A DNA stretch of 64,000 nucleotides, taken from positions 62,001 through 126,000 of IMG/VR virus record IMGVR_UViG_3300013116_000108. One strand, 5' to 3'. The stretch is from a virus. The translations under genes and the position numbers were made by a program. This document shows positions 1-64,000 of the stretch, one piece after another (position 1 is the first letter of the stretch; every line of letters begins with the position of its first letter). The notes beneath the pieces are model-generated. The model saw only the letters and a program-made list of their open reading frames with translations, ran no database searches and was not told the origin of the DNA.

Positions 1-549
1 GTTAGTTTCGTATACTTCATTGTGTGCTAAGGCATAGGCTACTAACTGTGTTTTATAATCATCTACCCATTCGTCTTTTTTAGGTTTATTTGTTTGTTTA
101 AAATCAATAATACTAGGTTCGCCGTTAAAAACACCTACAGCATCAGTTGTACCAGCATATAATTCTGGGAAATACATAGGAACTTCTGTTCCCCATATTT
201 CATCAACATCACACATACCTTCATCAATAATAACTTGTGCCATTTTATTTGCTTGTTGGCTAAATGGATTAGATCCAGGAGAATTTAATACACTTTCAAT
301 ACAATAATCTTCTAGGTATTTGTGCATCCTAGTACCGCGTCCTGCCGCCTCAGTAACAATTTCTTGTGCTTTTGCTTCACCTACACGTTTTTTCCAATTA
401 GCAAGTGCTTGACGCTTTTCCTCGCTTTTAGTTTTATCAAGTATAGTCGTAACACTAGGAACGGCTGTGCCGTTAGGAGTCGTGTAAAGGCGTTTGCCTT
501 CAACACTATTTCGTTTTAATTGAGTGTATTGGAACTTTTCTGTGATCAT
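1..549 (-). CDS. PD-(D/E)XK exonuclease, RecB/MGME1-like, truncated by window edge
   Basis: The reverse strand from an ATG at 549 reads without a stop to the window edge (183 codons seen). The protein has the pattern of small phage RecB/Cas4/MGME1-type nucleases: an early VPSVTTIL segment, then GRGTRMHKYLED, then YAGTTDAVG followed by IIDFKQTNK, which gives the catalytic Asp and the D-x-K pair of the PD-(D/E)XK core. The role is probably ssDNA or recombination-linked exonuclease activity in phage DNA metabolism. The start is set by a strong promoter whose -10 box ends 6 nt before the ATG, so the mRNA is probably leaderless. The C-terminus is off the window. Family call good; exact substrate unknown. 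Confidence 0.75.
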   Translation of the reverse strand, partial: MITEKFQYTQLKRNSVEGKRLYTTPNGTAVPSVTTILDKTKSEEKRQALANWKKRVGEAKAQEIVTEAAGRGTRMHKYLEDYCIESVLNSPGSNPFSQQANKMAQVIIDEGMCDVDEIWGTEVPMYFPELYAGTTDAVGVFNGEPSIIDFKQTNKPKKDEWVDDYKTQLVAYALAHNEVYETN

Positions 550-555
550 TTACAA

Positions 556-584
556 AGTATAACAGGTTTACAACCTGCTGTCAA
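556..584 (-). promoter_or_regulatory. sigma70-type promoter with internal palindrome, nuclease gene
   Basis: On the minus strand TTGACA (584-579) and TATACT (561-556) are separated by exactly 17 nt. The spacer contains the inverted repeat CAGGTT-gta-AACCTG (563-577), an operator-like arrangement. The -10 box ends 6 nt before the ATG at 549, so transcription should begin at the start codon. Confidence 0.75.
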
Positions 585-601
585 GTCTATTTGACTTTAA
601 T

Positions 602-1060
602 TTACCACTTACGACAACTCCAGTACCTTGCTTTTGTCTTAGGTCCTGGATTATCACAGTTATGCCTTGCTCTAAATGATTTTCTTGCTTTAGGATTATT
701 CTTTCTAATTTTCATAGCCTTGCCCTTAACACTAGAACCGCCATGACCAAAGTTTACTTTTTTAACATTTCCTGTTTTAGGATCTTTAACATAAACTTTA
801 AATTTCTTAACGTCACCTTGCATTGGCTTGTTAAGTTTTACTTTACGACCTTGATACTCTGCTTCAAACGTATCACTTTCATCAATACTATAACCTAAGT
901 ATCCGTAGTCTTCAAAAAATTCGTTATCACTATCGTATGAATATTCAGTTTCGCTAACTTTTACACAGTTATTAACACGTTTACCTTTGTTTTTTCCTGT
1001 GCCGGGTTTAGTTCCTTGTTTTTTGTAACCATCCCAACAATCTATTTCACTTATTCTCAT
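602..1060 (-). CDS. Basic Cys-containing internal head protein candidate
   Basis: A 152-aa protein of unknown function, of a type I recall from marine T4-like phages. It begins MRISEIDCW, where ISE fits the (L/I)xE motif of capsid-targeting peptides cut by the T4 gp21 protease. An N-terminal CWDGYKKQGTK...NCVKV segment is followed by an acidic stretch (about residues 40-70) and a basic C-terminal half with KSFRARHNCDNPGPKTKA and a final CRKW. The paired Cys and Lys/Arg richness suggest a small metal- or DNA-binding fold. It is first in a run of small genes transcribed leftwards toward the nuclease. Head localisation is inference. Confidence 0.6.
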   Translation of the reverse strand: MRISEIDCWDGYKKQGTKPGTGKNKGKRVNNCVKVSETEYSYDSDNEFFEDYGYLGYSIDESDTFEAEYQGRKVKLNKPMQGDVKKFKVYVKDPKTGNVKKVNFGHGGSSVKGKAMKIRKNNPKARKSFRARHNCDNPGPKTKARYWSCRKW

Positions 1061-1064
1061 AAAT

Positions 1065-1397
1065 TTACCTTCTTTTGTTTAATGCTCGTTTGGCCATATC
1101 ATCTACTTTTTTATCAGCATCTATTTCTGGCTCTTCAGCGTCGATTGAATCATTGTCTATTTCATCAGGGGATTTTAGTATAATACTATCCTGATTTATG
1201 TCAGCGATAAGGTTTTGTAAATTAGGATTTTCGTCGTATGCTTTTTTAATAGCAGGATAACTTAAAGGTATTCCCATTTTTTGACCCATAGCAATAAAGG
1301 CCTTCATAGGCATTTCTTTGTTGTCACCTTCTATTTTGTTGGCTAGGAAAGCCATTAATGAAGATAATTTAGTAGGAGCAAACTCAACGAGTCGCAT
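1065..1397 (-). CDS. Small acidic protein with capsid-targeting-like N-terminus
   Basis: A 110-aa protein I do not recognise. It starts MRLVEFAPTK, so LVE lies where T4 capsid-targeting peptides carry their cleavage motif. The middle is helical and hydrophobic (LSSLMAFLANKI), the second half is strongly acidic (DEIDNDSIDAEEPEIDAD), and it ends in basic ALNKRR. It overlaps the upstream 355-aa gene by one base and is only a few bases from the downstream 152-aa gene, so the three are probably co-transcribed. A scaffold-like or internal head protein would fit this composition, but nothing shows a function. Confidence 0.55.
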   Translation of the reverse strand: MRLVEFAPTKLSSLMAFLANKIEGDNKEMPMKAFIAMGQKMGIPLSYPAIKKAYDENPNLQNLIADINQDSIILKSPDEIDNDSIDAEEPEIDADKKVDDMAKRALNKRR

Positions 1398-2464
1398 TAG
1401 CGTTCCTCTCTGTCTAACCCCGGTTCACCTTCAGTTCCGCCTTCTGGAGCATCTAAGTCCATAGCAGGAATTTCAGCATCTAAATCTAAATCGCCTGCTG
1501 GTTCCATAGCATCAGCACCATCTTCAGGTTCAGCACCTAAGTCAATACCTGTTTCTTCACCAGTTAACATTCTAGCGGCACTATCCATTCCACTTCTTGC
1601 TGATTCAACAGCACTTAAACAAGTTTCAATTGTTCCTTTAGCGGCATTTGAGAATCCATCTGCTTTATCTTGGCCCATTTCATCTCTAATAGCATCTACT
1701 AATGGTGGAAGGTTTTCATTTTGTAATTCGCCTAGTTGCTCTTGCATTTTTTGAAGTTGGTCAACCATATCTTTAGCGGCTAATACTAATTCTGCTGATT
1801 CCATTTCGCCTTCTTTTAAAATGCCTTCTTTAATTTTTAACATTCTTTTACTTCTTTTATCTAACTGTTGCATTATTCTAACGTTAGATAAACTTGCTGA
1901 CATAACGTTTTCTAGTAAGTCTAGTAATGGAACTAGACCTTCCATAAAGTTTGCCGGAACGCTTTTACCTGCTTTTGCCATCTTAAGGGCATTTATGGCT
2001 TTAGCATAGTTTTGGCCGCCAACAAGCAATCTAAGAGCCTGTTTAGCAGTCGCGTTATCACCGAATGCTTCTGTTACAGATTCTTTTGCTTTGCCTTTGT
2101 ATTCGTATCTAGGATCGCCTGCTTTATAACGTTTCCATGCCGGAGTATTTGCTTTTCTATCAGCATCTGTTACTTGCATTTTACGTCCTGGAATGTCGTG
2201 TTCTTTAACTGTAGGCAATTTTTGCTCAGTAAGCCATTTCTCTAATGCTTCTACTGTTAATACAGCATTTAAGTATTTTTGAGATGTCTTAGCATCTTGC
2301 CCACTTAATTTAATTTGTGTGATATCATTTCTAGTTGATTCTAATACTTCCAATGCTACTGCTGGAGTTAACTTGGAAAAATCAATTTCATGATTAAATG
2401 TTTTTTTAAGTTGTTTGTTCACTGCTGAACTAGTAACTCTTTTTTCAATTTCCATTAAATTCAT
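1397..2464 (-). CDS. Helical virion or prohead-core-type protein
   Basis: A 355-aa, mainly helical protein. It begins MNLMEIEKRV (LME fits the targeting motif). Residues about 125-215 are alanine- and leucine-rich (KQALRLLVGGQ...), a coiled-coil-like segment QLQKMQEQLGELQNENLP follows, and the C-terminal 60 residues are very acidic with Gly/Pro/Asp/Glu repeats. This profile suits a core or scaffolding-associated protein packed in the prohead. A TATAAATAC element lies 28-36 nt upstream and AAAGGGC serves as a weak ribosome site. Unknown function; structural role inferred from composition, context and the N-terminus. Confidence 0.55.
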   Translation of the reverse strand: MNLMEIEKRVTSSAVNKQLKKTFNHEIDFSKLTPAVALEVLESTRNDITQIKLSGQDAKTSQKYLNAVLTVEALEKWLTEQKLPTVKEHDIPGRKMQVTDADRKANTPAWKRYKAGDPRYEYKGKAKESVTEAFGDNATAKQALRLLVGGQNYAKAINALKMAKAGKSVPANFMEGLVPLLDLLENVMSASLSNVRIMQQLDKRSKRMLKIKEGILKEGEMESAELVLAAKDMVDQLQKMQEQLGELQNENLPPLVDAIRDEMGQDKADGFSNAAKGTIETCLSAVESARSGMDSAARMLTGEETGIDLGAEPEDGADAMEPAGDLDLDAEIPAMDLDAPEGGTEGEPGLDREER

Positions 2465-2491
2465 AATTTTAGCCCTTTAATTTTATATAAT

Positions 2492-2500
2492 GTATTTATA
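2492..2500 (-). promoter_or_regulatory. T4-late-like promoter motif TATAAATAC
   Basis: The minus strand reads TATAAATAC about 28 nt upstream of the ATG at 2464. It matches the T4 late consensus TATAAATA. Similar TAAATAC elements precede many structural genes in this window and there is no -35 box, as expected for late promoters read with phage-encoded sigma and clamp factors. Confidence 0.55.
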
Positions 2501-2891
2501 CAATGTTCATTCGTTTTGATATTTCTTTTAATTCACGTAATGCTTTTTCCCACCCGGCCGCACTTAGATCTAGGCGTGTTTGATACAGTAAAATAGCATC
2601 ATTGTCGTGTCTTTTGTGTGCTTCTTTTAAATGATACTGGTGAAACATGGCATCATTCTTGTGTTTTCCTAAATTATCATCAATTCGTTTAATTTCTTCC
2701 GGATAACTATTGGTTTCGTATGCTACAGCATAGGATACAGCACCCAATCTAGAAGAAAATTCCATTTTTAAACCAGGTCTTTTATAACGCCACAGTCCGC
2801 CCTTAACTTGAACCACAATGGAATCGTTAATTCTAGTGAATTTCTCGTGTTTTGTTACAATAGGAAAATGTTTATTTTCTTTTTTTGCCAT
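2496..2891 (-). CDS. Conserved hypothetical phage protein, 131 aa
   Basis: I do not recognise this protein. It opens with a Lys-rich stretch (MAKKENKHFP), has a beta-type centre (SIVVQVKGGLWRYKRPGLKM) and ends in a charged helical region with a heptad-like pattern (about residues 70-128). It overlaps the upstream 70-aa gene by 20 nt, so the two are probably translated from one message. It lacks the targeting-peptide pattern of its neighbours. It lies among head genes but no role can be assigned. Confidence 0.5.
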   Translation of the reverse strand: MAKKENKHFPIVTKHEKFTRINDSIVVQVKGGLWRYKRPGLKMEFSSRLGAVSYAVAYETNSYPEEIKRIDDNLGKHKNDAMFHQYHLKEAHKRHDNDAILLYQTRLDLSAAGWEKALRELKEISKRMNIV

Positions 2892-3084
2892 ATATCACAT
2901 CTTCGTTGATTTTCTTACGCCATACTACGCTTTTACTTACCAAAAGGTTAATTGCGGCGAAGTGTTCTTGTTTCATCGACGATCGTGATATTTTATGTTC
3001 GGGTGATTCAGAAATAATACGGAGTACTTCTATCTCTGGTTTTGATAGCCACACTTTAACCATCGGTGAGAGTTTATACCACAT
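2872..3084 (-). CDS. Small basic hypothetical protein, 70 aa
   Basis: A short open frame between the P-loop kinase gene and the 131-aa gene. The sequence KPEIEVLRIISESPEHKI followed by a second helix (AAINLLVSKSVVWRKK) resembles a compact helix-turn-helix or winged-helix fold, as in small transcription regulators, but it is too short to be sure. An alternative start is the internal Met at residue 8 (3063). Neither start has a clear ribosome site. The overlap with the next gene supports that it is real. Confidence 0.4.
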   Translation of the reverse strand: MWYKLSPMVKVWLSKPEIEVLRIISESPEHKISRSSMKQEHFAAINLLVSKSVVWRKKINEDVIYGKKRK

Positions 3085-3088
3085 AAAA

Positions 3089-4243
3089 TTATTTTTTATT
3101 CTGTTTTAGCCAGTTTTGGGCTATTTTATTACGAGGCTCTGCTGTTAAAAACTTTCTTAAACTGCTTTCAACTTTTGTAAATGCTTCTGCTCTATTAGGA
3201 TCTTCCAAGCCGCCTGAATTGTCTATAACAATAAACCTATCTGCTCCAAATAGTTGTTGGAACTTCATTATATTTTCTTGTACTGCTCGCCACATTTGTT
3301 CTACTTTTAATATTGGCAATTTTCTAGGACGTTGTAAATTTCTTTCTTGTGCTACTGCTAATTTTGTATTAACAAATAACATCATTGTGCCATAACCTAA
3401 ATCAATCATTTCTTGTCTTATTTTTGCTGTCTTTTCAACATCACGACCAGTGCCGTCAATTACTACACCTAGTTTGCCGTCTAACCACCAGCCTTTTTGC
3501 TTCGCCATTAATTCTTTGCCTTGATCCCTAGTTGCTTGTCCGTCTGGGCTATAAATTTGTTCAGGGTCACCTACGTCCATGCCCTTTTTTGCCATTAAGT
3601 GTTCAAACATTTTATCTGAATCTATTACTTTTAATCCAAATTGTTTTAATACTTCTCGTGCTACATGAGATTTACCAGAACCAGGCCCGCCTGCCATAAA
3701 CACGGCTTTAAAAATATGTTTGTCTTGGGGGCCTTCTTCTATATTTAAACCAGTATCAACTAGTCTTTTTTTTTGAACAGTTTCAATCTGCTTATTGTAT
3801 TTGGCTCTAATTAAACTTGGCTTTAATCCAAGTTCTCTCGTCCTTATATCATCAACAGCGTTTTGGATTCTATATGCTATCTCTTTTGCTTTAGCATTGT
3901 CTGTTCCTTCAGCACTTTTAAATAACATTTCTACATACTCATCTATAGTAGCCAAGTATCCTGCTATATTGCCTTCGTTGTCTACTGAAACTTCTGATTC
4001 TATAGAAACTGTTTGTCCAGGTTTTGCTCCGCCTGGCTTTTTAAGTTTATTTTTATTATCGTGATTTAATTTAATAGATGTTTTACCACCACTTGAACTA
4101 ACATCAATGTTTGGATCTTTATCTAAATCCAAATTCATAGTTTGTCCTGGGCCTGTTTGTACAGATATCTTTTTACCATCCGGAGAAATTTTAGTAACTT
4201 TTCCTTGTTGTGGGTTTGCTTCTATTAATTTATACCAGCTCAT
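3089..4243 (-). CDS. P-loop kinase (zeta-toxin/AAA_33-like) with capsid-targeting-like N-terminus
   Basis: A 384-aa protein with two parts. Residues 1-60 begin MSWYKLIEANPQ and form a small beta-rich segment; LIE followed by Ala matches a capsid-targeting cleavage site. From about residue 178 comes a P-loop kinase: GGPGSGKS at 185-192, a VIDSDKMFE motif as in zeta toxins and polynucleotide kinases, VVIDGTGRD as Walker-B-like region, and a basic lid (QERNLQRPRK). Zeta-type kinases phosphorylate nucleotide sugars or nucleic-acid ends. It may be packed in the head and delivered with the DNA, as T4 does with Alt. No antitoxin is visible nearby. Fold secure, substrate unknown. Confidence 0.7.
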   Translation of the reverse strand: MSWYKLIEANPQQGKVTKISPDGKKISVQTGPGQTMNLDLDKDPNIDVSSSGGKTSIKLNHDNKNKLKKPGGAKPGQTVSIESEVSVDNEGNIAGYLATIDEYVEMLFKSAEGTDNAKAKEIAYRIQNAVDDIRTRELGLKPSLIRAKYNKQIETVQKKRLVDTGLNIEEGPQDKHIFKAVFMAGGPGSGKSHVAREVLKQFGLKVIDSDKMFEHLMAKKGMDVGDPEQIYSPDGQATRDQGKELMAKQKGWWLDGKLGVVIDGTGRDVEKTAKIRQEMIDLGYGTMMLFVNTKLAVAQERNLQRPRKLPILKVEQMWRAVQENIMKFQQLFGADRFIVIDNSGGLEDPNRAEAFTKVESSLRKFLTAEPRNKIAQNWLKQNKK

Positions 4244-4521
4244 TATCTCATTGCCTTATTCATTGATTGTACCCTGCGACTTGCTGGGTTAATACGTTTT
4301 GTTCTTCTAGATTTTAAAGCATTTCTTCTTTTATACTTTGCTTTAGTTATCATTAATTTAATACGTTTTTTAACGTTAGGTGCTTTATAACAAGCACCAG
4401 GTGTAGAGACAATTTTGCCTTTAAGCCTGCCTGTAGAACAGCGGTACTTACGGACAACTTTCTTGCCTGATCTGGCCCATGCCATTGTTGTTTCTAGTTG
4501 TGTAATTTCTTCGACTAGCAT
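4243..4521 (-). CDS. Very basic small protein, probable head-internal DNA-binding
   Basis: A 92-aa protein starting MLVEEITQLETTMAWARSG. LVE/VEE again gives the targeting pattern, and the rest is strongly basic (KKVVRKYRCSTGRLKG, KRRNALKSRRTKR) with two Cys, so binding of packaged DNA is likely. An internal Met at residue 13 is an alternative start that would lose the peptide. I prefer 4521 because a TAAATAC box ends 4 nt before this ATG, the same spacing as at gp17 and at 33561. There is no ribosome site, so the message is probably leaderless. Confidence 0.6.
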   Translation of the reverse strand: MLVEEITQLETTMAWARSGKKVVRKYRCSTGRLKGKIVSTPGACYKAPNVKKRIKLMITKAKYKRRNALKSRRTKRINPASRRVQSMNKAMR

Positions 4522-4525
4522 ACTT

Positions 4526-4532
4526 GTATTTA
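4526..4532 (-). promoter_or_regulatory. TAAATAC promoter box directly before a start codon
   Basis: The minus strand reads TAAATAC-AAGT-ATG, with the ATG at 4521. The box and spacing match those before gp17 (50132) and 33561 and parallel TATAATAC-AAGT-ATG before gp1 (59611). It predicts a leaderless transcript. Confidence 0.5.
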
Positions 4533-4542
4533 GTACGCGATA

Positions 4543-4806
4543 TTAATTAAGGATAATTAGTTGATAGGTCAAAAATGCCACTGCAGACACTAATGCTCCT
4601 ATTATACCAACTCCTATAGTCGTTACTTGTTTAGCACGACTTGTCTTATCTTTATACATAGCGTCACGTAACTCTACTAAAACTTCGTCCATTTTAGTCA
4701 TACGCTCGTCAATCGAGTCCAATTTCTCTTCCATTCTCTTATACCTTTCTGCACATAAATCAACGTGTGCCTCGAGGCTTTCTTTTTCAACGTCTAAAAC
4801 TGCCAT
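4543..4806 (-). CDS. Coiled-coil protein with C-terminal membrane anchor
   Basis: An 87-aa protein. Residues about 8-60 form a charged coiled coil (EEKLDSIDERMTKMDEVL), and residues about 63-85 form one hydrophobic membrane span (GVGIIGALVSAVAFLTYQL). This layout is like XhlA-type holin accessory proteins and other small phage membrane proteins, so a role in lysis or envelope interaction is possible. No lysozyme or endolysin is seen next to it. The gene follows a 134-nt gap that contains short direct repeats. Confidence 0.5.
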   Translation of the reverse strand: MAVLDVEKESLEAHVDLCAERYKRMEEKLDSIDERMTKMDEVLVELRDAMYKDKTSRAKQVTTIGVGIIGALVSAVAFLTYQLIILN

Positions 4807-4940
4807 TGTGTCTTCTCACCTATGTATATCGTTAATTAGTGAGTTGCTACTATTACAATGCTATTGTGTTATGCCTATAAAGTTTGCCTATTGTGTTGCC
4901 TACTAGTGTCAACTTGCTCTTCTAACCACAAGTATTTATG
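4807..4940 (-). promoter_or_regulatory. Intergenic regulatory gap with short direct repeats
   Basis: This 134-nt gap has no open frame. The ten bases CTATTGTGTT occur twice (4861-4870 and 4888-4897) and GCCTA three times in between. The minus strand has GCATAAATACT at its upstream end (late-like box) and a TTGACA near 4917-4912 without a good -10 partner. Confidence 0.35.
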
Positions 4941-5462
4941 CTAAACGTCTAAAGCATAACAGAGTGTATTTACTTTAACGCCTGTTGTAGCAAGGGTACT
5001 TGAAGTTAAATTTACTGTTTCTTGTAACCCTGTTAATACAGGTATAATATCTAACTGGTCTGTTAGTAATTTAACAGGATCATTGTCGCTACTAAAGATA
5101 TCAGGGGTTTCAAAGCCAAACTCCATAGTCCATACTTTGTGTTTTCCTTTGTAACCAAACCCTAACGAGCCTATACTAACAGTTTCACTAGTAGGCTCTT
5201 TTAACATAATAGGCTGAGCTCTAATAGAAATGCATTGTACAAGGGTTTCCCAGTTACGTTGCTCGTTCCTACTAATGTTCCATGTTTCTTGATTATTAAT
5301 AATATTTTTTAAATCGTCAACAAACGGCAAAGGTACATCTGCTCTAAATTCTGATATCATACCAGTAGCAGAAATATCTACTAATGTTTTAATTTGATAA
5401 TGGCTTCTTAGTGTTCCAAAATCATATCCTGTAGGTGAGCCGTGTGCTGTTCCTGATGTCAT
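4941..5462 (-). CDS. Hypothetical protein translationally coupled to a radical SAM gene
   Basis: A 173-aa protein I do not recognise. It is beta-rich with polar, Gly/Ser/Thr-rich segments (FGFGY-type: IGSLGFGYKGKHKVW), no signal peptide and no membrane span; the composition suits a virion structural protein. Its ATG overlaps the stop codon of the radical SAM gene (ATGA), so the two are translated together. That makes it a candidate partner or substrate of the enzyme, but there is no direct evidence. Two Cys (about residues 95 and 168) are present. Confidence 0.5.
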   Translation of the reverse strand: MTSGTAHGSPTGYDFGTLRSHYQIKTLVDISATGMISEFRADVPLPFVDDLKNIINNQETWNISRNEQRNWETLVQCISIRAQPIMLKEPTSETVSIGSLGFGYKGKHKVWTMEFGFETPDIFSSDNDPVKLLTDQLDIIPVLTGLQETVNLTSSTLATTGVKVNTLCYALDV

Positions 5463-6547
5463 AATGTATACCTCTGTGAATTAAATGTTCCTTCGGCACT
5501 ACTAAACTCATAATCACTTCCGCATGTTCTTCCGCATGTAAATAACTTTGGATTACTGTCTGCCATTGTATTCTCCCAACTATCATTTAAATCTTTATTA
5601 TAAAAACTATGTTCTAATACTTGTTCTAAAGTGTACTTTTTTAATGAATTAAAATCTTTTCCGTATCTTTCTTGTATTTGTTTTATTTGCTTTTTTTGAA
5701 TATTATCCTCATCATCAAAATATGTAGGAGCACCTACCCAACAACAGGGCCATAAATTCATTTCAAAATCAATGTAAACAGTAGTATCTTTTTTATATTT
5801 ACATGTTATAGGAGTTTGATCGACGTAATTATTAAATGTTCCAAACTTATCTATAATTTGATCATACTTTGTTTTATTTTTATTTTCTTTACTGGAAATA
5901 ATGTTTTTATGTTTTGTTTCTATTTCCATTACTTTGTTAAAGTCACTTACTTTTACAAACCTACTAGTGTTTTTATAGTTAATACTTTTAAACCCCATTT
6001 CTTTTGCTAGTTCTTTTGCTTTTGCTACTTGGTGTATATTATGATCAAATATTAAATAATCCCAATTAGCGTTTCCACCTGCTTCAATAAATGCTGTAAT
6101 ATTTTCTTTTAATTTTTTCCAGTTACTATTAATACGATATAGATGGTTAGTATCTTCTAATCCATCTATACTAAAATCTACTCTATCAGTATCTCTATCT
6201 AAAATGTGTGCTATTCTAGTCCACCAAGCAGGAGATTGGGCACTACCATTTGTAACTACTGTAAGTCCTTGTACACCAGAATGTCTTATAAACTCTAAAC
6301 ATTCTAGAAAATTATTACTAGCAATACTATCACCGTAGTTGCCACACCAAAATATTCTTTTTATTTGTTTAGCAAAATCAGGTGTTAATATTCTTTTATA
6401 ATCATCAATAGTTAATTCACCCATTGGTAATATTGGGTTTTTATTACCGTTATTATCTACCCTAGCACATTGAGGACAAAGTAAATTACATTTACTAGTG
6501 TGTTCAATGTGCAATGTTGTGATTTCGCTAAGATTTAGATAATTCAT
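5459..6547 (-). CDS. Radical SAM enzyme with SPASM-like C-terminus
   Basis: A 362-aa protein. CNLLCPQC (Cys 20, 24, 27) is the CX3CX2C motif that binds the [4Fe-4S] cluster of radical SAM enzymes. [13 protein letters not shown] and the following GGNANWDYLIFDHN are shared with the second radical SAM protein of this window. The C-terminus has more Cys (CKYKKD, WPCCWVG, FTCGRTCGSD), the pattern of SPASM/twitch auxiliary-cluster domains found in peptide and protein modifying enzymes. Substrate unknown; the coupled downstream 173-aa protein is one candidate. A moderate promoter lies just upstream. Confidence 0.85.
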   Translation of the reverse strand: MNYLNLSEITTLHIEHTSKCNLLCPQCARVDNNGNKNPILPMGELTIDDYKRILTPDFAKQIKRIFWCGNYGDSIASNNFLECLEFIRHSGVQGLTVVTNGSAQSPAWWTRIAHILDRDTDRVDFSIDGLEDTNHLYRINSNWKKLKENITAFIEAGGNANWDYLIFDHNIHQVAKAKELAKEMGFKSINYKNTSRFVKVSDFNKVMEIETKHKNIISSKENKNKTKYDQIIDKFGTFNNYVDQTPITCKYKKDTTVYIDFEMNLWPCCWVGAPTYFDDEDNIQKKQIKQIQERYGKDFNSLKKYTLEQVLEHSFYNKDLNDSWENTMADSNPKLFTCGRTCGSDYEFSSAEGTFNSQRYTL

Positions 6548-6555
6548 TATATATG

Positions 6556-6584
6556 TACTTATCTAGTGTTGAACATGGGGTCAA
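6556..6584 (-). promoter_or_regulatory. Possible sigma70 promoter for radical SAM gene
   Basis: TTGACC (6584-6579) and TAAGTA (6561-6556) are spaced 17 nt apart on the minus strand, immediately after the terminator of the 97-aa gene. The -10 box deviates from consensus, so this is a weaker call than the other sigma70 promoters listed here. Confidence 0.4.
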
Positions 6585-6613
6585 AAAAATAGGCACTATA
6601 AAAGTGCCTATTT
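6583..6613 (-). terminator. Rho-independent terminator after 97-aa structural gene
   Basis: A perfect 11-bp stem (6587-6597 with 6603-6613; core AATAGGCACT) with a 5-nt loop is followed on the minus strand by a run of seven T. It sits about 30 nt after the stop of the 97-aa gene and insulates the radical SAM operon. Confidence 0.85.
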
Positions 6614-6641
6614 AAACTTCGGGAGGAAGTTTTAAGTTTTA

Positions 6642-6935
6642 TTAGTTAAAGTATGCAACTACTGCCGCCGTAACACCTGTTACGCCACCAAAGTTAGAAC
6701 CTGCCGCTGGAGCAACACCTTCTGATAGTACATGTACTACGTCTGAAGCGCCTGCGTTAAATCCACCTGTAGTGTCATCACCAATACCAACGATAGTCGC
6801 TGTTAATTGGATGTAAGCGATACATGAATCAAGCTCTGCTTGAGTTAAGTTTGATTTAGATAGGCTTGTAAGTGCTACCTCTTTACCAGCGAAGAATACA
6901 TCACCTGCGCCGTGAACTTTTGTTAAATCTGCCAT
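6642..6935 (-). CDS. Small abundant-type structural protein, 97 aa
   Basis: A 97-aa, Ala/Gly/Val/Thr-rich protein with few charged residues (GVTGVTAAVVAYFN at the end) and no membrane span. A strong ribosome site (AAGGAG), its own late-like promoter box upstream (TAAATAT near 6989-6995) and its own terminator mark it as a highly expressed single gene. It is probably a minor capsid, decoration or fibre-associated protein. I do not recognise a named family. Confidence 0.6.
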   Translation of the reverse strand: MADLTKVHGAGDVFFAGKEVALTSLSKSNLTQAELDSCIAYIQLTATIVGIGDDTTGGFNAGASDVVHVLSEGVAPAAGSNFGGVTGVTAAVVAYFN

Positions 6936-7005
6936 TTTAAGACTCCTTTTATTTTTGTGAACCCGTCAATAACTTTGCGGGCATACATATATTTAGCCAA
7001 AACGG

Positions 7006-7659
7006 CTAATTTCGGATGCCTTTGATTTGATTTTTAATACGTGGATCACGTATTGCTTTATACAATGCCGCACCAGCAACAGCACCCCATACAAGTTTGT
7101 TTTTATGTAGTGGGCTTTTTGCTTGATCTATGCCTAAGTCTTTCTTTCGCATTGTTTTATGATAGCCTGGCATAAAATCACTGCCTTTAGCAGTATGATT
7201 TAAAGCAAAACCTAGTCTAGTAGCCGCTACTTTACGCTCTGATGGTAACATTCTAGGCCAGTCAGCAATAACACGCCTCATTTGATTTGTTGCTCCGCTT
7301 CTAACACCTAGTCCACGTTGTAACATAATTAAATTACGCCTGTCTGCTTGTGTATCTAATCTACCATTAGCAATACCTTGTAAATAACCTCTTACTTGAT
7401 TTTGAGGTGTTTTATCTACACTTGCTATTAAGTTATGTAAGTCTGTAGCACCAGGGCGTACACTATTAAATGGTAAACTTAACGTTTTTCTAGCATAGGC
7501 TTGAGCCGCCTTTGGATTCTCATATTTCATTACTTGTAAACCTAGTAAGTGAGAATATAAAGTATCTGCTAATTGTCCTTGACTAGTTGCCGCTATCCTT
7601 GTTGGATTTTTAAACATTCTTGCTTCTGCTAATTCTTCTTTTATAAATTCAAAAGCCAT
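7006..7659 (-). CDS. Internal head protein candidate with strong targeting peptide
   Basis: A 217-aa protein when started at the ATG at 7659, which overlaps the upstream stop as TAATG; a longer frame from 7671 adds MEQV. It begins MAFEFIKEELAEARMF, very close to the T4 capsid-targeting peptide MKTYQEFIAEA, with LAE before Ala as the predicted cleavage site. The rest is basic and helical, with Arg-rich segments and a short hydrophobic stretch (WGAVAGAALYKAI) near the C-terminus. Function unknown. The position inside a row of similarly tagged genes supports a packaged protein. Confidence 0.6.
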   Translation of the reverse strand: MAFEFIKEELAEARMFKNPTRIAATSQGQLADTLYSHLLGLQVMKYENPKAAQAYARKTLSLPFNSVRPGATDLHNLIASVDKTPQNQVRGYLQGIANGRLDTQADRRNLIMLQRGLGVRSGATNQMRRVIADWPRMLPSERKVAATRLGFALNHTAKGSDFMPGYHKTMRKKDLGIDQAKSPLHKNKLVWGAVAGAALYKAIRDPRIKNQIKGIRN

Positions 7660-8921
7660 TACTTGCTCCAACTCTTTGCTTGATTAAAGTTTGCTTTGTT
7701 AAACTCTAATCTATCGTTGAGTTTAACTGCTCCACCTTCCATTCCAAATGCTACAAAACCTTCTGGATTTGTAACTTTATAACCATCATCTGTTTTTAAG
7801 AATGTACCAACACTTTGTTCAATACGTTCTAGTTTCTTTAATAGTTTTAATTTAAGTTGTATAACTTGTTTGTATACTGCCATTACTATTAATATTGTAT
7901 TTAAATTGTCTTCTACAAATTTTTCTGTTGCTAATACTTTTTCTAATCTTTTTTGTGCGGCCGGTCCTTCTGGACCTGTTTTAAGTTTTGAAATTTCGCC
8001 TTCCATTTTTTCTTTAAAATATTCTATAAATTCTTTTACAAACTGTATTGGTTCACCAACACTAGTGCCTGCTGTAATTCTTTTATTAATAAAAGGTTTT
8101 AACCAAGTAGCAAGAGCAGGATCTTCTAAAAATTTATTAAATGTTTCTGGTGTTGCTTTCTTTAATGTAATTTGTGCCTGTCCTAAACCGTTTGAAACTA
8201 CTTTATCTTCTTGGCTAGTAAGTGTTGCTTTACCGCCTACATCTTTATAATAAGCATCATCAACCCAAACACTACTTGTAGGCTTTAAATTACCAACACT
8301 AGCACCAAACGAGGCTTTCATATCTGCTAAAGTTTCGCCTGTGTATGTAGTATGGAATACTACACCTAGTTGTGCTGATTTAATTTTTCTTCCAATGTCT
8401 GAATCTACTGGAACTGAATATGTAATAGTATTAGGTGTAAATGTATGTACTTCCTCACCACTTATTGTAGTAGTTTCTAAATCTTCTGCTGTAAACATCA
8501 TATCGCCTTGTAAAACGCCTTGTATACCTAATTTACTTAACTCTGAGAGTGCTATTTTAAGTTTTTTATTAAGGCCTTCTCCTGGATACCACTTGTCTAC
8601 GTCTGCTGATGTTTTTGCCGCTTTATTTTCTGTTTTACCAAATACTGCTTTAGTGCCTACAAAGAACTTTCCGTCTACTGGATCTGTTCCGCAGAATATC
8701 GCAGGAGCACCGTCCCACTTAACTGTGACTTTACTTTGTCCTTCGCCACCCACGTTCAACATCATTCTTAAAGAATTAATATACTTCAATGCTGTAATGG
8801 CACCCTGATATCCATCATTTAAAATTAAATCTTCTAGATGCTCTAAGTGTAAATTTTTATCAGTGGCTTCTGTAATTGTTTGCCATTTACCGCGTGGTCT
8901 CATTACTTCTGTTATTAACAT
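7659..8921 (-). CDS. Ligase-like nucleotidyltransferase (DUF6267-like), capsid-targeting-like N-terminus
   Basis: A 420-aa protein with the motifs of the covalent nucleotidyltransferase (DNA/RNA ligase, capping) superfamily in order: KWDG at 68-71 (motif I, lysine to be adenylylated), QGDMMF at 138-143 (motif III), EGFVAF near 387 (motif IV) and AVKL near 400 (motif V). I associate it with the DUF6267 proteins of cyanophages. Residues 1-12, MLITEVMRPRGK, carry ITE as a possible capsid-targeting cleavage site. A helical insert (about 285-370) separates motifs III and IV, which is atypical. RNA repair on entry is one hypothesis. Fold likely; reaction unproven. Confidence 0.65.
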   Translation of the reverse strand: MLITEVMRPRGKWQTITEATDKNLHLEHLEDLILNDGYQGAITALKYINSLRMMLNVGGEGQSKVTVKWDGAPAIFCGTDPVDGKFFVGTKAVFGKTENKAAKTSADVDKWYPGEGLNKKLKIALSELSKLGIQGVLQGDMMFTAEDLETTTISGEEVHTFTPNTITYSVPVDSDIGRKIKSAQLGVVFHTTYTGETLADMKASFGASVGNLKPTSSVWVDDAYYKDVGGKATLTSQEDKVVSNGLGQAQITLKKATPETFNKFLEDPALATWLKPFINKRITAGTSVGEPIQFVKEFIEYFKEKMEGEISKLKTGPEGPAAQKRLEKVLATEKFVEDNLNTILIVMAVYKQVIQLKLKLLKKLERIEQSVGTFLKTDDGYKVTNPEGFVAFGMEGGAVKLNDRLEFNKANFNQAKSWSK

Positions 8922-9527
8922 TTATTTTCCTAATTCTGCGGCTATTTCTTTTTTCGCAATTCTACCAGTTTTTGTGCCAACCCATTGGGCACCTTTCCAT
9001 TCGTACTCATTGCCGTCTGATGCTGTTTTCCTAGCACCTACTTGATTTTGAGCCGCTGTTGGATTTTCATCGCCTGCCGGTTTTGGCATAGGCTCACGTA
9101 TTTCTTTTCTTATTTTTTCAGGTAAATGTTTTTCAATTTGGTCTCTAAACAGTTCTGCCTCTTTTTCACTTTTAGGCTTTAATAATATTGCTGTTACAAT
9201 TCTAAATATAGCGTTAGCACCTTTAGTTCCTTGTGTGAAATTAATAGCACCGTTGTTCATTGCTTTTTTGTGATCTATATTAACTGAACTAGTTCCGTAA
9301 AATTTATCGATCCAAGCATTTAGTAATCCTTGAGGATTTACTTTAGCAAATTCTTGGTTCTTTTGAACAGCATGGCTCCAAAAAGCATAATGCTTTTCTA
9401 CCATTGATATTACTTCTCCAATTTGTCCTCCTTTACCAGAAAATCCTCCCGACAACTTTGAAGATTTTTTTTGTGCTTTTTGCCACTTATTAACGTATTT
9501 TTCTACGTCAATTTCACTAATTATCAT
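8922..9527 (-). CDS. Hypothetical internal head protein candidate, 201 aa
   Basis: A 201-aa protein beginning MIISEIDVEKYVNKWQ; ISE matches the targeting motif and is nearly the same as in the 152-aa protein at 602-1060. The central part is helical (AIFRIVTAILLKPKSEKEAE) and the C-terminal 35 residues form a small segment (DGNEYEWKGAQWVGTKTGR) that looks like a beta motif followed by a short basic helix. It ends directly before the ligase-like gene. Function unknown. Confidence 0.5.
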   Translation of the reverse strand: MIISEIDVEKYVNKWQKAQKKSSKLSGGFSGKGGQIGEVISMVEKHYAFWSHAVQKNQEFAKVNPQGLLNAWIDKFYGTSSVNIDHKKAMNNGAINFTQGTKGANAIFRIVTAILLKPKSEKEAELFRDQIEKHLPEKIRKEIREPMPKPAGDENPTAAQNQVGARKTASDGNEYEWKGAQWVGTKTGRIAKKEIAAELGK

Positions 9528-9765
9528 TTTTTAACTTCCTAATACCTCTAGTAAACTTAATTGGTTCTTGTTTCTTGATTGCCGCTATAAATCTTTTTTC
9601 TAAATCTTGTGATACTTCTTCAGAAAAGTTTTCTTTAATCATTTTAATTAGATTAATTGATGATTGTATCAGGTGAGTTGCTCTACTTTCCACCACATGT
9701 TTTCGGTCTTTGTCGATCGCTATCGCATCTAGCTCTTCTAATAATGATCTAGTCTTATGTTTCAT
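9517..9765 (-). CDS. Conserved small helical phage protein, 82 aa
   Basis: A fully helical, charged 82-aa protein (MKHKTRSLLEELDAIAIDKD). I recall similar proteins beside head genes of marine T4-like phages, without known function. It overlaps the next gene by 11 nt. An AGGGAG ribosome site lies before the ATG, and the upstream region has AT-rich late-type elements (TTAAATAAATAAC). This gene starts the long leftward head-protein operon; the lipase is transcribed away from it. Confidence 0.5.
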   Translation of the reverse strand: MKHKTRSLLEELDAIAIDKDRKHVVESRATHLIQSSINLIKMIKENFSEEVSQDLEKRFIAAIKKQEPIKFTRGIRKLKNDN

Positions 9766-9850
9766 TAAGAGTCTCCCTGTATAGTATAGTTATTTATTTA
9801 ATTTCGGATACTTGTTGAAAGATCTTAAAATTGTTTTTGCTCAATATTGG

Positions 9851-9858
9851 TTAAATAC
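9851..9858 (+). promoter_or_regulatory. TTAAATAC late-like promoter of lipase gene
   Basis: The plus strand has TTAAATAC (9851-9858), then AAGTATT, an AAGGAG ribosome site and ATG at 9877. The box equals the TAAATAC motif of minus-strand structural genes, so the lipase is probably expressed late. No -35 box is evident. Confidence 0.5.
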
Positions 9859-9876
9859 AAGTATTAAGGAGACCAT

Positions 9877-10605
9877 ATGAACAGAAGTAATCATTTTGCC
9901 AACCTTTCAGGATTGGTATATAGAGATTTTAATGCTGGCTTAACGGCTAAATTAAAAAAACTAGGTTATAGTAAAGTCAAATACGTTGATGTAAACGGTG
10001 CTCAAGCAATGATTTTAACTAATAATAAAGAACAAGTAATTGCTTTTAGGGGAACAGAGCCTAAGCAATTTAGTGATATTGCGGCAGACTTAAAAGCATG
10101 GAAAAGCAAGTCTAAAACAGAGGGCAAAGTACATGACGGGTTTTATGACGAAGTTAATAAAGTCTGGTCAAAAATAACACCGTTATTAAGCAAATCTAAA
10201 CCGTTGTTTATAACTGGACACAGTTTAGGTGGTGCTATGGCTACTATTGCCGCAAGTAGACTAGAAGATCAAACAGAATGCTTATATACGTTTGGATCTC
10301 CAAGAGTAGGTAATAAAAAATTTGTAGAAGGCTTAAAAGTAAAACATTATAGATGGCGTAATAACAATGATTTAGTTCCTACTGTTCCTATGGCTATTAT
10401 GGGATTTAAACATCACGGAACTTATTGCTACATTAACCATTACGGAAACATAAGAAATGGTTTGAGTAAATGGCAGAGATTTAAAGATTGGTGTAGAGGG
10501 CATTGGGCCGCTATTAAAAATCTTGAATTATTTGACGGAATAAGAGATCACGGGATACCCAACTACGTTAAGCATACGGCAAAAAATAAAGAAAGTAGTA
10601 ATTAA
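9877..10605 (+). CDS. Class 3 lipase (alpha/beta hydrolase)
   Basis: A 242-aa protein with the hallmarks of the Lipase_3 family: FRGT near 57-60 (oxyanion side), the nucleophile elbow TGHSLGGA with Ser116, YTFGSPRVGN at 138-146, Asp165 in NNNDLVPTVP and His179/180 in FKHHG. A complete Ser-Asp-His triad can therefore be placed. It has no signal peptide or membrane span. It probably hydrolyses acylglycerols or phospholipids; roles in lysis, envelope disruption or host lipid use are all possible. It is isolated on the plus strand with its own promoter box, between head genes and a baseplate-type gene. Confidence 0.85.
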   Translation: MNRSNHFANLSGLVYRDFNAGLTAKLKKLGYSKVKYVDVNGAQAMILTNNKEQVIAFRGTEPKQFSDIAADLKAWKSKSKTEGKVHDGFYDEVNKVWSKITPLLSKSKPLFITGHSLGGAMATIAASRLEDQTECLYTFGSPRVGNKKFVEGLKVKHYRWRNNNDLVPTVPMAIMGFKHHGTYCYINHYGNIRNGLSKWQRFKDWCRGHWAAIKNLELFDGIRDHGIPNYVKHTAKNKESSN

Positions 10606-10609
10606 TTTC

Positions 10610-11359
10610 TTACAAACGGTATAGTACTTTATCAATAGTACCACTAGTTACTGTTCTAGAAAACCTAATATGTGAATAAACTCCATTCCAATTAATATAA
10701 ACATTGTCTGCTTGGTTTGTATAAGTTTTTTCTGTTATAGTAAACCACTCATCTGTGTCTAATTCGCTTATAGCGGCCATACTACCCTCAATTTTTAGTG
10801 TTCCTGTAAAGTTTGTAAAACAAACTTGGGCTGTGTGTAGTGCTTTATTTTCATTTAAATGCGGATAGGCTTGTACTGATACTGGATTAGCGTCTGGTAA
10901 CGTTATTTCTTGAGAAGCTCTAAACTCCGTATACGGTCCATCTATTACTTCAATATTACCCATAGCACCGTGTTGATCATCTACATAAACAACTCCTCGT
11001 TCCCCACTAGTGTTATCTAAAACACTATAGTTTAAAAAAGAGCCACTAACTTTTTGTAAATCACTTTCTGTTATATCAAACTGTACTTTTCCTTTACTAG
11101 CATTAGTAATTGTGCCAGTTTTACTAATAAGTGTTTGACGTTCTTCTTGATCTAGGATATTAAAGACAAATGTTTTACCAGTAATATCCACGGCTTTCTG
11201 ATCATTATTTTTCATTTCTATTACAATAGGGTTTTTAGCACCTTTGTAAACTTTTAAATTACGAGCATACATAGTCATATTCCTGTTCGGTGTTGACCCA
11301 ATAGTGCTATATACTACTGAGTGTGATTGTGTTGTTAAATATGTTGTAGTTTTTAACAT
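10610..11359 (-). CDS. Baseplate or fibre-type structural protein
   Basis: A 249-aa beta-rich protein. Residues about 30-140 (NLKVYKGAKNPIVIEMKNND...) resemble the N-terminal Ig-like domain of BppU-type baseplate proteins: a polynomial-like 'FVFNILDQE' strand and alternating hydrophobic residues. The C-terminal part (about 165-249) looks like a separate beta-sandwich that could bind a ligand. An AAAGGT ribosome site and an ATAAATAC box at 11386-11392 support the start at 11359. It ends 4 nt from the lipase stop (convergent). Family similarity is by pattern only. Confidence 0.5.
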   Translation of the reverse strand: MLKTTTYLTTQSHSVVYSTIGSTPNRNMTMYARNLKVYKGAKNPIVIEMKNNDQKAVDITGKTFVFNILDQEERQTLISKTGTITNASKGKVQFDITESDLQKVSGSFLNYSVLDNTSGERGVVYVDDQHGAMGNIEVIDGPYTEFRASQEITLPDANPVSVQAYPHLNENKALHTAQVCFTNFTGTLKIEGSMAAISELDTDEWFTITEKTYTNQADNVYINWNGVYSHIRFSRTVTSGTIDKVLYRL

Positions 11360-11385
11360 TAAAATTACCTTTATTATAGTTATAT

Positions 11386-11392
11386 GTATTTA
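11386..11392 (-). promoter_or_regulatory. TAAATAC late-like box upstream of baseplate-type gene
   Basis: AATAAATAC on the minus strand, 27-33 nt before the ATG at 11359, followed by AT-rich sequence and AAAGGT. It lies in the 44-nt divergent gap shared with the plus-strand gene at 11404. Confidence 0.45.
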
Positions 11393-11403
11393 TTGGAGCG
11401 GAC

Positions 11404-11775
11404 GTGAATAAATTTGAGAAGTTAAGAGAGAAGTATCCATTTCTTAGCCATGTGAGATATTCTGGCAATGAGTATATCGGGATAGTTCAAAACTTTGACA
11501 AGCATTGTTTAAGCATTTACGATATTGATAGACTAAAAACACTAGAAGAACGAAAATTATTTTTACAAATGGGAGATGTTTGGTGGAACGAATCAAATCG
11601 AATGATCCCTATTAACATCTTTCTTAAAAAAGACTTTCAATATTTTAAAGTTTGCTTACAGACTTTTATTGCTAAGGATTGTAGTATAATTGCCGGGCCT
11701 CAAGTTAGTTTAAAAAATATTAGTGAAAAGCGTGTTAAGAAAAAGAGTATACAATTAGTTAAAAAGCCTACCTAG
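11404..11775 (+). CDS. Conserved hypothetical phage protein, 123 aa, GTG start
   Basis: A 123-aa plus-strand protein starting at GTG, preceded by TTGGAGCG as ribosome site. It has a compact alpha/beta pattern (HVRYSGNEYIGIVQNFDKH, LFLQMGDVWWNESNRMIP) and a basic tail ([15 protein letters not shown]). I recall similar proteins in cyanophages, without a known role. The final 8 nt overlap the convergent gene at 11768. Confidence 0.55.
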   Translation: MNKFEKLREKYPFLSHVRYSGNEYIGIVQNFDKHCLSIYDIDRLKTLEERKLFLQMGDVWWNESNRMIPINIFLKKDFQYFKVCLQTFIAKDCSIIAGPQVSLKNISEKRVKKKSIQLVKKPT

Positions 11776-12577
11776 GCATCTCTTCATTTAGAAATCGCCA
11801 GCAGTCTTGGTTCATATAATCTAGGCGGTTGTTATCAACTAAATATTTTCTCATTGCTTTAAGATTATTTTCTGCCCAATCAATATAACGGGTTTTATCT
11901 CTAAATTTTAAATCATCTACACTTATCCTAGAATTAGGATATTTTTGGTTATAGTAATTCCTAAAAATGTTTCTTTCTGGGTGCCAAGTTAGTTCTGGAG
12001 ATTCTGTATACCATTCATGTGATATTTCAGCAATATCCTTAGGACAGTTACGGTCTTTGAAAAACATACATACAGACCAATGTATTGTCCAATACGGATT
12101 ATCATAATCTAACCATTTCCAAACTGGCTCTCTAAAAACATTATAATCGTAATGTGTTGGAAACCATTTAGCATTTTCAACAAATACAGTATTAATAGTT
12201 TCGTATTCCCCTTCACCCGGTTGCTCTCTAATAACTTTATCTACATCAGGATTTCCAGTTTCTTGTTTCCATTTATGTTTGGGATCTTGTTCCTTAAGGA
12301 AACGTTTAATTTCCATTTCATTTTTAAAATTAACCCTACATTCTTCAGTCCACTCACCTGCCCTGCTAGGAAGTCGCTGTGCTTCTTCAAATAGTATAGG
12401 ATGTCCAGGAAAAGAGTTATGCGACGAATATCTATTTCTATTAGGAGCCATTTTAGAAAATGAAAAGTCTTGTGATAAATCTTGGGAATTTAAAACGGCT
12501 GTTATGTATTCTCCACCTGCTCCAGGGGGATATACTAACACTCTTTGATGATCTTTAAACCAATCTCTAGGAGTCAC
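11768..12577 (-). CDS. Sulfotransferase-like or P-loop protein of unknown function
   Basis: A 269-aa protein if started at GTG 12577, which has AAGGA 8 nt upstream and overlaps the ferredoxin stop by 11 nt; an ATG-started longer frame (12640) would overlap by 74 nt. An N-terminal [17 protein letters not shown] resembles the 5'-phosphosulfate-binding loop of sulfotransferases and other P-loop folds. The rest is rich in Trp/Tyr/Asn ([16 protein letters not shown]). Two other P-loop proteins with similar flavour lie at 40099 and 41057. Reaction unknown; sulfotransferase is the best guess. Confidence 0.45.
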
Positions 12578-12917
12578 CGGGTTCTTCCTTAAAGAACTCC
12601 ATTTTGCCATTTGGGTAATTTTTAGGATCGAATTTTTCATGCTCAGGCATTGGGTCTCCGTTCTCAGTTATTACTGGCCATCCATGTTCGTTAGCATACT
12701 TCCAATTAAAATCTACCCATTTAGCACCATGTTCTGTAGTATCAGAGTGTATCGCATCAACTGGACATTCTGGTTCACATACTCCACAATCAATACATTC
12801 ATCTGGATTAATAACCAGTGTGTTTATTCCTTCATAAAAACAATCAACTGGGCATACCTCCACACAGTCTTTATGTTTACAATTAATACATCCGTCATCT
12901 ACTATATAGGTACTCAT
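12567..12917 (-). CDS. fdxA: FdxA-like ferredoxin with two iron-sulfur clusters
   Basis: A 116-aa ferredoxin. Cys 10, 13, 18 and 22 ([14 protein letters not shown]) and Cys 41, 44, 47 and 51 ([12 protein letters not shown]) form two cluster motifs of the bacterial 7Fe/8Fe FdxA type; the length and the C-terminal tail also match FdxA. It acts as a cytoplasmic one-electron carrier. Its ATG overlaps the stop of the radical SAM gene, with an AGGAAA ribosome site. Radical SAM enzymes need such reductants, so it probably feeds electrons to the neighbour, though it could serve other host or phage oxidoreductases. Confidence 0.9.
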
Positions 12918-13942
12918 ATTATTTCCTTATTCATACAATTTTCACATATTTGTGATTCTTTATTTTTCCAAACATTGTTTAAATGTTTAGTAAAAAACTT
13001 GTGAGATAAAATCTCTATTAAACTAAATTTATTAATATTATTAAAATCCTGTGGGAATTTTTTTCTAATAGACAGCATTGACCATTCGTTGTCATAAAAC
13101 GCATTATTGGCATTATCTGAAATGAAACAACACGGCCATATCCTGCCTTTAACATCGACTTGTAATGCCAAGTCTTTTAGCCAAGGACAATTAAATTCAT
13201 GTTCAATACTTTTATCTGCCCAAAAATGAACTCCTTCTTTATCAGGATAAAAATCTTCTTGAAGTGATTGTAACTCTTTATAAACTTCATTACTAGGTGC
13301 GGTAATAACTACTTCAGGCATACCTTTATATTCTTTAGCAAATATTTCTTTATCGTAACTTTCACTTATTGTAAAATACCTAAATCCTAAACTACGAGCA
13401 AACTCTTTTGCTTTTTGTACTTGATGTTTATTATGGTCAAATATAATCATACGCCAATGTGCTGTGCCGCCATACGATATAAATTCTTTAGCATTACTTA
13501 TTATCTTTTTAAAGTCAGTTCCTCGCCTATGAATGTAATTAGTATCCTCTAATCCATCAATTGAAAAAACAACTTCGTGCTTTTTAAATTTTTGTAAAAC
13601 AGTTGCTAACTCTCGCCAGTGTTCTAAACTTCTTAACCCCCCGTTAGTATGTATAGAAACCATATCAGTAATATTACCAGTGCTGGCTACTTTGTCAAGC
13701 ATATTAACAATATTAGGATTCATCATAGGGTCACCAAAATTTCCATTTAATGTTAATGCTGATATACTACTATCTTCAAATAACTTTGTCCATGTTTCCA
13801 TACTCATATGCTCTAAGCCAATATGAGGATTAACTTCTCCACCATCAATATTCCTAGAACATCCTGGACAAAACGAATTACAATAAGTTGTCGTTTCTAC
13901 CTGTAAATGTTTAATTACGTTGATGTAAGTTGTACTTGACAT
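12914..13942 (-). CDS. Radical SAM enzyme with SPASM-like C-terminus, paralogue of 5459-6547
   Basis: A 342-aa protein with CNSFCPGC (Cys 21, 25, 28), the CX3CX2C radical SAM motif, then [13 protein letters not shown] and [17 protein letters not shown]-terminal Cys ([23 protein letters not shown]) suggest auxiliary clusters. The middle, [20 protein letters not shown], matches the same segment in the first radical SAM protein, so the two are paralogues. The coupled ferredoxin gene is the likely electron donor. The substrate is unknown. The start at 13942 lies inside a small membrane-protein gene (13911-14066). Confidence 0.85.
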
Positions 13943-14066
13943 TAGTTATACTGTCGACTGTTCTCTTATGTCTTAGATAAGAATTATTAGCATACCAAAA
14001 TCCAGCAACAAAAGATATTGCCATTACTGATACTATTGCTAGTAAGTGCCAAATTATAAAAGTCAT
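13911..14066 (-). CDS. Single-span membrane microprotein, 51 aa
   Basis: A short frame starting at ATG 14066 with GGAG at proper spacing and ending at TAA 13911. Residues 2-26 are hydrophobic (IIWHLLAIVSVMAISFVAGF), followed by a basic tail (SYLRHKRTVDS), the pattern of a small inner-membrane protein with an N-out/C-in anchor. It overlaps the radical SAM start by 32 nt and follows the phosphoribosyltransferase gene closely. It fills an otherwise unexplained 125-nt gap. Function unknown. Confidence 0.55.
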   Translation of the reverse strand: MTFIIWHLLAIVSVMAISFVAGFWYANNSYLRHKRTVDSITNVKYNLHQRN

Positions 14067-14067
14067 A

Positions 14068-14610
14068 TTATTCTCCTTCCTTAATTAATCGATCCTTTTT
14101 TAATTGATCTATATTCATTTCTTCGTATTTCTCAAACGGCTGATGTATCCACGGACTTGTTTCTAAATAATCTACATAATACCAAGGTGTAAACTTTGAT
14201 ACACCCTTAACCCATAAAGTTGCTGTACGGAGATCATCTATAAAAAATCCATGATAATGTTCTAACCATTTAACACACTTTTCAAGTGTTAATCCAGAAT
14301 CTGCTAAATCATCAACCAACAAAACTTTATTACCTAAGTTTGGCGAAGTCTTTGCTAATGAATTACCAAATACAATTTGTCCTTGTTTGTCTTTGACGCC
14401 TGCTCCATGGTATGATTCAACCGACATAACTGCTAAAGGTACATCAAAAATACGAGCCAAAACATCTCCTACTCTTAGTCCGCCTTTTGCTATACAAACT
14501 ATTTGATTAAAATCATAACCATCATCTGAGATTTTTACTGCTAAATCTTCTATTGCTTTATTGTATTCATCCCAACTAACATAAAGATGTTTATCGTCCC
14601 ATTCTTTCAT
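14068..14610 (-). CDS. Phosphoribosyltransferase (purine salvage type)
   Basis: A 180-aa type I phosphoribosyltransferase. VLLVDDLADSGLTLE (about residues 94-108) is the PRPP-binding motif with two acidic residues, and IVCIAKGGLRVGDVLA is the loop that binds pyrophosphate. The length and motif spacing fit hypoxanthine/xanthine-guanine phosphoribosyltransferases, which turn free purines and PRPP into nucleotides. It ends one base before the membrane microprotein and starts one base after the mini-DnaE stop. With the nucleoside phosphorylase at 20842 it could form a purine salvage route. Confidence 0.8.
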   Translation of the reverse strand: MKEWDDKHLYVSWDEYNKAIEDLAVKISDDGYDFNQIVCIAKGGLRVGDVLARIFDVPLAVMSVESYHGAGVKDKQGQIVFGNSLAKTSPNLGNKVLLVDDLADSGLTLEKCVKWLEHYHGFFIDDLRTATLWVKGVSKFTPWYYVDYLETSPWIHQPFEKYEEMNIDQLKKDRLIKEGE

Positions 14611-14611
14611 A

Positions 14612-15175
14612 TTATTCCTCTTCTAATAAGTTAATGTGTAATGCTACTAAATGAGCATAAGCCACCGCATGGGCTTTCTTAAAATAATAACTGCCATCAG
14701 CAGGCTTATCCCATACAGTTTCCGCGATTGTTTTCCAGTCGTATTTTCTAAGGTTTGCTTTGCCTGGTCTCATTACTGCTAAAAACATAGCCATCCTTGT
14801 CATGCTATCTGGTTTTAGTTGCTGTAATAAATCAAAATGATTATTAACGTGAATTACTTTTTCACAAAATTCTTTACTTGTCCACAAACGTTGCCAATTA
14901 GGTTCTTTAGCAAGTAATGTATTCATATGTTCTTCGTTTTTAATACCTTGGTATACGTTTACATTTAAAAAGTCTACTTTAAAATATCCTCGTCCTTCCG
15001 CTGTTTCGTGATCAATACTTGCTTGTCCAGTCATAGGATCAACTGGAATGTCTACAAAATAAGCACCTGTGTTGTGCTTCTTACCGCTGTCTAGTGTAGC
15101 AGGTATGTGTTTTAACTTGCTTAATATATCTTCTCTATTAGCAAAGTCTATATCAATGTCAGGTAATTTTACCAT
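14612..15175 (-). CDS. Miniature DnaE (PolIII alpha) palm-like protein
   Basis: A 187-aa protein that keeps, in order, motifs of the C-family polymerase alpha subunit: PDIDIDF at 5-11 (two catalytic Asp), HNTGAYFVDIPVDP at 34-47 (like the HAAGVVI...P region), FKVDFLNV at 65-72 (third catalytic Asp, DnaE 'KFDFLGL'), AVMRPGK at 133-139 ('ALYRPG') and KKAHAVAYAHL at 166-176 ('KSHAAAY'). DnaE is over 1,000 aa, so fingers, PHP and OB domains are missing. It is intact and closely packed with neighbours, so it is a maintained gene, not a remnant of a frameshift. Activity unknown. Confidence 0.7.
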   Translation of the reverse strand: MVKLPDIDIDFANREDILSKLKHIPATLDSGKKHNTGAYFVDIPVDPMTGQASIDHETAEGRGYFKVDFLNVNVYQGIKNEEHMNTLLAKEPNWQRLWTSKEFCEKVIHVNNHFDLLQQLKPDSMTRMAMFLAVMRPGKANLRKYDWKTIAETVWDKPADGSYYFKKAHAVAYAHLVALHINLLEEE

Positions 15176-15912
15176 TAAAACCCTACCTCTTTTAATGTTT
15201 CTTTTACAACTTTAGACTCTCTGTTAAACTTTATAAAATATTGTCTCCAATAGTCTGGATCAATGTATTCGTAAACTAGTTGTATTTGTTCTTCGTTTAG
15301 TTTACCTAAAAATTCTTTACCTGTGTCTGTATTAAAAATCACCCAACAACTAATACGACCATTAATGATATCTTGTACAATTTTATTTGAATTGTTAGCA
15401 AAGAAATAACTACTGCTTTGTATGTTGTCCCCACAACTTTCTGCCCACTTGTCCATAGTAACCAAACTTCTAGTTAAAGCATCTTCCCAATGCTCTGTTT
15501 TAAGGTAACCTGATAACCAGTCTAAGTAATATTGCTCTGTACACCAACGATCTAATTTAAACTTACTGTTAATAACATATTCAATATATCGTTTTGTGTT
15601 TACGACCTTATAGTCAATTAAAAACTTACCAAACTTTACAAAGGCATTATAATAATTGCTCTTAACAAAATCAGCATATTTAAGTTTGTTTGAGTTTGGC
15701 TGTGTTTGTTTAAAGAAAATAATGTATGCTTGTTGCCCTAGCCTAACGTGTGGTTCGTCTTTCTGTTCCCAACGTCTTTTAGATTCGCACATATGAGCCA
15801 GCAATGTAGTTTCTTTTACAAAGCCTCTATCACAATATTTACACATGTGTTTCTTTGGTGCTTTGTAAGTGGTTGCGGCTGTTTTTATTATATCTGCCAT
15901 TGCTAAATTCAC
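15175..15912 (-). CDS. Zinc-finger protein beside mini-DnaE
   Basis: A 245-aa protein with a zinc-finger-like N-terminus (HMCKYCDRGFVKETTLLAHMC), then a mainly helical, aromatic-rich body. It ends one base into the mini-DnaE gene. Two starts are possible: GTG 15912, overlapping the upstream stop as GTGA and preceded by GAGG, or ATG 15900. Zinc fingers of this type bind DNA or protein, so a recognition subunit for the neighbour is conceivable. I recall similar proteins in marine myoviruses, without assigned function. Confidence 0.55.
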   Translation of the reverse strand: MNLAMADIIKTAATTYKAPKKHMCKYCDRGFVKETTLLAHMCESKRRWEQKDEPHVRLGQQAYIIFFKQTQPNSNKLKYADFVKSNYYNAFVKFGKFLIDYKVVNTKRYIEYVINSKFKLDRWCTEQYYLDWLSGYLKTEHWEDALTRSLVTMDKWAESCGDNIQSSSYFFANNSNKIVQDIINGRISCWVIFNTDTGKEFLGKLNEEQIQLVYEYIDPDYWRQYFIKFNRESKVVKETLKEVGF

Positions 15913-16385
15913 TTAACCTCTGCCTTTATATCTTTATCATCCCAACCTAACAATTTTAATTGCTCTTTAAGTTCTTTCTTAGTCACAATAGATGCTAATA
16001 GTTGAACCTCATCTTCTTTCATATTAGGATATAATTTCCTAATAGTTTTATCCAATCCACTAGTGCTAGACTTTGCTTTTTTCTTGTGAGGTATCCATTC
16101 GTGAAACTGTGTTCCCATTTTTGGACTAACAGTAGTTAATAACAACCAATGTAACTTAGGATGTTTTGAACTGTTTATATCAAAAAAGTTTTTGTTAGTA
16201 CGTTCATTAGTTGCTCTTAAATACCATTGCTGTAAAAGTTCCTCACCTTTAACACTTGAACTATATCTGTTATACAAAAAAGGCGAGAATGCTTTCTTTT
16301 CTTCATCAGAAAGATTATCCCAAAATTTCCTATCTTTGCGATCAAGTGCCGGTAACACTTTGTTCAATGGTAAACTCATCCCCAT
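15909..16385 (-). CDS. Possible clamp-loader small subunit (gp62-like)
   Basis: A 158-aa helical protein. AFSPFLYNRYSSS, followed some 35 residues later by KLHWLLLTTVSPKMG and a Trp (EWIPHKKK), recalls the pattern of T4-like gp62 subunits (FxxNRxLS ... YDYLLxxIRKxKR...W). The C-terminal SGLDKTIRKLYPNMKEDE...LLGWDDKDI looks like a small helical domain. It lies in the replication block between the zinc-finger gene and UvsW. No gp44-type ATPase is adjacent, so this call is tentative. Confidence 0.35.
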   Translation of the reverse strand: MGMSLPLNKVLPALDRKDRKFWDNLSDEEKKAFSPFLYNRYSSSVKGEELLQQWYLRATNERTNKNFFDINSSKHPKLHWLLLTTVSPKMGTQFHEWIPHKKKAKSSTSGLDKTIRKLYPNMKEDEVQLLASIVTKKELKEQLKLLGWDDKDIKAEVK

Positions 16386-16882
16386 GCTTTGCCTACATCT
16401 ACAACTTCATTATTTCTTGTTACTTCTTTTACAAAGTAAGCACACTTAGGTTTAGGACCATCATGTAACGGTACTGCTAATAATTGTCCTGCTTTTAGTT
16501 TTGGAAAAAACCATCTTACTTCTTGATACACGTCTACAATTTCTACTGGGTAAAAGTCAGGTTTAAAATCAGACAACTGATTAAATACAAACGCCTTAAA
16601 ACCCCTATCATTAATACTTGTTAAACTTAATACTTCTAAGTCTCCGTGATCTTCTTCTCCAATAAGCATACACCAATCTAGTGGCATCTTAATTTGGTGT
16701 CCTCCAATTTTTAATACTAGTGCTGGACTATTGAAACTTTCTAAAAATATTAGCGGTATAAAAAAATAATCCGGATCTTCTGGATCTGAATTATCTAATA
16801 CACCAAACCTCATATCTTCTACTTCGTCTGGTACTTCTGTCATTGGAAAACATTTATTATCTAATGTTAATATTTGACTCAT
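16376..16882 (-). CDS. Conserved hypothetical of marine T4-like phages, 168 aa
   Basis: A 168-aa beta-rich protein. I recall close relatives in many cyanophages, all unnamed; segments such as PLDWCMLIGEEDHG, FYPVEIVDVYQEV and GPKPKCAYFVKE look strongly conserved. No catalytic motif is visible. It has an AAGGA ribosome site and a near-consensus sigma70 promoter upstream inside the end of uvsW, so it is probably expressed early or in the middle period and starts the operon that runs into the replication genes. Confidence 0.6.
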   Translation of the reverse strand: MSQILTLDNKCFPMTEVPDEVEDMRFGVLDNSDPEDPDYFFIPLIFLESFNSPALVLKIGGHQIKMPLDWCMLIGEEDHGDLEVLSLTSINDRGFKAFVFNQLSDFKPDFYPVEIVDVYQEVRWFFPKLKAGQLLAVPLHDGPKPKCAYFVKEVTRNNEVVDVGKAWG

Positions 16883-16906
16883 ATTTTATCCTTTTATTAT
16901 ATCTGT

Positions 16907-16935
16907 AGTATAGCATTATTTTGCCTCCCAGTCAA
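16907..16935 (-). promoter_or_regulatory. sigma70 promoter inside uvsW 3' end
   Basis: On the minus strand TTGACT (16935-16930), 17 nt, then TATACT (16912-16907). It overlaps the last codons of uvsW and drives the 168-aa gene and those after it. A second TATAAT-like stretch lies just downstream. Confidence 0.65.
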
Positions 16936-18382
16936 CTTTTTCTACCTGGAACGGATAGTTTGCTTCTTTGTAAAATTTCTTTCTTGATGTTAAGTGTCTT
17001 TTGGCAAATTTACAAGTGCTAGTAATATCCCATATTTGTACAAAATCCTTATCCTCTGCTTTACGAATACCTCGTCCAATACTTTGTATTACCCTAACAA
17101 AACTCTTACCTGGTTCTAATAATACTAAATTGAAAATACGAGGAATATTAATACCTACTGCCGCTACTCCATATGTTGCTACTATAATCTTACCATCCAC
17201 ATCAGCAATTTCATCATACTCTGTTTTCCTATCAGCACTCTTAGTAGCACCTGAAACAAATACAGCCTTATCACCCAATAGTTCTACTAACTCATTTCCA
17301 GCACTAATCCTATCTACTAGTATAAGTGTATTACCGGACTCTGATATTTTATTAAATAATCTTGACATATACTTTAACCTATCAGCATTAGTTAATAGAT
17401 ATTTAAGTTCTTGCTGATAGTTGCCGTGGTCACCATAGTCTTGTAATTGTACAACATTAACATGACACTTTGCTAATACACCTTGGGCTTGTAGTTCGCT
17501 GGCTTGTATTCTTGCTGTTACATCACCTAAACTAACATGTAAACTTTTCCATTCAAAGTTTTCTTTAGGTATTGTTCCTGTTAATCCCCAACGTATAGGT
17601 ATATGTGCCATTACACCTGTTAATAAAGTTTTTAGCACATCTGCCTTAGCCATATGTACCTCATCTACCATAATACAAACTACATCTTCTAAAAACTCGC
17701 CAATACTTATAGGTGCTTCAGCATTTTTTGTTTTCTTTAGTAATATGTTTAAACTTTGCCATGTACAAATAGTATGTGTTTTACCAAACTCTTTTCTATC
17801 ACCAAAAAACACACCAACATCAAGACCCATATTAATATAATCTTCTTCTGTTTGTGTTACTAGTGACTTATTAGGAACAATTACAATACTTCTACCATAA
17901 GGTTCTACCTTATTACTTAATACAGCCGTTATCAAAGTCTTACCAGCACCTGTGGCAATTTCTTGTATACTTTGTGGGTTCTCTAAAAACTTATTAATTG
18001 TATCTACTTGATAATCTCTTAATACAATAGGTTCACCTGCTACTACATGTCCTTTTGGCCAAGTAAGATGGCTATACGATTCTTCTGTAACTCTATCAAA
18101 ATTAAAGTTAGTTTTATAATCACGTTGATCGTTTAACTCAATGTCATAATTAAGTTCTTCAAGTACCGGGATAATTTCTGGTAACAGATTTGTGTAAGTA
18201 GATCCGCCTAACTGAAAGAATGCTACTTTGCCATCCCACCTTCCTAATCTTACAGCAGGAAGATATCTAGCATAAGGAACTTCATACTTAAACTTATTAG
18301 ACAGTTTTTTACGAGCATGAAGATCTAAACCCTCAATTTTAATATTAACTTCATCTTTAATATGTAGTATACATTTACTCAT
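16916..18382 (-). CDS. uvsW: UvsW-type superfamily 2 helicase
   Basis: A 488-aa helicase close to the T4 UvsW length. Residues 121-150 contain LRDYQ (Q-type motif) and ATGAGKT at 143-149 (Walker A); VDEVHMAK is the DExH box, GLTGTIPKE motif III, and QSIGRGIRK motif VI. The N-terminal 90 residues match the UvsW DNA-binding region (FQLGGSTYTNLLPEI). UvsW unwinds branched DNA and R-loops and helps the switch from origin-dependent to recombination-dependent replication. Its ATG overlaps the stop of the 403-aa gene by one base. Confidence 0.93.
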   Translation of the reverse strand: MSKCILHIKDEVNIKIEGLDLHARKKLSNKFKYEVPYARYLPAVRLGRWDGKVAFFQLGGSTYTNLLPEIIPVLEELNYDIELNDQRDYKTNFNFDRVTEESYSHLTWPKGHVVAGEPIVLRDYQVDTINKFLENPQSIQEIATGAGKTLITAVLSNKVEPYGRSIVIVPNKSLVTQTEEDYINMGLDVGVFFGDRKEFGKTHTICTWQSLNILLKKTKNAEAPISIGEFLEDVVCIMVDEVHMAKADVLKTLLTGVMAHIPIRWGLTGTIPKENFEWKSLHVSLGDVTARIQASELQAQGVLAKCHVNVVQLQDYGDHGNYQQELKYLLTNADRLKYMSRLFNKISESGNTLILVDRISAGNELVELLGDKAVFVSGATKSADRKTEYDEIADVDGKIIVATYGVAAVGINIPRIFNLVLLEPGKSFVRVIQSIGRGIRKAEDKDFVQIWDITSTCKFAKRHLTSRKKFYKEANYPFQVEKVDWEAK

Positions 18383-19593
18383 TAAAATAATTCATCACTA
18401 TCAACTGTCCATTCTTCATTTTTATTAGACGGTACAACGTCTAATACTTTACTACTTTGAAATATATTTCTTTTATTATACAAACCTTGTCCTATTGTTA
18501 CATCGGCTTTAAAATTCCAATGTTTGTTTTGTAGCCTGCTCATCCTATCAGTTATAATGATCCTTGTGTTATCTGTTGGGTCTTCTGATACCTTAAGTTT
18601 ATTAAACACATTATTTTTACTGTTAATCATTACATTATCAACATTGCCATATTCACTTTTATACCATTCAATAAATTTTGTAATTTCTGAAACATTACTA
18701 ACTGAATGGCTACTCAATCCAACAGCAATCTTTTCAAATCCTAATTCTAAACAAGTAACTATTACATCACTTATTGATTCTGTTACACTCAGATAGTCAT
18801 TAGTAAGAATATCTTTTTGTAGTTTATTAAAATTATACTTGTCTAATACTGAATTGTCAAGATCTATTGCCAATAGTCCGCAACTTTTTATTTGTTCAAT
18901 TAATGTTTTTTGTTTAATATTCTCGTCCCAGTATTCTTCTAATTCTTTTGGAGCATTGTGTATCTGTAAAGAGTTTTCATCTTTAAGAGTAGCACGAATT
19001 TCATAATCATGTTTGTTTTGAATAATTTTATCTAACTTATTAAAGTATTCAATGCTCAAATTTGAAAATTCAAAAGTATTTTCTTTTGCCCAATTATACA
19101 ATGTAATAAAATTTCCTTCAGTGTTATTAATTTGCCATCTCTTTTCTTCTTGATCCCAATTTGAATCAGCATTGTGAATTAAAACATTTTCTCTTAGCAT
19201 TGTATTGACTTCTTTAATCATGTCTTGATTATAAGGAAAATATAGATAAACTAAGTTATCGTCACAATCAAATCGTTTGCTTCGGTCTACAGTTCTAATG
19301 TTGGTACGGAATTCTGGTGTTTTTGTAATTAGTGTAACATCAACTCCTAAATTACGGAATTGCTTACGGTATTTAGCAGTGAGTTTTACTGCCAACTCCC
19401 TTTGTCTACTTGTCATACCTAGACCACGATGTATATAACTTGAAACATTATTAACAAAGTTTACATCGTACCTTGCTAGTTTAATATACATACCAATTCC
19501 TGTATGTCTACCTTTAGGAATTTTAGGTGGTGATACAGAACCAGCCATAACTTCTATACAGTATTCTATATCTTTAGGTAAAAGCATCTTCAT
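18382..19593 (-). CDS. UvsW-linked hypothetical protein, 403 aa
   Basis: I cannot name this protein. The segment WDQEEKRWQINNTEG and the following strand-helix pattern look like the N-terminal recognition modules of SNF2/UvsW-type helicases, and the C-terminal third (IIITDRMSRLQNKHWNFK) resembles a RecA-like helicase lobe without a Walker A. The stop is coupled to uvsW by a one-base overlap, which suggests a joint function on branched DNA. It starts after a terminator, with AAGGAAA as ribosome site. Confidence 0.5.
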   Translation of the reverse strand: MKMLLPKDIEYCIEVMAGSVSPPKIPKGRHTGIGMYIKLARYDVNFVNNVSSYIHRGLGMTSRQRELAVKLTAKYRKQFRNLGVDVTLITKTPEFRTNIRTVDRSKRFDCDDNLVYLYFPYNQDMIKEVNTMLRENVLIHNADSNWDQEEKRWQINNTEGNFITLYNWAKENTFEFSNLSIEYFNKLDKIIQNKHDYEIRATLKDENSLQIHNAPKELEEYWDENIKQKTLIEQIKSCGLLAIDLDNSVLDKYNFNKLQKDILTNDYLSVTESISDVIVTCLELGFEKIAVGLSSHSVSNVSEITKFIEWYKSEYGNVDNVMINSKNNVFNKLKVSEDPTDNTRIIITDRMSRLQNKHWNFKADVTIGQGLYNKRNIFQSSKVLDVVPSNKNEEWTVDSDELF

Positions 19594-19604
19594 AAAATTT
19601 CCTT

Positions 19605-19635
19605 AAAAAAAATGGGCGGGTGTCAAGTCCCGCCC
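19605..19635 (-). terminator. Rho-independent terminator after AAA ATPase gene
   Basis: GGGCGGG (minus) pairs with CCCGCCC (19614-19620 with 19629-19635), loop 8 nt, followed by eight T on the minus strand. It lies 18 nt after the AAA ATPase stop. Confidence 0.9.
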
Positions 19636-19652
19636 TGCTTGGTTAGGAGTAA

Positions 19653-20699
19653 CTATGCCGCCCGTTTCATACAGGTCGATACAGCCAAGCTCTGCCACTT
19701 TTCGGAAATCTTCTTAAGGTCACCAACTTTAAGAGCTGTCCTTAAACTCATTTCACGAAGTCTGTTTTTGTTTTCGTAAATGAAAGCAAGTATTTCACTT
19801 TCTTCTTCTTTACTAAAACCATAGCCTTGAAACAAATCACCTTTGTCAGCAATTTGTTTAATCCTTAAAAACTTATCTCTCATTGTATCAAGAGTAAGAT
19901 CTAAATAGTGACATCTTGACATAAGTGCCTCTAAGTGATCTTGTAGTTTTTTAGATTTAACGTTTTCAAACTTAATGTTTGTAATAAAACAAGCAGAACC
20001 TTTAAACTCAAACTCATTTGGTATACCTTCTGCCCTAAGTTTGGCACTATCGGCACTCCACATTAGTTTACGTTTTTTACCTGAGTCTAAAGCCGCCTTC
20101 AAAATGTTCAACGCCAAGTCGTCTAGCAATACAGAGTCACAGTCGTCAAACACAACAACATTACCCGGATCGCTATACTCATAAAGTTTAGCATAAAGTC
20201 CTAAGGCCGTCATAGCACCTTTAACAACTGTATACTTTCGCTTCGTAGCACTAATATCATCAAACAAACTATGTTCGTCTAATGTTTTCTCAACACCGTA
20301 TGATTTACCAACCCCTGGAGGGCCTGTAACAATCAAAGCACGAATGTCGCCATTTTTAAGACTGGCCGCCATTTCATCTAAAATTTCAAAACGTTCATCA
20401 ATTTCTTTAATACGTTTTTCATCACTAACTTGAGAACTAAACTCGCCTTCTTGTTGGCCTTCGTTCATTCCAAGTGTTTCACATTGTTTTAAATAATCCT
20501 GCTCATCTTCGATAAATTCAAAACCAGTTGGCTTAACTGTAACCCTAATTTTACTAAAATCAGGACCAAATACTTTTGAACCGTCAACAGTAAGAAACAT
20601 TCCTTTTTTACCGGAAGTCATGTTCTTTATGAGTGGGAAAATAATGTTCTCAACAGGTTTGTTTCTGTAAGAACCTTTCTTGATATTTACATATGACAT
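19653..20699 (-). CDS. AAA family ATPase
   Basis: A 348-aa ATPase: GPPGVGKS (Walker A, near residues 125-132), VVFDDCDSVL (Walker B), and an arginine-finger-like MSRCHYLDLTL region; the N-terminal 90 residues are beta-rich and family-specific. Marine T4-like phages carry similar unnamed ATPases. It is not a typical gp44 clamp loader or gp41 helicase. It is monocistronic: its own sigma70 promoter lies 52 nt upstream and its own terminator downstream, with an AAGGAG ribosome site, so strong expression soon after infection is likely. Confidence 0.8.
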   Translation of the reverse strand: MSYVNIKKGSYRNKPVENIIFPLIKNMTSGKKGMFLTVDGSKVFGPDFSKIRVTVKPTGFEFIEDEQDYLKQCETLGMNEGQQEGEFSSQVSDEKRIKEIDERFEILDEMAASLKNGDIRALIVTGPPGVGKSYGVEKTLDEHSLFDDISATKRKYTVVKGAMTALGLYAKLYEYSDPGNVVVFDDCDSVLLDDLALNILKAALDSGKKRKLMWSADSAKLRAEGIPNEFEFKGSACFITNIKFENVKSKKLQDHLEALMSRCHYLDLTLDTMRDKFLRIKQIADKGDLFQGYGFSKEEESEILAFIYENKNRLREMSLRTALKVGDLKKISEKWQSLAVSTCMKRAA

Positions 20700-20750
20700 A
20701 TAGTTACTCCTTTTTCATTGTCTATTGTTTTTTTTAACTTACTCTACTAT

Positions 20751-20778
20751 TATACACGAATTAGGCCAAAAGTCAACC
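20751..20778 (-). promoter_or_regulatory. sigma70 promoter for AAA ATPase gene
   Basis: Minus strand TTGACT (20778-20773), 16 nt, TATAAT (20756-20751). The predicted start is about 45 nt before the ATG at 20699, giving an AT-rich leader with AAGGAG. Confidence 0.8.
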
Positions 20779-20841
20779 ATTTTGACGTCTTTTTTTCGCT
20801 TGTAAACCATTGATTTTATTAGATTTTTAATCTTTTTTTAA

Positions 20842-21399
20842 TTATTTTTGATTTTGGAGCCAGTTTAGGAAGGCAATTTCGCCGTTTTTGAGTGAAGATT
20901 CCCAGTCATTTTGAGCATTTTCGTTGGCATTGTCTGAAATATACTTAAAGCACCTAAACTTTACACCTAACTTAGCACATACAACGGCTAAAGCATAGCC
21001 TTCCATATCTACTATGTCTATATCAGCATATTTAAACCACGGATCATCAGTATTTACAAAACTATCACCTGTTCCTAGTGTAATATTAGTACCTGAATTA
21101 AGTATTATAGCATGAGCAAAATCATCTTGCTGATAAGGTGTTTCTCCACGTGGTGCTAACGGCTCTGCTACCATATCACGTTGTAGAATTGTATCAACTT
21201 CTACTAGTCCTGTATGTTTACCGTTAACTGATCCTGCTGTACCAAAGTTAATTACTTCAGTTGCTCCTGTTTGTATGATTGCTTTTGTAATAGCAAATGT
21301 GGCATTGATTTTGCCTACACCTGTGTATACTAAAACTGAATCTTGTGGTGAATTTTTACGATTAAACTCTTGCTCAAGAGCGATAGATAGTAATTTCAA
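20842..21399 (-). CDS. Nucleoside phosphorylase (PNP/UDP, MTA nucleosidase-like)
   Basis: A 185-aa member of the nucleoside phosphorylase/nucleosidase family: YTGVGKINATFA, INFGTAGSV, and VDMEGYALAVVCAKLG (the conserved Met-Glu that contacts ribose) followed by KYISDNAN. It would cleave purine nucleosides or methylthioadenosine, releasing bases. The start is TTG at 21399, chosen because AGGAG lies 9 nt upstream and no ATG fits. The protein is short compared with 220-240 aa relatives. A perfect sigma70 promoter precedes it; the phosphoribosyltransferase at 14068 may use its product. Confidence 0.8.
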   Translation of the reverse strand: MKLLSIALEQEFNRKNSPQDSVLVYTGVGKINATFAITKAIIQTGATEVINFGTAGSVNGKHTGLVEVDTILQRDMVAEPLAPRGETPYQQDDFAHAIILNSGTNITLGTGDSFVNTDDPWFKYADIDIVDMEGYALAVVCAKLGVKFRCFKYISDNANENAQNDWESSLKNGEIAFLNWLQNQK

Positions 21400-21427
21400 T
21401 GCTGTGTTCTCCTATAAATACTGTATC

Positions 21428-21456
21428 ATTATAACACACAACAATCGCTGTGTCAA
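21428..21456 (-). promoter_or_regulatory. Consensus sigma70 promoter for phosphorylase gene
   Basis: Minus strand TTGACA (21456-21451), exactly 17 nt, TATAAT (21433-21428): a perfect host consensus promoter. Transcription should start about 20 nt before the TTG at 21399. Confidence 0.9.
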
Positions 21457-21511
21457 GTATTTACATATGGATAATATGCCCAGATAAATATCATAAAGTA
21501 AGGAAACTCAT

Positions 21512-22354
21512 ATGACACCAAAAGAAGAAAACTGGCTTAAACGCGAAAAGATTAGTAGGCCTCGCGATCACAATATTTACCCTCTAGATAATTTACAAAT
21601 GTACGACTGGCTTAGAGATGGTGAGCATCCACATAGCGGTCATCATCCTTGCTTTATGCCGTGGTTAATGATTAACAAAGAATTCGAAAAACATGCTAAC
21701 TGGCCATATGAAGAGATGTATAAAGAAGCAAAGTCACTAGACGAACGAGGATTAATTCCTAGTTATAATGATTCTAATAATGTTGGTTGGGGTGCTGTTG
21801 CTTTATATGGATTAAGTTCTGACTCTACCCTACCTCCCGAAGAGTACGGTTATGCTAATTACAACGAAGCAAGGGCCGCCGGAGCATTAAACTGGACTGA
21901 AATAGCAGACGAATGCCCTGTTACAGCAAACTTTTTTAAAAACGACTTCCATCATAAACGTTATAATAGAATTAGATTTATGAAATTAGAACCAGGTGGA
22001 ATGATACGCTGGCATCACGACATACCAGAAAACGAAGAACCTACTTTTCCACTAGGTGTATATAATATGGCATTAAATAATCCCGATGGTTGTTATTTTC
22101 ATATGGGCATGTGGGGTAACATTCCAGTTGAAGATGGCAGTATGTGGTTATTTGCCAATGAACATTATCACTGTGTTGTCAATGATTCAGACGAAGCTCG
22201 TTATCACATGATAGTTAGCGGCACACCTGACGAACAGTTTTGGGCGCCGGTAATAGCAAAGAGTTTTAGAAACGAGTCTAAAGGAATTTACTTAGATGAA
22301 GTTGACGGTAAAATTGTAAGTAAAAACGACGGCTACATGCCTGGTCAAGATTAG
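21512..22354 (+). CDS. Aspartyl/asparaginyl beta-hydroxylase-like 2OG-Fe(II) oxygenase
   Basis: A 280-aa protein of the Asp/Arg hydroxylase cupin family. The metal ligands are visible: WHHD (His168/169, Asp170) and His220 in NEHYHCVVN, with Arg230 placed to hold 2-oxoglutarate. PLGVYNMALNN and GSMWLFAN are typical strands. It probably hydroxylates an amino acid residue or small substrate using oxygen and 2-oxoglutarate. It is the first gene of a plus-strand group of four, with an AAGGAA ribosome site. A second, different 2OG oxygenase occurs at 43953. Confidence 0.8.
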   Translation: MTPKEENWLKREKISRPRDHNIYPLDNLQMYDWLRDGEHPHSGHHPCFMPWLMINKEFEKHANWPYEEMYKEAKSLDERGLIPSYNDSNNVGWGAVALYGLSSDSTLPPEEYGYANYNEARAAGALNWTEIADECPVTANFFKNDFHHKRYNRIRFMKLEPGGMIRWHHDIPENEEPTFPLGVYNMALNNPDGCYFHMGMWGNIPVEDGSMWLFANEHYHCVVNDSDEARYHMIVSGTPDEQFWAPVIAKSFRNESKGIYLDEVDGKIVSKNDGYMPGQD

Positions 22355-22364
22355 GACGTATTAC

Positions 22365-23096
22365 ATGATTAGTTGGAGTTTCATTCGAAATGAAGTTGCT
22401 TTAATACAATGGGATTACAAAGAATTCTTAGATTCAAAGGTTGATACATTAAAAGATTGTGGTGATTTAGGTTCTGAACTTACCACAGCAAATCATAATG
22501 AATTAAAAGACATGTTTGCTTTTAATTATACTGGACCTATTGTAGAACTAGGCATAGTTAAAGCAATTCAAAAAGCAAAATGTAATTTTGCTATTATACA
22601 AATACCAGGTAGTACTATTGCTAGAGAATTTACAATAAGGGCAATGAACTATATGGAAAAAAATCCTAATTGTGCTGTATTAGGGCAAGTCACACACAAA
22701 GTAGATAGCGAAGGTGACCGATGGTGGGGTATTATGCCTTATACAATGGTAGTAAATTTACAACACTTTCAAAAAGCCGGTAGATTGTTTTTTGGAAATA
22801 GAAGAGACAGACCTGAACCGGGGCAACTATTCCCAGAAGTAATAAACAACGACGGAAAATTATCATCAACAGGTACAGATAAAACAATAGACAGTGAAAG
22901 ATTGTTTTATGGTTGGTATTGGGTTTGTAAGTTTTTACAAGAAGGGCAAGAAGTTCATTCTTTTGACGACCGTATTAATCCGTTTAGACAATATGTATAC
23001 TACGAAAACGAAAAAGACTTAAACAAACACCATTGGTTGACGGAAAATATGGCAGAATATGTAGAAGAGGGCGAGGCTCCAGACGAATATGAATAA
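22365..23096 (+). CDS. Hypothetical protein, modification island, 243 aa
   Basis: I do not recognise it. IIQIPGSTIAREFTIRAMN and ERLFYGWYWVCKFLQEG suggest an alpha/beta fold, possibly of the glycosyltransferase-A type without a clear DxD. It follows the hydroxylase by 10 nt and overlaps the next gene by 8 nt, so the group is translated as a unit. The two following genes share an opening theme of a 'face' domain plus aromatic-rich segments with it, but I cannot align them confidently. It ends acidic (EEGEAPDEYE). Confidence 0.5.
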   Translation: MISWSFIRNEVALIQWDYKEFLDSKVDTLKDCGDLGSELTTANHNELKDMFAFNYTGPIVELGIVKAIQKAKCNFAIIQIPGSTIAREFTIRAMNYMEKNPNCAVLGQVTHKVDSEGDRWWGIMPYTMVVNLQHFQKAGRLFFGNRRDRPEPGQLFPEVINNDGKLSSTGTDKTIDSERLFYGWYWVCKFLQEGQEVHSFDDRINPFRQYVYYENEKDLNKHHWLTENMAEYVEEGEAPDEYE

Positions 23097-24312
23097 TTAT
23101 ACAGAAAAAAGCCACGATAGTGACACTGATTATGAAAAGTATTTGATAGAAGAAAACGATTATACACGTTATCAAGATAGATTAATAGAAGAAACTCTTC
23201 TAGTCTTAGTAGCACCAAACGAGGAAACAGAATTTTATAGTATTTTAGTAGGCAATGTAGTTGACGAAATTTGTACTATTGATAATATAGAAGATATTAA
23301 TAGTGTAATAGCACAAGGTAAGCACAACTATTATATTATAGTAGAACGTGATGCTAAATTTAGTGAAACTTTGTTCGTACAATTAATGATAAAACTTGAT
23401 ACTTTACAAACTGGTATAAGCACAGGCGATATACACATTATACATGAATTTCAATCATTGGAAAATATAAAAATTGATACTAATTTAAGAAAATTTGAAA
23501 GTGTTGACCGTCCGCATTGTACAGATTTAACAACTTTACGAATTAACGAAATTATTAGTCCTTGGTTAAACAATTTATTTGCCTTTAATACAGAACAATA
23601 CAAAGATCCTTTTGAAAAATTAGATAATAACGACTTTAACCATTATGTATTAGTAAGTTCAGGTTGGTTATGGGCATGGTTACTAGAAAAAAATAATTGG
23701 GATCCAAAAGAAGAATACTTAACATTGTTTAATATTGACGGGCCAGCACTAACATATATTACAAATTTAGTACATTATTGGTCTCCATGGGATCAATCAT
23801 ATGTAGATTTTGTTACAACAAACGAAACAGCAAAATCTATAATGATTAAAGCAGGTATTATATCACCTAAAGATGATCATACAACTATTACCGACGAAGG
23901 CAAACAGCATTTACAAAATATGTGGGATCATGAAATGTTACGATGGGCAAGAATAGACAATAGCGAAGACCCTAAAGTTGGAGAAGAAGCATTTTTACGT
24001 TTCTTTAGAAAATGGCAATGGGCTGAAGCAAATGGTAAACTATCTATTGCTAATTTAAACATCATGTCTGATAATCTTTTAACAAAGAAACTATCTACGC
24101 TTTGTAAAGGCAGAGCATTTTGGTTTGTAAGCAATATTTTTGCTAGTTACGGTAGTAGAATGTGGTCTGGAATGAATAAAGAAGTCGAGTTACAATTTTT
24201 TGAAGACTTTAAGAAAAAATTAAATAGTAATGACGCTGTACACGGTAGTTTACCTTTTATAGATAGCGATAACAAAGTCTATACAGCAAAAAGACCGGTG
24301 GTAATACGATGA
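23089..24312 (+). CDS. Hypothetical protein, paralogue of next gene, 407 aa
   Basis: A 407-aa protein of unknown function. Its C-terminal half (from about residue 180) aligns with the next protein: SSGWLWAWLLEKNNWDP, LTLFNIDGPALTYI, a Trp-rich HYWSPWDQSY, then AFWFVSNIF. The LFxID strand followed by a helix has the look of a Rossmann-type nucleotide or SAM site, but no complete motif can be read. The N-terminal part is unrelated or strongly diverged. It overlaps its neighbours at both ends by a few bases and is probably part of a surface-modification pathway. Confidence 0.5.
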   Translation: MNNYTEKSHDSDTDYEKYLIEENDYTRYQDRLIEETLLVLVAPNEETEFYSILVGNVVDEICTIDNIEDINSVIAQGKHNYYIIVERDAKFSETLFVQLMIKLDTLQTGISTGDIHIIHEFQSLENIKIDTNLRKFESVDRPHCTDLTTLRINEIISPWLNNLFAFNTEQYKDPFEKLDNNDFNHYVLVSSGWLWAWLLEKNNWDPKEEYLTLFNIDGPALTYITNLVHYWSPWDQSYVDFVTTNETAKSIMIKAGIISPKDDHTTITDEGKQHLQNMWDHEMLRWARIDNSEDPKVGEEAFLRFFRKWQWAEANGKLSIANLNIMSDNLLTKKLSTLCKGRAFWFVSNIFASYGSRMWSGMNKEVELQFFEDFKKKLNSNDAVHGSLPFIDSDNKVYTAKRPVVIR

Positions 24313-25514
24313 AATATCACGACATATATCAATATCTTAGAGAAAACTATACATTTGTATTAGATAACTCTAGTCAATTAGATAGAAACACATTATTTCT
24401 TATAAAGATAGCCTCATATTGTATAGACGATAAAATAGTACAAGATCCATCTCTTAACGAAACTAAAGGATACTTTATTTGTCATAAAAACAACCACATT
24501 GTTAATGAAGATATATTAATGTTATTAGCAAAGTACCAACTAGATAATGAAATAACTTCTGTTACTACACCTTGTGGGTCTATTACGGCTATAAATGATA
24601 GTTTTAATAATAGTAGCAAATACGGTGTTAATTTAAGATCTCAAGCAGTAATAGATACTCAAGAATATAAAGATGTAGTAGCAATCGTTAAAGATTGGCA
24701 AACAGAAGATTACAGTAGAAATGCTATAACAACTACATTAGGCGGCTACACATTAGTTCACCACATGTATAATACAGAAAAATACGAAAATAAGTTTGTT
24801 AAGAAAGCAAAGTTAAACAAAAAAGAGTTTGATCAATTTGTTATGTTGCCAAGCGGGTTAAAATTTGCTTGGTTGCTACGTGAACTTAATTGGAAACCGG
24901 ATAATAAATTAGTTTTATTTGATGTTAGTAGTTTTCCTATTTGTTTTGCTAAAGAAATGATACTGTCTTGGGACGGTTCATACCCATTACATGATTGGGC
25001 CATGGAACATCCTATTGCTAAAAGCATATTAATAGCCAGCGGGCAAATTAACGAAGGCACACGACCAGGTGCCGGTCCTAAGGAATGGGATAATATGTGG
25101 AAACAAGAAATTAAAAAATGGGGCGGAGTTGAAAATATTGTAGAAACTATGGCTAAACTAAAACAAGCAGAAGTAAATGGTGACATCGCATGGTGTACTG
25201 TTAATATAGCACACGATAATATTGGTCAAGAACTAATATTTTCTAGTTTAGATAACAAACCTACAGTTTTATGGATTAGTAACATATTTGATTCAAGTCC
25301 TATTGCTTCAATTAATGCTACAAGAATCCGTAACGTCTTTATGGTAGAAAGTAGACTAGGATTAATTCAAAAATGGTATAAAAATTTAAAACAGTTATTG
25401 CCTAATAAAAGTCTAATAATAGGTAGTATACCTCCTACTACTAAAAACGGTTTGGAAATTTCAGACGAAGATAATAAAAAAATTGAATTTCTATCAGGGG
25501 AATTTTTAAAGTAG
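24309..25514 (+). CDS. Hypothetical protein, paralogue of previous gene, 401 aa
   Basis: A 401-aa protein whose C-terminal half matches the preceding one: LPSGLKFAWLLRELNWKP, LVLFDVSSFPICFAKE, ILSWDGSYPLHDW, VLWISNIF, and a final IIGSIPP. The match indicates an old tandem duplication. It begins with an ATGA overlap to its neighbour. It ends convergently with a methyltransferase gene, overlapping by 9 nt. Function unknown; the neighbourhood points to glycan or small-molecule chemistry. Confidence 0.5.
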   Translation: MKYHDIYQYLRENYTFVLDNSSQLDRNTLFLIKIASYCIDDKIVQDPSLNETKGYFICHKNNHIVNEDILMLLAKYQLDNEITSVTTPCGSITAINDSFNNSSKYGVNLRSQAVIDTQEYKDVVAIVKDWQTEDYSRNAITTTLGGYTLVHHMYNTEKYENKFVKKAKLNKKEFDQFVMLPSGLKFAWLLRELNWKPDNKLVLFDVSSFPICFAKEMILSWDGSYPLHDWAMEHPIAKSILIASGQINEGTRPGAGPKEWDNMWKQEIKKWGGVENIVETMAKLKQAEVNGDIAWCTVNIAHDNIGQELIFSSLDNKPTVLWISNIFDSSPIASINATRIRNVFMVESRLGLIQKWYKNLKQLLPNKSLIIGSIPPTTKNGLEISDEDNKKIEFLSGEFLK

Positions 25515-26345
25515 TTTCTTTGCCGCGTTTTGATTTAAAGTTGCTCTCTCATACATCTTTTTATAACTATCTTCAGGGCCAATAACTTCTTCTAAATACT
25601 GAAAGTTAACTTTTCTTTTAGGTGACATAAACATTACGTTAATTACTCCACCGCTACCAAATACATTTTTCGTAAATCCTTTATAATTATCAGGATTAAA
25701 ATTCCTAACAGGGCACCAATACATTTGAGTGTACCCTAACTTATTAAATCTATTCCATAATGGCTTGAGATTTACCTCATCATTACATTCAATAAAGCAA
25801 GTTGGCAAATGTTTTTCTAATGTACGTTTAGCACCTTTAAATACATTTGGCTCCTCACCTTCTACGTCACATTTAATAAGATCTAATCTTTCAAACTGTA
25901 CTTGATCTAATCGCATAGTAGGCACTAGTTCCATCATTTCGCTACTATTGTTTAAACTAGCCTCACCGTAATTGCCCGGTTTTTGAGGATTATAGTTACT
26001 TAGGTACCTATTTCCAGCACTTCTACTTAAAGCATAAGGATATACTGTAGTATTAGTAATTTGATTTTGTAATAAATTACGTTCTAATAAACCTCTAGAT
26101 AATTCATTTGGTTCAAAAGCATGTATATGACCTTTATGTGCTAGTTTACTAAAAGGTACTGAGTGTGTTCCTATGTTTGCTCCAATGTCAGCAATATGCC
26201 ATTCTGGTTCAATTAACTGCTCTAAGCACATTATTTCCCATTCACAATACTCACCGTATGTTGCTAAACTTTTTCCAATGATAACATCATTGTCAAACCA
26301 AGTAAACTTTCCATGTCTACACTTTCCAGTTGATATCATTTCCAA
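25506..26345 (-). CDS. FkbM-family methyltransferase
   Basis: A 279-aa SAM-dependent methyltransferase. DIGANIGTHSVPFSK (motif I), HAFEPNELSRG (motif II), LIKCDVEGEEP (motif IV-like) are the FkbM signature. Such enzymes O-methylate sugars of surface polysaccharides. It is the last gene of a minus-strand series that starts near 33503, and overlaps the glycosyltransferase upstream by 10 nt. A second, shorter FkbM protein is at 28315. Confidence 0.85.
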   Translation of the reverse strand: MEMISTGKCRHGKFTWFDNDVIIGKSLATYGEYCEWEIMCLEQLIEPEWHIADIGANIGTHSVPFSKLAHKGHIHAFEPNELSRGLLERNLLQNQITNTTVYPYALSRSAGNRYLSNYNPQKPGNYGEASLNNSSEMMELVPTMRLDQVQFERLDLIKCDVEGEEPNVFKGAKRTLEKHLPTCFIECNDEVNLKPLWNRFNKLGYTQMYWCPVRNFNPDNYKGFTKNVFGSGGVINVMFMSPKRKVNFQYLEEVIGPEDSYKKMYERATLNQNAAKKLL

Positions 26346-27043
26346 TTCTCCAATATTAATGGATCATCTAATACATCACCTGGATTGGGTTTACCATGAA
26401 AAACTAATATACTTGTATTGTTATGTAATACAGTCTTATCTGATTTATATTCTGTTGTACCCATACGTTTTAATCCGCCGTTTAATACTTCCCATTTATA
26501 ACTCATAGCCCACTCTTTAGGCCACCATTTTTTTGTATCATTGGGAAATATCCTAGACAACCAATCTTGGTCACCTTTATGTCTTTTAATATTTGTTGTT
26601 TTTTCGTTTTGAAAGTCATTGTAAATATTTGTGTAAGCATTTGCTTGAAATCCTATAACACTACTATTACTTATGCTATAGTCGGCTATGCCATGGCGAT
26701 TAAAGTCTTGACATATTCTAAACTGATCTGTTTCCCATTCAAAGAACTTGTCTAAAGACCCTACAACTACAGTATCTAAATCTAAATATAATACTTGCCC
26801 CGACCATTTATGCTTATTAAACAAGTTACATTTATACCACCACTTTCTAGCATCGTTATCAAACATAGGATCTACTTCTAATACTATTGGTATTATATTA
26901 GGGTTTGTAATTTCTTGCGGGTGTGTTGTTAAACAGTAAAAGTTAAATGACTGTGTTAGATTTCTTTTCACACTATTGTAGAGTGTTTCTACATAAGATA
27001 CATTATACTTAGGCGGAATCCAAACACATGCTACGTTATTCAT
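26336..27043 (-). CDS. Glycosyltransferase, GT-A type
   Basis: A 235-aa GT-A-like enzyme. VLYLDLDTVVVGSLDKFF holds the DxD metal and nucleotide-sugar site; WWYKCNLFN and GDQDWLSRIF (acceptor-side acidic motif) agree with family 8-like or related phage glycosyltransferases. It starts with AGGTAG upstream of the ATG at 27043. With its neighbours it suggests assembly or decoration of a glycan on the host surface, the virion or DNA; which one cannot be told. Confidence 0.75.
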   Translation of the reverse strand: MNNVACVWIPPKYNVSYVETLYNSVKRNLTQSFNFYCLTTHPQEITNPNIIPIVLEVDPMFDNDARKWWYKCNLFNKHKWSGQVLYLDLDTVVVGSLDKFFEWETDQFRICQDFNRHGIADYSISNSSVIGFQANAYTNIYNDFQNEKTTNIKRHKGDQDWLSRIFPNDTKKWWPKEWAMSYKWEVLNGGLKRMGTTEYKSDKTVLHNNTSILVFHGKPNPGDVLDDPLILENWK

Positions 27044-27062
27044 TAAATTTTACTACCTACTG

Positions 27063-27728
27063 TCATTTGATATTTTTAATCAAAGGAAATATATCAGAAA
27101 TAATCTTAGCACAGGCATGTGCTATTTCCATGTGTTCTTTTTGTGTACCATTAGCACTTCGCAATTCAATATAATGTACCCAACTACGAATTGTACCGTT
27201 CATATATAACCTTGTTTTAGTCATGCCTTCTGGCAATACTACACGGGCCTGCTCTTTAGCAATACCATTATCAATAGCCCACTGGTATGCTCTTTCAGAT
27301 GCTTGTTGTACTTCACTTTGTCTTTTAAACCACTCAATAGTTAAGTCTACGTCATCTGTGTCAATACTATTTTGCCTATTAATAGGATCTTGTAAACGTG
27401 CTTCTCTCATAGTATACCAATCTTCCATTGTAGTTGGATCAGCATAACGTTGACTAAATTCTTGGAAACTAAAACTACGATGCCTTACTATTTGATGGGC
27501 AATATCCCTTGTTGTTTCTATTTCTAATGTAGCATTGACCATCTCAAGTGGAGACCAGTGTTGATGTTTGATCAAATACTTGATTAATCTTTCACTTGTT
27601 TCTTTGTTAATTTGATTTGCTGGATTGCTCACTTTGGCACAGTAGGCTATAAGTTCTTGTAAATTATCAAGACCTTCTGCTTCAAAATCCGGAGTTGCTT
27701 TACTGTAACTTACTAGTTTTGCTTTCAT
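27063..27728 (-). CDS. thyX: Flavin-dependent thymidylate synthase ThyX
   Basis: A 221-aa ThyX. The signature RHRSFSFQEFSQRY lies at 82-95, and the length is typical. It methylates dUMP to dTMP with methylene-tetrahydrofolate and FAD, supplying thymidylate for phage DNA. The SGNH-like gene upstream overlaps its start (ATGA). It sits oddly within the glycan island and not beside other nucleotide genes. Confidence 0.95.
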   Translation of the reverse strand: MKAKLVSYSKATPDFEAEGLDNLQELIAYCAKVSNPANQINKETSERLIKYLIKHQHWSPLEMVNATLEIETTRDIAHQIVRHRSFSFQEFSQRYADPTTMEDWYTMREARLQDPINRQNSIDTDDVDLTIEWFKRQSEVQQASERAYQWAIDNGIAKEQARVVLPEGMTKTRLYMNGTIRSWVHYIELRSANGTQKEHMEIAHACAKIISDIFPLIKNIK

Positions 27729-28321
27729 AATTTATACTCTTTTACCATTTCTTTAAAATATTCTTGGTGTGCTTTACTTGTAGGATGATCTTTTGGCATC
27801 CTACCTAAATTGTTGTCATCACAATAGTTTACAAGTGATGTTTTTGTGTGCCAGTTATTGCCATGAAATTGTGTTAGTTGAGAATCAGTTGATGCTATGC
27901 TTGTAAAGAAATATATTTTATTGCCTAGTTGTTGACAGTATTGCTCGAGGTGTTTAAATCTCTTATAGTAATAATGTTCTAATGTATGTTCATTATAGCA
28001 AAATTTAACATAATGGTCAAGTGTTTTCTTCAATCCTTGTAAGGGAAACTTGGGTTCCCTTCTGTTACTAATTGATTGACTTTGCATATTATTAGTATCA
28101 ACGTGTGGCCAATATACTCTACTAATATCAGTTATACCTACTAATATAGTATGTCCTAATTTAATATTTTCGTATGCTGTAAAAAGAATCTCTTCGTTAC
28201 TTGAACCTGCTTTGCTATAATTCTCTAGTGGTTCGTTAATGTGCTCAGCAAACAACTTAGGTATAGTTGGTTCTGTTTCTATTTCTTCACCTGCTACAAT
28301 ACTACAACCAAATGCTAACAT
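27725..28321 (-). CDS. SGNH/GDSL-like hydrolase
   Basis: A 198-aa protein. FGCSIVAGEE near the N-terminus corresponds to the GDS block with a nucleophile Ser, AGSSNEEIL to the second block, and DHPTSKAHQEYF near the end to the Asp-x-x-His block. These proteins are esterases or acetyl transfer/hydrolysis enzymes on sugars. It overlaps thyX and the FkbM gene by a few bases. De-acylation or acyl transfer on a glycan would fit the context. Confidence 0.6.
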   Translation of the reverse strand: MLAFGCSIVAGEEIETEPTIPKLFAEHINEPLENYSKAGSSNEEILFTAYENIKLGHTILVGITDISRVYWPHVDTNNMQSQSISNRREPKFPLQGLKKTLDHYVKFCYNEHTLEHYYYKRFKHLEQYCQQLGNKIYFFTSIASTDSQLTQFHGNNWHTKTSLVNYCDDNNLGRMPKDHPTSKAHQEYFKEMVKEYKL

Positions 28322-28959
28322 TTTAAAAACACAGCCTCTTTTTTATACTGTTGCTCTTGCCAAGTATAACCAATTGTTGATAATAGTTCTTTTACTTCAG
28401 TGTGGTACTGTTTTTCTTCTGTGGTTCGTCTAGGTAATTCTACTACTAAACATACGTCATTATTTTTTAATGTTTCTAATGACCCTAATATTACTTCTTT
28501 TTCTGTACCTTGTACATCTATCTTCATGTATCCTACATTAGTTAAGTTGTAACCATCTAATGTCGTGACATCTGTTACTATTTCTGAAATTCTTTTTGCT
28601 TTAGTAGGATCTAATGACGATGCTCCGCACGAACCGCCATTAACATAAACTGGCTGGTCTCTTAGATTTTCCTTACCTAGTGCTACATAATATAATGTAT
28701 AATTCTCACTAGTAACATTTTTTTCTAAACACTCTCTATTATCTGCCATTGGTTCAAAAGCATGGACATGGTTAAATTTTGTACAAAGAGGTTTTGTCCA
28801 AAATCCGATATTAGCACCGACATCTACGGCTACAGTATTAAAGTCTTTTACATATCCGAGAGTAATGTCCCTACCGTATTGTTGATATTGTCCGTTAGAC
28901 ATATAATTTTCAAAATGTGTATCATAATCTGGCATCCACCAACCTTCTACATTTTTCAT
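28315..28959 (-). CDS. FkbM-family methyltransferase (short)
   Basis: A 214-aa FkbM methyltransferase: VDVGANIGFWTKPLC, HAFEPMADNREC and YMKIDVQGTEKEVI are the three signature blocks. It is shorter than the copy at 25506 and diverged from it. The ATG overlaps the stop of the fusion gene upstream (ATGA). Sugar O-methylation is the likely role. Confidence 0.85.
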   Translation of the reverse strand: MKNVEGWWMPDYDTHFENYMSNGQYQQYGRDITLGYVKDFNTVAVDVGANIGFWTKPLCTKFNHVHAFEPMADNRECLEKNVTSENYTLYYVALGKENLRDQPVYVNGGSCGASSLDPTKAKRISEIVTDVTTLDGYNLTNVGYMKIDVQGTEKEVILGSLETLKNNDVCLVVELPRRTTEEKQYHTEVKELLSTIGYTWQEQQYKKEAVFLKC

Positions 28960-29762
28960 TCAACTTCCCCACCTGTATACCAACGTTCAATATCATCTTC
29001 TGTTAAGTGTTCAGTATCACCTTTCCATATCTCAACTATATGTGCTGGCTCATCAGTATTGTTTCTACCTTTGTGCCAATAATTTTTTGGAATGTCAACT
29101 GGATTTTGCGGAGATAATTTCCAGACATTTGCTCCATCAAAAGGATCTCCCATTACTGTCCAGTTAACTAATAACTCAGCATTGCCACTAACTAAGTTCC
29201 AAGTTTCACTTCTATGTTTATGTCGTTGCATTGACAAACTACTTTGCGGATTAATAACTAGTTCTTTAACCATAAAGTTTTTACCTTTATACAAGTTTCT
29301 ATAGTATCCCCAATTACGCTCAACTTTAGGTGATGACCATTCTTTTAATATCCAACTGCTCGAATTCTTTTTATCTTCACCGCCTACACCAAATACAAAC
29401 TCAACATCATCAAAAACCATTTCTGGTATATTGTCTGCTGTCCTGTCACCACCGTTAGCAAAGATTAATTTATATGCTGTAATAGGATAGTGTGCTTTAA
29501 CTTGCTTAATAAAATTAATAGCAGTATCATCGTCATCCATGAACGTGAACACTTCGTCTACTACTTCTAAACTATTTAAAATAGTAAGACGCTCGTTCCA
29601 GGGCATAAAGGCTTTACCCTTTTTACGCTCCAGCCATTCATCAGAATTTAAACCTACAATAAGTATATCCCCTAATGCTTTTGCGGCTTTTAAATAGGCA
29701 ATATGTCCACCGTGTAAGGGGTCAAATCCGCCCGTACACAGCACTATTCTAGAATCTGGCAC
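28956..29762 (-). CDS. Fusion: cytidylyltransferase + ManC-like cupin
   Basis: A 268-aa two-domain protein. Residues 1-130 are a nucleotidyltransferase of the glycerol-3-phosphate cytidylyltransferase/HldE-C type (GGFDPLHGGH at 11-20, HxGH motif). Residues about 150-265 are a cupin like the C-terminal isomerase domain of ManC/AlgA (mannose-6-phosphate isomerase II): QRHKHRSETWNLVSGNAE with His181, His183 and Glu186, then YWHKGRNN. The combination suggests making an activated sugar in one polypeptide. Catalytic residues of both parts are present. It overlaps the next gene by one base. Confidence 0.8.
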   Translation of the reverse strand: MPDSRIVLCTGGFDPLHGGHIAYLKAAKALGDILIVGLNSDEWLERKKGKAFMPWNERLTILNSLEVVDEVFTFMDDDDTAINFIKQVKAHYPITAYKLIFANGGDRTADNIPEMVFDDVEFVFGVGGEDKKNSSSWILKEWSSPKVERNWGYYRNLYKGKNFMVKELVINPQSSLSMQRHKHRSETWNLVSGNAELLVNWTVMGDPFDGANVWKLSPQNPVDIPKNYWHKGRNNTDEPAHIVEIWKGDTEHLTEDDIERWYTGGEVE

Positions 29763-30448
29763 TATTGACTACTGTATAAATTAATGACTTCTTTTTTCCA
29801 AACATCACTGTATTCACACTTTCTCATGTTATCAAACCACGGCCCACCTAATGTATAATGTAACACTTTAGGCTTCGTAGTTTCTGTTTCTGTATAATGG
29901 CCAACTAGCCAATTATAACTATAATCTAATTCGCCTATTTCTGAGTCTTCTAACCAACTAAACCTATGGAGGTATTTTCCAGTTATGTTAGGATCATTAA
30001 CAAGTTCCTTAGTTAACTTTTTATTGCTAGGATGGCCACAATTAAACAAAACCATAGAACTCCAGTTTTTACGTGGATATGGCAGTTGTAATTGTCCGTC
30101 CATTTTCCTTCCTTCTTTAACGTCGTAGTTGTGCTGTACACACATTACAGCAAACTTGTCATCTACTTGATCAAATACTTCCTGAGCATCAATTAAGAAT
30201 ACCATGTCGCAATCACAAAACATGGCCCAACCGCTGTACTCTTGTAAGTGCGGAACTAAGAATCTAGTAAATGTAAATTCCGTACTTCCTAACTTATCTA
30301 TATCTCTAGTATATGTTCCTGAGTCACGTAACTCGTTTTGCTTTAAAGGAATTACGTTTGTAGTTTTAGATCTATTAAGTATACTATGCTCACAAACTTG
30401 ATAAGCAATATCTTCTCTACTATCCCAACCTATATAAATGTTATTCAT
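29762..30448 (-). CDS. Glycosyltransferase, DxD type
   Basis: A 228-aa GT-A enzyme when started at ATG 30448 (MNNIYIGWDSRED), which overlaps the upstream stop by 8 nt; a longer frame from 30508 would add 20 unlikely residues. FCDCDMVFL contains the DxD site; YSYNWLVGHY and HYTLGGPWF (His and Gly-Gly motif near the C-terminus) match family 8-like sugar transferases. GTGGAG upstream supports the start. Sugar donor and acceptor unknown. Confidence 0.75.
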   Translation of the reverse strand: MNNIYIGWDSREDIAYQVCEHSILNRSKTTNVIPLKQNELRDSGTYTRDIDKLGSTEFTFTRFLVPHLQEYSGWAMFCDCDMVFLIDAQEVFDQVDDKFAVMCVQHNYDVKEGRKMDGQLQLPYPRKNWSSMVLFNCGHPSNKKLTKELVNDPNITGKYLHRFSWLEDSEIGELDYSYNWLVGHYTETETTKPKVLHYTLGGPWFDNMRKCEYSDVWKKEVINLYSSQ

Positions 30449-31166
30449 GGCCTTTAAATTCTCCACTTCTTCCTGCTTTCTTTCTTCGGGGGCCTTTTGT
30501 ATGATCATATATTTGTCCTAATACACTTCTACATTGTACATGCCCTTTTTGATTATCACCTATATTATAATTTAAAGTGTTAAAAAGTTTTTCAAATCTT
30601 ATTCTTATTACGTCCCATATCCAACTGTCATGCCATTCTTGTTCGTTATATAACATATCTGAATTATACATTTCTTGTACTTCTTCAGCATATTTTTTAG
30701 TATCAGCATGTTTTAAATTAAAATACAAATATCCGCACTCTGTATAATCTGGTCTGCCTAAGTATGTTACCATACACTCATTTCGGTGTATATTCTTTTT
30801 CATCCATTCTATATCAATTGGATTATAAAATACACTATCAGCATCTATACATATTAACCCGTCTGCTTCACCTAATTCTATTTGCCTTAATATTTCATGT
30901 GTATACACATACACTTTGTAACAAAATCGAACAGCATCAAATTTAAAAGTATCTAATTTAAGATCAGGAAGTTCTCTGTCTTTGTTCCTGTTAACAAACT
31001 CTTTACATTTAGGTATAAGATCAAATGTATTAAGAGTTTTTACATTTGATATTTCGTCTTCACTATAAACAATCAACTCAAACGGCCAATTATAAGTCGA
31101 CATAAATCTATGAGCGTATTCTTCATATAACCGGCTATTAAAAGTTGTAACTGTTTTTATAATCAT
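30441..31166 (-). CDS. Glycosyltransferase-like protein
   Basis: A 241-aa protein with ICIDADSVFYNPID, a DxD site in GT-A context, after a typical N-terminal Rossmann-like half (FELIVYSEDE). HDSWIWDVIRIRF fits the acceptor region. The C-terminal stretch is basic (KGPRRKKAGRSG). It overlaps both neighbours by a few bases. It resembles the other two glycosyltransferases only in the core. Confidence 0.65.
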   Translation of the reverse strand: MIIKTVTTFNSRLYEEYAHRFMSTYNWPFELIVYSEDEISNVKTLNTFDLIPKCKEFVNRNKDRELPDLKLDTFKFDAVRFCYKVYVYTHEILRQIELGEADGLICIDADSVFYNPIDIEWMKKNIHRNECMVTYLGRPDYTECGYLYFNLKHADTKKYAEEVQEMYNSDMLYNEQEWHDSWIWDVIRIRFEKLFNTLNYNIGDNQKGHVQCRSVLGQIYDHTKGPRRKKAGRSGEFKGHE

Positions 31167-31648
31167 AAACTATACTCAAAATTTTGTGTCGTATGATTAT
31201 GTTGAATTAGTTTAGCACCATTCCTAATATGAAAGTGTGTAGCCATTGGAGTTAAAGGCGATAACGTAACTACTCGCTCAATGTTTCCTTTTTCTTTTAA
31301 GTGTGCTAGTAATTTTTCCATAATCTCTTTACCTGCTCCTCTTTTACGAGACCATACAGTATAAGCAACTGCTGTATTAAAGTTATCTTGTAAGTGAGCA
31401 TTTTGACTTATTAAATCTAACTCTCTAACACTTTGAGGGACATCATTACAATATGCTACACAAATAATACCCTCTATTTGATCTTCATACTTTAATCCGT
31501 AAATTTTACGGCTATAACTTTTTCTAAATTCCAAACTTAGTTCCGGTCTTACAGGATCTTCTGATACATCTATTTCGTCTAACTCAACTAATTCAGTACC
31601 TTTAACCCATTTAAAAAAGTCGTCTACTCGATGTTTAAATGTTTTCAT
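31163..31648 (-). CDS. GNAT-family acetyltransferase
   Basis: A 161-aa GNAT-like protein. YTVWSRKRGAGKEIMEKLL is the acetyl-CoA pyrophosphate-binding loop (RxxGxG/A) and VVTLSPLTPMATHFHIRNG the following strand and helix. It would transfer an acyl group to an amine, for example on an aminosugar of the same pathway. It overlaps the next gene by 4 nt. Substrate unknown. Confidence 0.7.
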   Translation of the reverse strand: MKTFKHRVDDFFKWVKGTELVELDEIDVSEDPVRPELSLEFRKSYSRKIYGLKYEDQIEGIICVAYCNDVPQSVRELDLISQNAHLQDNFNTAVAYTVWSRKRGAGKEIMEKLLAHLKEKGNIERVVTLSPLTPMATHFHIRNGAKLIQHNHTTQNFEYSL

Positions 31649-31683
31649 GTTACTTTATTCCTAGTGCTACTATTATGTATACA

Positions 31684-32637
31684 CTACACTATTCCTTTCA
31701 ATGTTTGCTGGACTATATTCCATGTTTCTGGTTTTGTCCAATTTAAATTTTCTGTTTTATTAATAAGTTGTTTACAAATATCACTCTCAAATATTGACTC
31801 GTTTGTTTCAACCATCTTAGTAAATTTGTTACTAGTCTGTAGCATTGCCGCAAGACCTTCAATTAAATTTTTAGTATGTAAGTCATCATATTGTGTAACA
31901 TGATATTCTATATGTAATAAAAAATACCACTTTAACATTGTACTATTAAGTACACCTAACATAGGTTTTTTTGTAGCAAAAGTAAATTTACTTTTTTCTT
32001 CATGCTTTCGCCATTCTATAAAAGCAGGAGTATTTTCTAGAGTACAAAAAGCATTTCCGCCATAATCAACCCAACGAGTTTCTCCTGTATTATTGTCTTT
32101 CATATAATTTAACCCACTTACAAGTGTTGAGTTTTTTAAAGGTGCTATTCCAATAAATCCAAAATCATGTATTGCTATATAATTTTCTAACAACTTAGAA
32201 TTTAACCTTGCTAAATTAATAAGTGCTTCAATCCATTCACTTCTATTATTTGTTGGGTCATACTTAAGATATGGTTGTTTACAAGGATATCCCAATACTT
32301 CATACTTTCGGCCATTTGTTTTTATTTCTTTAGGAAAATTAATTGTGTTGCTTAATTCTTTATCTAAATTTGCTTTCTCGATAATATTTTGTATTGTTTC
32401 TGTTCTATGATAAAAACTTTGCCCAAAAGGTGATTGTATTTTTACTATCCATGTACTGTTGTCGTTACTACGTTCACAAAAATAAGTACGGCCGTCTTTT
32501 CCCTGCCCTAATTGTTCTTTAACATAATATACAGTATTTCCACTACTATGAATCTCAAGTATTTTATCATCTTTACCTGTATCTCGATTGAACCCAAGTT
32601 TAAAAACTTTATTTTTAGAAAATCTATCTACTGTCAT
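31684..32637 (-). CDS. Protein-kinase-like-fold protein
   Basis: A 317-aa protein started at ATG 32637 (ATGA overlap with the upstream stop; an upstream GTG adds 3 residues). It shows a kinase-like outline: glycine-rich loop LGQGKDGR at 43-50, strand WIVKIQ with Lys66, YIAIHDFG at 153-160 in place of HRD, Asn169, and WVDYGG at 189-194 in place of DFG. The spacing fits small-molecule or lipopolysaccharide-sugar kinases more than Ser/Thr kinases. The context of glycan genes favours a sugar kinase. Activity unproven. Confidence 0.55.
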   Translation of the reverse strand: MTVDRFSKNKVFKLGFNRDTGKDDKILEIHSSGNTVYYVKEQLGQGKDGRTYFCERSNDNSTWIVKIQSPFGQSFYHRTETIQNIIEKANLDKELSNTINFPKEIKTNGRKYEVLGYPCKQPYLKYDPTNNRSEWIEALINLARLNSKLLENYIAIHDFGFIGIAPLKNSTLVSGLNYMKDNNTGETRWVDYGGNAFCTLENTPAFIEWRKHEEKSKFTFATKKPMLGVLNSTMLKWYFLLHIEYHVTQYDDLHTKNLIEGLAAMLQTSNKFTKMVETNESIFESDICKQLINKTENLNWTKPETWNIVQQTLKGIV

Positions 32638-33503
32638 ATTACCCACTTTTTAATTAACTGCCATGCTTCTCCATTTTTCATTTCACCTAACGTAAATTGA
32701 TGATAAGACAAAGCATTAAAATATTGTTGCCTATTTGGTTCTTCTTTTAACTTACTATGATTTTCTATATCATTCCAATCAAATGCTACAGATTTTGAAG
32801 AAGCATATTCTGTTGAAAATACAGGAACTCCTTCTAGTGTTGCTTTAACTACTGCTCCACTATTATAAGCAACCACACAATAAGCATTTTCTAAATCTTC
32901 TTCAAACGTTGTTTGCCTAATAAGAGGTTCAATCTCACGAAATTCTTTTTCAAATTGTAAACTACCTACTGGAAAACCATTTTCGTCAACGTGTGTTACT
33001 GGAGGTTTATACCTAACAATAACTTTTCTATCTGTAACGTTTTTCAGCCATTCTAATGTAGTGTCTAACCAATCTTCATCTCCTGTATACCAGGCTGTAG
33101 GTTGAGTTGGAGGGAGAACTAATATATGTCCTTTGGTATTTAGACTCCACGGTTTAATATTAACGTGTTGCTTAAAGTATGTATTAAATCTATCTTCAGG
33201 ATAATGCTTTGTTATATCTTTCATGTTTATACCGTTTTTAGTAACACGGTACCACGAATCATCTGTATGTTTATGTCCTGCTAGAAAGTAAGCATGGTCT
33301 ATATGTATATAATTAGGTGCTTTGCGATATACTTCTGCTGTACCTCTTAAAATGCCAAAACTAGTAAAGTAGTCATTGGGATTTGAATTTTGGATGTCTA
33401 TATCTAACTGGTCTAAACGCCTAACTTGACCATTAGCACCCTTACAAAATAATTTTACTACTTTAGATGTTGTTTTACGACTCGTGTCGTACCCGTATAT
33501 CAT
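32634..33503 (-). CDS. Capsule-export/glycosyltransferase-like protein
   Basis: A 289-aa protein. The C-terminal part (VIVRYKPPVTH, then EEDLENAYCVVAYNSGAVVKATLEG) has the pattern of GT-B/KpsS-type polysaccharide enzymes, where a Ser/Asn loop contacts the nucleotide sugar. The divergent protein at 33561 has the same C-terminal layout (ALENTKLVVSESSNPAMEA...), so they are paralogues. It begins the minus-strand surface operon. Biochemical role unknown. Confidence 0.55.
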   Translation of the reverse strand: MIYGYDTSRKTTSKVVKLFCKGANGQVRRLDQLDIDIQNSNPNDYFTSFGILRGTAEVYRKAPNYIHIDHAYFLAGHKHTDDSWYRVTKNGINMKDITKHYPEDRFNTYFKQHVNIKPWSLNTKGHILVLPPTQPTAWYTGDEDWLDTTLEWLKNVTDRKVIVRYKPPVTHVDENGFPVGSLQFEKEFREIEPLIRQTTFEEDLENAYCVVAYNSGAVVKATLEGVPVFSTEYASSKSVAFDWNDIENHSKLKEEPNRQQYFNALSYHQFTLGEMKNGEAWQLIKKWVI

Positions 33504-33549
33504 TATCGATTATCTATCCACTTGTTGACTTATTCTACAATATTTATTG

Positions 33550-33556
33550 TAAATAC
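33550..33556 (+). promoter_or_regulatory. TAAATAC box 4 nt before start codon, plus strand
   Basis: The plus strand reads TTGACT (33525-33530), later TAAATAC (33550-33556), TTTT and ATG at 33561. The spacing of box to ATG is the same as at 4521 and 50132, so this message is probably leaderless. Confidence 0.5.
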
Positions 33557-33560
33557 TTTT

Positions 33561-34445
33561 ATGAAGGTATCTTTCTTTACCAAAAACTCTAGCATCGCAG
33601 GTAAGCCAATATTTGAGGCTATGATGAATGCTGTTAGAAAAACTGATACAGTTGTAGAAAATACACTAGATGCCGATGTTGCTGTAATTTGGTCATTATT
33701 ATGGAACGGAAAAATGGCAGGAAATAGGGCCGTGTGGAATGAGTTTCACAAGCAAGGAAAACCTGTTGTAGTTTTAGAAGTTGGTGGTATAAACAGAAAT
33801 GTTACATGGAAAGTTGGAATAGATGGTATTAACGGTCGTGCTAATTTTTGTAACAAAGAAAACTTAGACATTGATAGGCCTAAACAGTTAGGTATAAAAT
33901 TAAAACCTTGGAACTTGCTTGGGGATAATATTATTATATGTGGGCAACACCAAAAAAGTGAACAATGGATCAACTTACCTCATATAGATCAATACTATGA
34001 AAATAGAATACTTGAAATAAAAAATCACACCGATGCTCAGATATTAATAAGAGATCATCCTCGTCATAAACGAGGAATACACTATAAAGAAGAAATTAAT
34101 TTAAAGAAAAAATATAATGTACAATATACAGATGCTATCCAAATAGAAGGTACATACGATAACTTTGATTTTACTAAAGCATTAGAAAATACAAAGTTAG
34201 TTGTTAGTGAAAGTAGCAATCCAGCAATGGAGGCTACTATAAATGGTGTAGCATCTTGGACTGGTCCTGAAAGTTTAACTTATCCTGTAAGTGTACACCC
34301 TAAGAACTTAGATAATTTAAGGCCTAATAGAGAACAATGGCTAATAGAATTAGCACATACTGAATGGACAGTTGAAGAGATTTCTAAAGGTATACCGTGG
34401 GCTAGATTGTTGAATAGTCTACAAGAGTACCGTCCAACCAACTAA
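33561..34445 (+). CDS. GT-B/KpsS-like protein, paralogue of 32634-33503
   Basis: A 294-aa protein. I start it at ATG 33561; an open frame continues to a TTG at 33522 but that segment is the promoter. Features are AVIWSLLWNGKMAGN, a VVVLEVGGI strand, DHPRHKRG, and the C-terminal TKLVVSESSNPAMEATINGV loop shared with the divergent neighbour, both ending in an E...GxxW segment. Inverted paralogues around one promoter region suggest a duplication with inversion. It ends 44 nt into the convergent methyltransferase-like gene. Confidence 0.55.
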   Translation: MKVSFFTKNSSIAGKPIFEAMMNAVRKTDTVVENTLDADVAVIWSLLWNGKMAGNRAVWNEFHKQGKPVVVLEVGGINRNVTWKVGIDGINGRANFCNKENLDIDRPKQLGIKLKPWNLLGDNIIICGQHQKSEQWINLPHIDQYYENRILEIKNHTDAQILIRDHPRHKRGIHYKEEINLKKKYNVQYTDAIQIEGTYDNFDFTKALENTKLVVSESSNPAMEATINGVASWTGPESLTYPVSVHPKNLDNLRPNREQWLIELAHTEWTVEEISKGIPWARLLNSLQEYRPTN

Positions 34446-35166
34446 GAAATAAATTCTTATTACTAATGTAACCAAACTTATTAAGTTGATTTACCATTGA
34501 TCCAGGTAGCCTATCCATTTCCATTAAGTCGTATGGTGTAACTTCATCCAAGTCATATATAATGTCTGTATTTTTATATACTACTGCCTTAATTAAGTTA
34601 CTATTTTTTTCTTGCATAAAATAAGCATCACGACAATCGTACCCTGCTAAAGACAAGCCGTAAATTAAATTTACTATATTAATATCTGTATGACACTCAG
34701 GATACAATCTATAATCAGGTTCACTATAAAATATGTTGTGTATTCTTGGAACTGTTATACAAAGCATACCGTCTACTTCTTGTAAACTATTAATTTTTTG
34801 TAACACATTATAAAAGTTGTGATACTTGTGTAATACATTATGACACCAAACAACATCATACTTTGATTCTAATACGGTCCAAAAATCAGTAGGTGTTTGC
34901 AGATACTCTACTCTATCTAGTTCTTTAACTTGTTTGTTTATTTCATGAACTCTACTTATTGCTGTTACATCAATTTCTAAAGGCTTAGGATCTTTTTCAT
35001 CATAATCCATACGTGTTGCCCACCATTCTGAATCTACTCCAGTATTACAATCAATGTCTAAAACTGAATTAATACTTAACATTAAGTCAGGGTGTTGATA
35101 AAGTTCTTCTAAAAATTTTCTAGCGTGAAGGCCTCTAGTTTGATTATTGCTTAATAGTAGATCCAT
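34402..35166 (-). CDS. Class I methyltransferase-like protein (degenerate motif)
   Basis: A 254-aa protein with a Rossmann methyltransferase outline: SVLDIDCNTGVDSEWW corresponds to motif I, although the usual Gly-x-Gly is altered to DCNTG, and YDVVWCHNVLHKYHNF is the post-motif. TVPRIHN follows as in FkbM/UbiE-like proteins. The altered SAM loop could mean loss of activity or a changed cofactor site. It overlaps the upstream 94-aa gene by 23 nt. Confidence 0.55.
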   Translation of the reverse strand: MDLLLSNNQTRGLHARKFLEELYQHPDLMLSINSVLDIDCNTGVDSEWWATRMDYDEKDPKPLEIDVTAISRVHEINKQVKELDRVEYLQTPTDFWTVLESKYDVVWCHNVLHKYHNFYNVLQKINSLQEVDGMLCITVPRIHNIFYSEPDYRLYPECHTDINIVNLIYGLSLAGYDCRDAYFMQEKNSNLIKAVVYKNTDIIYDLDEVTPYDLMEMDRLPGSMVNQLNKFGYISNKNLFLSWLDGTLVDYSTI

Positions 35167-35428
35167 TTGATATTCCTAATATTGTTGATTCATACTTATA
35201 ATTATCAAAATAATCTTTTGCCTTTTTATATTTTGTAATTAATCTGTACAGATTTGTTTTGTTATTAATTCTATTATAGTCGTTACAAGATCTATTCATA
35301 TCTTCCATTAAAATGTTTAATGTAGAGTACATTGAACTTTTCTTTCGTGCTACAAAAAGATCATATGTTGTGTCTTTAATGCTATCCCATTCAGCAAACA
35401 ACTTTCTTGCTTTTTTATAGGCTAACAT
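35144..35428 (-). CDS. Small conserved helical protein, 94 aa
   Basis: A basic, helical 94-aa protein (AYKKARKLFAEWDSIKD) between the UvsY-like gene and the methyltransferase-like gene, overlapping both. Its position at the end of the uvsX operon suggests a recombination-linked role, but no motif supports this. I do not recognise it. Confidence 0.45.
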   Translation of the reverse strand: MLAYKKARKLFAEWDSIKDTTYDLFVARKKSSMYSTLNILMEDMNRSCNDYNRINNKTNLYRLITKYKKAKDYFDNYKYESTILGISNGSTIKQ

Positions 35429-35885
35429 CTTCCATACCTGCTGTTCTTAAACGTGTTATATGTCCTAGTTGCCATTGTTTTGCTTCCAGTCCTTTCATAA
35501 TACCTAAGTATCTATTTCGTAAAAGTGCTACTTCATTTATTAACGTTTCAAAGTCAATTACTTCATCTTCACCGTCAACATACTTTTCAGCATCTCTTGT
35601 TGACAATGCTCTAGCATAACTTTCTAAATAATTTTTAAAATGTTTACGTCTGATTTTTCTTAATTGTATATTAAGAAAGTTTAGCACAGCCTCAATTTCT
35701 TGAAGTTCGCTAAACCTTACTTCTGTTTGTGCTGGCAACTCTTTAAGATTTGTTTCTATGTTGCCGTGAATATTTGATTCTTGACGTGCTGTTATTAATA
35801 CACCATTGTAGTAATCTAGGAAATCGGGTAAATTTCCTAGATTATTTACTACTTTAGAATACCAGTTTTGATTATTAATATTCAT
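35415..35885 (-). CDS. uvsY: UvsY-like recombination mediator candidate
   Basis: A 156-aa helical protein downstream of uvsX. The conserved-looking block RDAEKYVDGEDEVIDFE and C-terminal GLEAKQWQLGHITRLRTAG resemble cyanophage proteins I recall in this position, and the tail recalls UvsY's SRGFAIKHIQDMR. UvsY loads UvsX on gp32-coated ssDNA. Identity is from synteny and weak similarity. A striking 13-bp hairpin lies inside codons 14-25. It overlaps the 79-aa gene by one base and the 94-aa gene by 14 nt. Confidence 0.5.
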   Translation of the reverse strand: MNINNQNWYSKVVNNLGNLPDFLDYYNGVLITARQESNIHGNIETNLKELPAQTEVRFSELQEIEAVLNFLNIQLRKIRRKHFKNYLESYARALSTRDAEKYVDGEDEVIDFETLINEVALLRNRYLGIMKGLEAKQWQLGHITRLRTAGMEDVSL

Positions 35886-36124
35886 TAATCCTCATACATC
35901 TCGTCGTCATCTTCTTCTTCGTAATTCTCTTCTTCGAGAATTTCAGCAATTGGTGTTTCTAACACATCATCTGCTTCTGCTAGGGCGTCTAACAATTCTC
36001 TGTCGGCCCCGTTGTCTTGTAATATACCTATCCAATGCTCTCCTGCTTTTTCCCTATCTTTTTCGGGTATATATTCTTTAAGCACCGACCAGGTTTCAAC
36101 GATAATATCAGTATCTATTGACAT
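35885..36124 (-). CDS. Small acidic protein of uvsX operon, 79 aa
   Basis: A 79-aa acidic protein with a DELLDA-type helix region and a C-terminal run of Glu/Asp (EEENYEEEDDDEMYED). I recall similar proteins after uvsX in marine T4-like phages, unnamed. The acidic tail might mimic DNA or contact ssDNA-binding proteins, like the gp32 C-terminus. It has a GGAG-type ribosome site and lies 10 nt after uvsX. Confidence 0.55.
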   Translation of the reverse strand: MSIDTDIIVETWSVLKEYIPEKDREKAGEHWIGILQDNGADRELLDALAEADDVLETPIAEILEEENYEEEDDDEMYED

Positions 36125-36133
36125 CTTTTCTCC

Positions 36134-37222
36134 TTATTCGTTATCAAATTGATCCTCGGGAATTTCTTCTTCCGCACTACTTATATTATCATCTTTTGTA
36201 TTTTTTGCTCCGGAAATGATATCGTTCATTACAACCTGTAATCGTTCTCCGGTCCACTGCTTACGAAATTCTTTAATTTCTTCTCCAGTACTAGATGTAT
36301 ATTTGAGTTTATTGCCGTCTTTAACAACTACACCATTCTTTTCAAACATGTCAAGTAATCCACTATAAGGATCCATTCCTCTATCATAAGGAATTTTAAC
36401 TTGTACACCTTCAAAAGGTTTAGCATATCTTGTTTTCATAACTTTACAACCTGCTCTAATACCTCTTACATCACTAATTTTATTGCCTGCTTCATCTTCT
36501 TTTAGTTTCAATTTCTTCATTGCTACTACAATAGAACTAGCATAGATAAATCCTTGTCCTCCTGATATCTTATCATCTGGGTCAAACATATCTTGTGAAG
36601 CATAAGTGTGATTTGTACATACCATACCTACGTTATAAGCACCAATCATATTAACAGTATTACGAACAAGAGCCGTAAGTGCTTTAGGTTTTCTACCCAT
36701 ATCACCTTTCATATCGCCCTTATCAAACTGATCTACATCTGTTGGTGTTAATAACATACCTAATGAATCAATTACAAACATTACTTTTGTATCTGCCCTT
36801 TCTTCAGGCTCCATGGATTTGTAATCTTTCATAAATGTTGAAATAGTTTTTGCTACATCGTCAATCATGCTCATTGATAACTTTAAAAGTTTTTCAGGTG
36901 AAGTATCTACACCCAAAGCATGAAGCCATGTTTCATCTAAAGCATTCTCAGAGTCAATTAGTACTACAAAAATACCTTGCTCTTGAGCGTGTTTTACAAT
37001 ATTACCAGCCGCAAAATAACTCTTACCTGCTCCTGACTCTCCAGCGAACACGGTTACTTTGCCTAGTGGTACACCTTTATTAAAGTCTCCACTAATTAAA
37101 TAATTTAAACAGTAATTACCTGTTGAGACCCAATCTGTTGGATCGTGAAATCCAATTGACAATCCGTCAATTGATTTTGTTATATCTTTTCTAAACTTAC
37201 TTACGTCAAATGGTTTTGCCAT
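36134..37222 (-). CDS. uvsX: UvsX recombinase (RecA-like)
   Basis: A 362-aa RecA/UvsX recombinase. GESGAGKS at 61-68 is Walker A, VVLIDSENALDETWLHALG follows as in RecA/UvsX, VMFVIDSLGMLL is Walker B, and ISGGQGFIYASS the L2-type region. It catalyses strand exchange and drives recombination-dependent replication together with gp32 and UvsY. The acidic C-terminus (SSAEEEIPEDQFDNE) is typical. An AAGGAAGG ribosome site precedes the ATG. A terminator separates it from gp32. Confidence 0.95.
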   Translation of the reverse strand: MAKPFDVSKFRKDITKSIDGLSIGFHDPTDWVSTGNYCLNYLISGDFNKGVPLGKVTVFAGESGAGKSYFAAGNIVKHAQEQGIFVVLIDSENALDETWLHALGVDTSPEKLLKLSMSMIDDVAKTISTFMKDYKSMEPEERADTKVMFVIDSLGMLLTPTDVDQFDKGDMKGDMGRKPKALTALVRNTVNMIGAYNVGMVCTNHTYASQDMFDPDDKISGGQGFIYASSIVVAMKKLKLKEDEAGNKISDVRGIRAGCKVMKTRYAKPFEGVQVKIPYDRGMDPYSGLLDMFEKNGVVVKDGNKLKYTSSTGEEIKEFRKQWTGERLQVVMNDIISGAKNTKDDNISSAEEEIPEDQFDNE

Positions 37223-37243
37223 AATTGCCTTCCTTGATTAATT

Positions 37244-37274
37244 AAAAGTGTAACAGACCGAAGCCTGTTACACT
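37244..37274 (-). terminator. Terminator after gp32
   Basis: A perfect 10-bp stem AGTGTAACAG/CTGTTACACT (37247-37256 with 37265-37274) with a GCTTCGGT loop is followed by TTTT on the minus strand, 14 nt after the gp32 stop. The U-tract is short, so read-through into uvsX is plausible. Confidence 0.75.
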
Positions 37275-37287
37275 GACTTACTAAGAT

Positions 37288-38295
37288 TTACTTCTGTTGA
37301 CGATCTCTAATCATTGCTAGAATATCATCTGCCTTTTTAGCAGAAGTTGTTTCAACAGGAGCCTCAGCCTTTGCTACTGGAGCCGGTGCTGGAGTACTAA
37401 CTTCTTCTGTTGTAGTTTCAGCAACTGGCTGTGTTGAAACAGCCGGAGCGGGAGACGGTGTTGCCGTAGTAGAAGTAGTTGTTTGTGTACTGCCTTGAGG
37501 AGCACTAACACCAGCCGGACGATAATAAGCACCAAATTTCTCGGTATCGTAAGGCTTGCCATCAACTGATTCCTCAAACATTTGTTTGATGATGTTAAGT
37601 TCAGTTTCTGACGGTTTCTTAGGTAAGAAGTCATTCAATGTAAACAACCCATGTGTGTCAATTGCTGTTTGTTCTTCAGCACTTAATGGAGTTTCTTTAC
37701 GAGCCCATTTAGATGTTGAATAATCAGCATAGCCACCTTTTGTGGTTTTTGTTACACGAAAATCTAGTCCAGCAGTTGAATCTGTTGGTAATTCGTCCAT
37801 TTCTGGATCCATTAAACTTGCTTTAATAATATTAAAGAGTTGTGGCCCCATAATAAAACGTCTGATTGGATTTTCTGGAGTTGAATCTTCAGTTAGAGGA
37901 TTTTCTCTAACAAATCCTTGGAAAACGTACGAACGTTTCTTCCAGTACTTACGACCCATGTCCTCTAGTGAGCTGTCTTTAAACCAAGGACGAACCTCAG
38001 TCAAGATTGGACATGAACCAACTGGTTCCCACATTTCCATACACGGAACTTGTACCGTACAAGGTTTGCTATTAACGTCGCCTTTAATACCTTGGAAAGG
38101 TAAACGAATCATTTGACGTTCTGCCCAGAAAAATGTATTACTAGAATCTCCATCAGGGAGAAACCTTAATGTAGTACTTTCGTTTTCTTGGATGTTCCAG
38201 TGAGGGAAGATAGCATTATCTCCTCCTGTGCTACTGCCTGATTGGCGTGTTTCTTGAGCTTGTAGCCTAGCTCGTATTTCCGCAAGTGATGCCAT
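37288..38295 (-). CDS. 32: Single-stranded DNA-binding protein gp32
   Basis: A 335-aa gp32 homologue. The N-terminus (MASLAEIRARLQAQ) is the cooperativity domain, followed by the OB-fold core with Trp/Phe/Arg residues (FFWAERQMIRLPF, RKYWKKRSYVFQGF) and Cys/His residues that suggest a Zn site (CMEMWEPVGSCP). A Pro/Ala/Thr linker (about 270-320) leads to a basic final segment (ILAMIRDRQQK); the acidic T4-type tail is replaced by Glu/Thr/Pro repeats. gp32 coats ssDNA. AGGAGG ribosome site; long structured leader. Confidence 0.9.
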   Translation of the reverse strand: MASLAEIRARLQAQETRQSGSSTGGDNAIFPHWNIQENESTTLRFLPDGDSSNTFFWAERQMIRLPFQGIKGDVNSKPCTVQVPCMEMWEPVGSCPILTEVRPWFKDSSLEDMGRKYWKKRSYVFQGFVRENPLTEDSTPENPIRRFIMGPQLFNIIKASLMDPEMDELPTDSTAGLDFRVTKTTKGGYADYSTSKWARKETPLSAEEQTAIDTHGLFTLNDFLPKKPSETELNIIKQMFEESVDGKPYDTEKFGAYYRPAGVSAPQGSTQTTTSTTATPSPAPAVSTQPVAETTTEEVSTPAPAPVAKAEAPVETTSAKKADDILAMIRDRQQK

Positions 38296-38337
38296 AATAT
38301 ATGCCTCCTATGTGCCTTTGTTAATTGCCTTGATAAA

Positions 38338-38355
38338 ACATAATTCCAATTATGT
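38338..38355 (-). promoter_or_regulatory. Inverted repeat in gp32 leader
   Basis: ACATAATT-CC-AATTATGT, 43 nt upstream of the gp32 ATG, with an 8-bp symmetry. In the mRNA it could form a small hairpin near the ribosome site, or in DNA an operator. T4 gp32 is translationally autoregulated through its leader, so a similar role is an inference. Confidence 0.45.
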
Positions 38356-38410
38356 CTTAACATTTATATTTATCACTCCTTGCTAAAAATGATAATAAAA
38401 ACTGGCTCCG

Positions 38411-38432
38411 TTGTTAAATTTTTATTTAACAA
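38411..38432 (-). promoter_or_regulatory. Hairpin at start of gp32 leader
   Basis: TTGTTAAAT-AAAA-ATTTAACAA: 9-bp stem with a 4-nt loop right after the predicted start of the gp32 transcript. It could stabilise the mRNA 5' end or serve as a regulatory element. Further downstream GGAGCCAGTTTTT offers a weak terminator-like sequence. Confidence 0.45.
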
Positions 38433-38437
38433 GTACA

Positions 38438-38466
38438 TTATTACATAGAACCAGTGTGAAAGTCAA
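38438..38466 (-). promoter_or_regulatory. sigma70-like promoter for gp32
   Basis: Minus strand TTGACT (38466-38461), 17 nt, TAATAA (38443-38438). It gives a leader of about 135 nt before the gp32 ATG. A late-like GATAAATATAAATG lies closer to the gene, so two promoters may act at different times. Confidence 0.5.
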
Positions 38467-38473
38467 CCTTTTT

Positions 38474-39067
38474 TTAAAGTTTTTTCCATTCTGAGTATAT
38501 TCTATCACTTTGGGCGTCCCATTTACACTCAAGTACTTCACAACCATATTTTTTAGCCCATTCATAATTAAGTTCAAATGTCCAAGGAAAAAACTGTATT
38601 TCTTCAACACCTTTCCAAGGATGATCTCCTATTCCTGGATTTTGTCGCCAATATAATATACCGCCCGGTTTTACTAGATCAACTGCTTTTTGAACTTGTG
38701 GTTCAACATCTTCTGCTGTGCCAAAATTCAAACTACCTAAAACAAATGCTATATCCCATTGTTTCCCATTTGCTTCAAATTCTTCAATTCCTACTACTTC
38801 GTCTGCTTTATCATTAGCAGGGTCAAAGCCATAAAGTCGGTCACCTAACTTTTCTTTAAATGAATTAAAACCACAACCAATATCAATTACTGTATCGTTA
38901 GGTCCTACTTTGTCTAATAATGCCCAGCCACTGTATTCATAGTGCTTATAATCTGGTTTCCAGTTACTACCAAAATATTTGTTTACTGTATTTTTGTCCA
39001 CTTGGTTTCCCTCCTTGTCTCGTTTCCATTTATGTTTAAAATAATGAACTACTGTTTTATTAACCAA
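38474..39067 (-). CDS. Class I SAM methyltransferase
   Basis: A 197-aa methyltransferase: DTVIDIGCGFNSFKEKLG (motif I), LYGFDPAND (motif II), WDIAFVLGSLNFGTAEDV (motif IV) and GGILYWRQNPG. The protein at 42919 shares the layout, including LGSLNFGT/LGSINFGT and the N/RxNPG segment, so they are paralogues bracketing the transport cassette. The substrate is unknown; it could act with the amidinotransferase, whose gene it overlaps by 8 nt (guanidinoacetate methylation would be one idea). Confidence 0.75.
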   Translation of the reverse strand: MVNKTVVHYFKHKWKRDKEGNQVDKNTVNKYFGSNWKPDYKHYEYSGWALLDKVGPNDTVIDIGCGFNSFKEKLGDRLYGFDPANDKADEVVGIEEFEANGKQWDIAFVLGSLNFGTAEDVEPQVQKAVDLVKPGGILYWRQNPGIGDHPWKGVEEIQFFPWTFELNYEWAKKYGCEVLECKWDAQSDRIYSEWKKL

Positions 39068-40112
39068 TGTAATCCTCCAATTTTCCTTCTCTATATAAGT
39101 CTTGTGTTATACAATGTATTCCCCCGTCCCAAAAATACCTATGCCTAAAGTTAAATATTATAGGCTCTACTTTATGCTTTTTAAAGTGGTCAAACACTTC
39201 TTTGTTATAGTTGTTACATATAATTGTATTTTGATCAATAGATAACATATTAACATCAAAAACTGTTTCTTCTACATAGCCTACCCAATCCTTTAACCAC
39301 GTGTTGACAAATTCTATTAATTGATCGTTATGCTCTTCTCCTTTTAACCACCAGCGTCCTCCAACTTTCCATTTCATCTGTAAGAACGGATCAACTTTAG
39401 ACCACGATTGGTCTGGCAAATATAATACGTCCCATCCAGGAAATTGTGTTTTGTAGTCTTGTATATCTTTTAACGACACAATACATCCGGGCTTAACTAC
39501 ACAAAAACAACCATCGGAATGATATCCCCTATGTGATCTGTGTACTCTAAATCCTTCTTTGTTCCAGTTTTCAATTAACTCTTTTTCTAAATCAGGTGGA
39601 GCATTTTCGGCCCACCTTTCATGCGAGTCCCAAAATAAATCTTTACCAACTCTACAAATTTGTGCTGAACTTATAAATGGTGTATAACCTTCCCACGGTG
39701 TATCAAGTGTTTGCTCGGTTATGTATATGTCTTTTTTATCAACCTGATTAACAATGTCAATCATACCACCCTTGTTTAAGAACTCGTTTCTTTCACCTAC
39801 ATATAACTTTTCGCCAACAACACAAAAATGATCTCTTGGGGTCATTGGTGGGCGCCATACATCATTTAGTGATTTATATTTGCCGTCACCTTCAATGTTT
39901 AAAAAACTTCTATATGTTTTTACACCACAAGATTCTAGTATGTCAACTAATTTTAAAAAATCTTCTTCGGTTTCATCAGCAATACGTTTAAGGGGATCTA
40001 AAATTTTATTATTCTTAGGAAATAAATCTTCAAACCATTCTGCTTTAAATCCTGATCCGACCCAGCAATGCTTTAAAGGATCAAATGTAGAATATCCTTT
40101 AATTGGAATCAT
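39060..40112 (-). CDS. Amidinotransferase (glycine/arginine amidinotransferase-like)
   Basis: A 350-aa guanidino-modifying-superfamily protein. WRPPMTPRDHFCVVGEKLYVGE (residues 86-107) matches the RDPF...GN strand pair, HSDGCFCVVKPG at 198-209 the catalytic His region, FDVNMLSID the following core strand, and GGIHCITQDLYREG at 330-343 has the catalytic Cys334 in the position of the GGSLHC motif. Such enzymes move an amidino group from arginine to an amine (glycine, inosamine) or hydrolyse guanidines. Acidic residues for the triad are plausible but not certain. It is a rare phage cargo gene. Confidence 0.75.
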   Translation of the reverse strand: MIPIKGYSTFDPLKHCWVGSGFKAEWFEDLFPKNNKILDPLKRIADETEEDFLKLVDILESCGVKTYRSFLNIEGDGKYKSLNDVWRPPMTPRDHFCVVGEKLYVGERNEFLNKGGMIDIVNQVDKKDIYITEQTLDTPWEGYTPFISSAQICRVGKDLFWDSHERWAENAPPDLEKELIENWNKEGFRVHRSHRGYHSDGCFCVVKPGCIVSLKDIQDYKTQFPGWDVLYLPDQSWSKVDPFLQMKWKVGGRWWLKGEEHNDQLIEFVNTWLKDWVGYVEETVFDVNMLSIDQNTIICNNYNKEVFDHFKKHKVEPIIFNFRHRYFWDGGIHCITQDLYREGKLEDYIG

Positions 40113-40707
40113 AGACTGCTATCCAAACATCTTTTTGAAATATAAAATCAGCATCAATGTTAAACTCGTTTCTAAGCCATTCACGACCTGGCTTTCGTAA
40201 TGTAAGATTATGTTTATAACAAAAATCTAATATTGCTTTATTTTGTTCTGTTATTTGATGATTCATAGTTGTATTATCTCTGTACCATTCATAACTAGGA
40301 TAACTAATATCCCAACCTCCTGCTTCATGCCACCAGTTGTAACATTCGTCGTCTGGCCTATAACACATTACAATTTTGCTATCAGGAAACGTTTCTTTTA
40401 TATTGTTTAGATAATAAGCAAAGTTATGACTTAGTATTAACTTAATATCGTCATCTTTACCTAAGTAACTTTGTGCTATTTCTTTTTGCCATAGGTTAAA
40501 CGACCCAAACTCCTTATCTAACCATTGTCCGTTAAGCATTCCAGGACCGTAGTAGTTTCCTATGTGTCCACTATACTTGTGATGTGTGTATGTTTTCTCA
40601 GGTACTAAATCTGTGTTGTCTACGTTAGTGCCGTGGTCTCTAATATGTTGACTTACACCACTCCAACGACTGCCAGGTGCTCCTGTAAAGAAAATCCAAT
40701 TTTTCAT
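40099..40707 (-). CDS. Sulfotransferase-like P-loop protein
   Basis: A 202-aa protein. FFTGAPGSRWSGV resembles the phosphosulfate-binding P-loop of sulfotransferases, and KIVMCYRPDDECYNWWHEAG corresponds to the second (3'-phosphate binding) motif with Arg/Ser position. No Walker B is visible. It lies in an operon with the amidinotransferase and transport genes and overlaps its neighbours by a few bases. A sulfated product is an inference. Confidence 0.55.
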   Translation of the reverse strand: MKNWIFFTGAPGSRWSGVSQHIRDHGTNVDNTDLVPEKTYTHHKYSGHIGNYYGPGMLNGQWLDKEFGSFNLWQKEIAQSYLGKDDDIKLILSHNFAYYLNNIKETFPDSKIVMCYRPDDECYNWWHEAGGWDISYPSYEWYRDNTTMNHQITEQNKAILDFCYKHNLTLRKPGREWLRNEFNIDADFIFQKDVWIAVYDSN

Positions 40708-41057
40708 GTGTATACACTTCCTATTATAAAGTAATCAACAACAAATGTCAACTCAGCACCTAAAAATACTGCTATCCAATAGTTGCCTATCCAATTCCAT
40801 AACTGCTTGATAACCCACCAAGCCATTAATACTCTTATTGAGTATAACACATCTGCCCATATGATGTCAAGCCATAGAAACGAATCTGCTTGAAAATAAT
40901 TGTAGAATACAAAGTTATCGTATATAAAACTTAATTGGGCCATAAAGAATACTGCCCAATAGTAAGTTAAATATTTGTTTAAAAATTTAACTAGTGGTCC
41001 TGAAACCACTAGTCGATATATGACATAGGTAAAGTTAGCGATTGCTAACTCAATCAT
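40704..41057 (-). CDS. Small polytopic membrane protein, possible TctB-like subunit
   Basis: A 117-aa membrane protein with three or four hydrophobic spans rich in Trp/Tyr/Phe (YYWAVFFMAQLSFIYDNFVFY; YWIAVFLGAELTFVVDYF). TctB, the small subunit of tripartite tricarboxylate transporters, also has four spans and about 150 aa, and TctC and TctA are in the same cassette. The sequence resemblance is not convincing, so this is a positional guess. The codons near the start contain a strong hairpin (40990-41013). Confidence 0.4.
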   Translation of the reverse strand: MIELAIANFTYVIYRLVVSGPLVKFLNKYLTYYWAVFFMAQLSFIYDNFVFYNYFQADSFLWLDIIWADVLYSIRVLMAWWVIKQLWNWIGNYWIAVFLGAELTFVVDYFIIGSVYT

Positions 41058-41722
41058 TAGCTCACCTTAGTTTCGTCGTGTGGTAAACTACCATCGTTTA
41101 GTAAGCCATTTCGCTTACGTTTATCAAGCCAACTATGTTCAACACTATGTACATACTTGGCATTTGGATCTTTGTTTAGAATATAATGAAGTCTTTCATC
41201 TGTAGCATCTACAGGAATATTAAGCAAAGTGTCTAACGACTTTAAATATTGATGTCTAAACAAATACAGCAATTCTACACTTAAGAAAACGTGAGAATAT
41301 TCTATAATATCTTCAATCTTATTAAGAAAGTTGTGATAACTTTCTACACCTCTTTTTCTTAACTGTCCTTGTGCCATAATATTTTGATCTCTACCAATAA
41401 TGCCAACTTGAAGGTTTCCTACTTTGTTCAATTCACTTAATACTTCTTTGTAGTTAGGATAAACTGTTTGCTTTTGCCCGTCTATAATATCTACATATGG
41501 TCCACTTACACTAAGAACCCAGTTATTACTAGTAGACCAATCATAGTCTTTAATAGTTTCAGGCTTAGACCAAATATCTTTAAACGGTGCCGCATCGTGA
41601 TTTATCCAATACTCTCTTAACAGGTCATCCCAACCTGATACATCATCATGTAATGATAATGCTTTGGAATAAAGGTGATTACCGGACCCTTGAGGCCCGG
41701 TAATTACTAAAATGTTTGTCAT
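41057..41722 (-). CDS. P-loop nucleotide-binding protein of unknown function
   Basis: A 221-aa protein with VITGPQGSGNHL at its N-terminus, a P-loop variant in which the usual GKS/T is replaced by Gly-Asn, as in some sulfotransferase-like or kinase-like proteins. IIGRDQNIMAQGQLRKRG may be a second substrate loop. Genes on both sides overlap it by one base. A GC-rich hairpin lies over the P-loop codons. Function unknown; possibly a partner of the 202-aa sulfotransferase-like protein. Confidence 0.5.
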   Translation of the reverse strand: MTNILVITGPQGSGNHLYSKALSLHDDVSGWDDLLREYWINHDAAPFKDIWSKPETIKDYDWSTSNNWVLSVSGPYVDIIDGQKQTVYPNYKEVLSELNKVGNLQVGIIGRDQNIMAQGQLRKRGVESYHNFLNKIEDIIEYSHVFLSVELLYLFRHQYLKSLDTLLNIPVDATDERLHYILNKDPNAKYVHSVEHSWLDKRKRNGLLNDGSLPHDETKVS

Positions 41723-42774
41723 TATTTCACTAACTTGTCTTTGTATACTGCTGGAATATTCAAAGCATCATTTGAAAACTTGATTAAATCTTTCAGTGAA
41801 TCTTCTGTAATGAACGACATCAACGTATCTCTTTGATTGTTGCCTGCTTCACCGATAATCCAATCATACTTTCCAACTTTCTTTTGGATAGCCTTGATTG
41901 CTTGAGGATCTTTAGACATCTCTAACAAAGCCGCCTGTAATTTCTCAGCATTAGGATTGCCTTTGTTTACCCAGAACGCTTTTTGTAAAGAGTCACGGAA
42001 TGATTTTACAAGTTTGTAAGCATCATACATTGGACCTGATGGAGCAACACCCCATTTTTCTTCAAATAAGATTTCCATTTGCTTTCCTGGATAGTTAGGA
42101 TCGTCAGCGTGTGATCCGTCTGCTTGTAGAATACCATGATGGAACCAAACTTCTGCTTCTTCATTAGGAGCAATATGCTTTTTAAATGCCGCAGGATTTT
42201 CTCTGTCAACAGTTAGTTCACCACGTTTAAATGCTAAACGTCTAGCACCACCGTTACCAAATCCTGGAACCCAGTTAACGTGTGATTTGAAACAAGCAGA
42301 ATATTCATCAATTGATTTGCCTGGGCCACATAATAACAATGCCATTCCCATAGCGTCAGGTACACGACCTGATTTTGAAGCAAAGATAATGTTTTCCATA
42401 TCAGCATCTAATCTCTTACCAACAATAATGTTTAAGTTCATCATGCCAATTGATTCCCAATCAGCATAGTTATAGTCAACATCTTCTTGTAAGAATGATA
42501 CACCATTACCACCATGCGATACCATAACAATAGTATCATCAAATCTTAGTTCGTTTTGAAAGGCGTTAACTGCAGGAATATCTCTAGCGCCTGGAAAGTT
42601 TCTAAGTTTTAGAGTGTCATTTGGTAAGAATCTTTGTAGTTCTTTGAGAACAATTTCTGTCCATACTGTTGTTCCTGAGCCCGGCTTTTGCGGTACAACA
42701 AACGTAAACGTTTCAGCAAATGCTGATCCTGTAATGCCTAGTGTTAGTACTAGTGCCATTAATAATTTTTTCAT
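41722..42774 (-). CDS. tctC: TctC-family periplasmic solute-binding protein
   Basis: A 350-aa secreted receptor of the tripartite tricarboxylate (TctC/BUG) family. A clear signal peptide, MKKLLMALVLTLGITGSAFA, precedes the mature ETFTFVVPQKPGSGT, where a PxKPGSGT loop matches the BUG signature that binds carboxylates. SHGGNGVSF and VPGFGNGGARR are further pocket loops. It would bind a carboxylated solute in the host periplasm and deliver it to TctA/TctB. It is expressed from an AAAGGAAA ribosome site after a 144-nt gap. Full length, with no truncation. Confidence 0.85.
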   Translation of the reverse strand: MKKLLMALVLTLGITGSAFAETFTFVVPQKPGSGTTVWTEIVLKELQRFLPNDTLKLRNFPGARDIPAVNAFQNELRFDDTIVMVSHGGNGVSFLQEDVDYNYADWESIGMMNLNIIVGKRLDADMENIIFASKSGRVPDAMGMALLLCGPGKSIDEYSACFKSHVNWVPGFGNGGARRLAFKRGELTVDRENPAAFKKHIAPNEEAEVWFHHGILQADGSHADDPNYPGKQMEILFEEKWGVAPSGPMYDAYKLVKSFRDSLQKAFWVNKGNPNAEKLQAALLEMSKDPQAIKAIQKKVGKYDWIIGEAGNNQRDTLMSFITEDSLKDLIKFSNDALNIPAVYKDKLVK

Positions 42775-42918
42775 TTCTATTTTCCTTTTAATAATCAGAA
42801 TTATACAAGCGAAATGCTTGGATAATTATTTTGTTTTTGATTGTTTGCTACACTAAGAACCCTGACACTCGTCTAAGTTTGTGTATTGTGGAGTATAATA
42901 CAGCTCTGTATTACATTT
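42775..42918 (-). promoter_or_regulatory. Leader region before tctC
   Basis: This gap contains no open frame. TATAAT on the minus strand near 42803 without a good -35 box and a perfect TAATACAG-AG-CTGTATTA palindrome (42896-42913) just after the methyltransferase stop are visible. A weak AAGC-ATTTC-GCTT hairpin overlaps the upstream side of the TATAAT. Confidence 0.4.
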
Positions 42919-43611
42919 TTATTTATCGTTTTTTCTTAGCACAAAATAATACCTGACTCCTCTGTCATTTACTTCTTGTTCGAGGGTTAAGATACTACAA
43001 TTTAAAGCACTAGCAGAATTAATAATAAACTCATTAGTCCAATTAAAAAATTCTATCCATTGTGCTTCAGGAGCCTTGTGCTGTTCTCCTGGATTAACTC
43101 TAAAATATAATAAACCGCTAGTCTTTGTTAAGTTTACAGCATTCTTTAATTCAGCATATATTTTATCTACAGTACCAAAATTAATGCTACCTAAACAAAT
43201 AGTAATATCATATTTTTCAGTTGGTTTGTATTCTAATATACTACTGTTAATATCTGCTCTTTCATTGTACGGATCTACACCAGTTAGGTTGTTGATCTTT
43301 CCTTTGAATTCATTATAGCCACAGCCTAAGTCTAAAACTCGTAAAGGCTTTAAGTTATTAACTTCATCTATAATACTTAATCCACTATACTTGTACTTTT
43401 TTGTAATAGGTTGCCAAACAGTAGCAAAGTATTTTTTAAGTACATGATAGTGGATAAGTTCTGTTAAATCTTTAACATTGGTAAAATTAATATCTTTAAT
43501 GTCAACACCAAAAGTTCCATTGATTGCCTGCTGTAAAAGTTTATTGTCATCTAATAGTTGTGGACTAGATTTAAACATAGTACACAGCCTGTCTAAAATT
43601 TTAGTGTTCAT
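42919..43611 (-). CDS. Class I SAM methyltransferase, paralogue of 38474-39067
   Basis: A 230-aa protein with LRVLDLGCGYNEFKGK (motif I), LTGVDPYNERAD (motif II), YDITICLGSINFGTVDKI (motif IV) and LLYFRVNPGEQH, matching the methyltransferase at 38474. The N-terminal 50 residues are an extra helical part. It lies between the H1-like gene and tctC. Substrate unknown. Confidence 0.75.
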   Translation of the reverse strand: MNTKILDRLCTMFKSSPQLLDDNKLLQQAINGTFGVDIKDINFTNVKDLTELIHYHVLKKYFATVWQPITKKYKYSGLSIIDEVNNLKPLRVLDLGCGYNEFKGKINNLTGVDPYNERADINSSILEYKPTEKYDITICLGSINFGTVDKIYAELKNAVNLTKTSGLLYFRVNPGEQHKAPEAQWIEFFNWTNEFIINSASALNCSILTLEQEVNDRGVRYYFVLRKNDK

Positions 43612-43618
43612 TAATTAC

Positions 43619-43942
43619 CTATAATGCTTTATGTAGTTGCTTAACTAGTTTATCTTTTGATAAACGTCTATCTAATTCAATACCTTTTTCTCTACCCATT
43701 TCTTCTAACTGTTTTTTAGTTAGTTTAGCAAGAGCTTTTTTTGTAGGTTTAGCAACAGTTTTTTTTGTTGCTGTAGCCTTAGGTGTTGCTTTAGGTTTTG
43801 CTGTAGCCTTAGGTGTTGCTTTTGCTTTAGGCTCTACTTTATATGCTACTGTTGGTGCCTTTTTTGGTTTGGCCGTTTCTTTTGCTTTTTCTTTACCAAA
43901 GAAAATTTCAGTTAGAGTAGGCCATCCTTTGAAAATACTCAT
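43619..43942 (-). CDS. Histone-H1-like Lys/Ala/Pro repeat protein with SAP/HeH-like end
   Basis: A 107-aa protein. Residues about 25-70 are repeats of AKATPKATAKPK/ATPKATATKK, as in histone H1 C-termini and bacterial H1-like proteins. The C-terminal 35 residues (LTKKQLEEMGREKGIELD) form a helix-extended-helix pattern like SAP/HeH/Rho-N DNA-binding domains. It should bind DNA non-specifically, perhaps altering host nucleoid or phage DNA compaction, or regulating transcription. The repeats are prone to recombination and length change. Confidence 0.65.
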   Translation of the reverse strand: MSIFKGWPTLTEIFFGKEKAKETAKPKKAPTVAYKVEPKAKATPKATAKPKATPKATATKKTVAKPTKKALAKLTKKQLEEMGREKGIELDRRLSKDKLVKQLHKAL

Positions 43943-43952
43943 TGTATTTCTC

Positions 43953-44660
43953 CTATATGTCTACCACATTATTAAAACTACCAAACTGTACTAGATCTCT
44001 TGTGAGGTCTGTAGTTAGTCCAGTAATTTGTAACATTGGCCTATTGTCCCAACCCATGTTACAAGTGGCGTGTGGTATATCCCGCCACTCCCATGTTATA
44101 CATTGTCCTTTACTCCATTGATGCCAGTTGCTATTACCTAATGAAAACACTTGTCCGTGTTTCCAATCATCTAACATAATAACAAACCTTCTCATAAGCT
44201 CAGGGTTCTTATCTGCTTCTATTTCTACAAAACTATTTCCGCGTTCTTTACGACCCGCAAAATTGTCTATATGCCAATTTAACATTTGTCCTGTTATTTG
44301 GTTATGAAACTTAATTGTTGCTTCTTCCATGCCAAAGTAATTAGCAATTTTTTTAAAAACTTCTATGTCTTCTGCCTTTGTTCTTTTGAATACTTCCATT
44401 TGCGGATTTGCTCCTGCTCTTTCTAAGTCGTATTCTTCTTGATTAGCACTATATATTCTATCTTTGCCATCAACTTTATTTCGTGTAGCCCATGTACTAG
44501 TTACTACTCTTTCTAAGCACTCGTTAACAGCATCTTCCCAATCACCATTAAACGTACAAACTTCTTGATAGTCTTTACTTACTACTTCTGGCCTAAAGTG
44601 CCATTTACTTTGTTTCTTTGTAAAATCCCAACGGCTTTTACCCCAGTCTTCGTTTGTCAT
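43953..44660 (-). CDS. 2-oxoglutarate/Fe(II) oxygenase
   Basis: A 235-aa dioxygenase: NWHIDNF (His130, Asp132) and DIPHATC (His197) are the metal triad, and RPMLQITG has the Arg that binds 2-oxoglutarate. RRFVIMLDDWKHG is a typical core strand pair. Marine T4-like phages often carry such enzymes for hydroxylating proteins, nucleobases or small molecules; the substrate here is unknown. It is unlike the hydroxylase at 21512. Its stop lies 11 nt before the H1-like gene. Confidence 0.8.
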   Translation of the reverse strand: MTNEDWGKSRWDFTKKQSKWHFRPEVVSKDYQEVCTFNGDWEDAVNECLERVVTSTWATRNKVDGKDRIYSANQEEYDLERAGANPQMEVFKRTKAEDIEVFKKIANYFGMEEATIKFHNQITGQMLNWHIDNFAGRKERGNSFVEIEADKNPELMRRFVIMLDDWKHGQVFSLGNSNWHQWSKGQCITWEWRDIPHATCNMGWDNRPMLQITGLTTDLTRDLVQFGSFNNVVDI

Positions 44661-44672
44661 TTGCTATCCAAT

Positions 44673-44807
44673 CTATTTTATACTTCCGTTTAATACACGT
44701 TTACTATTAGGGTGCCTTTTTGCTGTAAACGTGGCGTGTGACATATTCTTTTTAATTCTTGGGACACCTTTTTTTACTATAATGCCCGGTACTGCTCTTT
44801 TTCCCAT
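44673..44807 (-). CDS. Basic microprotein, 44 aa, coupled to tctA
   Basis: A short frame starting at ATG 44807, overlapping the tctA stop by one base (TAATG), with GGAG 8 nt upstream, and ending at TAG 44673. The protein is very basic (MGKRAVPGIIVKKG, RIKKN, KRHPNSKRV) with no hydrophobic span. It accounts for most of the 146-nt space between tctA and the oxygenase. Function unknown; ribosome or nucleic-acid contact is possible from its composition alone. Confidence 0.45.
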   Translation of the reverse strand: MGKRAVPGIIVKKGVPRIKKNMSHATFTAKRHPNSKRVLNGSIK

Positions 44808-46246
44808 TATGAATACTCCAATTTATTTTTTCTAGAAACACCGTACACAAACAAGCCTACAATCAGTACACACAATACTAAAAAGATAGGTCTTTGTAAT
44901 AATTTATCAAAAGTATAAATGTGTATTAAGTTTAATGTCAGCGATTCAAATTTAGTAGCAAGTATAAATGCCATAAGCATACCTGGTCTACTAAATTTAT
45001 ACTTTTTACAAACAACACCTAGCACCGAACATATTGCTAATATGGCATAGTCTTCCCAACCGCCTGTATATTGTACACAGGCCCAAATTATAAATGCTAC
45101 AATTAAAGGGAAATAATATATGTAAGGCACATAACAGATCTTAGCAATGTATCTATTAAATGTTATACAGATAATACCAACTAATACTGTTGCCCACATA
45201 AAGCCAAATGTTAGACTATCAAAAAACTTTGTGTCGTAAGCAATTTCTTGAGCACCTAGTTCAAACCCTAAGTACATAAACAGTCCCATAAGAACTGCGG
45301 CAAAACTTGCCCCTGGTATACCAAACAATACTGTTGGAATCATACTAGTTGCTTTTTGTGAGTTGTTAGCACCTTCTGGTCCTACTACTCCTCTAATATT
45401 ACCTTTGCCAAATTCTTCGTTAGGATGAGTTGCTACTGTTGAACCATATGCCATCCAGTCTGCCATAGCACCGCCAATGCCTGGTAAGAATCCTATAAAG
45501 GCTCCAATGGCTCCGCCACGTAGGGCGTCCCATTTCATTTTCCATACTACTTTAATACCTTCCCAAGTTTGCTTCATTTGAGTATTTTCTTTCATATGAG
45601 CTACTTGTTGGCCTTTCTTCCAGCCATCTAATATTTCTGGAAAAGCAAATAGTCCAGCAACAAAAGGCATAAGTTGTACACCGTCGCCTAAGTATTCCCA
45701 ACCGCCTGTGTATCTATCAAAGTTTGTTAATGGATCTGTACCTATAAGTCCTATTCCTAGTCCTACAAGAATTGCTATAATACTTCTAAACCAAAATCTG
45801 TTACTAACAAATCCTACACAGGCAAGAGCCATTACCATGAATGCCCATAACTCTGGAATGCCAAAGTACATAATAAGTTGTACATACCAAGGCAATAAAG
45901 CAAAGGTTAGTGTACCCCATATAAGTCCGTTAAGTGTTGAAGTTGTAATTGCGGCCGTTAAAGCATAAGTGGCTTTACCTTGTTTTGCTAACGGGTATCC
46001 GTCAACCATAGTTGCCGCGGCTGAATTGGCGCCTGGTATTCCTAATAATATTCCCGAGTATGTGTCGCCTGTTGTACTGGCGGCTACTACTGCCATACAA
46101 AATATTACGCCTAAGTAAGGATCAAATCCAAAGTAACTGATAAATCCAAATAAGGCTACTAATCCTGTTGTTGCTCCAGCACTAGGTACTAGACCTACAA
46201 TCAAACCATAAAATGTACCTGCTAATAAAGTGTAAATTTCTTCCAT
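44807..46246 (-). CDS. tctA: TctA-family tricarboxylate transporter permease
   Basis: A 479-aa polytopic inner-membrane protein of the TctA family, close to the usual 500 aa. Conserved loops are present: LVPSAGATTGL near the N-terminus, GIPGANSAAATMVDGYPLAKQ-like segment near residues 70-90 (written here only in part), and GFLPGIGGAMADWMAYG in the second half, the duplicated signature of the family. TctA forms the channel and uses the ion gradient to import di/tricarboxylates or similar acids delivered by TctC. It is the first gene of the cassette after the 742-aa structural gene, AAGGA ribosome site. It appears intact. Confidence 0.9.
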   Translation of the reverse strand: MEEIYTLLAGTFYGLIVGLVPSAGATTGLVALFGFISYFGFDPYLGVIFCMAVVAASTTGDTYSGILLGIPGANSAAATMVDGYPLAKQGKATYALTAAITTSTLNGLIWGTLTFALLPWYVQLIMYFGIPELWAFMVMALACVGFVSNRFWFRSIIAILVGLGIGLIGTDPLTNFDRYTGGWEYLGDGVQLMPFVAGLFAFPEILDGWKKGQQVAHMKENTQMKQTWEGIKVVWKMKWDALRGGAIGAFIGFLPGIGGAMADWMAYGSTVATHPNEEFGKGNIRGVVGPEGANNSQKATSMIPTVLFGIPGASFAAVLMGLFMYLGFELGAQEIAYDTKFFDSLTFGFMWATVLVGIICITFNRYIAKICYVPYIYYFPLIVAFIIWACVQYTGGWEDYAILAICSVLGVVCKKYKFSRPGMLMAFILATKFESLTLNLIHIYTFDKLLQRPIFLVLCVLIVGLFVYGVSRKNKLEYS

Positions 46247-46310
46247 GGAGTATTGTCCTTAAAAATTAATATATACTATTAATTATTAAGAAAAGATGTG
46301 CTACAGGCTA

Positions 46311-48539
46311 TTACTGAGTTGTTTTTCTTTTGTGAATAGATCTAGGAGTAGTTTGGTGTTCGTTTTTCTTAGGTCTTAATGCTTTGTTAGATGACATAAC
46401 ACCTGCTAACTTTTTCATATGATTGATAGACTCATCGGCGTCATCTTTTTCATCTTCAATCTCATCTTCAAGTTCTTTAGCAAGAGCGTCTGCCATTCCT
46501 TTTTTAAGAACTTCTTCTGGGTTTTTTGATTCATTAATATCTACACCAAAAGGAGCATCGCCAAAGAAATCTTCTAGTCTGCTTTGAACAATGTGTCTAA
46601 CGTCAAGTACGTCACCGCCATCTTCTGCACTATCTAGATCATCTAATAACTCATCATCAAATACAAAACCAGTTACCATGTTAGTTGTTTCTTCGCCTGG
46701 TGGACGAGGTTTAGACATAAACTCTTTGTATCTCGCTACAGCGTCTTCATGTTCGCCTTCTGGTTGACCATCATATTTCATTAGTCCGCCAATCATAGTA
46801 CCTTCAGCAACTTTTTTTGCTTCAATTTCTTCAACCGCCGCTTCGGCTTCAATTGGTAATTCTTTTGAATCATCTACTGCTTCATTTTTCATAGCCATCA
46901 TTTGATCCATATGTGTTTGGTAAGGTTGTCCATATTCTTTCATACCTGCTAACCAATTCCATATAGTAGGCCTAGCATCAGCATTAGGGTCAAGTTCACT
47001 TAATTGGTCATATAACTCATCATCACCAAATATTTCACCAATTTCATCTGTTGCGGCTTGACCTTCTTCGCCTGCTATAACAGGTGTTGACATAATTTCT
47101 TTAAACCTTGCTACATGTTCATCGCTTGATGGTAAATGCCACGTGCCTTCTTTTACAACTGAATCTGTCCATTTTTTAAATTCTGCTGATTCTTCTTGTG
47201 GCTTCATTTTATATTTAGGATCAAAGTCTTGTACTTCTACATCACCTTTAAGCCACTTACTAGCAATAGCAATCGCCATTTCTTTATCATGCTTATTATT
47301 AAAACTGTCATCAATATTAAAAATTGCTCTTGCTAAATCATCGTCTTTTGTACGAACTGAAATTGTTGCTAAGATTCTTCTAACTAAAGCATGTAATGGG
47401 TTTTCTGTATGATCTAAGCCTTGTGAATCGTTTGGCTTTTTAAACTTGTTTGCTTTAACAAAGGCAAGTTGCTTTTTAATTAAAGCATCTTCTTCTTCGT
47501 TTGGTGTTACAACAATTTTCTTTTTACCTTGAATAATATCATGAATTGGGCCCATGTCTTCGTGTACTTTTCTTCTTGCTTTAAGTACTGTAGGTAACAA
47601 ACTTTCTAGTTCTGTTTGATCAACTGTTCTAACTAATTGACTCTTTAGTTCGTTAATGTCTGATTCGTCATATACTGATTCTGTAGGCTGAAAGTTTTCA
47701 GCATAAGTCTTATAACCTTTTGGTTTTGAAAGAGTGTTAACTGTTGCTTTCAAACCTTGGTAACGTTTCTTAGCATCAGAAATAATATCAGCAGAATCTT
47801 CGTTAACAAACCCGTCAGCACGATTTAATTTTTTAACAAAGTTTCTTAATTCATACATTTCTTTAACACATTCAATAATGTGAGAACCTAGTTCGTCATG
47901 TGGATTGCCTCCTGCATGAACATGTCTTGCCATTGCTCTAGCACCTGGTAAATATTTGAAAGGAAATTTAAATCTTTCCTTGGCACTATTCTCAATAAAG
48001 ACTGATTGTATTTGTCTACTTCTAGATCCCATTTTATCTTCATCTACTGCTGATCTGTGTTTTATAATTAACCTTGCTGACTCAACTGTTTGGTAACTTG
48101 TTTTAGTTGAACCATATAATTTGCTGACTGATTCCATTGTAATTTCATCCGTTGTATATTGAGAACTATTTTTAGTAATAGCCTCATAATCTCGTTTGTC
48201 TAACTGATTTTTGCCTATGTTTCTTACATCAAAATTCATCATGTTTTTCTTAGCAAACATTCTCATTTCTTTTAAGAAATCAAACCAACTACGTTGTATT
48301 GAATCTGGTAAGTCACCGCTCAAACTTTCAGCAAAATAAATTGTAAAGTTAGCAGGATCAATAATACTAATTGTTACAGGTCCGTACTTTTCTCCTTCAA
48401 CAACATAGTTAAAATCAAACAATCTTGCTTGTTCTGACTCTAATACAGCACCTGCACCTTCATCTGCTATGTTTACTTCACCAAATTTACTGGCTAAATT
48501 TTGATATAATGTGTCGGCTATTTTTTTAATCAGTTCCAT
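46311..48539 (-). CDS. Large acidic virion-associated protein with internal repeat
   Basis: A 742-aa protein with a family-specific N-terminal domain (about 1-270; beta then helical, FKFPFKYLPGARAMARHVHAGG) and a long acidic C-terminal part. Two related segments occur: ARFKEIMSTPVIAGEE...FGDDELYDQL (about 485-540) and ARYKEFMSKPRPPGEE...FDDELLDDLD (about 610-665), showing an internal duplication. The end is basic (SIHKRKTTQ). It lies just downstream of gp17, so a structural or packaging-related role is likely. I do not recognise a named family. Confidence 0.6.
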   Translation of the reverse strand: MELIKKIADTLYQNLASKFGEVNIADEGAGAVLESEQARLFDFNYVVEGEKYGPVTISIIDPANFTIYFAESLSGDLPDSIQRSWFDFLKEMRMFAKKNMMNFDVRNIGKNQLDKRDYEAITKNSSQYTTDEITMESVSKLYGSTKTSYQTVESARLIIKHRSAVDEDKMGSRSRQIQSVFIENSAKERFKFPFKYLPGARAMARHVHAGGNPHDELGSHIIECVKEMYELRNFVKKLNRADGFVNEDSADIISDAKKRYQGLKATVNTLSKPKGYKTYAENFQPTESVYDESDINELKSQLVRTVDQTELESLLPTVLKARRKVHEDMGPIHDIIQGKKKIVVTPNEEEDALIKKQLAFVKANKFKKPNDSQGLDHTENPLHALVRRILATISVRTKDDDLARAIFNIDDSFNNKHDKEMAIAIASKWLKGDVEVQDFDPKYKMKPQEESAEFKKWTDSVVKEGTWHLPSSDEHVARFKEIMSTPVIAGEEGQAATDEIGEIFGDDELYDQLSELDPNADARPTIWNWLAGMKEYGQPYQTHMDQMMAMKNEAVDDSKELPIEAEAAVEEIEAKKVAEGTMIGGLMKYDGQPEGEHEDAVARYKEFMSKPRPPGEETTNMVTGFVFDDELLDDLDSAEDGGDVLDVRHIVQSRLEDFFGDAPFGVDINESKNPEEVLKKGMADALAKELEDEIEDEKDDADESINHMKKLAGVMSSNKALRPKKNEHQTTPRSIHKRKTTQ

Positions 48540-48554
48540 ATTATTATTTATCCT

Positions 48555-50132
48555 TTAAATGATTACAAACGGCATAGGCTCTATATAGTCGTCTTCAGTT
48601 GATCTCATGTCTTGTTGAATTTTTGGGTCGTATGTACCTAAAAATGTTGCTATTCTTAATGCTAGTACCGTTGCCATAACTAAATCATCATGCTCACCCG
48701 GCTTACCTTGATAACTATTGCCACTTGCTACAAAAGTTTTTAATTGTGTTATAAGAGGTTTACTATACACTACCAGTTTTTGATTTTCTACTAGTTCTTT
48801 TAACTTGGCACAAGAAGCCAATTTACTTTTGTGTGTTGTATTAAATCCTTTTCTAAAGCGCCTAACGTGTCCACTCCTAGCAGGTTCACTCATAAAATAT
48901 CCATGAATTGCTTCTTCCCCTACTTCTGCTATAGAAACAAGTGCGGCTTCACCTAATGTGTTGTTCTCTACACTATAATAAATGTTATTATTGTCATTTG
49001 TAATACCATAAATGTATTTTGTAATTTGCTTTAATATTGTAATTTGTTCTTGTATTGTAGTTTTATTATGTTGCCATTCAGCACATTGTTTCATACCAGG
49101 CAATTCAAAAACTTGTATGGCTGAATAGTCGCCTCCTGTTCCTAAACTAGGATCTAAACCTACAACATACGTTTTTCCTTTTTTAGGTTTATGATACCAA
49201 CGAACTTGACCTTGTTTATATAAAGGGTCATTGCCTTCTAAACTTGCTAATATAATAGGGTTAATTAATGTTTCATCAAATATGATTGGTTCACATTCGT
49301 GTTCACGTTTGAATCGTTCAATGCCAATCCTTCCGCGTTCTTCGTCTGCCCAATCTTTATCTCTATCAGGATGTTCACTCCATAGTGCCTTAAAGGCATG
49401 AAAGCCATTAACACCTACACCGCCTTCGTTTTCATTACCAAAGTTGTCTAATGTTTTATTTGCTTCTGTCCATAATAACCAAAACTGATCTTCGTCTGAG
49501 TTAGGTGTTGAAGTAATAATCGCTTTACCACCTGTTGCTAGTGTAGGTGATATCGATGTCCAAAACTCTGTAGCAATGTTATTCCTCACAAAAGCAAACT
49601 CATCACAGTATAGCATTGTAATGGACATACCTCTTCCTGTGTTTTCTGTAGTTGCTTGTGATACAATTCTACTACCATTCTCAAATTCTATCGATCCTCT
49701 GTTGTAATTTGTAACACCTGCTCTAATAAAATCAGGACAAAGTTCATATCCGTATCTAACACGTTGCATAATTTCTTGAGCGCCGGCGTGTTTATGTGCC
49801 GCAACTAGTATTACACTATCAGGAACAAACATAGCATACCAAAGCAAGTATCCAGCCGCTGTGGTAGTTTTACCCATTTGTCTGCTTACTAAGTTAATAC
49901 TAAATCTGTTTTTATGGTAACTGTCTAGTAATGTTTCTTGGAAATCATAAGGATCGTATTTAATTTTACCTTGTGTAGGATGTTGTATAAAGAAATAATG
50001 TTCAAGAAAGTACGTTGGCCCAGATACTGGATCAGCACACTTCATAAATTCTTCAAGTTGCTCTTCAGTAAACTGCTGGCCTTTATTGGCTTTTTTGATT
50101 AATACACCATCTAGTGATTTATTAGTAGACAT
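48555..50132 (-). CDS. 17: Terminase large subunit gp17
   Basis: A 525-aa packaging ATPase/nuclease. SRQMGKTT at 83-90 is Walker A, MLYCDEFAFV Walker B, STPNSDEDQFW motif III-like, and the C-terminal RNase-H-type nuclease has VVGLDPSLGTGGDYS, YSVENNTLGE and HDDLVMATVLAL with the three acidic ligands. It cuts concatemers and drives DNA into the prohead with gp16. It is shorter than T4 gp17 (610 aa). A TAAATAC box ends 4 nt before the ATG, with no ribosome site, so the mRNA may be leaderless. Confidence 0.95.
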   Translation of the reverse strand: MSTNKSLDGVLIKKANKGQQFTEEQLEEFMKCADPVSGPTYFLEHYFFIQHPTQGKIKYDPYDFQETLLDSYHKNRFSINLVSRQMGKTTTAAGYLLWYAMFVPDSVILVAAHKHAGAQEIMQRVRYGYELCPDFIRAGVTNYNRGSIEFENGSRIVSQATTENTGRGMSITMLYCDEFAFVRNNIATEFWTSISPTLATGGKAIITSTPNSDEDQFWLLWTEANKTLDNFGNENEGGVGVNGFHAFKALWSEHPDRDKDWADEERGRIGIERFKREHECEPIIFDETLINPIILASLEGNDPLYKQGQVRWYHKPKKGKTYVVGLDPSLGTGGDYSAIQVFELPGMKQCAEWQHNKTTIQEQITILKQITKYIYGITNDNNNIYYSVENNTLGEAALVSIAEVGEEAIHGYFMSEPARSGHVRRFRKGFNTTHKSKLASCAKLKELVENQKLVVYSKPLITQLKTFVASGNSYQGKPGEHDDLVMATVLALRIATFLGTYDPKIQQDMRSTEDDYIEPMPFVII

Positions 50133-50136
50133 ATAT

Positions 50137-50143
50137 GTATTTA
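50137..50143 (-). promoter_or_regulatory. TAAATAC late-like promoter box before gp17
   Basis: Minus strand AGTAAATAC-ATAT-ATG, the ATG at 50132. It follows a terminator by 5 nt. The same spacing occurs at 4521 and 33561. Confidence 0.55.
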
Positions 50144-50147
50144 CTCA

Positions 50148-50178
50148 AGAAAAAGCCAGGTATATTACAACCTGGCTT
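50148..50178 (-). terminator. Terminator before gp17
   Basis: AAGCCAGGT/ACCTGGCTT (50053-type stem at 50153-50161 and 50170-50178), 8-nt loop, then TTTC on the minus strand. It ends transcription of the 459-aa gene group immediately before the gp17 promoter. Confidence 0.7.
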
Positions 50179-50200
50179 ATGTTTTATAGATTAAAAACTG

Positions 50201-51580
50201 TTAATCTCTGTTGTCGTATGCTTTTTTAAGTTTCATAACTAAATCGTTATGTCCTTGGTTACCAACAGCCGGCATAGCCTTTGGTCTGTTAATTCCGCCT
50301 GACATTTTGTTAAGTTGTGTATCAGCGTCAGCATATTCTTCATCTGGTGAGTTAGAATATTCTTCAACTTGGTTAATATCTGCGTCTGTTACAACTTTTA
50401 GTCCTGCTAATTTTAAAAGTTGCTGTAAAGTGCCAGTTTCTGAATCTTCAGATGTTGCTTCGTTAAAAACTATATCGTAAGCACCATGCATTGTTTCTTC
50501 TTCATCGTCGCCCATGATATCAATAAATTCTTGTTTCATAGCATCTGTAATTGGTAATGGATCTACTTCATAATTTAGATCTAATTCGCTTTGTTCAATT
50601 CCATCAGTAGTAACACCACTGTCTAAAGAAGCCTTGAACCAACCTTGAGGTAATGGATCACCGTTGCCTCCTTTATACTTAGACCATTTATTAACCCATG
50701 CTTTAAGTCTTTCATCAGTACTTTCAGTTACTGATCCTTCACTTGTTGGAGCACCCATTTTTGCTTGACGAATTAACATTTCTAGCCCTTCTTGGTCCAT
50801 AGTTTTTTCTACTTCATCACCCGAATACTTGTCTTGTGTATCGTCCATGACACCCATTTCTGCTTTATGTTCTTTGCCATTTTCATCTTTAACAATATAT
50901 GTATATTCGCCTACTCTCTTATATGATAGTTTACCATTATATGTGTCGCCATCAATTTCATCTGGTGGTGTTATCCATTTACCATCATCTGATTCACCAA
51001 GTTTTGATAACTTTTGCTGTAATGCTGTCATTTCACTTGAACGTTCAATGCTATAAGCCTTATTGCTGTCACCAGCGTCTCTGGCATCTTTTGCCATTTG
51101 CATTAGTTTTTGAATTCGTGCTTTAACTTTTTCTTTATCATTAGGAACATTAAGTTCGCTTATTTGTTCTTCATCTAAATCGCCTTCTCTTACTGGAGCA
51201 CCCATTTTTGCTTGACGAATTAGCATCGCTAATCCTTCTTGGTCCATGGTTTTTTCTACTTCATCGCCTGAATAGTTGTCTTGTGTATCGTCCATGACAC
51301 CCATTTCTGCTTTGTATTCTTTGCCATTTTCATCTTTAACGATATATGTGTATTCACCTATTCTCTTGTATGTTAGTTTACCGTTATATGTGTTGCCATC
51401 AATTTCATCTGGTGCTTTTTTCCAATTAGCATCAAGTTCATTAACGCTTTGTTCCATTTCTTTTATTGTTTTTTTAAATTCTGATTCTTTGTTTGCTTCT
51501 TCTTTAGCGAATTCTTCGGTTTGTATTTCTCTAAAAAGTCCCGCAACTTTGTGTAAATCAATTAGTTTATTGTCGCTCAT
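50201..51580 (-). CDS. Acidic structural-type protein with 73-aa tandem repeat
   Basis: A 459-aa, Glu/Asp-rich protein. Residues 57-129 and 206-278 are nearly identical copies of one domain (PDEIDGNTYNGKL...RQAKMGAP), separated by a helical linker (DEEQISELNVPNDKEKVKAR). Each copy looks like a small beta domain (GEYTYIVKDENGK) plus a helix. The C-terminal part (YADADTQLNKM) is shared with structural proteins of marine phages as I recall them. It lies between gp16 and gp17. A virion or prohead-scaffold role is likely but not shown. Confidence 0.55.
   Translation of the reverse strand: MSDNKLIDLHKVAGLFREIQTEEFAKEEANKESEFKKTIKEMEQSVNELDANWKKAPDEIDGNTYNGKLTYKRIGEYTYIVKDENGKEYKAEMGVMDDTQDNYSGDEVEKTMDQEGLAMLIRQAKMGAPVREGDLDEEQISELNVPNDKEKVKARIQKLMQMAKDARDAGDSNKAYSIERSSEMTALQQKLSKLGESDDGKWITPPDEIDGDTYNGKLSYKRVGEYTYIVKDENGKEHKAEMGVMDDTQDKYSGDEVEKTMDQEGLEMLIRQAKMGAPTSEGSVTESTDERLKAWVNKWSKYKGGNGDPLPQGWFKASLDSGVTTDGIEQSELDLNYEVDPLPITDAMKQEFIDIMGDDEEETMHGAYDIVFNEATSEDSETGTLQQLLKLAGLKVVTDADINQVEEYSNSPDEEYADADTQLNKMSGGINRPKAMPAVGNQGHNDLVMKLKKAYDNRD
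50747..50965 (-). repeat. Direct repeat copy B (73 codons)
   Basis: In-frame copy of the 219-nt repeat, codons 206-278 of the 459-aa gene. The translated copies differ at about eight positions of 73, so the duplication is fairly recent. Confidence 0.85.
51194..51412 (-). repeat. Direct repeat copy A (73 codons)
   Basis: In-frame copy of the 219-nt repeat, codons 57-129 of the 459-aa gene, 447 nt from copy B. The DNA also remains very similar, including the TCGTCCATGACACCCATTTC stretch. Confidence 0.85.
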
Positions 51581-52132
51581 TTATTTTCTCCCTGCCACTG
51601 GTGATGTTGTACCTTGTGGCAAATCACTAGTTGTTTTTGCTTTTTCTGTTTTACCTCCAGCAATTTCTACCTCAGGTGTTTCTTTTTGTAATTCTTTAAG
51701 AAAGCCTAATTTCGCTTCTGCTGGTGCTTCGCCCGAAGCATAATCTGAACCAAGATTTGGAATATAATCTTCGCCTTGAGTTTTTACAAACTCTTCTCTA
51801 GCAACTTCTTCTGGATGATCACTGTTAATAACAACTACGTGGTTACCAGGAAGACCTGCTAAATTTACTAAATCACTATGTACAACTTGCGGTGTACTAG
51901 GATATGTCAATGTAATTTCAAAAATAGAAACTTCGCTATTGCGAAGATTTTGAAAATCCATTGGATGTTCTTGAATTGGTGTTGTTTTAGGAGATGTAAT
52001 ATCCTTAACATCATACTTGCCTAATACTCTTTCAATAACGTCCATTAATTCTGGCTCGGCTTTCATGGCCAATTTAACCTTGAATTTATATTCTTTTACT
52101 GACTCTGCCAAGTATTCATTAAATAATTTCAT
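51581..52132 (-). CDS. Prohead-targeted protein with T4-like targeting peptide
   Basis: A 183-aa protein when started at ATG 52132, where GGAG lies 7 nt upstream; frames to 52144 and 52207 are longer but run into the gp16 end. It begins MKLFNEYLAESVKEY, strikingly like T4 MKTYQEFIAEA, with LAE/Ser as predicted gp21 cut site. The rest has FKVKLAMKAEPELMDVIERV, a beta-alpha fold with paired strands (ITLTYPSTPQVVHSDL), and a Pro/Thr-rich tail. It is probably a conserved head core or internal protein. It lies one base from the 459-aa gene. Confidence 0.6.
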   Translation of the reverse strand: MKLFNEYLAESVKEYKFKVKLAMKAEPELMDVIERVLGKYDVKDITSPKTTPIQEHPMDFQNLRNSEVSIFEITLTYPSTPQVVHSDLVNLAGLPGNHVVVINSDHPEEVAREEFVKTQGEDYIPNLGSDYASGEAPAEAKLGFLKELQKETPEVEIAGGKTEKAKTTSDLPQGTTSPVAGRK

Positions 52133-52154
52133 TTTACTCTCCATTGTATTATAA

Positions 52155-52664
52155 CTATTTATTATCTTTTGTGTCATTTTTGTTGAGTATTCTATCGAGT
52201 AATTCATTGCGACTTAATACTGTTGCTTCGCCATTTTCGGCACCATCTATTTTGCCCATATCCCTGTCAATCCTAGCATCAAGGGCCTTCTTTCGCAGTT
52301 GTAATTCAACCATTTTTAATTTTTTATCTATTTTTGCCTGCTTGGCATTAAGTTTAATTTGAAGCATTTTACTTGCTGTATCAAATATTTGTCCACTAAA
52401 CCTTGCTTCAACATTCATACCTAAATCCATTAAGTTATCAAATGTATCATCAGCCTTGGTGGCTATTTCGTCCATTTCTTTATCATTCGCTGTTAAATTT
52501 TCAACGCCTGCTAGAGCAGATTCAATATTATCTACTTCTTCTAATTCTTTTTCTACTTTATCAACTACTTCAATTGCCTTTGACGGCTCAACTTCTTCAG
52601 GGAGTTCTTCTGTACTATCGTCTAAAGGTGCGATATTAAGTAGTTCTTCTAATTTTTTTGTCAT
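52155..52664 (-). CDS. 16: Terminase small subunit gp16-like
   Basis: A 169-aa helical protein. The acidic N-terminal third is followed by KADDTFDNLMDLGMNVEARF and ASKMLQIKLNAKQAKIDKKLK, the two helices of gp16's coiled-coil core that forms the ring around packaged DNA. The length agrees with T4 gp16 (164 aa). Order gp4, gp16, then gp17 supports it. It has an AAGG ribosome site and a TAAATAC box at 52688-52694. Confidence 0.65.
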   Translation of the reverse strand: MTKKLEELLNIAPLDDSTEELPEEVEPSKAIEVVDKVEKELEEVDNIESALAGVENLTANDKEMDEIATKADDTFDNLMDLGMNVEARFSGQIFDTASKMLQIKLNAKQAKIDKKLKMVELQLRKKALDARIDRDMGKIDGAENGEATVLSRNELLDRILNKNDTKDNK

Positions 52665-52687
52665 GTTAGATTGCCTTATAATATAAG

Positions 52688-52694
52688 GTATTTA
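52688..52694 (-). promoter_or_regulatory. TAAATAC late-like promoter box before gp16
   Basis: CTAAATACC on the minus strand, about 25 nt before the gp16 ATG, overlapping the last codon of gp4. Confidence 0.45.
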
Positions 52695-53138
52695 GCGACG
52701 CTTCTTACCTTGATGGTATAAATCGTTTTCTGTTACAACTCTAAAAGTTATACGTTTTTGCTTACACCAGCGTGTTGCGGCTTCCCATTTGGCCATATTT
52801 TGTACTACAGCCATTTGCCTATTTCTACTTCTACCAGCACCTTCCATAGTAGATTGATTACTAGGCTTAATTTCAACTAATTCTGATTTTCTATTTCCAT
52901 TTTTATCTTGGTATTGTACAAAAAAATCAGGTACATATGAACTTTGTTTTCCTGTTAGTGGATTTTTGTATGGAATTCGTACTGCTTCGCTGGCCCAACC
53001 TATAACTGCTGGATTATTATCACAGAATGTCATAAATGTGTGTTCCCAACTGGAACGATAAATTGGATTTTTTGTGCCGGCGTATTTGTCTGGGTTTTTA
53101 AGTGTGTATCGACCGCGGGCAACTCCCTTGCCTATCAT
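52692..53138 (-). CDS. 4: Head completion protein gp4
   Basis: A 148-aa protein matching T4 gp4 (150 aa) in pattern: GRYTLKNPDKYAG, YRSSWEHTFMTFCD, then the TnsA/PD-(D/E)XK-like core YVPDFFVQYQDK followed by ELVEIKPS, giving Asp, Glu and Lys. gp4 finishes the DNA-filled head before tail joining, and a nuclease trimming role is suspected. Start overlaps the 127-aa gene by 4 nt (ATGA). Confidence 0.85.
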   Translation of the reverse strand: MIGKGVARGRYTLKNPDKYAGTKNPIYRSSWEHTFMTFCDNNPAVIGWASEAVRIPYKNPLTGKQSSYVPDFFVQYQDKNGNRKSELVEIKPSNQSTMEGAGRSRNRQMAVVQNMAKWEAATRWCKQKRITFRVVTENDLYHQGKKRR

Positions 53139-53518
53139 TCGATAATATTCCTCACTACAGATGGATTAGGAACTCTGCTTGTAGCAAAGCCTAATATACT
53201 AGTTTGTTTTCTATTTTGATTTATCATAGTTATTAACGTTAATTGAATGTCATCTATTGTGTCACTACGAAGTTTATCAACTAATTCCATAACATTAACA
53301 CCTTCCATAGCACTTATCTCGAAAAGTGTATCTGTTAATGTATTTGCTGAATCATTGTCGTTGTTTGTTTTGCCTAAGAAAAAACTTTTTACTGTTTGGT
53401 GTTCACTAGAATTAATGTTAATACTTTCAACATAATGTCCATTAAAAAATTTTCTAGTTTCTAATTTTTTATCTATTGTTTGATCTATGTTACTTGAAGC
53501 ATATAAATTTTCAGACAT
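53135..53518 (-). CDS. Conserved virion-associated protein, 127 aa
   Basis: A 127-aa protein with a recurring pattern I recall from cyanophages: HQTVKSFFLGKTNNDND, then EISAMEGVNVMELVDKLR, and LILMI-like TLITMINQNRKQTSILGFA near the end. It is mainly helical. It lies between the tube-initiator-like gene and gp4, so it is probably a tail- or neck-related structural protein. Unknown function. Confidence 0.5.
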   Translation of the reverse strand: MSENLYASSNIDQTIDKKLETRKFFNGHYVESININSSEHQTVKSFFLGKTNNDNDSANTLTDTLFEISAMEGVNVMELVDKLRSDTIDDIQLTLITMINQNRKQTSILGFATSRVPNPSVVRNIIE

Positions 53519-53527
53519 AATTTATTC

Positions 53528-54619
53528 CTAATCTACATGAGGATTTCCGGCCATATCTTTTACAGTACCAACATTATTACCACTTGGCACTGATTTATTT
53601 GATACACCGTTATCTGTATGTGGGTTTGGTCTAGTTGAGCCCGGGAAAGCATGTTGTTGATTGCTTTTTTTAGACTTAGCAACTTCATTATTTGTATATG
53701 TTTTTTTGCTGTTTACATCGCTTTTATATTCTTTTCTCTCTGTTTCAGGACCGCTATATATTCCAGCATCTTGTTCCATCATATACTGCTCATATCTTTT
53801 TTTCTTATGGGCATCAACTATGCTCTGTGTATGTTTTTCCCATTCACTATTATTAACAGAATCGTTTGGCGAATAATCTTTATCGTAATGTAAATCACCA
53901 AAGCCTTTAGGACCAAACTCTAAAGCATTTGGCTGGCCGCCACTCATAGTACCTGTAGCATATTTTACTGTTTCGAATTGAATTTGCATTGTGTTTTCTA
54001 ATACATCACTTTGAGAGTGATCATGATTATCGTGACTAAAGTTTGTAATTATAGGATTAATTAATGTGTATTCTGAAAACTGTTTTTTTCCGTAGATACT
54101 ATACAACTGAATGCTCTCAAAAAATGGTTGGTCCTCAGGCTCTGCTATGCCAAAATTAAAATCTTGATCTTCACTTGTATAAGTATTTCGGGTAGTATAT
54201 ACACTTGATGTAGGTGGACCTGCTTTTTGATCGGAATAATACCAATCTAAATAAGCATACCATAGCGTTTTAGAAATATCTGCCATGTCGTCATGTAAAC
54301 GTATTTGAACTGGATTATAGTTTATTTTTGTTTGTACTGCTCTCCAACGATTATACTCATTCATTAATTGAGTATCAAACGTGTATGATGGCAAGTCTAC
54401 TGACTTAACCAACATACTTGCTTCTCGTTTAATAGAGTCTGGAAGTGCTTTTGAAACTTCTGGTGTAAAATTAAACACTACAAAAAATAGAAATTTTTGT
54501 TTTGGTGCTAATCTATAATCGCCATCTCTAAAGGTTCTAGCGGCGTGTTGATAATCACGCAATAGTTTCTTACTCGACCATGCTTTTGGATCTACTATCT
54601 GACCTTTAAAATCAGCCAT
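53528..54619 (-). CDS. Tail-tube-like protein (gp54/second tube protein candidate)
   Basis: A 363-aa protein. Residues 45-210 have the tail-tube fold pattern: FLFFVVFNFTPE, MLVKSVDLPSYTFDTQ, MNEYNRWRAVQTK and VQIRLHDDMADI, as in gp19 relatives. The C-terminal 130 residues are polar and Lys/Asn/Pro-rich, without fold pattern. Marine T4-like phages often have a gp54-like tube initiator or a longer tube homologue; position after gp19 suits either. Assignment to gp54 is a guess. Confidence 0.55.
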   Translation of the reverse strand: MADFKGQIVDPKAWSSKKLLRDYQHAARTFRDGDYRLAPKQKFLFFVVFNFTPEVSKALPDSIKREASMLVKSVDLPSYTFDTQLMNEYNRWRAVQTKINYNPVQIRLHDDMADISKTLWYAYLDWYYSDQKAGPPTSSVYTTRNTYTSEDQDFNFGIAEPEDQPFFESIQLYSIYGKKQFSEYTLINPIITNFSHDNHDHSQSDVLENTMQIQFETVKYATGTMSGGQPNALEFGPKGFGDLHYDKDYSPNDSVNNSEWEKHTQSIVDAHKKKRYEQYMMEQDAGIYSGPETERKEYKSDVNSKKTYTNNEVAKSKKSNQQHAFPGSTRPNPHTDNGVSNKSVPSGNNVGTVKDMAGNPHVD

Positions 54620-54623
54620 TTAA

Positions 54624-55250
54624 TTAACCTGTAATTGTCTGGCTTCTTGTTTTAGATACTGCTGATCCTATACCTGCTCCGTTATTACCAACCGGTAACT
54701 GTACAGCATTGTCAAATCTAATTGACATAGTAATATTTGCTGGCTCCGAAGATGCATAGTTTAAATCGTTATAGTTTACGTTCTCAATGTAACAACCGTA
54801 TAGTTCCCACTCTTCTAAAGTAATTGGAGCCGCTGAACCGTTGCCACCATCTAATAACTCAAAACGTGTTAAGAACTTATAATCAATACCAGAAGAAGCA
54901 GATGCTTGTTCCATAAAGTCAAATTGTCTTTGAACTTGTTCGCCAACTAATTTTGATACGTTGCTTGAAACATCATCTCTGATGTTAACTGATACTGGAT
55001 CCCAGGTATGCTTACCAATAATGTTAACTTTTGAGTTATAAACATCTACTGGAATTTGTTCAAAGTTGACACTTGGTCTTGTAATGTCCATAACTTGCTT
55101 AGTAAGTTCTGATCTTGACGATGTTACCCCAAAGTTTTCAAAACTCACTCTAAAGCGATATTTTAGTTTTGGCATTAACAGACCTTGTGAACTAGCACTT
55201 TGTCCGCCTGCTATAGGAACTGTAAACTTACTTAATGAACCTACTGACAT
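54624..55250 (-). CDS. 19: Tail tube protein gp19
   Basis: A 208-aa tube protein, directly after the sheath gene. LKYRFRVSFENFG, VMDITRPSVNFEQIPVDVYN and WDPVSVNIRDDVS are the strand-loop-strand blocks of gp19, and ENVNYNDLNYASSEPANITM the end block. T4 gp19 is 163 aa, marine homologues are about 200. It polymerises into the inner tail tube. A terminator stands between it and gp18. Confidence 0.9.
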   Translation of the reverse strand: MSVGSLSKFTVPIAGGQSASSQGLLMPKLKYRFRVSFENFGVTSSRSELTKQVMDITRPSVNFEQIPVDVYNSKVNIIGKHTWDPVSVNIRDDVSSNVSKLVGEQVQRQFDFMEQASASSGIDYKFLTRFELLDGGNGSAAPITLEEWELYGCYIENVNYNDLNYASSEPANITMSIRFDNAVQLPVGNNGAGIGSAVSKTRSQTITG

Positions 55251-55301
55251 AATATGTCTCCTTTATTATTAATACAATATTATTTATCTTATCAACTGAC
55301 C

Positions 55302-55332
55302 AAAAAAATAGGGCGGTTTAAACGCCCTATTT
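55302..55332 (-). terminator. Terminator between gp18 and gp19
   Basis: AAATAGGGCG pairs with CGCCCTATTT (55306-55315 with 55323-55332), 7-nt loop, followed by a T run on the minus strand. It lies 19 nt after the gp18 stop. Confidence 0.85.
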
Positions 55333-55350
55333 CAATGTTTTTGTTAATTA

Positions 55351-58300
55351 TTACCCGGATATAGAACCTGTGTTTTGGATTCTAACAGGTATGTAAATAA
55401 ACTCTACTGATTTAACAGGTTCAACAGCAACGTCTAGATATAATTCATTTCTGTCTATTCTTGCTGATGTGTTATTAGTTTCATCACATACTACCAAGTA
55501 ATCATATAAACCTCTTTTAGAAACTAAGTCGTTCATTAGTGATTCTACAACACCTTTGATTTCGTCCCTAGTTAACTTGTCATTTGGTTCAAATACAAAT
55601 GGTTTTGTAATTTCGCCTAGTCTTTCTCTGATATATGCTACAAGTCTTGCTACGTTGATTCTATCTAACGCTGAAGCAGAACCATGTCTAGTTTTGTTAC
55701 CAAAGTTAAGTATACCAACACCTGGGAAGAATGCGATTGGATTAATCTTATTCTCATATAAAGTATCTCTTAAAGATTCTTTAATACCAACTGTTTGGAA
55801 TTCACCAGTAGCACTATCAATGTGTCCTAACGCTGTAGCATTATCTACGCCACCTCGTCTTGTGCCTGCTGGAGCAAACCATGGAAAACTAGCATCATCT
55901 GAACGTAACATTGTTCTCAATGCCATGTGTGTTGGAGGAACAACAATTCCGTTACCATCTAAGTCTGTAGTTCTACCCGATGGATAAAACACACCTAAAT
56001 ATGTATCTGCTGTTACTAGTCCATTTTCATTGTTATCAATAGCAAGTTTTGTGTTATTAGCCCAATTTTGTATATCAGTACTATTTGGTGCTAGTCTCAT
56101 TGGAGCATCTCCAAGAACAAAGCCTGTATTTCGTCTTTCATTATTAAGTGCTACTAAGTTAGCCATTAGTTCTGGATATCCAGGAGCAACTAATAAGTTA
56201 AAGTTACGTTGTTCTTCACGTATCTCATCTGATGAAGTTACCGCTGACTTCATTGCGGAAACAATAGTATTACGCTGAGCATGTCTACCTACAAACGGAG
56301 CACCGTCATTTTGTATTCCTGATACAGTTACCCAAGCATTTGTTTCTGTTGGTAAAGTTTTACCTGGGAAGTCAGTAGCATTAAAGTACGCTTTCTTGTA
56401 TTCTTTAACGTTATTTGAGCTACGTCTTAAGTTAAATGCTAACATACCTCTTGGATACAATGCGGCACTTGGAGCATCAATATCTGTGTAGTCACTTGTT
56501 AACAATGTTTTAATTGGTGTCATAGTTGATGTTGTTACATCATCTGTAGCACTATCATGGAACCTAAAGTCAGCAAATAAAATACCATCTTCTGACGTTT
56601 GGTCTGTAGTATCAATTGCTACCCATTTATCTTCTGAAGCAACTGATTCCCATCTACTAATTTTAAAAGTATCTGGGTCAGAGGTGTCAATCCAAAGGTC
56701 GCCATATACAAGTGCTGTATTATCAGACTGTACTAGTGGCTCTGTTGCTGACACAATTGGTCCATCTGGTGAAGTGTTAGATAAGTTAAATCCTCTAGCA
56801 TCTGTAGTAACACCTTGGTATCCTTTCCAAGTAACACCATCATGTATCATAATATCCGCATCACTAACTGCGGCGTTAAACCATTTAGTTCCGTCTGCCG
56901 GATCTGCTGTTGGTTGTGTAGTACTTGCTGAGTAAGTGTAAGTTTGCCAATTAGATACAATTATATCTGAATTGTTGCCTGCTCTTGCTGTAGTTAAAGA
57001 AGCAGTAATACCAGCATCAACAACTGGAGTTCCAGTAGCATCTTTAAGAACAATAACACCACCTAAGTCGTGTGTTAATGTAATAGCATTTGTTGTAGTA
57101 TCTCTCGAAACTGACAAGTTAGCAATATTTGCCGCTGTTACACCACTTACAAAATCTTCGGCAGTTTTTGCTCCAGATCCTGGTATAGTAACTGTTACCG
57201 CTGATGTTAATGTTGCCGTTTTGTCTGACATTTGAATAGTAAATGTTTCACCGCCTGTAAATGCCGGACTTGCTGTACCTGTTACACTAGTAACACCTTT
57301 AGCAATTCTCTTGAAGAATTTATAACTTCCTCTACCATTATCTTCAGCGTCTTGCTTAACGTATATTGTATCAGCCGCTACATTAATTCCGCCACCTGCT
57401 TTATCTAAACCATAGTTTGCTGACTCGTCGTTAGCATATATTGGAGCCGCATTTGCTTCAAATAGTTTAGTATTAGCGTTATAAGTTTTTAGACTAAAGT
57501 CAGCACCTTTATTAGGTGTTGTTGTTTTAATCCAAACAGACCCTGTTGGTCTTGTATAAGTGTCTGCTGTTTTCCATTCCGGAATTGATGTGTGTTCTGC
57601 AAAATCAAATTTTGGAGACCAATATCTTCCAGCAGTTAATCCACAAACTGTGAGGATAGTTCCTGTACCATTTGCTATTAATACTGATCCAGTGTTGCCA
57701 CCGCCTCCGCCATCAGCAGTGGCATTAGCATAAATTTCTAATTTGTTATTAACAACTGCCGCTGAAACGCCTGCTTCGCCGGCACCTGAAATATCAGCCG
57801 CTAGTGATGTTGCTGAAGTACCTGAGGCTGTAACTGTAGTTCCGTTAATAACAATAGTGTGTCCAGCAACAATAGTTGGTGAACTTTCTGTTCCTGTTAC
57901 AGTTGGGTGTGATGTTTGCCAAGCAGGTGAACCTACGTGTACCCAAATATTTCCGCTGTTTTTGTAAAACAATGGATTTTTAGTGTTTGTAGCATCAATG
58001 GCATATTCGCCAATTGAACCATAAGAACTCTTAGGAACTGATGCTGAAATATCATTTGAGTCAGTAATTATTTTTGGTACTACGTTAGCAAACTTTTGTG
58101 TGGACTCGTTCCAAACATGAACTCCAAATAAAGTCTTGCTAATATCAAACCATGCCGTTCCTGCCGCAGGTGCCCCAGAAGGTCTACCTGAAGAAGTAGA
58201 TAGTTGACCTAAATCAACATCTGCCCTTGTTACATACGCTCTATTACTGACACCTAGTACGCTGTAGGCCGCCATAAGTCCGTATTCGTTAACTTCACTA

Positions 58301-58557
58301 CCGTGTAGTGCTGTTCCACTTGTATTTTTATGGAAAGTAGGCTCTCCATAAGTTGTTACTAATTCTCTTTGCGAACCTATTAAATAAGTCTTTCCCGCAT
58401 TTGCTTTTGTAGTACCTGCCGCTGTTCCTGTGCTAGTACCACTTGTTTTGTCTTGGGCTGTTGCGATAACAATTAGAGGAATCGTTCCAACTGCCGTTGG
58501 AGCGTATTGCGATTCGTCTGTAATTGTAACGTCAATACCTGGTGATATAAGTGCCAT
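55351..58557 (-). CDS. 18: Tail sheath protein gp18, extended
   Basis: A 1,068-aa contractile sheath protein, against 659 in T4. The N-terminal (MALISPGIDVTITDES, YGEPTFHKN) and C-terminal parts (LGDAPMRLAP, YPSGRTTDLDGN, WFAPAGTRRG, RINVARLVAYIRERL, FEPND, ELYLDVAVEPVKSVEFI) are those of gp18. About residues 130-700 are an insertion of repeated beta domains rich in Gly/Thr/Ala (VVINGTTVTASG, FTIQMSDKTATL) that should project from the sheath surface. It has GAGGAA as ribosome site and a TAAATAC box. Confidence 0.95.
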   Translation of the reverse strand: MALISPGIDVTITDESQYAPTAVGTIPLIVIATAQDKTSGTSTGTAAGTTKANAGKTYLIGSQRELVTTYGEPTFHKNTSGTALHGSEVNEYGLMAAYSVLGVSNRAYVTRADVDLGQLSTSSGRPSGAPAAGTAWFDISKTLFGVHVWNESTQKFANVVPKIITDSNDISASVPKSSYGSIGEYAIDATNTKNPLFYKNSGNIWVHVGSPAWQTSHPTVTGTESSPTIVAGHTIVINGTTVTASGTSATSLAADISGAGEAGVSAAVVNNKLEIYANATADGGGGGNTGSVLIANGTGTILTVCGLTAGRYWSPKFDFAEHTSIPEWKTADTYTRPTGSVWIKTTTPNKGADFSLKTYNANTKLFEANAAPIYANDESANYGLDKAGGGINVAADTIYVKQDAEDNGRGSYKFFKRIAKGVTSVTGTASPAFTGGETFTIQMSDKTATLTSAVTVTIPGSGAKTAEDFVSGVTAANIANLSVSRDTTTNAITLTHDLGGVIVLKDATGTPVVDAGITASLTTARAGNNSDIIVSNWQTYTYSASTTQPTADPADGTKWFNAAVSDADIMIHDGVTWKGYQGVTTDARGFNLSNTSPDGPIVSATEPLVQSDNTALVYGDLWIDTSDPDTFKISRWESVASEDKWVAIDTTDQTSEDGILFADFRFHDSATDDVTTSTMTPIKTLLTSDYTDIDAPSAALYPRGMLAFNLRRSSNNVKEYKKAYFNATDFPGKTLPTETNAWVTVSGIQNDGAPFVGRHAQRNTIVSAMKSAVTSSDEIREEQRNFNLLVAPGYPELMANLVALNNERRNTGFVLGDAPMRLAPNSTDIQNWANNTKLAIDNNENGLVTADTYLGVFYPSGRTTDLDGNGIVVPPTHMALRTMLRSDDASFPWFAPAGTRRGGVDNATALGHIDSATGEFQTVGIKESLRDTLYENKINPIAFFPGVGILNFGNKTRHGSASALDRINVARLVAYIRERLGEITKPFVFEPNDKLTRDEIKGVVESLMNDLVSKRGLYDYLVVCDETNNTSARIDRNELYLDVAVEPVKSVEFIYIPVRIQNTGSISG

Positions 58558-58600
58558 ATTATTTTTTCCTCACTTTAAAAAGTTTAAATTATTATACATT

Positions 58601-58607
58601 GTATTTA
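58601..58607 (-). promoter_or_regulatory. TAAATAC late-like box before gp18
   Basis: Minus strand GCTAAATACAATGTATAAT, 44-50 nt before the gp18 ATG, in the gap shared with the divergent HNH-like gene. Confidence 0.5.
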
Positions 58608-58614
58608 GCGATTA

Positions 58615-59007
58615 ATGGTAAAAAACGTCAAAATAGATGCCCTTTATAAAGGGCACCAGCGTATAAATACTCGTATGGGCAGGCCTATATGTATCACTTG
58701 TAACGCTCCAGCGGCGGTTAATTATAAAAGAAAAGATAAAACTTATTATCGTAGGTTTTGTGATAGTTGTATACGAGAGCAAAAAAAGCCTAATAGATTT
58801 AAATTACATGGTTATCAAAAACAAAGCACATGTGACCATTGCGGATATCACAGCAAATTTCCTGAAGTTTTTTTAATATGGTATTTAGATGGGAATAAAA
58901 GTAATACTAGAATAGCCAACCTTAAAACAGTATGTAAAAACTGCGAAGTTACTCTAGCGAGGCTTGGATGGTCAAAGATTGCTGGCGATCTAACACCTGA
59001 TCAATAG
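58615..59007 (+). CDS. HNH-like/zinc-ribbon protein
   Basis: A 130-aa plus-strand protein. CITC...CDSC (about residues 27-52) and CDHC...CKNC (73-109) form two zinc-ribbon pairs, and YLDGNKSNTRIANLKTVC is the HNH-type alpha-beta segment (normally HxxGNxxNNxxxNL), but the first His is replaced by Tyr, so nuclease activity is doubtful. It may be a DNA-binding regulator or a degraded homing endonuclease. Its 3' end overlaps the convergent gp1 gene by 59 nt. Confidence 0.6.
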   Translation: MVKNVKIDALYKGHQRINTRMGRPICITCNAPAAVNYKRKDKTYYRRFCDSCIREQKKPNRFKLHGYQKQSTCDHCGYHSKFPEVFLIWYLDGNKSNTRIANLKTVCKNCEVTLARLGWSKIAGDLTPDQ

Positions 59008-59611
59008 AAGTATATAATGTTTTTATTGTATCTTGATTCATAATAGTAAAGTCAAAATCCCAGCCTGCCCAACGCCATTCACTACGATGTACATCAGGAT
59101 ATGCTCTAGATATAGGATTGTCTTCTGGTGGTGGATTTTGTTCTCTATTTAATTTACCTGCTTCTTTCCAGTATTCAGGTTCTGCTTCTCGCCACACTTC
59201 CCAAGTAAAACCTTTAAGCCCTTTAACCATTTCAAGTTCATTAAAGAATCTACAGTCAGGTATTACAAAGTTTTTATTAGGATTTTCTAATATTTGTTGC
59301 TTAACCAAACTAACCCAAATACCATCAAAAAACCCACGTCTTAAACATTCAGTTCCATAAAGTTGTAATACTGTTCTAGGAGTTATTTCTTTACCTGTTT
59401 CAGCAGACCAGTACTTGTCAATTTTTTCTCTAAATTCTCTAGACTCAACTGTGTCGCCTTCAAGCAATGCTCTATCCCAACCAAAAAGAGTTGATACGCC
59501 ATCTTTTAATCGGTCAGCGAAACTTAGTTTTGTAAAATTGTGTTGTTCTACTAGATAGTCAGCAACTGTACCTTTACCGTTACCTATTAACCCACATATA
59601 CCTATAATCAT
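58949..59611 (-). CDS. 1: Deoxynucleoside monophosphate kinase gp1
   Basis: A 220-aa kinase like T4 gp1 (241 aa). GLIGNGKGT (Walker A variant) is near residues 7-15, LSFADRLKDGV follows, then LQLYGTECLRRG and VIPDCRFFNELEMV (Walker B/sugar region). It phosphorylates dTMP, dGMP and modified dCMP. A consensus promoter sits so close that the -10 ends 6 nt before the ATG (TATAAT-ACAAGT-ATG), a leaderless start. It lies between the membrane protein and gp18. Confidence 0.88.
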   Translation of the reverse strand: MIIGICGLIGNGKGTVADYLVEQHNFTKLSFADRLKDGVSTLFGWDRALLEGDTVESREFREKIDKYWSAETGKEITPRTVLQLYGTECLRRGFFDGIWVSLVKQQILENPNKNFVIPDCRFFNELEMVKGLKGFTWEVWREAEPEYWKEAGKLNREQNPPPEDNPISRAYPDVHRSEWRWAGWDFDFTIMNQDTIKTLYTSIDQVLDRQQSLTIQASLE

Positions 59612-59617
59612 ACTTGT

Positions 59618-59647
59618 ATTATACTACAAAGTCTTAGGCATTGTCAA
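59618..59647 (-). promoter_or_regulatory. sigma70 promoter, leaderless gp1
   Basis: Minus strand TTGACA (59647-59642), 18 nt, TATAAT (59623-59618), then ACAAGT and ATG at 59611. It overlaps the last codons of the DUF6580-like gene. Confidence 0.8.
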
Positions 59648-60106
59648 CCTTTTTGAGGCAAGAGAATGTATTATCCAAAATACGCCTGTGTAAAACAATG
59701 TGCCTAATAACGTATTACCAAAGAAAGGTATAGCCATAACATAACAAGTCCAAAGCCCTGCTAGTGTTAAACCATAATAACCACTTAACCACACACTAAA
59801 GTTTGTAATTAAAAAGAATATTATACTTGCCAATAAGGCATTGCCAAACACATTTCTAAACTGTAATTGTGTTGCTAACAATACAGCACCGTATGTCCAG
59901 AACATATAACTATGAAATCCCCAATACAAATCGCCTATTAACATAGCACCTAATGTTACAGGAATTGCTAGTAAATTGTTCTTCATAATAAAAGGAACAA
60001 ATACCGCTACTGCTAGTATTGGTGTAAAGTTAGGAGGATGTGGGATAATTCTACTTAATCCAAGTAAACATGTGAAAAATAAAACCCAAAGTATTTTTTC
60101 TACCAT
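59624..60106 (-). CDS. Small inner-membrane protein (DUF6580-like), possible transport partner
   Basis: A 160-aa polytopic membrane protein with about five hydrophobic spans (LWVLFFTCLLGLSRIIP, PVTLGAMLIGDLYWGFHSY, ASIIFFLITNFSVWLSG). LSRIIPHPPNFTPILA and NALLASIIFFLITN resemble the DUF6580 family, membrane proteins with the outline of ECF-type S components. It overlaps the TonB receptor gene by 7 nt, which points to a joint uptake role. Substrate unknown; vitamin uptake is only a hypothesis. Confidence 0.55.
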   Translation of the reverse strand: MVEKILWVLFFTCLLGLSRIIPHPPNFTPILAVAVFVPFIMKNNLLAIPVTLGAMLIGDLYWGFHSYMFWTYGAVLLATQLQFRNVFGNALLASIIFFLITNFSVWLSGYYGLTLAGLWTCYVMAIPFFGNTLLGTLFYTGVFWIIHSLASKRLTMPKTL

Positions 60107-61866
60107 AATGTAACTTTTACTCCTGCTTGAACATTAATACCCATTTGATTATATCCATCTGGTTGTTCGTATTGTTCGTCTGTAATATTATACACACCTA
60201 AATAAAATAACTTATTCTCAACTGACTTATTAAGTACAAAATCAAATGTTGTTATAGCATCTTTATCTATTCTGCTATATGTAGAACTGTCAATGTCTTT
60301 GTGTTTTCCGTAATAGTTCATTGTAACTGTATAACTTAAATCATCTATAATTTTAGATATACTAGAATTATTAGTCCATGTAGGTCGACGTAATTTCTCA
60401 GCACCAGTATTTAACTTTGCTTCAGTGTAAGTTGTATTAGAATTAAACATATAACCATTATATACTTTATTTAACCCTACTTCTATACCCTTACTAGTTC
60501 CGCCTTCTGCTACATTACTATATGTTGAATTACCATAAGTTATACTATCTTTTTCTGTAATATAGAATAATGCTGTATCTAACCAATCATTATTATATCC
60601 TATTTCATACGAATCAAGTGTTTCTGGAGTCAAGTTAGGATTACCTGTATAACCATAACTATCAATTCCATACATTTCGTAAAGTGTTGGCAGTCTATAT
60701 CCTTGAGAGTAACTTGCTCTATAATTATTATATGCCCAACCTATCCTAGAACTTTGTTTTGTATCAAAATCGCTTATATTATCAACCCTAGTACTAAAAC
60801 TTAAAATATTATTATTATACACTTTATCTAATTCAAAAAATAACCCTGTTACATATCTATTTTCATTTACAGAACTATTGTAACTATTAATATTAGTTTG
60901 AAAATTAGCATTTGCTTCGTTGTATTCTAAACCTAATGTGTAGTCGTAACTTTCTTTATTAAAAGTATGCTGTGATAAAAACGTATCATTTGTGCTTTCA
61001 TAAGAATCAACTACACCTGATTTATTATAAGACCTATCATGTGTACTGTTATTCAATACTACTTTAGACCCGTTAAATGTTTGTAACTCTAATTGATTAT
61101 TATTCCATTCCCAGTCACTAGTATAGTTTAATACGTCTGCTGATCCACTATCTAAATTACTATTGTTTATATCTTTTATTTTATTAAATTTTAAAATATA
61201 CCCGCTACCTATGTAATCATAGTTTATATTAAACGTGTTTGTTTCTAAAGGGTCTTTTTCTGTTCCTTCAGGGTAAACACTTATACCGTCAGTAGATGTT
61301 TGATTTGCTACAATTTTAAAATTATGATTATCGGTAACATCTTTATCTGTTATACTAATTTCTTTACTAATATAATTGTTTGATCCTATAGATACATCAA
61401 TATAAGAATCACCATATGTGTTAGTATTCATATCAATAACACCTGCCGCGGCATTAGGGCCAAATGTATTGCCCATTGGACCTTTTATAACTGTTACATG
61501 ATTTATTCCAACCATATTATGTTGACTTAAATCATCTGCTCCGCTTGGAGTACTATTGTCTTTTATAGATATACCGTTTAATGTAATTAAACTATGGTCA
61601 CTTTCTGTTCCCCTAATAAACAAACTACTAGATTGGCCTGGTGGACCATTTTGTATTATGTTTACGCCTTCAACTTGCTGTACACTATTACTGTCAATTA
61701 TATCATACGAATATGTTGATGTTGCTAAGTCACTTGCTGTACGAGGAATAATTATTGTTATTTCAAGATGTTTGATTTCTTTATCTAATGTTTCCAGCAC
61801 TAAATCCTCCGCTTTTACTATATTCGCGAAAAGCAGAGTAAAAACGAATAGTATCATTTTTATCAT
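60100..61866 (-). CDS. TonB-dependent outer-membrane receptor, BtuB-like
   Basis: A 588-aa outer-membrane receptor. A signal peptide (MIKMILFVFTLLFANIVKA) is followed by a TonB-box-like stretch (LEITIII), a plug domain (LFIRGTESDHSLITLNGISI, VIKGPMGNTFGPNAAAG) and a beta-barrel of about 440 residues with YSQGYRLPTLYEMYG and TPETLDSYEIGY, as in BtuB-like receptors. It ends in an aromatic residue (KVTLW), the BamA recognition signal. Length agrees with BtuB (614). It would import a bound nutrient using host TonB, or alter the host surface. Strong leaderless promoter upstream. Confidence 0.88.
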   Translation of the reverse strand: MIKMILFVFTLLFANIVKAEDLVLETLDKEIKHLEITIIIPRTASDLATSTYSYDIIDSNSVQQVEGVNIIQNGPPGQSSSLFIRGTESDHSLITLNGISIKDNSTPSGADDLSQHNMVGINHVTVIKGPMGNTFGPNAAAGVIDMNTNTYGDSYIDVSIGSNNYISKEISITDKDVTDNHNFKIVANQTSTDGISVYPEGTEKDPLETNTFNINYDYIGSGYILKFNKIKDINNSNLDSGSADVLNYTSDWEWNNNQLELQTFNGSKVVLNNSTHDRSYNKSGVVDSYESTNDTFLSQHTFNKESYDYTLGLEYNEANANFQTNINSYNSSVNENRYVTGLFFELDKVYNNNILSFSTRVDNISDFDTKQSSRIGWAYNNYRASYSQGYRLPTLYEMYGIDSYGYTGNPNLTPETLDSYEIGYNNDWLDTALFYITEKDSITYGNSTYSNVAEGGTSKGIEVGLNKVYNGYMFNSNTTYTEAKLNTGAEKLRRPTWTNNSSISKIIDDLSYTVTMNYYGKHKDIDSSTYSRIDKDAITTFDFVLNKSVENKLFYLGVYNITDEQYEQPDGYNQMGINVQAGVKVTLW

Positions 61867-61871
61867 TCTGT

Positions 61872-61900
61872 ATTATAGTGGAAAAACTTAACAGAGTCAA
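61872..61900 (-). promoter_or_regulatory. sigma70 promoter for TonB receptor gene
   Basis: Minus strand TTGACT (61900-61895), 17 nt, TATAAT (61877-61872), ACAGA, then ATG at 61866. The mRNA would begin at or within one base of the start codon. This is a host-type promoter inside a block of late structural genes. Confidence 0.8.
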
Positions 61901-61917
61901 GTTTTTTTTTGGATGTT

Positions 61918-62679
61918 TTATCCTATAACAAAACTTAGCGGTAAACTACCTTCAACGTAATTTAATAAATCTTGTTCTAGTTTTTCAAGTTCGGCCATTG
62001 CTTCTTGTTTTAATTGATCACCGTTCATTGTAGTTCCGCCTTGTGGACCAGCAATAGTGGCAAATTTACTTCTTGCTTCTCCTAGCATATACTTACATTG
62101 TGCTTTTGTGTAATCGTATATCCAAGGTTTAGTTCTGTGATCTTTTAAAAGTGTTACATCTGGCTTATGGTTGTATAACCAAAGAAGTACACTTTCGCCT
62201 GTAGAATTTACTTTTCTAACTATTGTTAGTTTTTTACTTACAGGGTTAAATGTAAAATTAATATGTCCACCAAACATTCTAGCAGTTAATTCTTGATATT
62301 GAGTAAACAATTCGTATGTTGCTAGGCCGCCTACTCGTCCTGCCTGCATTAAGTAAACATTAACATAGCCTGCTTCGAATGGCTCAAAACTATTAGCACC
62401 ATCTCCGTCGCTAGATCCTATTGTTCTACGAAATACTTGTCTTACTTCTGTAACTTGGCTAGGTAACGTGTACTCTTGTGTATCTGCTACTAGTTCTAAA
62501 AAGCCGTAACTTTCTTCAACGCTATTCGAACTACGTTGTCTGTATACATCTGCCGCCTTGTTAAAAGCAATATCATAATGTTGTGGATCTAACTCCACAT
62601 CTACCATGCCATCACCTAAACTATATCGCACATAATCAAAGCATTTTTGCTTTTCAGTTTGGAGTTCTGTGTTTGCCAT
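61918..62679 (-). CDS. 13: Neck protein gp13
   Basis: A 253-aa gp13-type neck protein. QKCFDYVRYSLGDGMVDVEL, FLELVADTQEYTLPSQVTEV, EVRQVFRRTIG and YDYTKAQCKYMLGEARSKF are its family blocks; T4 gp13 is 309 aa. It completes the head and forms the tail attachment site with gp14. gp14 is not next to it here, because the TonB cassette follows. GTAGGAAC is the ribosome site; TAAATAC box upstream. Confidence 0.8.
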   Translation of the reverse strand: MANTELQTEKQKCFDYVRYSLGDGMVDVELDPQHYDIAFNKAADVYRQRSSNSVEESYGFLELVADTQEYTLPSQVTEVRQVFRRTIGSSDGDGANSFEPFEAGYVNVYLMQAGRVGGLATYELFTQYQELTARMFGGHINFTFNPVSKKLTIVRKVNSTGESVLLWLYNHKPDVTLLKDHRTKPWIYDYTKAQCKYMLGEARSKFATIAGPQGGTTMNGDQLKQEAMAELEKLEQDLLNYVEGSLPLSFVIG

Positions 62680-62702
62680 TTTTTGTTCCTACTTTAATAG
62701 TA

Positions 62703-62709
62703 GTATTTA
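62703..62709 (-). promoter_or_regulatory. TAAATAC late-like box before gp13
   Basis: GCTAAATACTA on the minus strand, 24-30 nt before the gp13 ATG, overlapping the end of the 422-aa gene. Confidence 0.5.
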
Positions 62710-63975
62710 GCTCGTTAGCAATAGTATTGTTTCGGGATTTAAACGGCCGTTAAGTTTAGTTTCTGTTACTTTGAGGTTTTCGAAGAACTTTTTACGTTGT
62801 ATTTTACCACAATTATTAAACTCTTTAAGTTGTTCTTCTGGTTTTCTTAGTGTTTTACACACACTTTGCTTTTCGTCATACCTAATTAGTGTAGTACCTT
62901 TAACTTCTAATCCTGTGCCGTCACGTTTTTGTTTAAGCGGATCTATTGAAGAAGTGATGTAATACCCTAACTTTCTAGTTTTTGTGTTATATACCCAAAG
63001 CTCGTTAGCCTTAATAATGTCTACAGGGTTAATACTTACAAGTGCTAGTTTCTCATCAGACTTCTTATATTTTACTCTTGTTACTAGTTTTTCAGCACTT
63101 TTAGGTTTAACTTTACGAGGTTTACGAGTAAGTTTTGCTTCTGACATTAGCATATCACAAGCGTCGCAAATCAATTTATATGCTTGGTACCTACTTTTTA
63201 TTTCTTCATCAGTAAAAACAGCAAAACCTTCCTCAAGTTGACTACGCCAATCTAATTCTTGTTCTGTCATTTTTGCTTTTTGTTTTGCTGTAGGTGGGTT
63301 TAGTAACTCATGTAACTCATTATACCCTGGTTCATAAAAAGTTTTAATAATTTTAGCATGATTACCTTTACATTGATGTACTCTTAACCATTTTAGAGGA
63401 GTAAAAGTTTTTAAATCTATAAGTTCTACTCCAGATTCCATAACGTCATCAATTTCAACTGTCATTCTAATAGCCGCGGCATATAGGCGTTGTTGAATTG
63501 TAGGTTGATATACTTGGACTTTTTCTGCTTCTTCTTTTGCTTTTTCTTCTACAAGAGTTTTACCTTTCTCAATAGCACCTGCTATCTGAACTTTAATCCA
63601 ATCTTTTGTTGGCTTAATAACACCCATTGTACCTGGCAATGATTGCCAGTGTTCATCTTCTTTTTTATTATAATCTGGCATTCCACGTAACAGCATACGG
63701 CAATTTATAGATGTTGTTGTACCTATAACGTAACTAGGAACAGCCTTAGCACACTTAATATCGTCTTTGCTATAGCCATTTTGGTTCATCCATTCGTATG
63801 TATGCTTAACTAATTCATCTGGTTTAAACGTATGGTAATACCAAGAACTAGTTCCTTGCTTAAAACGGTGGTATTGAGCTCCGTCCCATTCTTCCCAACC
63901 ATCCCACTTGGGTTCTAGCAACTTATCAGCCGCTGTTATTCTAGTTGATTTTCGTAGTTGTTTACGTTTTGCCAA
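62707..63975 (-). CDS. Conserved structural-block protein, 422 aa, TTG start
   Basis: A 422-aa protein that I do not recognise, started at TTG 63975 with AGGAG 9 nt upstream. Features: a basic N-terminus (MAKRKQLRKSTR), WKP/Trp-rich segment (WDGWEEWDGAQYHRFKQG), a long helical charged region (about 130-290; EKGKTLVEEKAKEEAEKVQ), and a C-terminal beta part (LWVYNTKTRKLGYYITSS). It resembles hypothetical proteins I recall next to gp13/14 in marine T4-like phages. The helical centre and position suggest a virion or assembly protein. Confidence 0.5.
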   Translation of the reverse strand: MAKRKQLRKSTRITAADKLLEPKWDGWEEWDGAQYHRFKQGTSSWYYHTFKPDELVKHTYEWMNQNGYSKDDIKCAKAVPSYVIGTTTSINCRMLLRGMPDYNKKEDEHWQSLPGTMGVIKPTKDWIKVQIAGAIEKGKTLVEEKAKEEAEKVQVYQPTIQQRLYAAAIRMTVEIDDVMESGVELIDLKTFTPLKWLRVHQCKGNHAKIIKTFYEPGYNELHELLNPPTAKQKAKMTEQELDWRSQLEEGFAVFTDEEIKSRYQAYKLICDACDMLMSEAKLTRKPRKVKPKSAEKLVTRVKYKKSDEKLALVSINPVDIIKANELWVYNTKTRKLGYYITSSIDPLKQKRDGTGLEVKGTTLIRYDEKQSVCKTLRKPEEQLKEFNNCGKIQRKKFFENLKVTETKLNGRLNPETILLLTS

Positions 63976-64000
63976 AGGTTTCTCCTGTTTAACGCTTATA

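Follow-up and report, generated by a model that had tools for sequence, protein, structure and literature searches.

A protein of 187 residues encoded in the window (the 64,000-nucleotide stretch of viral DNA analysed here) carries landmarks of DnaE, the alpha subunit of bacterial DNA polymerase III. The question raised by this locus is whether so short a protein can act as a polymerase and, if not alone, with which partners. The original prediction regarded it as a complete miniature of the DnaE palm, serving either as a compact nucleotidyltransferase or as a decoy of the host alpha subunit. Our analysis confirmed that the protein is a DnaE relative, far beyond chance likeness, with its landmarks in the proper order. 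The description as complete did not hold, since the half of the palm bearing the GRGS loop is absent from it. Relatives encode that half in a gene of its own, and a stand-alone complete palm is therefore rejected. The two proteins are referred to below as the C-half (the window protein) and the N-half.

Sequence family, fold and active-site residues of the C-half

The C-half is read from an ATG start on the minus strand (Table 1), while the plus strand of the same interval is riddled with stops. A Pfam search gave no match. The single sequence also matched nothing in the PDB, where profiles were needed. The protein matches phrog_11778 over its full length; this family is annotated as 'DNA polymerase', a name given by homology and not by a function test. 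At least 597 relatives were confirmed from the first 600 candidate viral-contig stretches. In addition, tblastn detected the C-half in 63 phage records, mostly of T4-like jumbo phages (e.g. RaK2, PBECO4, PA5oct and Atu_ph07), and a second C-half query returned the same phage groups. Values of dN/dS between 0.09 and 0.13 (0.09-0.12 against the four nearest relatives) indicate strong purifying selection. A scan of cellular genome contigs found the C-half on only 12 MAG contigs and in 0 isolate genomes; these contigs are best read as mis-binned phage, and a cellular origin was rejected. Two of the sequences found, of 335 kb and 153 kb, belong to a Neomarinimicrobiota MAG (PBPT01000016.1 and PBPT01000082.1) and are very likely mis-binned jumbo phage.

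An AlphaFold2 model of the C-half was built on the family alignment and compared with known structures. All of the chain (1-187) could be superposed on E. coli DnaE 397-778 (Z 9.0), and thus 187 residues span a DnaE stretch of about 380. Comparable matches were obtained with Taq DnaE 458-835 (Z 9.4) and PolC 968-1293 (Z 9.7, rmsd 4.1 over 184 residues). Full-length structural matches were confined to C-family polymerases, the best unrelated fold reaching a Z of 3.9. A Foldseek search with the C-half was weak taken alone, yet its top 14 matches were all DnaE or PolC. The predicted structure thus fits the C-family polymerases from end to end.

The five landmarks that had been noticed (PDIDIDF, GKKHNTG, KVDFL, MRPGK and FKKAHAVAYA) are all present in DnaE order, and the C-half carries the DxD pair and third Asp in a pol-beta-like palm that mark the C family. 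All three presumed catalytic residues (D6, D8 and D68) were found to be kept: together with D10 (E. coli D405), K66 and L70, they are invariant in 60 marine members, which were gathered by peptide patterns of which one contains the DIDID motif, and equally in 16 diverse members gathered from distant phages by tblastn rather than by patterns. Ten residues equated with DnaE positions through profile alignment and motif anchors (D6, D8, D10, H34, G37, K66, D68, R136, P137 and H169) are invariant in the 16 diverse proteins, while K139 is specific to the mini family. Measured against a small DnaE set of 4 sequences, 12 of 24 mapped positions that are invariant in DnaE are conserved (≥95%) in the C-half family, the figure for other columns being 7 of 102 (Fisher P 3e-6); the same comparison for the N-half gave a Fisher P of 0.03.

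Table 1 Minus-strand features of the C-half gene and the genes upstream of it (window coordinates)
Feature	Position	Strand	Remarks
C-terminal half of split minimal Pol III alpha	14612..15175	-	187 aa; phrog_11778, E 3e-55; AlphaFold2 mean pLDDT 93.2
PDIDIDF, residues 5-11	15143..15163	-	D6 and D8, first two catalytic Asp (E. coli D401, D403)
HNTG, residues 34-37 (DnaE H511..G514)	15065..15076	-	H34 and G37 invariant; hhalign mapping
KVDFL, residues 66-70	14966..14980	-	D68, third catalytic Asp (D555); K66 = K553; hhalign mapping
RPGK, residues 136-139	14759..14770	-	R136, P137 and K139 invariant; R639 and P640 of DnaE
FKKAH, residues 165-169	14669..14683	-	DnaE FNKSH; F165 and H169 invariant in both alignments; H169 = H760
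Zinc-finger partner gene, phrog_11058	15175..15912	-	E 9e-55; stop overlaps C-half start (TAATG)
CCHC zinc site (C24, C27, H40, C42)	15787..15843	-	97% conservation at each ligand (86 aligned members)
Neighbour phrog_11758	15909..16385	-	same strand; in 83/90 loci
Neighbour phrog_11279	16376..16882	-	in 67/90 loci
UvsW-type DNA helicase	16916..18382	-	phrog_16, E 1e-75; in 57/90 loci

The mapping also defines what the C-half lacks. DnaE invariants outside its mapped columns lie mainly in I430-R506 and G657-K715, and the thumb together with a large part of the fingers is deleted; the full thumb and fingers motifs of C-family polymerases (YQEQVM and LRRAMGKK) are missing. As the mapped range begins at DnaE 397, neither the GRGS loop (362-364) nor the initial helices of the palm are present in the C-half, and there is no room within 187 aa for a PHP domain, which is said to be universal in C-family polymerases (PMC12926913). 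The DnaE invariants R390, R396, R709, K714 and K715 fall in parts that are lost or changed in the split halves.

A separate gene for the N-half

A search with the Pfam DNA_pol3_alpha HMM detected a second small ORF, located elsewhere in the genome, in all 8 phage records searched. The last ~35 residues of its product resemble GVGRGSSVASYVLFLIGVHKVDSLKYNLDIKEFLK, and by profile alignment the product corresponds to E. coli DnaE 321-392. The AlphaFold2 model of this N-half has a pLDDT of 93.2, and residues 79-178 of the model superpose on E. coli DnaE 278-393 with a Z of 9.5; against another DnaE the Z reaches 12.0. Every one of 73 aligned N-half sequences keeps GRGS. The two halves (278-393 and 397-778) therefore tile the DnaE core without overlap, in agreement with the sequence profiles, and the gap between them is some four residues long and lies immediately ahead of the catalytic strand.

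The halves occur in the same phages. A tblastn search with the RaK2 N-half found it in 60 phage records, all from the phage set in which the C-half occurs (63 records), and Slicko01, which was missed by that search, has an N-half by profile, so that at least 61 of the 63 records hold both; the remaining two are Slickus01 (identical C-half, outside the N-half profile set) and PP728206, a 109-kb record. Since Slicko01 is a phage of 141 kb, the split pair is not confined to jumbo phages. Metagenomic contigs of at least 228 kb with an N-half also contained the C-half in 7 of 8 cases; in one 359-kb contig the N-half and a B-family polymerase were present and the C-half was not detected. Of 89 N-half and 90 C-half ORFs none contained both halves, and no locus, each covering up to +/-6 kb, was found to hold the two genes together. 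L058 alone gave matches of both kinds; it was considered as a fusion or adjacency of the halves and rejected, as it holds a single-chain DnaE core instead.

The record of 204 kb from which the window derives is probably a fragment. The N-half was not found in it, either by a profile with all filters off or by a genome search; the record extends ~76 kb downstream of the C-half, and in four related contigs (G003, G005, G007 and G008) the N-half lies 39-119 kb downstream. Genes for gp43, gp44 and gp45 were likewise not found in this probably fragmentary record. A DnaQ-type proofreader was rejected as a fixed companion, being found in only 5 of 9 records and not in that of the window.

Gene neighbourhood and the proposed split enzyme

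The surroundings of both halves are those of DNA replication and recombination. In 69 of 88 loci the N-half is encoded 0.7-4.1 kb upstream of the clamp loader gene gp44 and in the same orientation. Reading by eye showed a minus-strand GroES-like ORF just downstream of the N-half in two loci (L104:747-1079 and L103:755-1081), which in L104 sits between the N-half and gp44. A B-family polymerase accompanies the split pair in 8 of 8 phage records. Among 12 related contigs it was found in 9; those without it are three fragments of 111-120 kb. In Slicko01 the B-family match falls in two separate ORFs of 578 and 322 aa (3529-5033 in L092 and L099), and gp43 thus appears to be split there too.

The one-base overlap between the C-half and the zinc-finger gene proved real, and the pairing itself is well supported, as the zinc-finger gene lies upstream of the C-half in 78 of the 79 loci with enough sequence, at a median offset of -3 nt, the two genes usually sharing a few bases. 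In RaK2, uvsW is annotated at the place equivalent to the helicase in Table 1, upstream of the C-half. Within 3-5 kb past the C-half, a primase and a DnaB-type helicase occur in roughly half of the loci; many of the loci are truncated. One stretch of the phrog_11758 product loosely resembles T4 gp62; an assignment as gp62 analogue was rejected because the hhalign comparison was not significant. On the other side of the C-half, a conserved ORF of ~120 aa on the opposite strand is seen in 80 of 90 loci (e.g. L082:12569-12967); it is replaced in the window by a phosphoribosyltransferase gene, which occurs at this place in only 4 of 90 loci. Farther downstream of the replication genes, the window holds a ferredoxin-like ORF beside a radical SAM gene (12567-13942).

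Considering these results together, we propose, with a probability of roughly 0.7, that the split halves assemble into a single active nucleotidyltransferase or polymerase site used for short DNA synthesis beside the B-family polymerase. In this minimal C-family nucleotidyltransferase of two pieces, the C-half would be the C-terminal subunit, contributing the three metal-binding Asp and a trimmed template- and nucleotide-binding region, and the N-half, encoded elsewhere near gp44, would contribute the preceding half of the palm, which carries the GRGS phosphate-binding loop. Association across the 393/397 break would then create one two-metal active site. The zinc-finger protein probably joins this complex and may grip DNA in place of the lost thumb. 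With thumb, clamp motif and PHP domain absent, low processivity is expected, and the assembly would most likely serve short synthesis such as primer extension, gap filling or recombination repair. Points that weigh against this proposal are the DnaE invariants lost or changed in the halves, the failure to find the N-half, gp43, gp44 and gp45 in the record of the window, and the 359-kb contig in which an N-half was detected and a C-half was not. Of the original prediction, a compact nucleotidyltransferase core related to DnaE is well supported; as a lone enzyme the protein is unlikely, given that the GRGS half resides in a separate gene of relatives. A bolder version, in which the N-half, the C-half and the CCHC zinc-finger protein together constitute the smallest known C-family DNA polymerase, with a dedicated job beside the B-family replicase (e.g. 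lagging-strand primer extension), is offered tentatively and is the less probable form of the proposal.

Other readings of the same proteins can be weighed against this evidence. The pol-beta-like fold serves many transfer reactions, and the loss of the DnaE thumb and much of the fingers would suit a heterodimer that is active on a non-templated or non-DNA substrate, through terminal transfer or the nucleotidylation of RNA or protein. The replication and recombination genes next to both halves and the retention of the fingers motifs RP(G) and FKKxH argue against such a substrate, and we consider it improbable. The idea of a decoy or inhibitor, in which the C-half would bind the partners of the host alpha subunit without catalysis, draws on the fact that the protein is a DnaE fragment with most domains gone, and phages are known to jam host replisomes with small proteins. 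Nevertheless, a decoy would need neither the three Asp nor the GRGS of the partner, all of which are invariant in phages whose hosts range from Agrobacterium to Klebsiella. In E. coli DnaE, epsilon binds the PHP domain, tau binds the C-terminus, and the clamp motif lies near 920; the mapped ranges of 278-393 and 397-778 exclude every one of these sites. The conserved catalytic residues and the missing partner-binding parts render the decoy very unlikely. A further reading, in which the protein has a structural or regulatory part in the replisome and retains the fold without the chemistry, might be suggested by the absence of the fingers residues R709 and K714/K715 and by the availability of gp43 for bulk synthesis, but with the metal ligands D6, D8, D10 and D68 invariant and dN/dS near 0.1 it is the least credible of these readings.

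Comparison with known systems

The preferred reading, a split enzyme, has a precedent. A phage-specific minimal Pol III alpha made of two distantly encoded proteins was described in the group 2.2 jumbo phages, Atu_ph07 being named among them, by Iyer et al. in 2021 (PMC7824862), who proposed that the halves reconstitute a catalytic enzyme, that it may cooperate with the B-family polymerase in the synthesis of one strand or in repair, and that the split form is ancestral. With its catalytic Asp and its length close to the about 190 aa of their C-terminal chain, the C-half is a new member of that kind. The phage group is the same, while the present record is of 204 kb and the N-half was not found in it. 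A truncated or small alpha subunit had also been noted in the genome papers of CBB and Atu_ph07. The split-enzyme proposal is already five years old, and no experimental follow-up or reported function was found in the literature searched.

To this the present analysis adds the tiling of the halves at residue level, for which there are two confident models, a test of residue conservation and the count of co-occurrence, as well as the link between the N-half and gp44. It also adds the near-universal zinc-finger pairing, of which the passages of Iyer et al. considered here make no mention, and the presence of the pair in a 141-kb phage, as compared with the jumbo phages of their account. The nearly invariant zinc-finger neighbour provides a concrete third candidate for reconstitution.

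Reduced C-family polymerases of another kind are found in PHP-less phage DnaE cores (572 aa in one contig of this study, 569 aa in Pseudomonas phage PA5, and a further one in the 484-kb record LR756508, 40% identical to the 572-aa core). Unlike the split halves, these comprise one chain with its own RGS loop, a DMYRR segment and all Asp, and the 572-aa core is closer to ordinary DnaE (E 1e-42, Listeria phage record) than to the split halves. Such single-chain cores were seen beside a split C-half in two places, L197:1414-3132 (contig G016, the 572-aa core) and L058:10833-12206; apart from the core itself, G016 showed no N-half.

Compared with bacterial DnaE and PolC, the C-half shares the fold, the order of the motifs and the invariant catalytic residues. 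It differs from them in having no PHP domain, thumb, full fingers, clamp motif, OB or tau-binding domain, in a palm distributed over two chains, and in its size of 187 aa as against the 1160 aa of E. coli DnaE. If the halves make up an active enzyme, ~360 residues on two chains would suffice for the chemistry of a bacterial-type polymerase, with no need of a PHP domain, a thumb or parts that bind the clamp. B-family and C-family polymerases would then operate in parallel in these phages, and a division of labour between them could be tested with two small proteins.

Follow-up and report, generated by a model that had tools for sequence, protein, structure and literature searches.

Classical tripartite tricarboxylate transporter (TTT) systems require TctB. 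Phages as a rule adjust enzymes or contribute an individual binding protein, e.g., PstS. Relative to the classical TctCBA, Bug, MatC, and TphC systems, the phage locus described here has in common the TctC fold and the TctA Pfam family, and it differs in that there is no TctB, TctC lies below Pfam detection, and the first loop of TctA is altered. It also resembles the TctA-TctB-fusion TTT systems of tricarballylate/aconitate operons, in which the nearest kin of both proteins are found and TctC and TctA are likewise adjacent; it departs from them in lacking the C-terminal membrane extension of the fusion-type TctA (~170 aa, TctB-like by position), in its differing TctC cleft loops, in having no catabolic genes, and in its long separate branch. 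A tctA gene has been reported on SUP05 single-cell viral contigs as a "protein domain hit only" with its role stated as unknown, in a study whose putative auxiliary metabolic genes (AMGs) also include a 2OG-FeII oxygenase (PMC4164917), and this gene is listed in a review (PMC6359870). That report, like ours, concerns tctA on a marine viral contig, but without TctC, a cassette, or family analysis (PMC4164917). Beyond this domain match, we found nothing on viral TctA/TctC in the open literature, i.e., outside subscription papers and supplementary tables.

We analyzed a 64,000-base stretch of DNA (the window), comprising bases 62001 to 126000 of the 204,100-base IMG/VR virus record IMGVR_UViG_3300013116_000108. 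Judged from sequence, the system that it encodes is TTT-type by two of three subunits and not a complete classical TTT. We consider it probable that TctA and TctC form a virus-specific two-component TTT-type importer of one carboxylate-type solute, with a ligand differing from that of the cellular relatives. Hundreds of marine viral sequences carry the conserved permease with its periplasmic receptor, which implies that these viruses may alter the range of solutes taken up by an infected bacterium. The features of the locus are listed in Table 1.

Table 1. The TctA/TctC cassette and bounding phage genes (positions in the window)
Feature	Position	Strand	Basis or remark
Tail sheath	55351-58557		Same side of cassette as TerL
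Tail tube	53528-54619		Same side of cassette as TerL
TerL (terminase large subunit)	48555-50132	-	Part of upstream phage boundary
Virion structural protein	46311-48539	-	Part of upstream phage boundary (46311-50132)
TctA-type permease, 479 aa	44807-46246	-	Pfam, 25-member alignment, tree, loop conservation
O, 2OG/Fe(II)-oxygenase-like	43953-44660	-	Invariant H130, D132, H197, R207
Lys/Ala-rich protein, 107 aa	43619-43942	-	Restricted to near relatives
M, class-I SAM-methyltransferase-like	42919-43611	-	Pfam Methyltransf_23 E=4e-4, below cut-off; conserved SAM-binding DxGCG motif
TctC-type periplasmic solute-binding protein, 350 aa	41722-42774	-	Profile, AF2 + Foldseek, homology
Second P-loop protein, 221 aa	41057-41722	-	GPQGSGNH motif; near TctA in 6/54 loci
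Hydrophobic membrane protein, 117 aa	40704-41057	-	No TctB similarity by hhalign
S, P-loop protein, kinase/sulfotransferase-like fold	40099-40707	-	Pfam Sulfotransfer_3 E=0.042
Amidinotransferase, AGAT/StrB1 superfamily, accessory	39060-40112	-	Conserved HxD + catalytic-Cys region
Second methyltransferase, paralogue of M	38474-39067	-	TTG start, start uncertain
gp32-like SSB	37288-38295	-	Downstream phage boundary (36134-38295)
UvsX	36134-37222	-	Downstream phage boundary, with gp32-like SSB

Phage context and distribution of the cassette

The source phage is large, marine, and T4-like. Consistent with the initial annotation, which had assigned the transport genes to a T4-like phage, Gp23 capsid and T4 portal genes are present elsewhere in the 204-kb record, and within the window TctA and TctC sit between phage structural genes (TerL and tail genes) and replication genes (gp32-like SSB and UvsX). 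It had further been proposed that viral genomes be searched for TctA/TctC next to terminase or gp32; several independent contigs (e.g., L003/L064, L005, L008, and L051) do place the cassette between TerL and gp32 and repeat the junctions seen in the window, which excludes an assembly chimera with a host contig. The TerL of the window is closest to those of Pseudomonas PA5oct-type and rhizobial jumbo phages (~52% identity). One module contig (L142) was binned in a Pelagibacter MAG, and a flanking gene of a module contig is closest to HTVC008M; together with the TerL kinship, these observations are only hints as to the host. No T4 late promoter (TATAAATA) was found near the cassette, the motif being below chance frequency across the window, and counts of sigma-70-like sites were near chance.

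Scans of IMG/VR loci returned 59 relatives for the TctA query, 131 for the TctC query, and 447 for the TctC alignment. The window-type TctC occurred in 0 of 50,697 phage-collection records, where TctA matches were at most ~32% identical and lay in bacterial or unannotated short records; the phage-isolate records searched contained no TctC/TctA pair. For linkage we used 128 distinct contigs, 89 of which carry a full-length TctA with room beside it, and 54 loci with wide flanks; as these loci were fetched by similarity to TctA or TctC, the family counts given here are not a census. TctC was present within 6 kb and on the same strand in all 89 usable contigs, i.e., the genes are encoded together as in TTT systems; the two overlap in 66 of them and follow the order A then C in 87. 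The window is among the few loci with a gap between TctA and TctC (2,032 bases).

The genes flanking the module fall into several different sets, and the place of the cassette is not the same in at least three T4-type records; in one of 328 kb it is ~100 kb from TerL. With such varied flanks and positions, the module has either passed between lineages as one block or been inherited through large rearrangement. The window also encodes a DUF6267 protein (7659-8921, minus strand; Pfam E=1e-106). A 404-aa protein directly downstream of the module in the 51%-identity contig group, with relatives across cyanophages and HTVC008M, may belong to the same family, which would suggest that those contigs are T4-like too.

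The TctC and TctA proteins

The 350-aa window protein had been described as a complete TctC with a signal peptide. Searched as a single sequence, it matched nothing in Pfam or PHROG, nothing meaningful in NCBIfam, and no PDB entry at a significant level; its family profile (37 viral members) searched against the PDB returned BugD first (E=0.0027), with MatC and 2dvz weak. The AlphaFold model (pLDDT 88.5, pTM 0.87) was compared with the PDB by Foldseek, and the 16 best matches were TctC, Bug27, BugD, MatC, and TphC/TBP proteins (E 2e-10 to 1e-7), with TM-scores normalized to query length of 0.49-0.54. The window protein is, in addition, 29% identical to plasmid proteins annotated as TTT substrate-binding (E=1e-19), and its N-terminus, MKKLLMALVLTLGITGSAFAET, is signal-peptide-like as judged by eye. 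Profile, predicted fold, and homology together show that it is a divergent TctC, in agreement with the description.

We compared the cleft loops of 37 phage TctCs with those of 13 cellular kin. These loops are invariant or nearly so in the phage proteins, unlike in the kin, with SHGGNG in place of TSSSTQ, GARD in place of GGGS, FHHG in place of FSWG, GT[S/T] in place of G[T/S][D/A], and RENPA in place of YQTSS. The cleft residues typical of Tcu-operon TctCs were not shared by the phage proteins in this comparison. Ligands of TctC-type proteins sit at strand C-ends, and it is to strand C-ends that the differing loops map in the AlphaFold model. The most economical reading would be that the function has been kept and the ligand has changed. 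With a cleft this strictly conserved, a single purified protein would suffice for a direct test of the ligand.

The full-length TctA permease of the initial annotation was recovered as an intact open reading frame that matches Pfam TctA at E=1.1e-97 over model positions 3-421 of 423. It is conserved along its entire length (mean column identity of 71% in an alignment of 25 members). Loss of function in its conserved loops had been named as evidence that would count against the proposal, but it does not apply: the second-half motifs PGxGG, PExxNN, and GIPG are kept, although the first conserved loop is altered, reading mostly P-S/A-A-G rather than P-G-L-G, so that PG is mostly gone. Pairwise dN/dS values were 0.03-0.16 for TctA and 0.03-0.11 for TctC, in the same range as those of phage core genes (0.07 for TerL and 0.10 for gp32). 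Both reading frames are intact and under purifying selection, and the disruption against which the initial annotation had cautioned does not apply; the pair consists of intact, constrained cellular-type genes inside a viral genome, as AMGs do. A basic ORF of 44 codons (44673-44807, minus strand), the ATG of which overlaps the TAA stop of TctA, takes up most of the space between TctA and the oxygenase gene; its shortness kept it out of the list of open reading frames.

Cellular relatives and the question of TctB

Phage TctC and TctA share their nearest cellular kin, with full-length alignments and adjacent TctC/TctA genes. In these kin the TctC-like protein has 350-400 aa, TctA has 650-680 aa with a C-terminal membrane extension, and the operons encode 4-oxalomesaconate tautomerase, a dehydrogenase of the isocitrate/tartrate type, and the tricarballylate-utilization proteins TcuA/TcuB. 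The fully annotated example is the Paracoccus marcusii plasmid pCP157_01, which carries TctC, a 666-aa permease, 4-oxalomesaconate tautomerase, TcuB, and TcuA; an operon of this type is also present in a SAR11 genome (G009, locus L152). The TctC of the tricarballylate-type operon in this SAR11 genome (L150/L152) likewise has no Pfam match, and on sequence grounds the 350-400-aa TctC branch seems to be under-annotated in bacteria too.

In a TctA tree built by a quick method, with long branches flagged by the program, the phage sequences and one bacterium formed a single clade (SH-aLRT 100) within the fusion-type group, on a stem of 2.3 substitutions/site. That bacterium, marine bacterium B5-7 (L141/L212), carries TctA-TctC-S-M on a chromosome-like contig and was the sole non-phage match in a scan of 85,000 species; the second match of the scan was the Pelagibacter-MAG-binned contig mentioned above, which has phage-type flanks. 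The B5-7 locus is like those of the phages in its TctC (55% identity), its S and M families, and its cleft motifs, but it has a bacterial chromosomal context (YcaO/TfuA, DnaJ, and ABC transporter genes) and its S lies on the opposite strand. Among the 109 genomes searched from the taxonomic order of B5-7, no other shares the locus. Support for phage monophyly excluding B5-7 was low (42), and transfer may have gone in either direction.

The window TctA lacks the C-terminal TctB-like extension of its nearest cellular kin, and TctB (PF07331) was absent from the phage record and from ten other long virus records. The initial annotation had placed a small membrane protein in the position of TctB. 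This assignment is unsupported, because hhalign detected no resemblance of the 117-aa protein to TctB or to the fusion C-termini (a weak test, as the fusion C-termini themselves match TctB poorly) and because the protein occurs near TctA in only 4 of the 54 assessable loci. The same protein is found in two unrelated module contigs (L009, 16792-17142; L032, 11237-11590) at 47-56% identity, and there it stands away from its window neighbors.

Linked modification-type genes and the possible cargo

The proposed linkage of TctA/TctC to modification-type genes was confirmed, as the families M, S, and O recur near TctA in 46, 43, and 33 of the 54 loci, respectively; the linkage is not universal and is drawn from gene neighborhood. 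The functional assignments of all three are tentative. The invariant residues of O fit the expected HxD...H...R pattern; it had no Pfam match and only a weak PDB match, to the 2OG enzyme AtsK (E=0.14). S has an invariant G-x-PGS-x-WS loop, and Foldseek matched its model (AF2 pLDDT 92) to the folds of nucleoside kinases and of Stf0-type sulfotransferases, weakly in each case (E 4e-3 to 5e-2). We considered S as a sulfotransferase, and this was not established. The amidinotransferase, just outside the interval of the initial annotation (40704-46246), can be firmly assigned to its superfamily by family profile (StrB1, E=6e-56; AGAT, 1e-45), but it is only accessory to the cassette (12 of 54 loci).

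In the importer that we favor, TctC would be exported, as is known for its family, and would capture a carboxylate-type solute in the periplasm and hand it to TctA, acting as an ion-gradient-driven permease in the inner membrane of the infected host; TctB would be supplied by the host, or the phage clade would work without it. Inward transport, ion-gradient coupling, and the changed ligand are what we infer, with TctC export, ligand capture, and ion-coupled import drawn from family knowledge. Counting against this model are the absent TctB and the loss of PG from most first TctA loops. These same two features would fit a periplasmic sensor, decoy, or superinfection-exclusion device built from TctC and TctA, and signalling roles are known for some TctC homologues. 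Such a device is nevertheless quite improbable given a TctA that is conserved throughout, keeps its second-half loops intact, and is under strong purifying selection, and given that no kinase or regulator was recognized as a recurrent neighbor in the phage loci. Less credible by far is chimeric host DNA or a recently acquired passenger: TctA is otherwise a cellular family and a close copy sits on the chromosome-like contig of B5-7, but the TerL-gp32 placement in independent contigs, the hundreds of viral loci, the coding constraint, and the 2.3 substitutions/site that separate the clade from other cellular TctA refute this explanation as far as sequence allows.

The initial annotation had supposed that carboxylate uptake feeds host carbon metabolism. 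Plain AMGs that import a TCA-type acid (citrate, aconitate, tricarballylate, 2-oxoglutarate, or malate) for this purpose and to supply the 2OG-dependent oxygenase would accord with the TcuA, TcuB, and 4-oxalomesaconate tautomerase of tricarboxylate catabolism in the nearest cellular operons, and with the frequent linkage of a 2OG-oxygenase-like gene. However, the cleft residues fixed in the phage TctC family are consistently unlike those of the tricarboxylate-operon relatives, which argues against plain tricarboxylate uptake, and the phage cassette carries tailoring-type genes only, with no Tcu, tautomerase, or TCA genes. We regard this supposition as unsupported and the explanation as unlikely. 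Somewhat less doubtful, although still tentative, is an extension of the favored importer to a dedicated import-and-tailor pathway of marine phages, in which a TctB-less TTT-type system brings in a new ligand and M, O, and S methylate, hydroxylate, and phosphorylate or sulfate it to make a modified molecule for virus use, e.g., on the surface, the virion, or DNA. That the imported compound might be a substrate or co-substrate of M, O, and the P-loop enzymes, rather than bulk carbon, is the most speculative step and is suggested by gene neighborhood.

Elsewhere in the window, a four-gene island (21512-25514) lies on the plus strand, against the prevailing orientation. The first of the four encodes a 2OG enzyme of the aspartyl/asparaginyl beta-hydroxylase type (E=3e-12); the remaining genes are without a Pfam match. 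A 384-aa protein (3089-4243, minus strand) contains a zeta-toxin/AAA kinase-like domain (E=4e-13) and is, by sequence, probably of the phage polynucleotide-kinase type.
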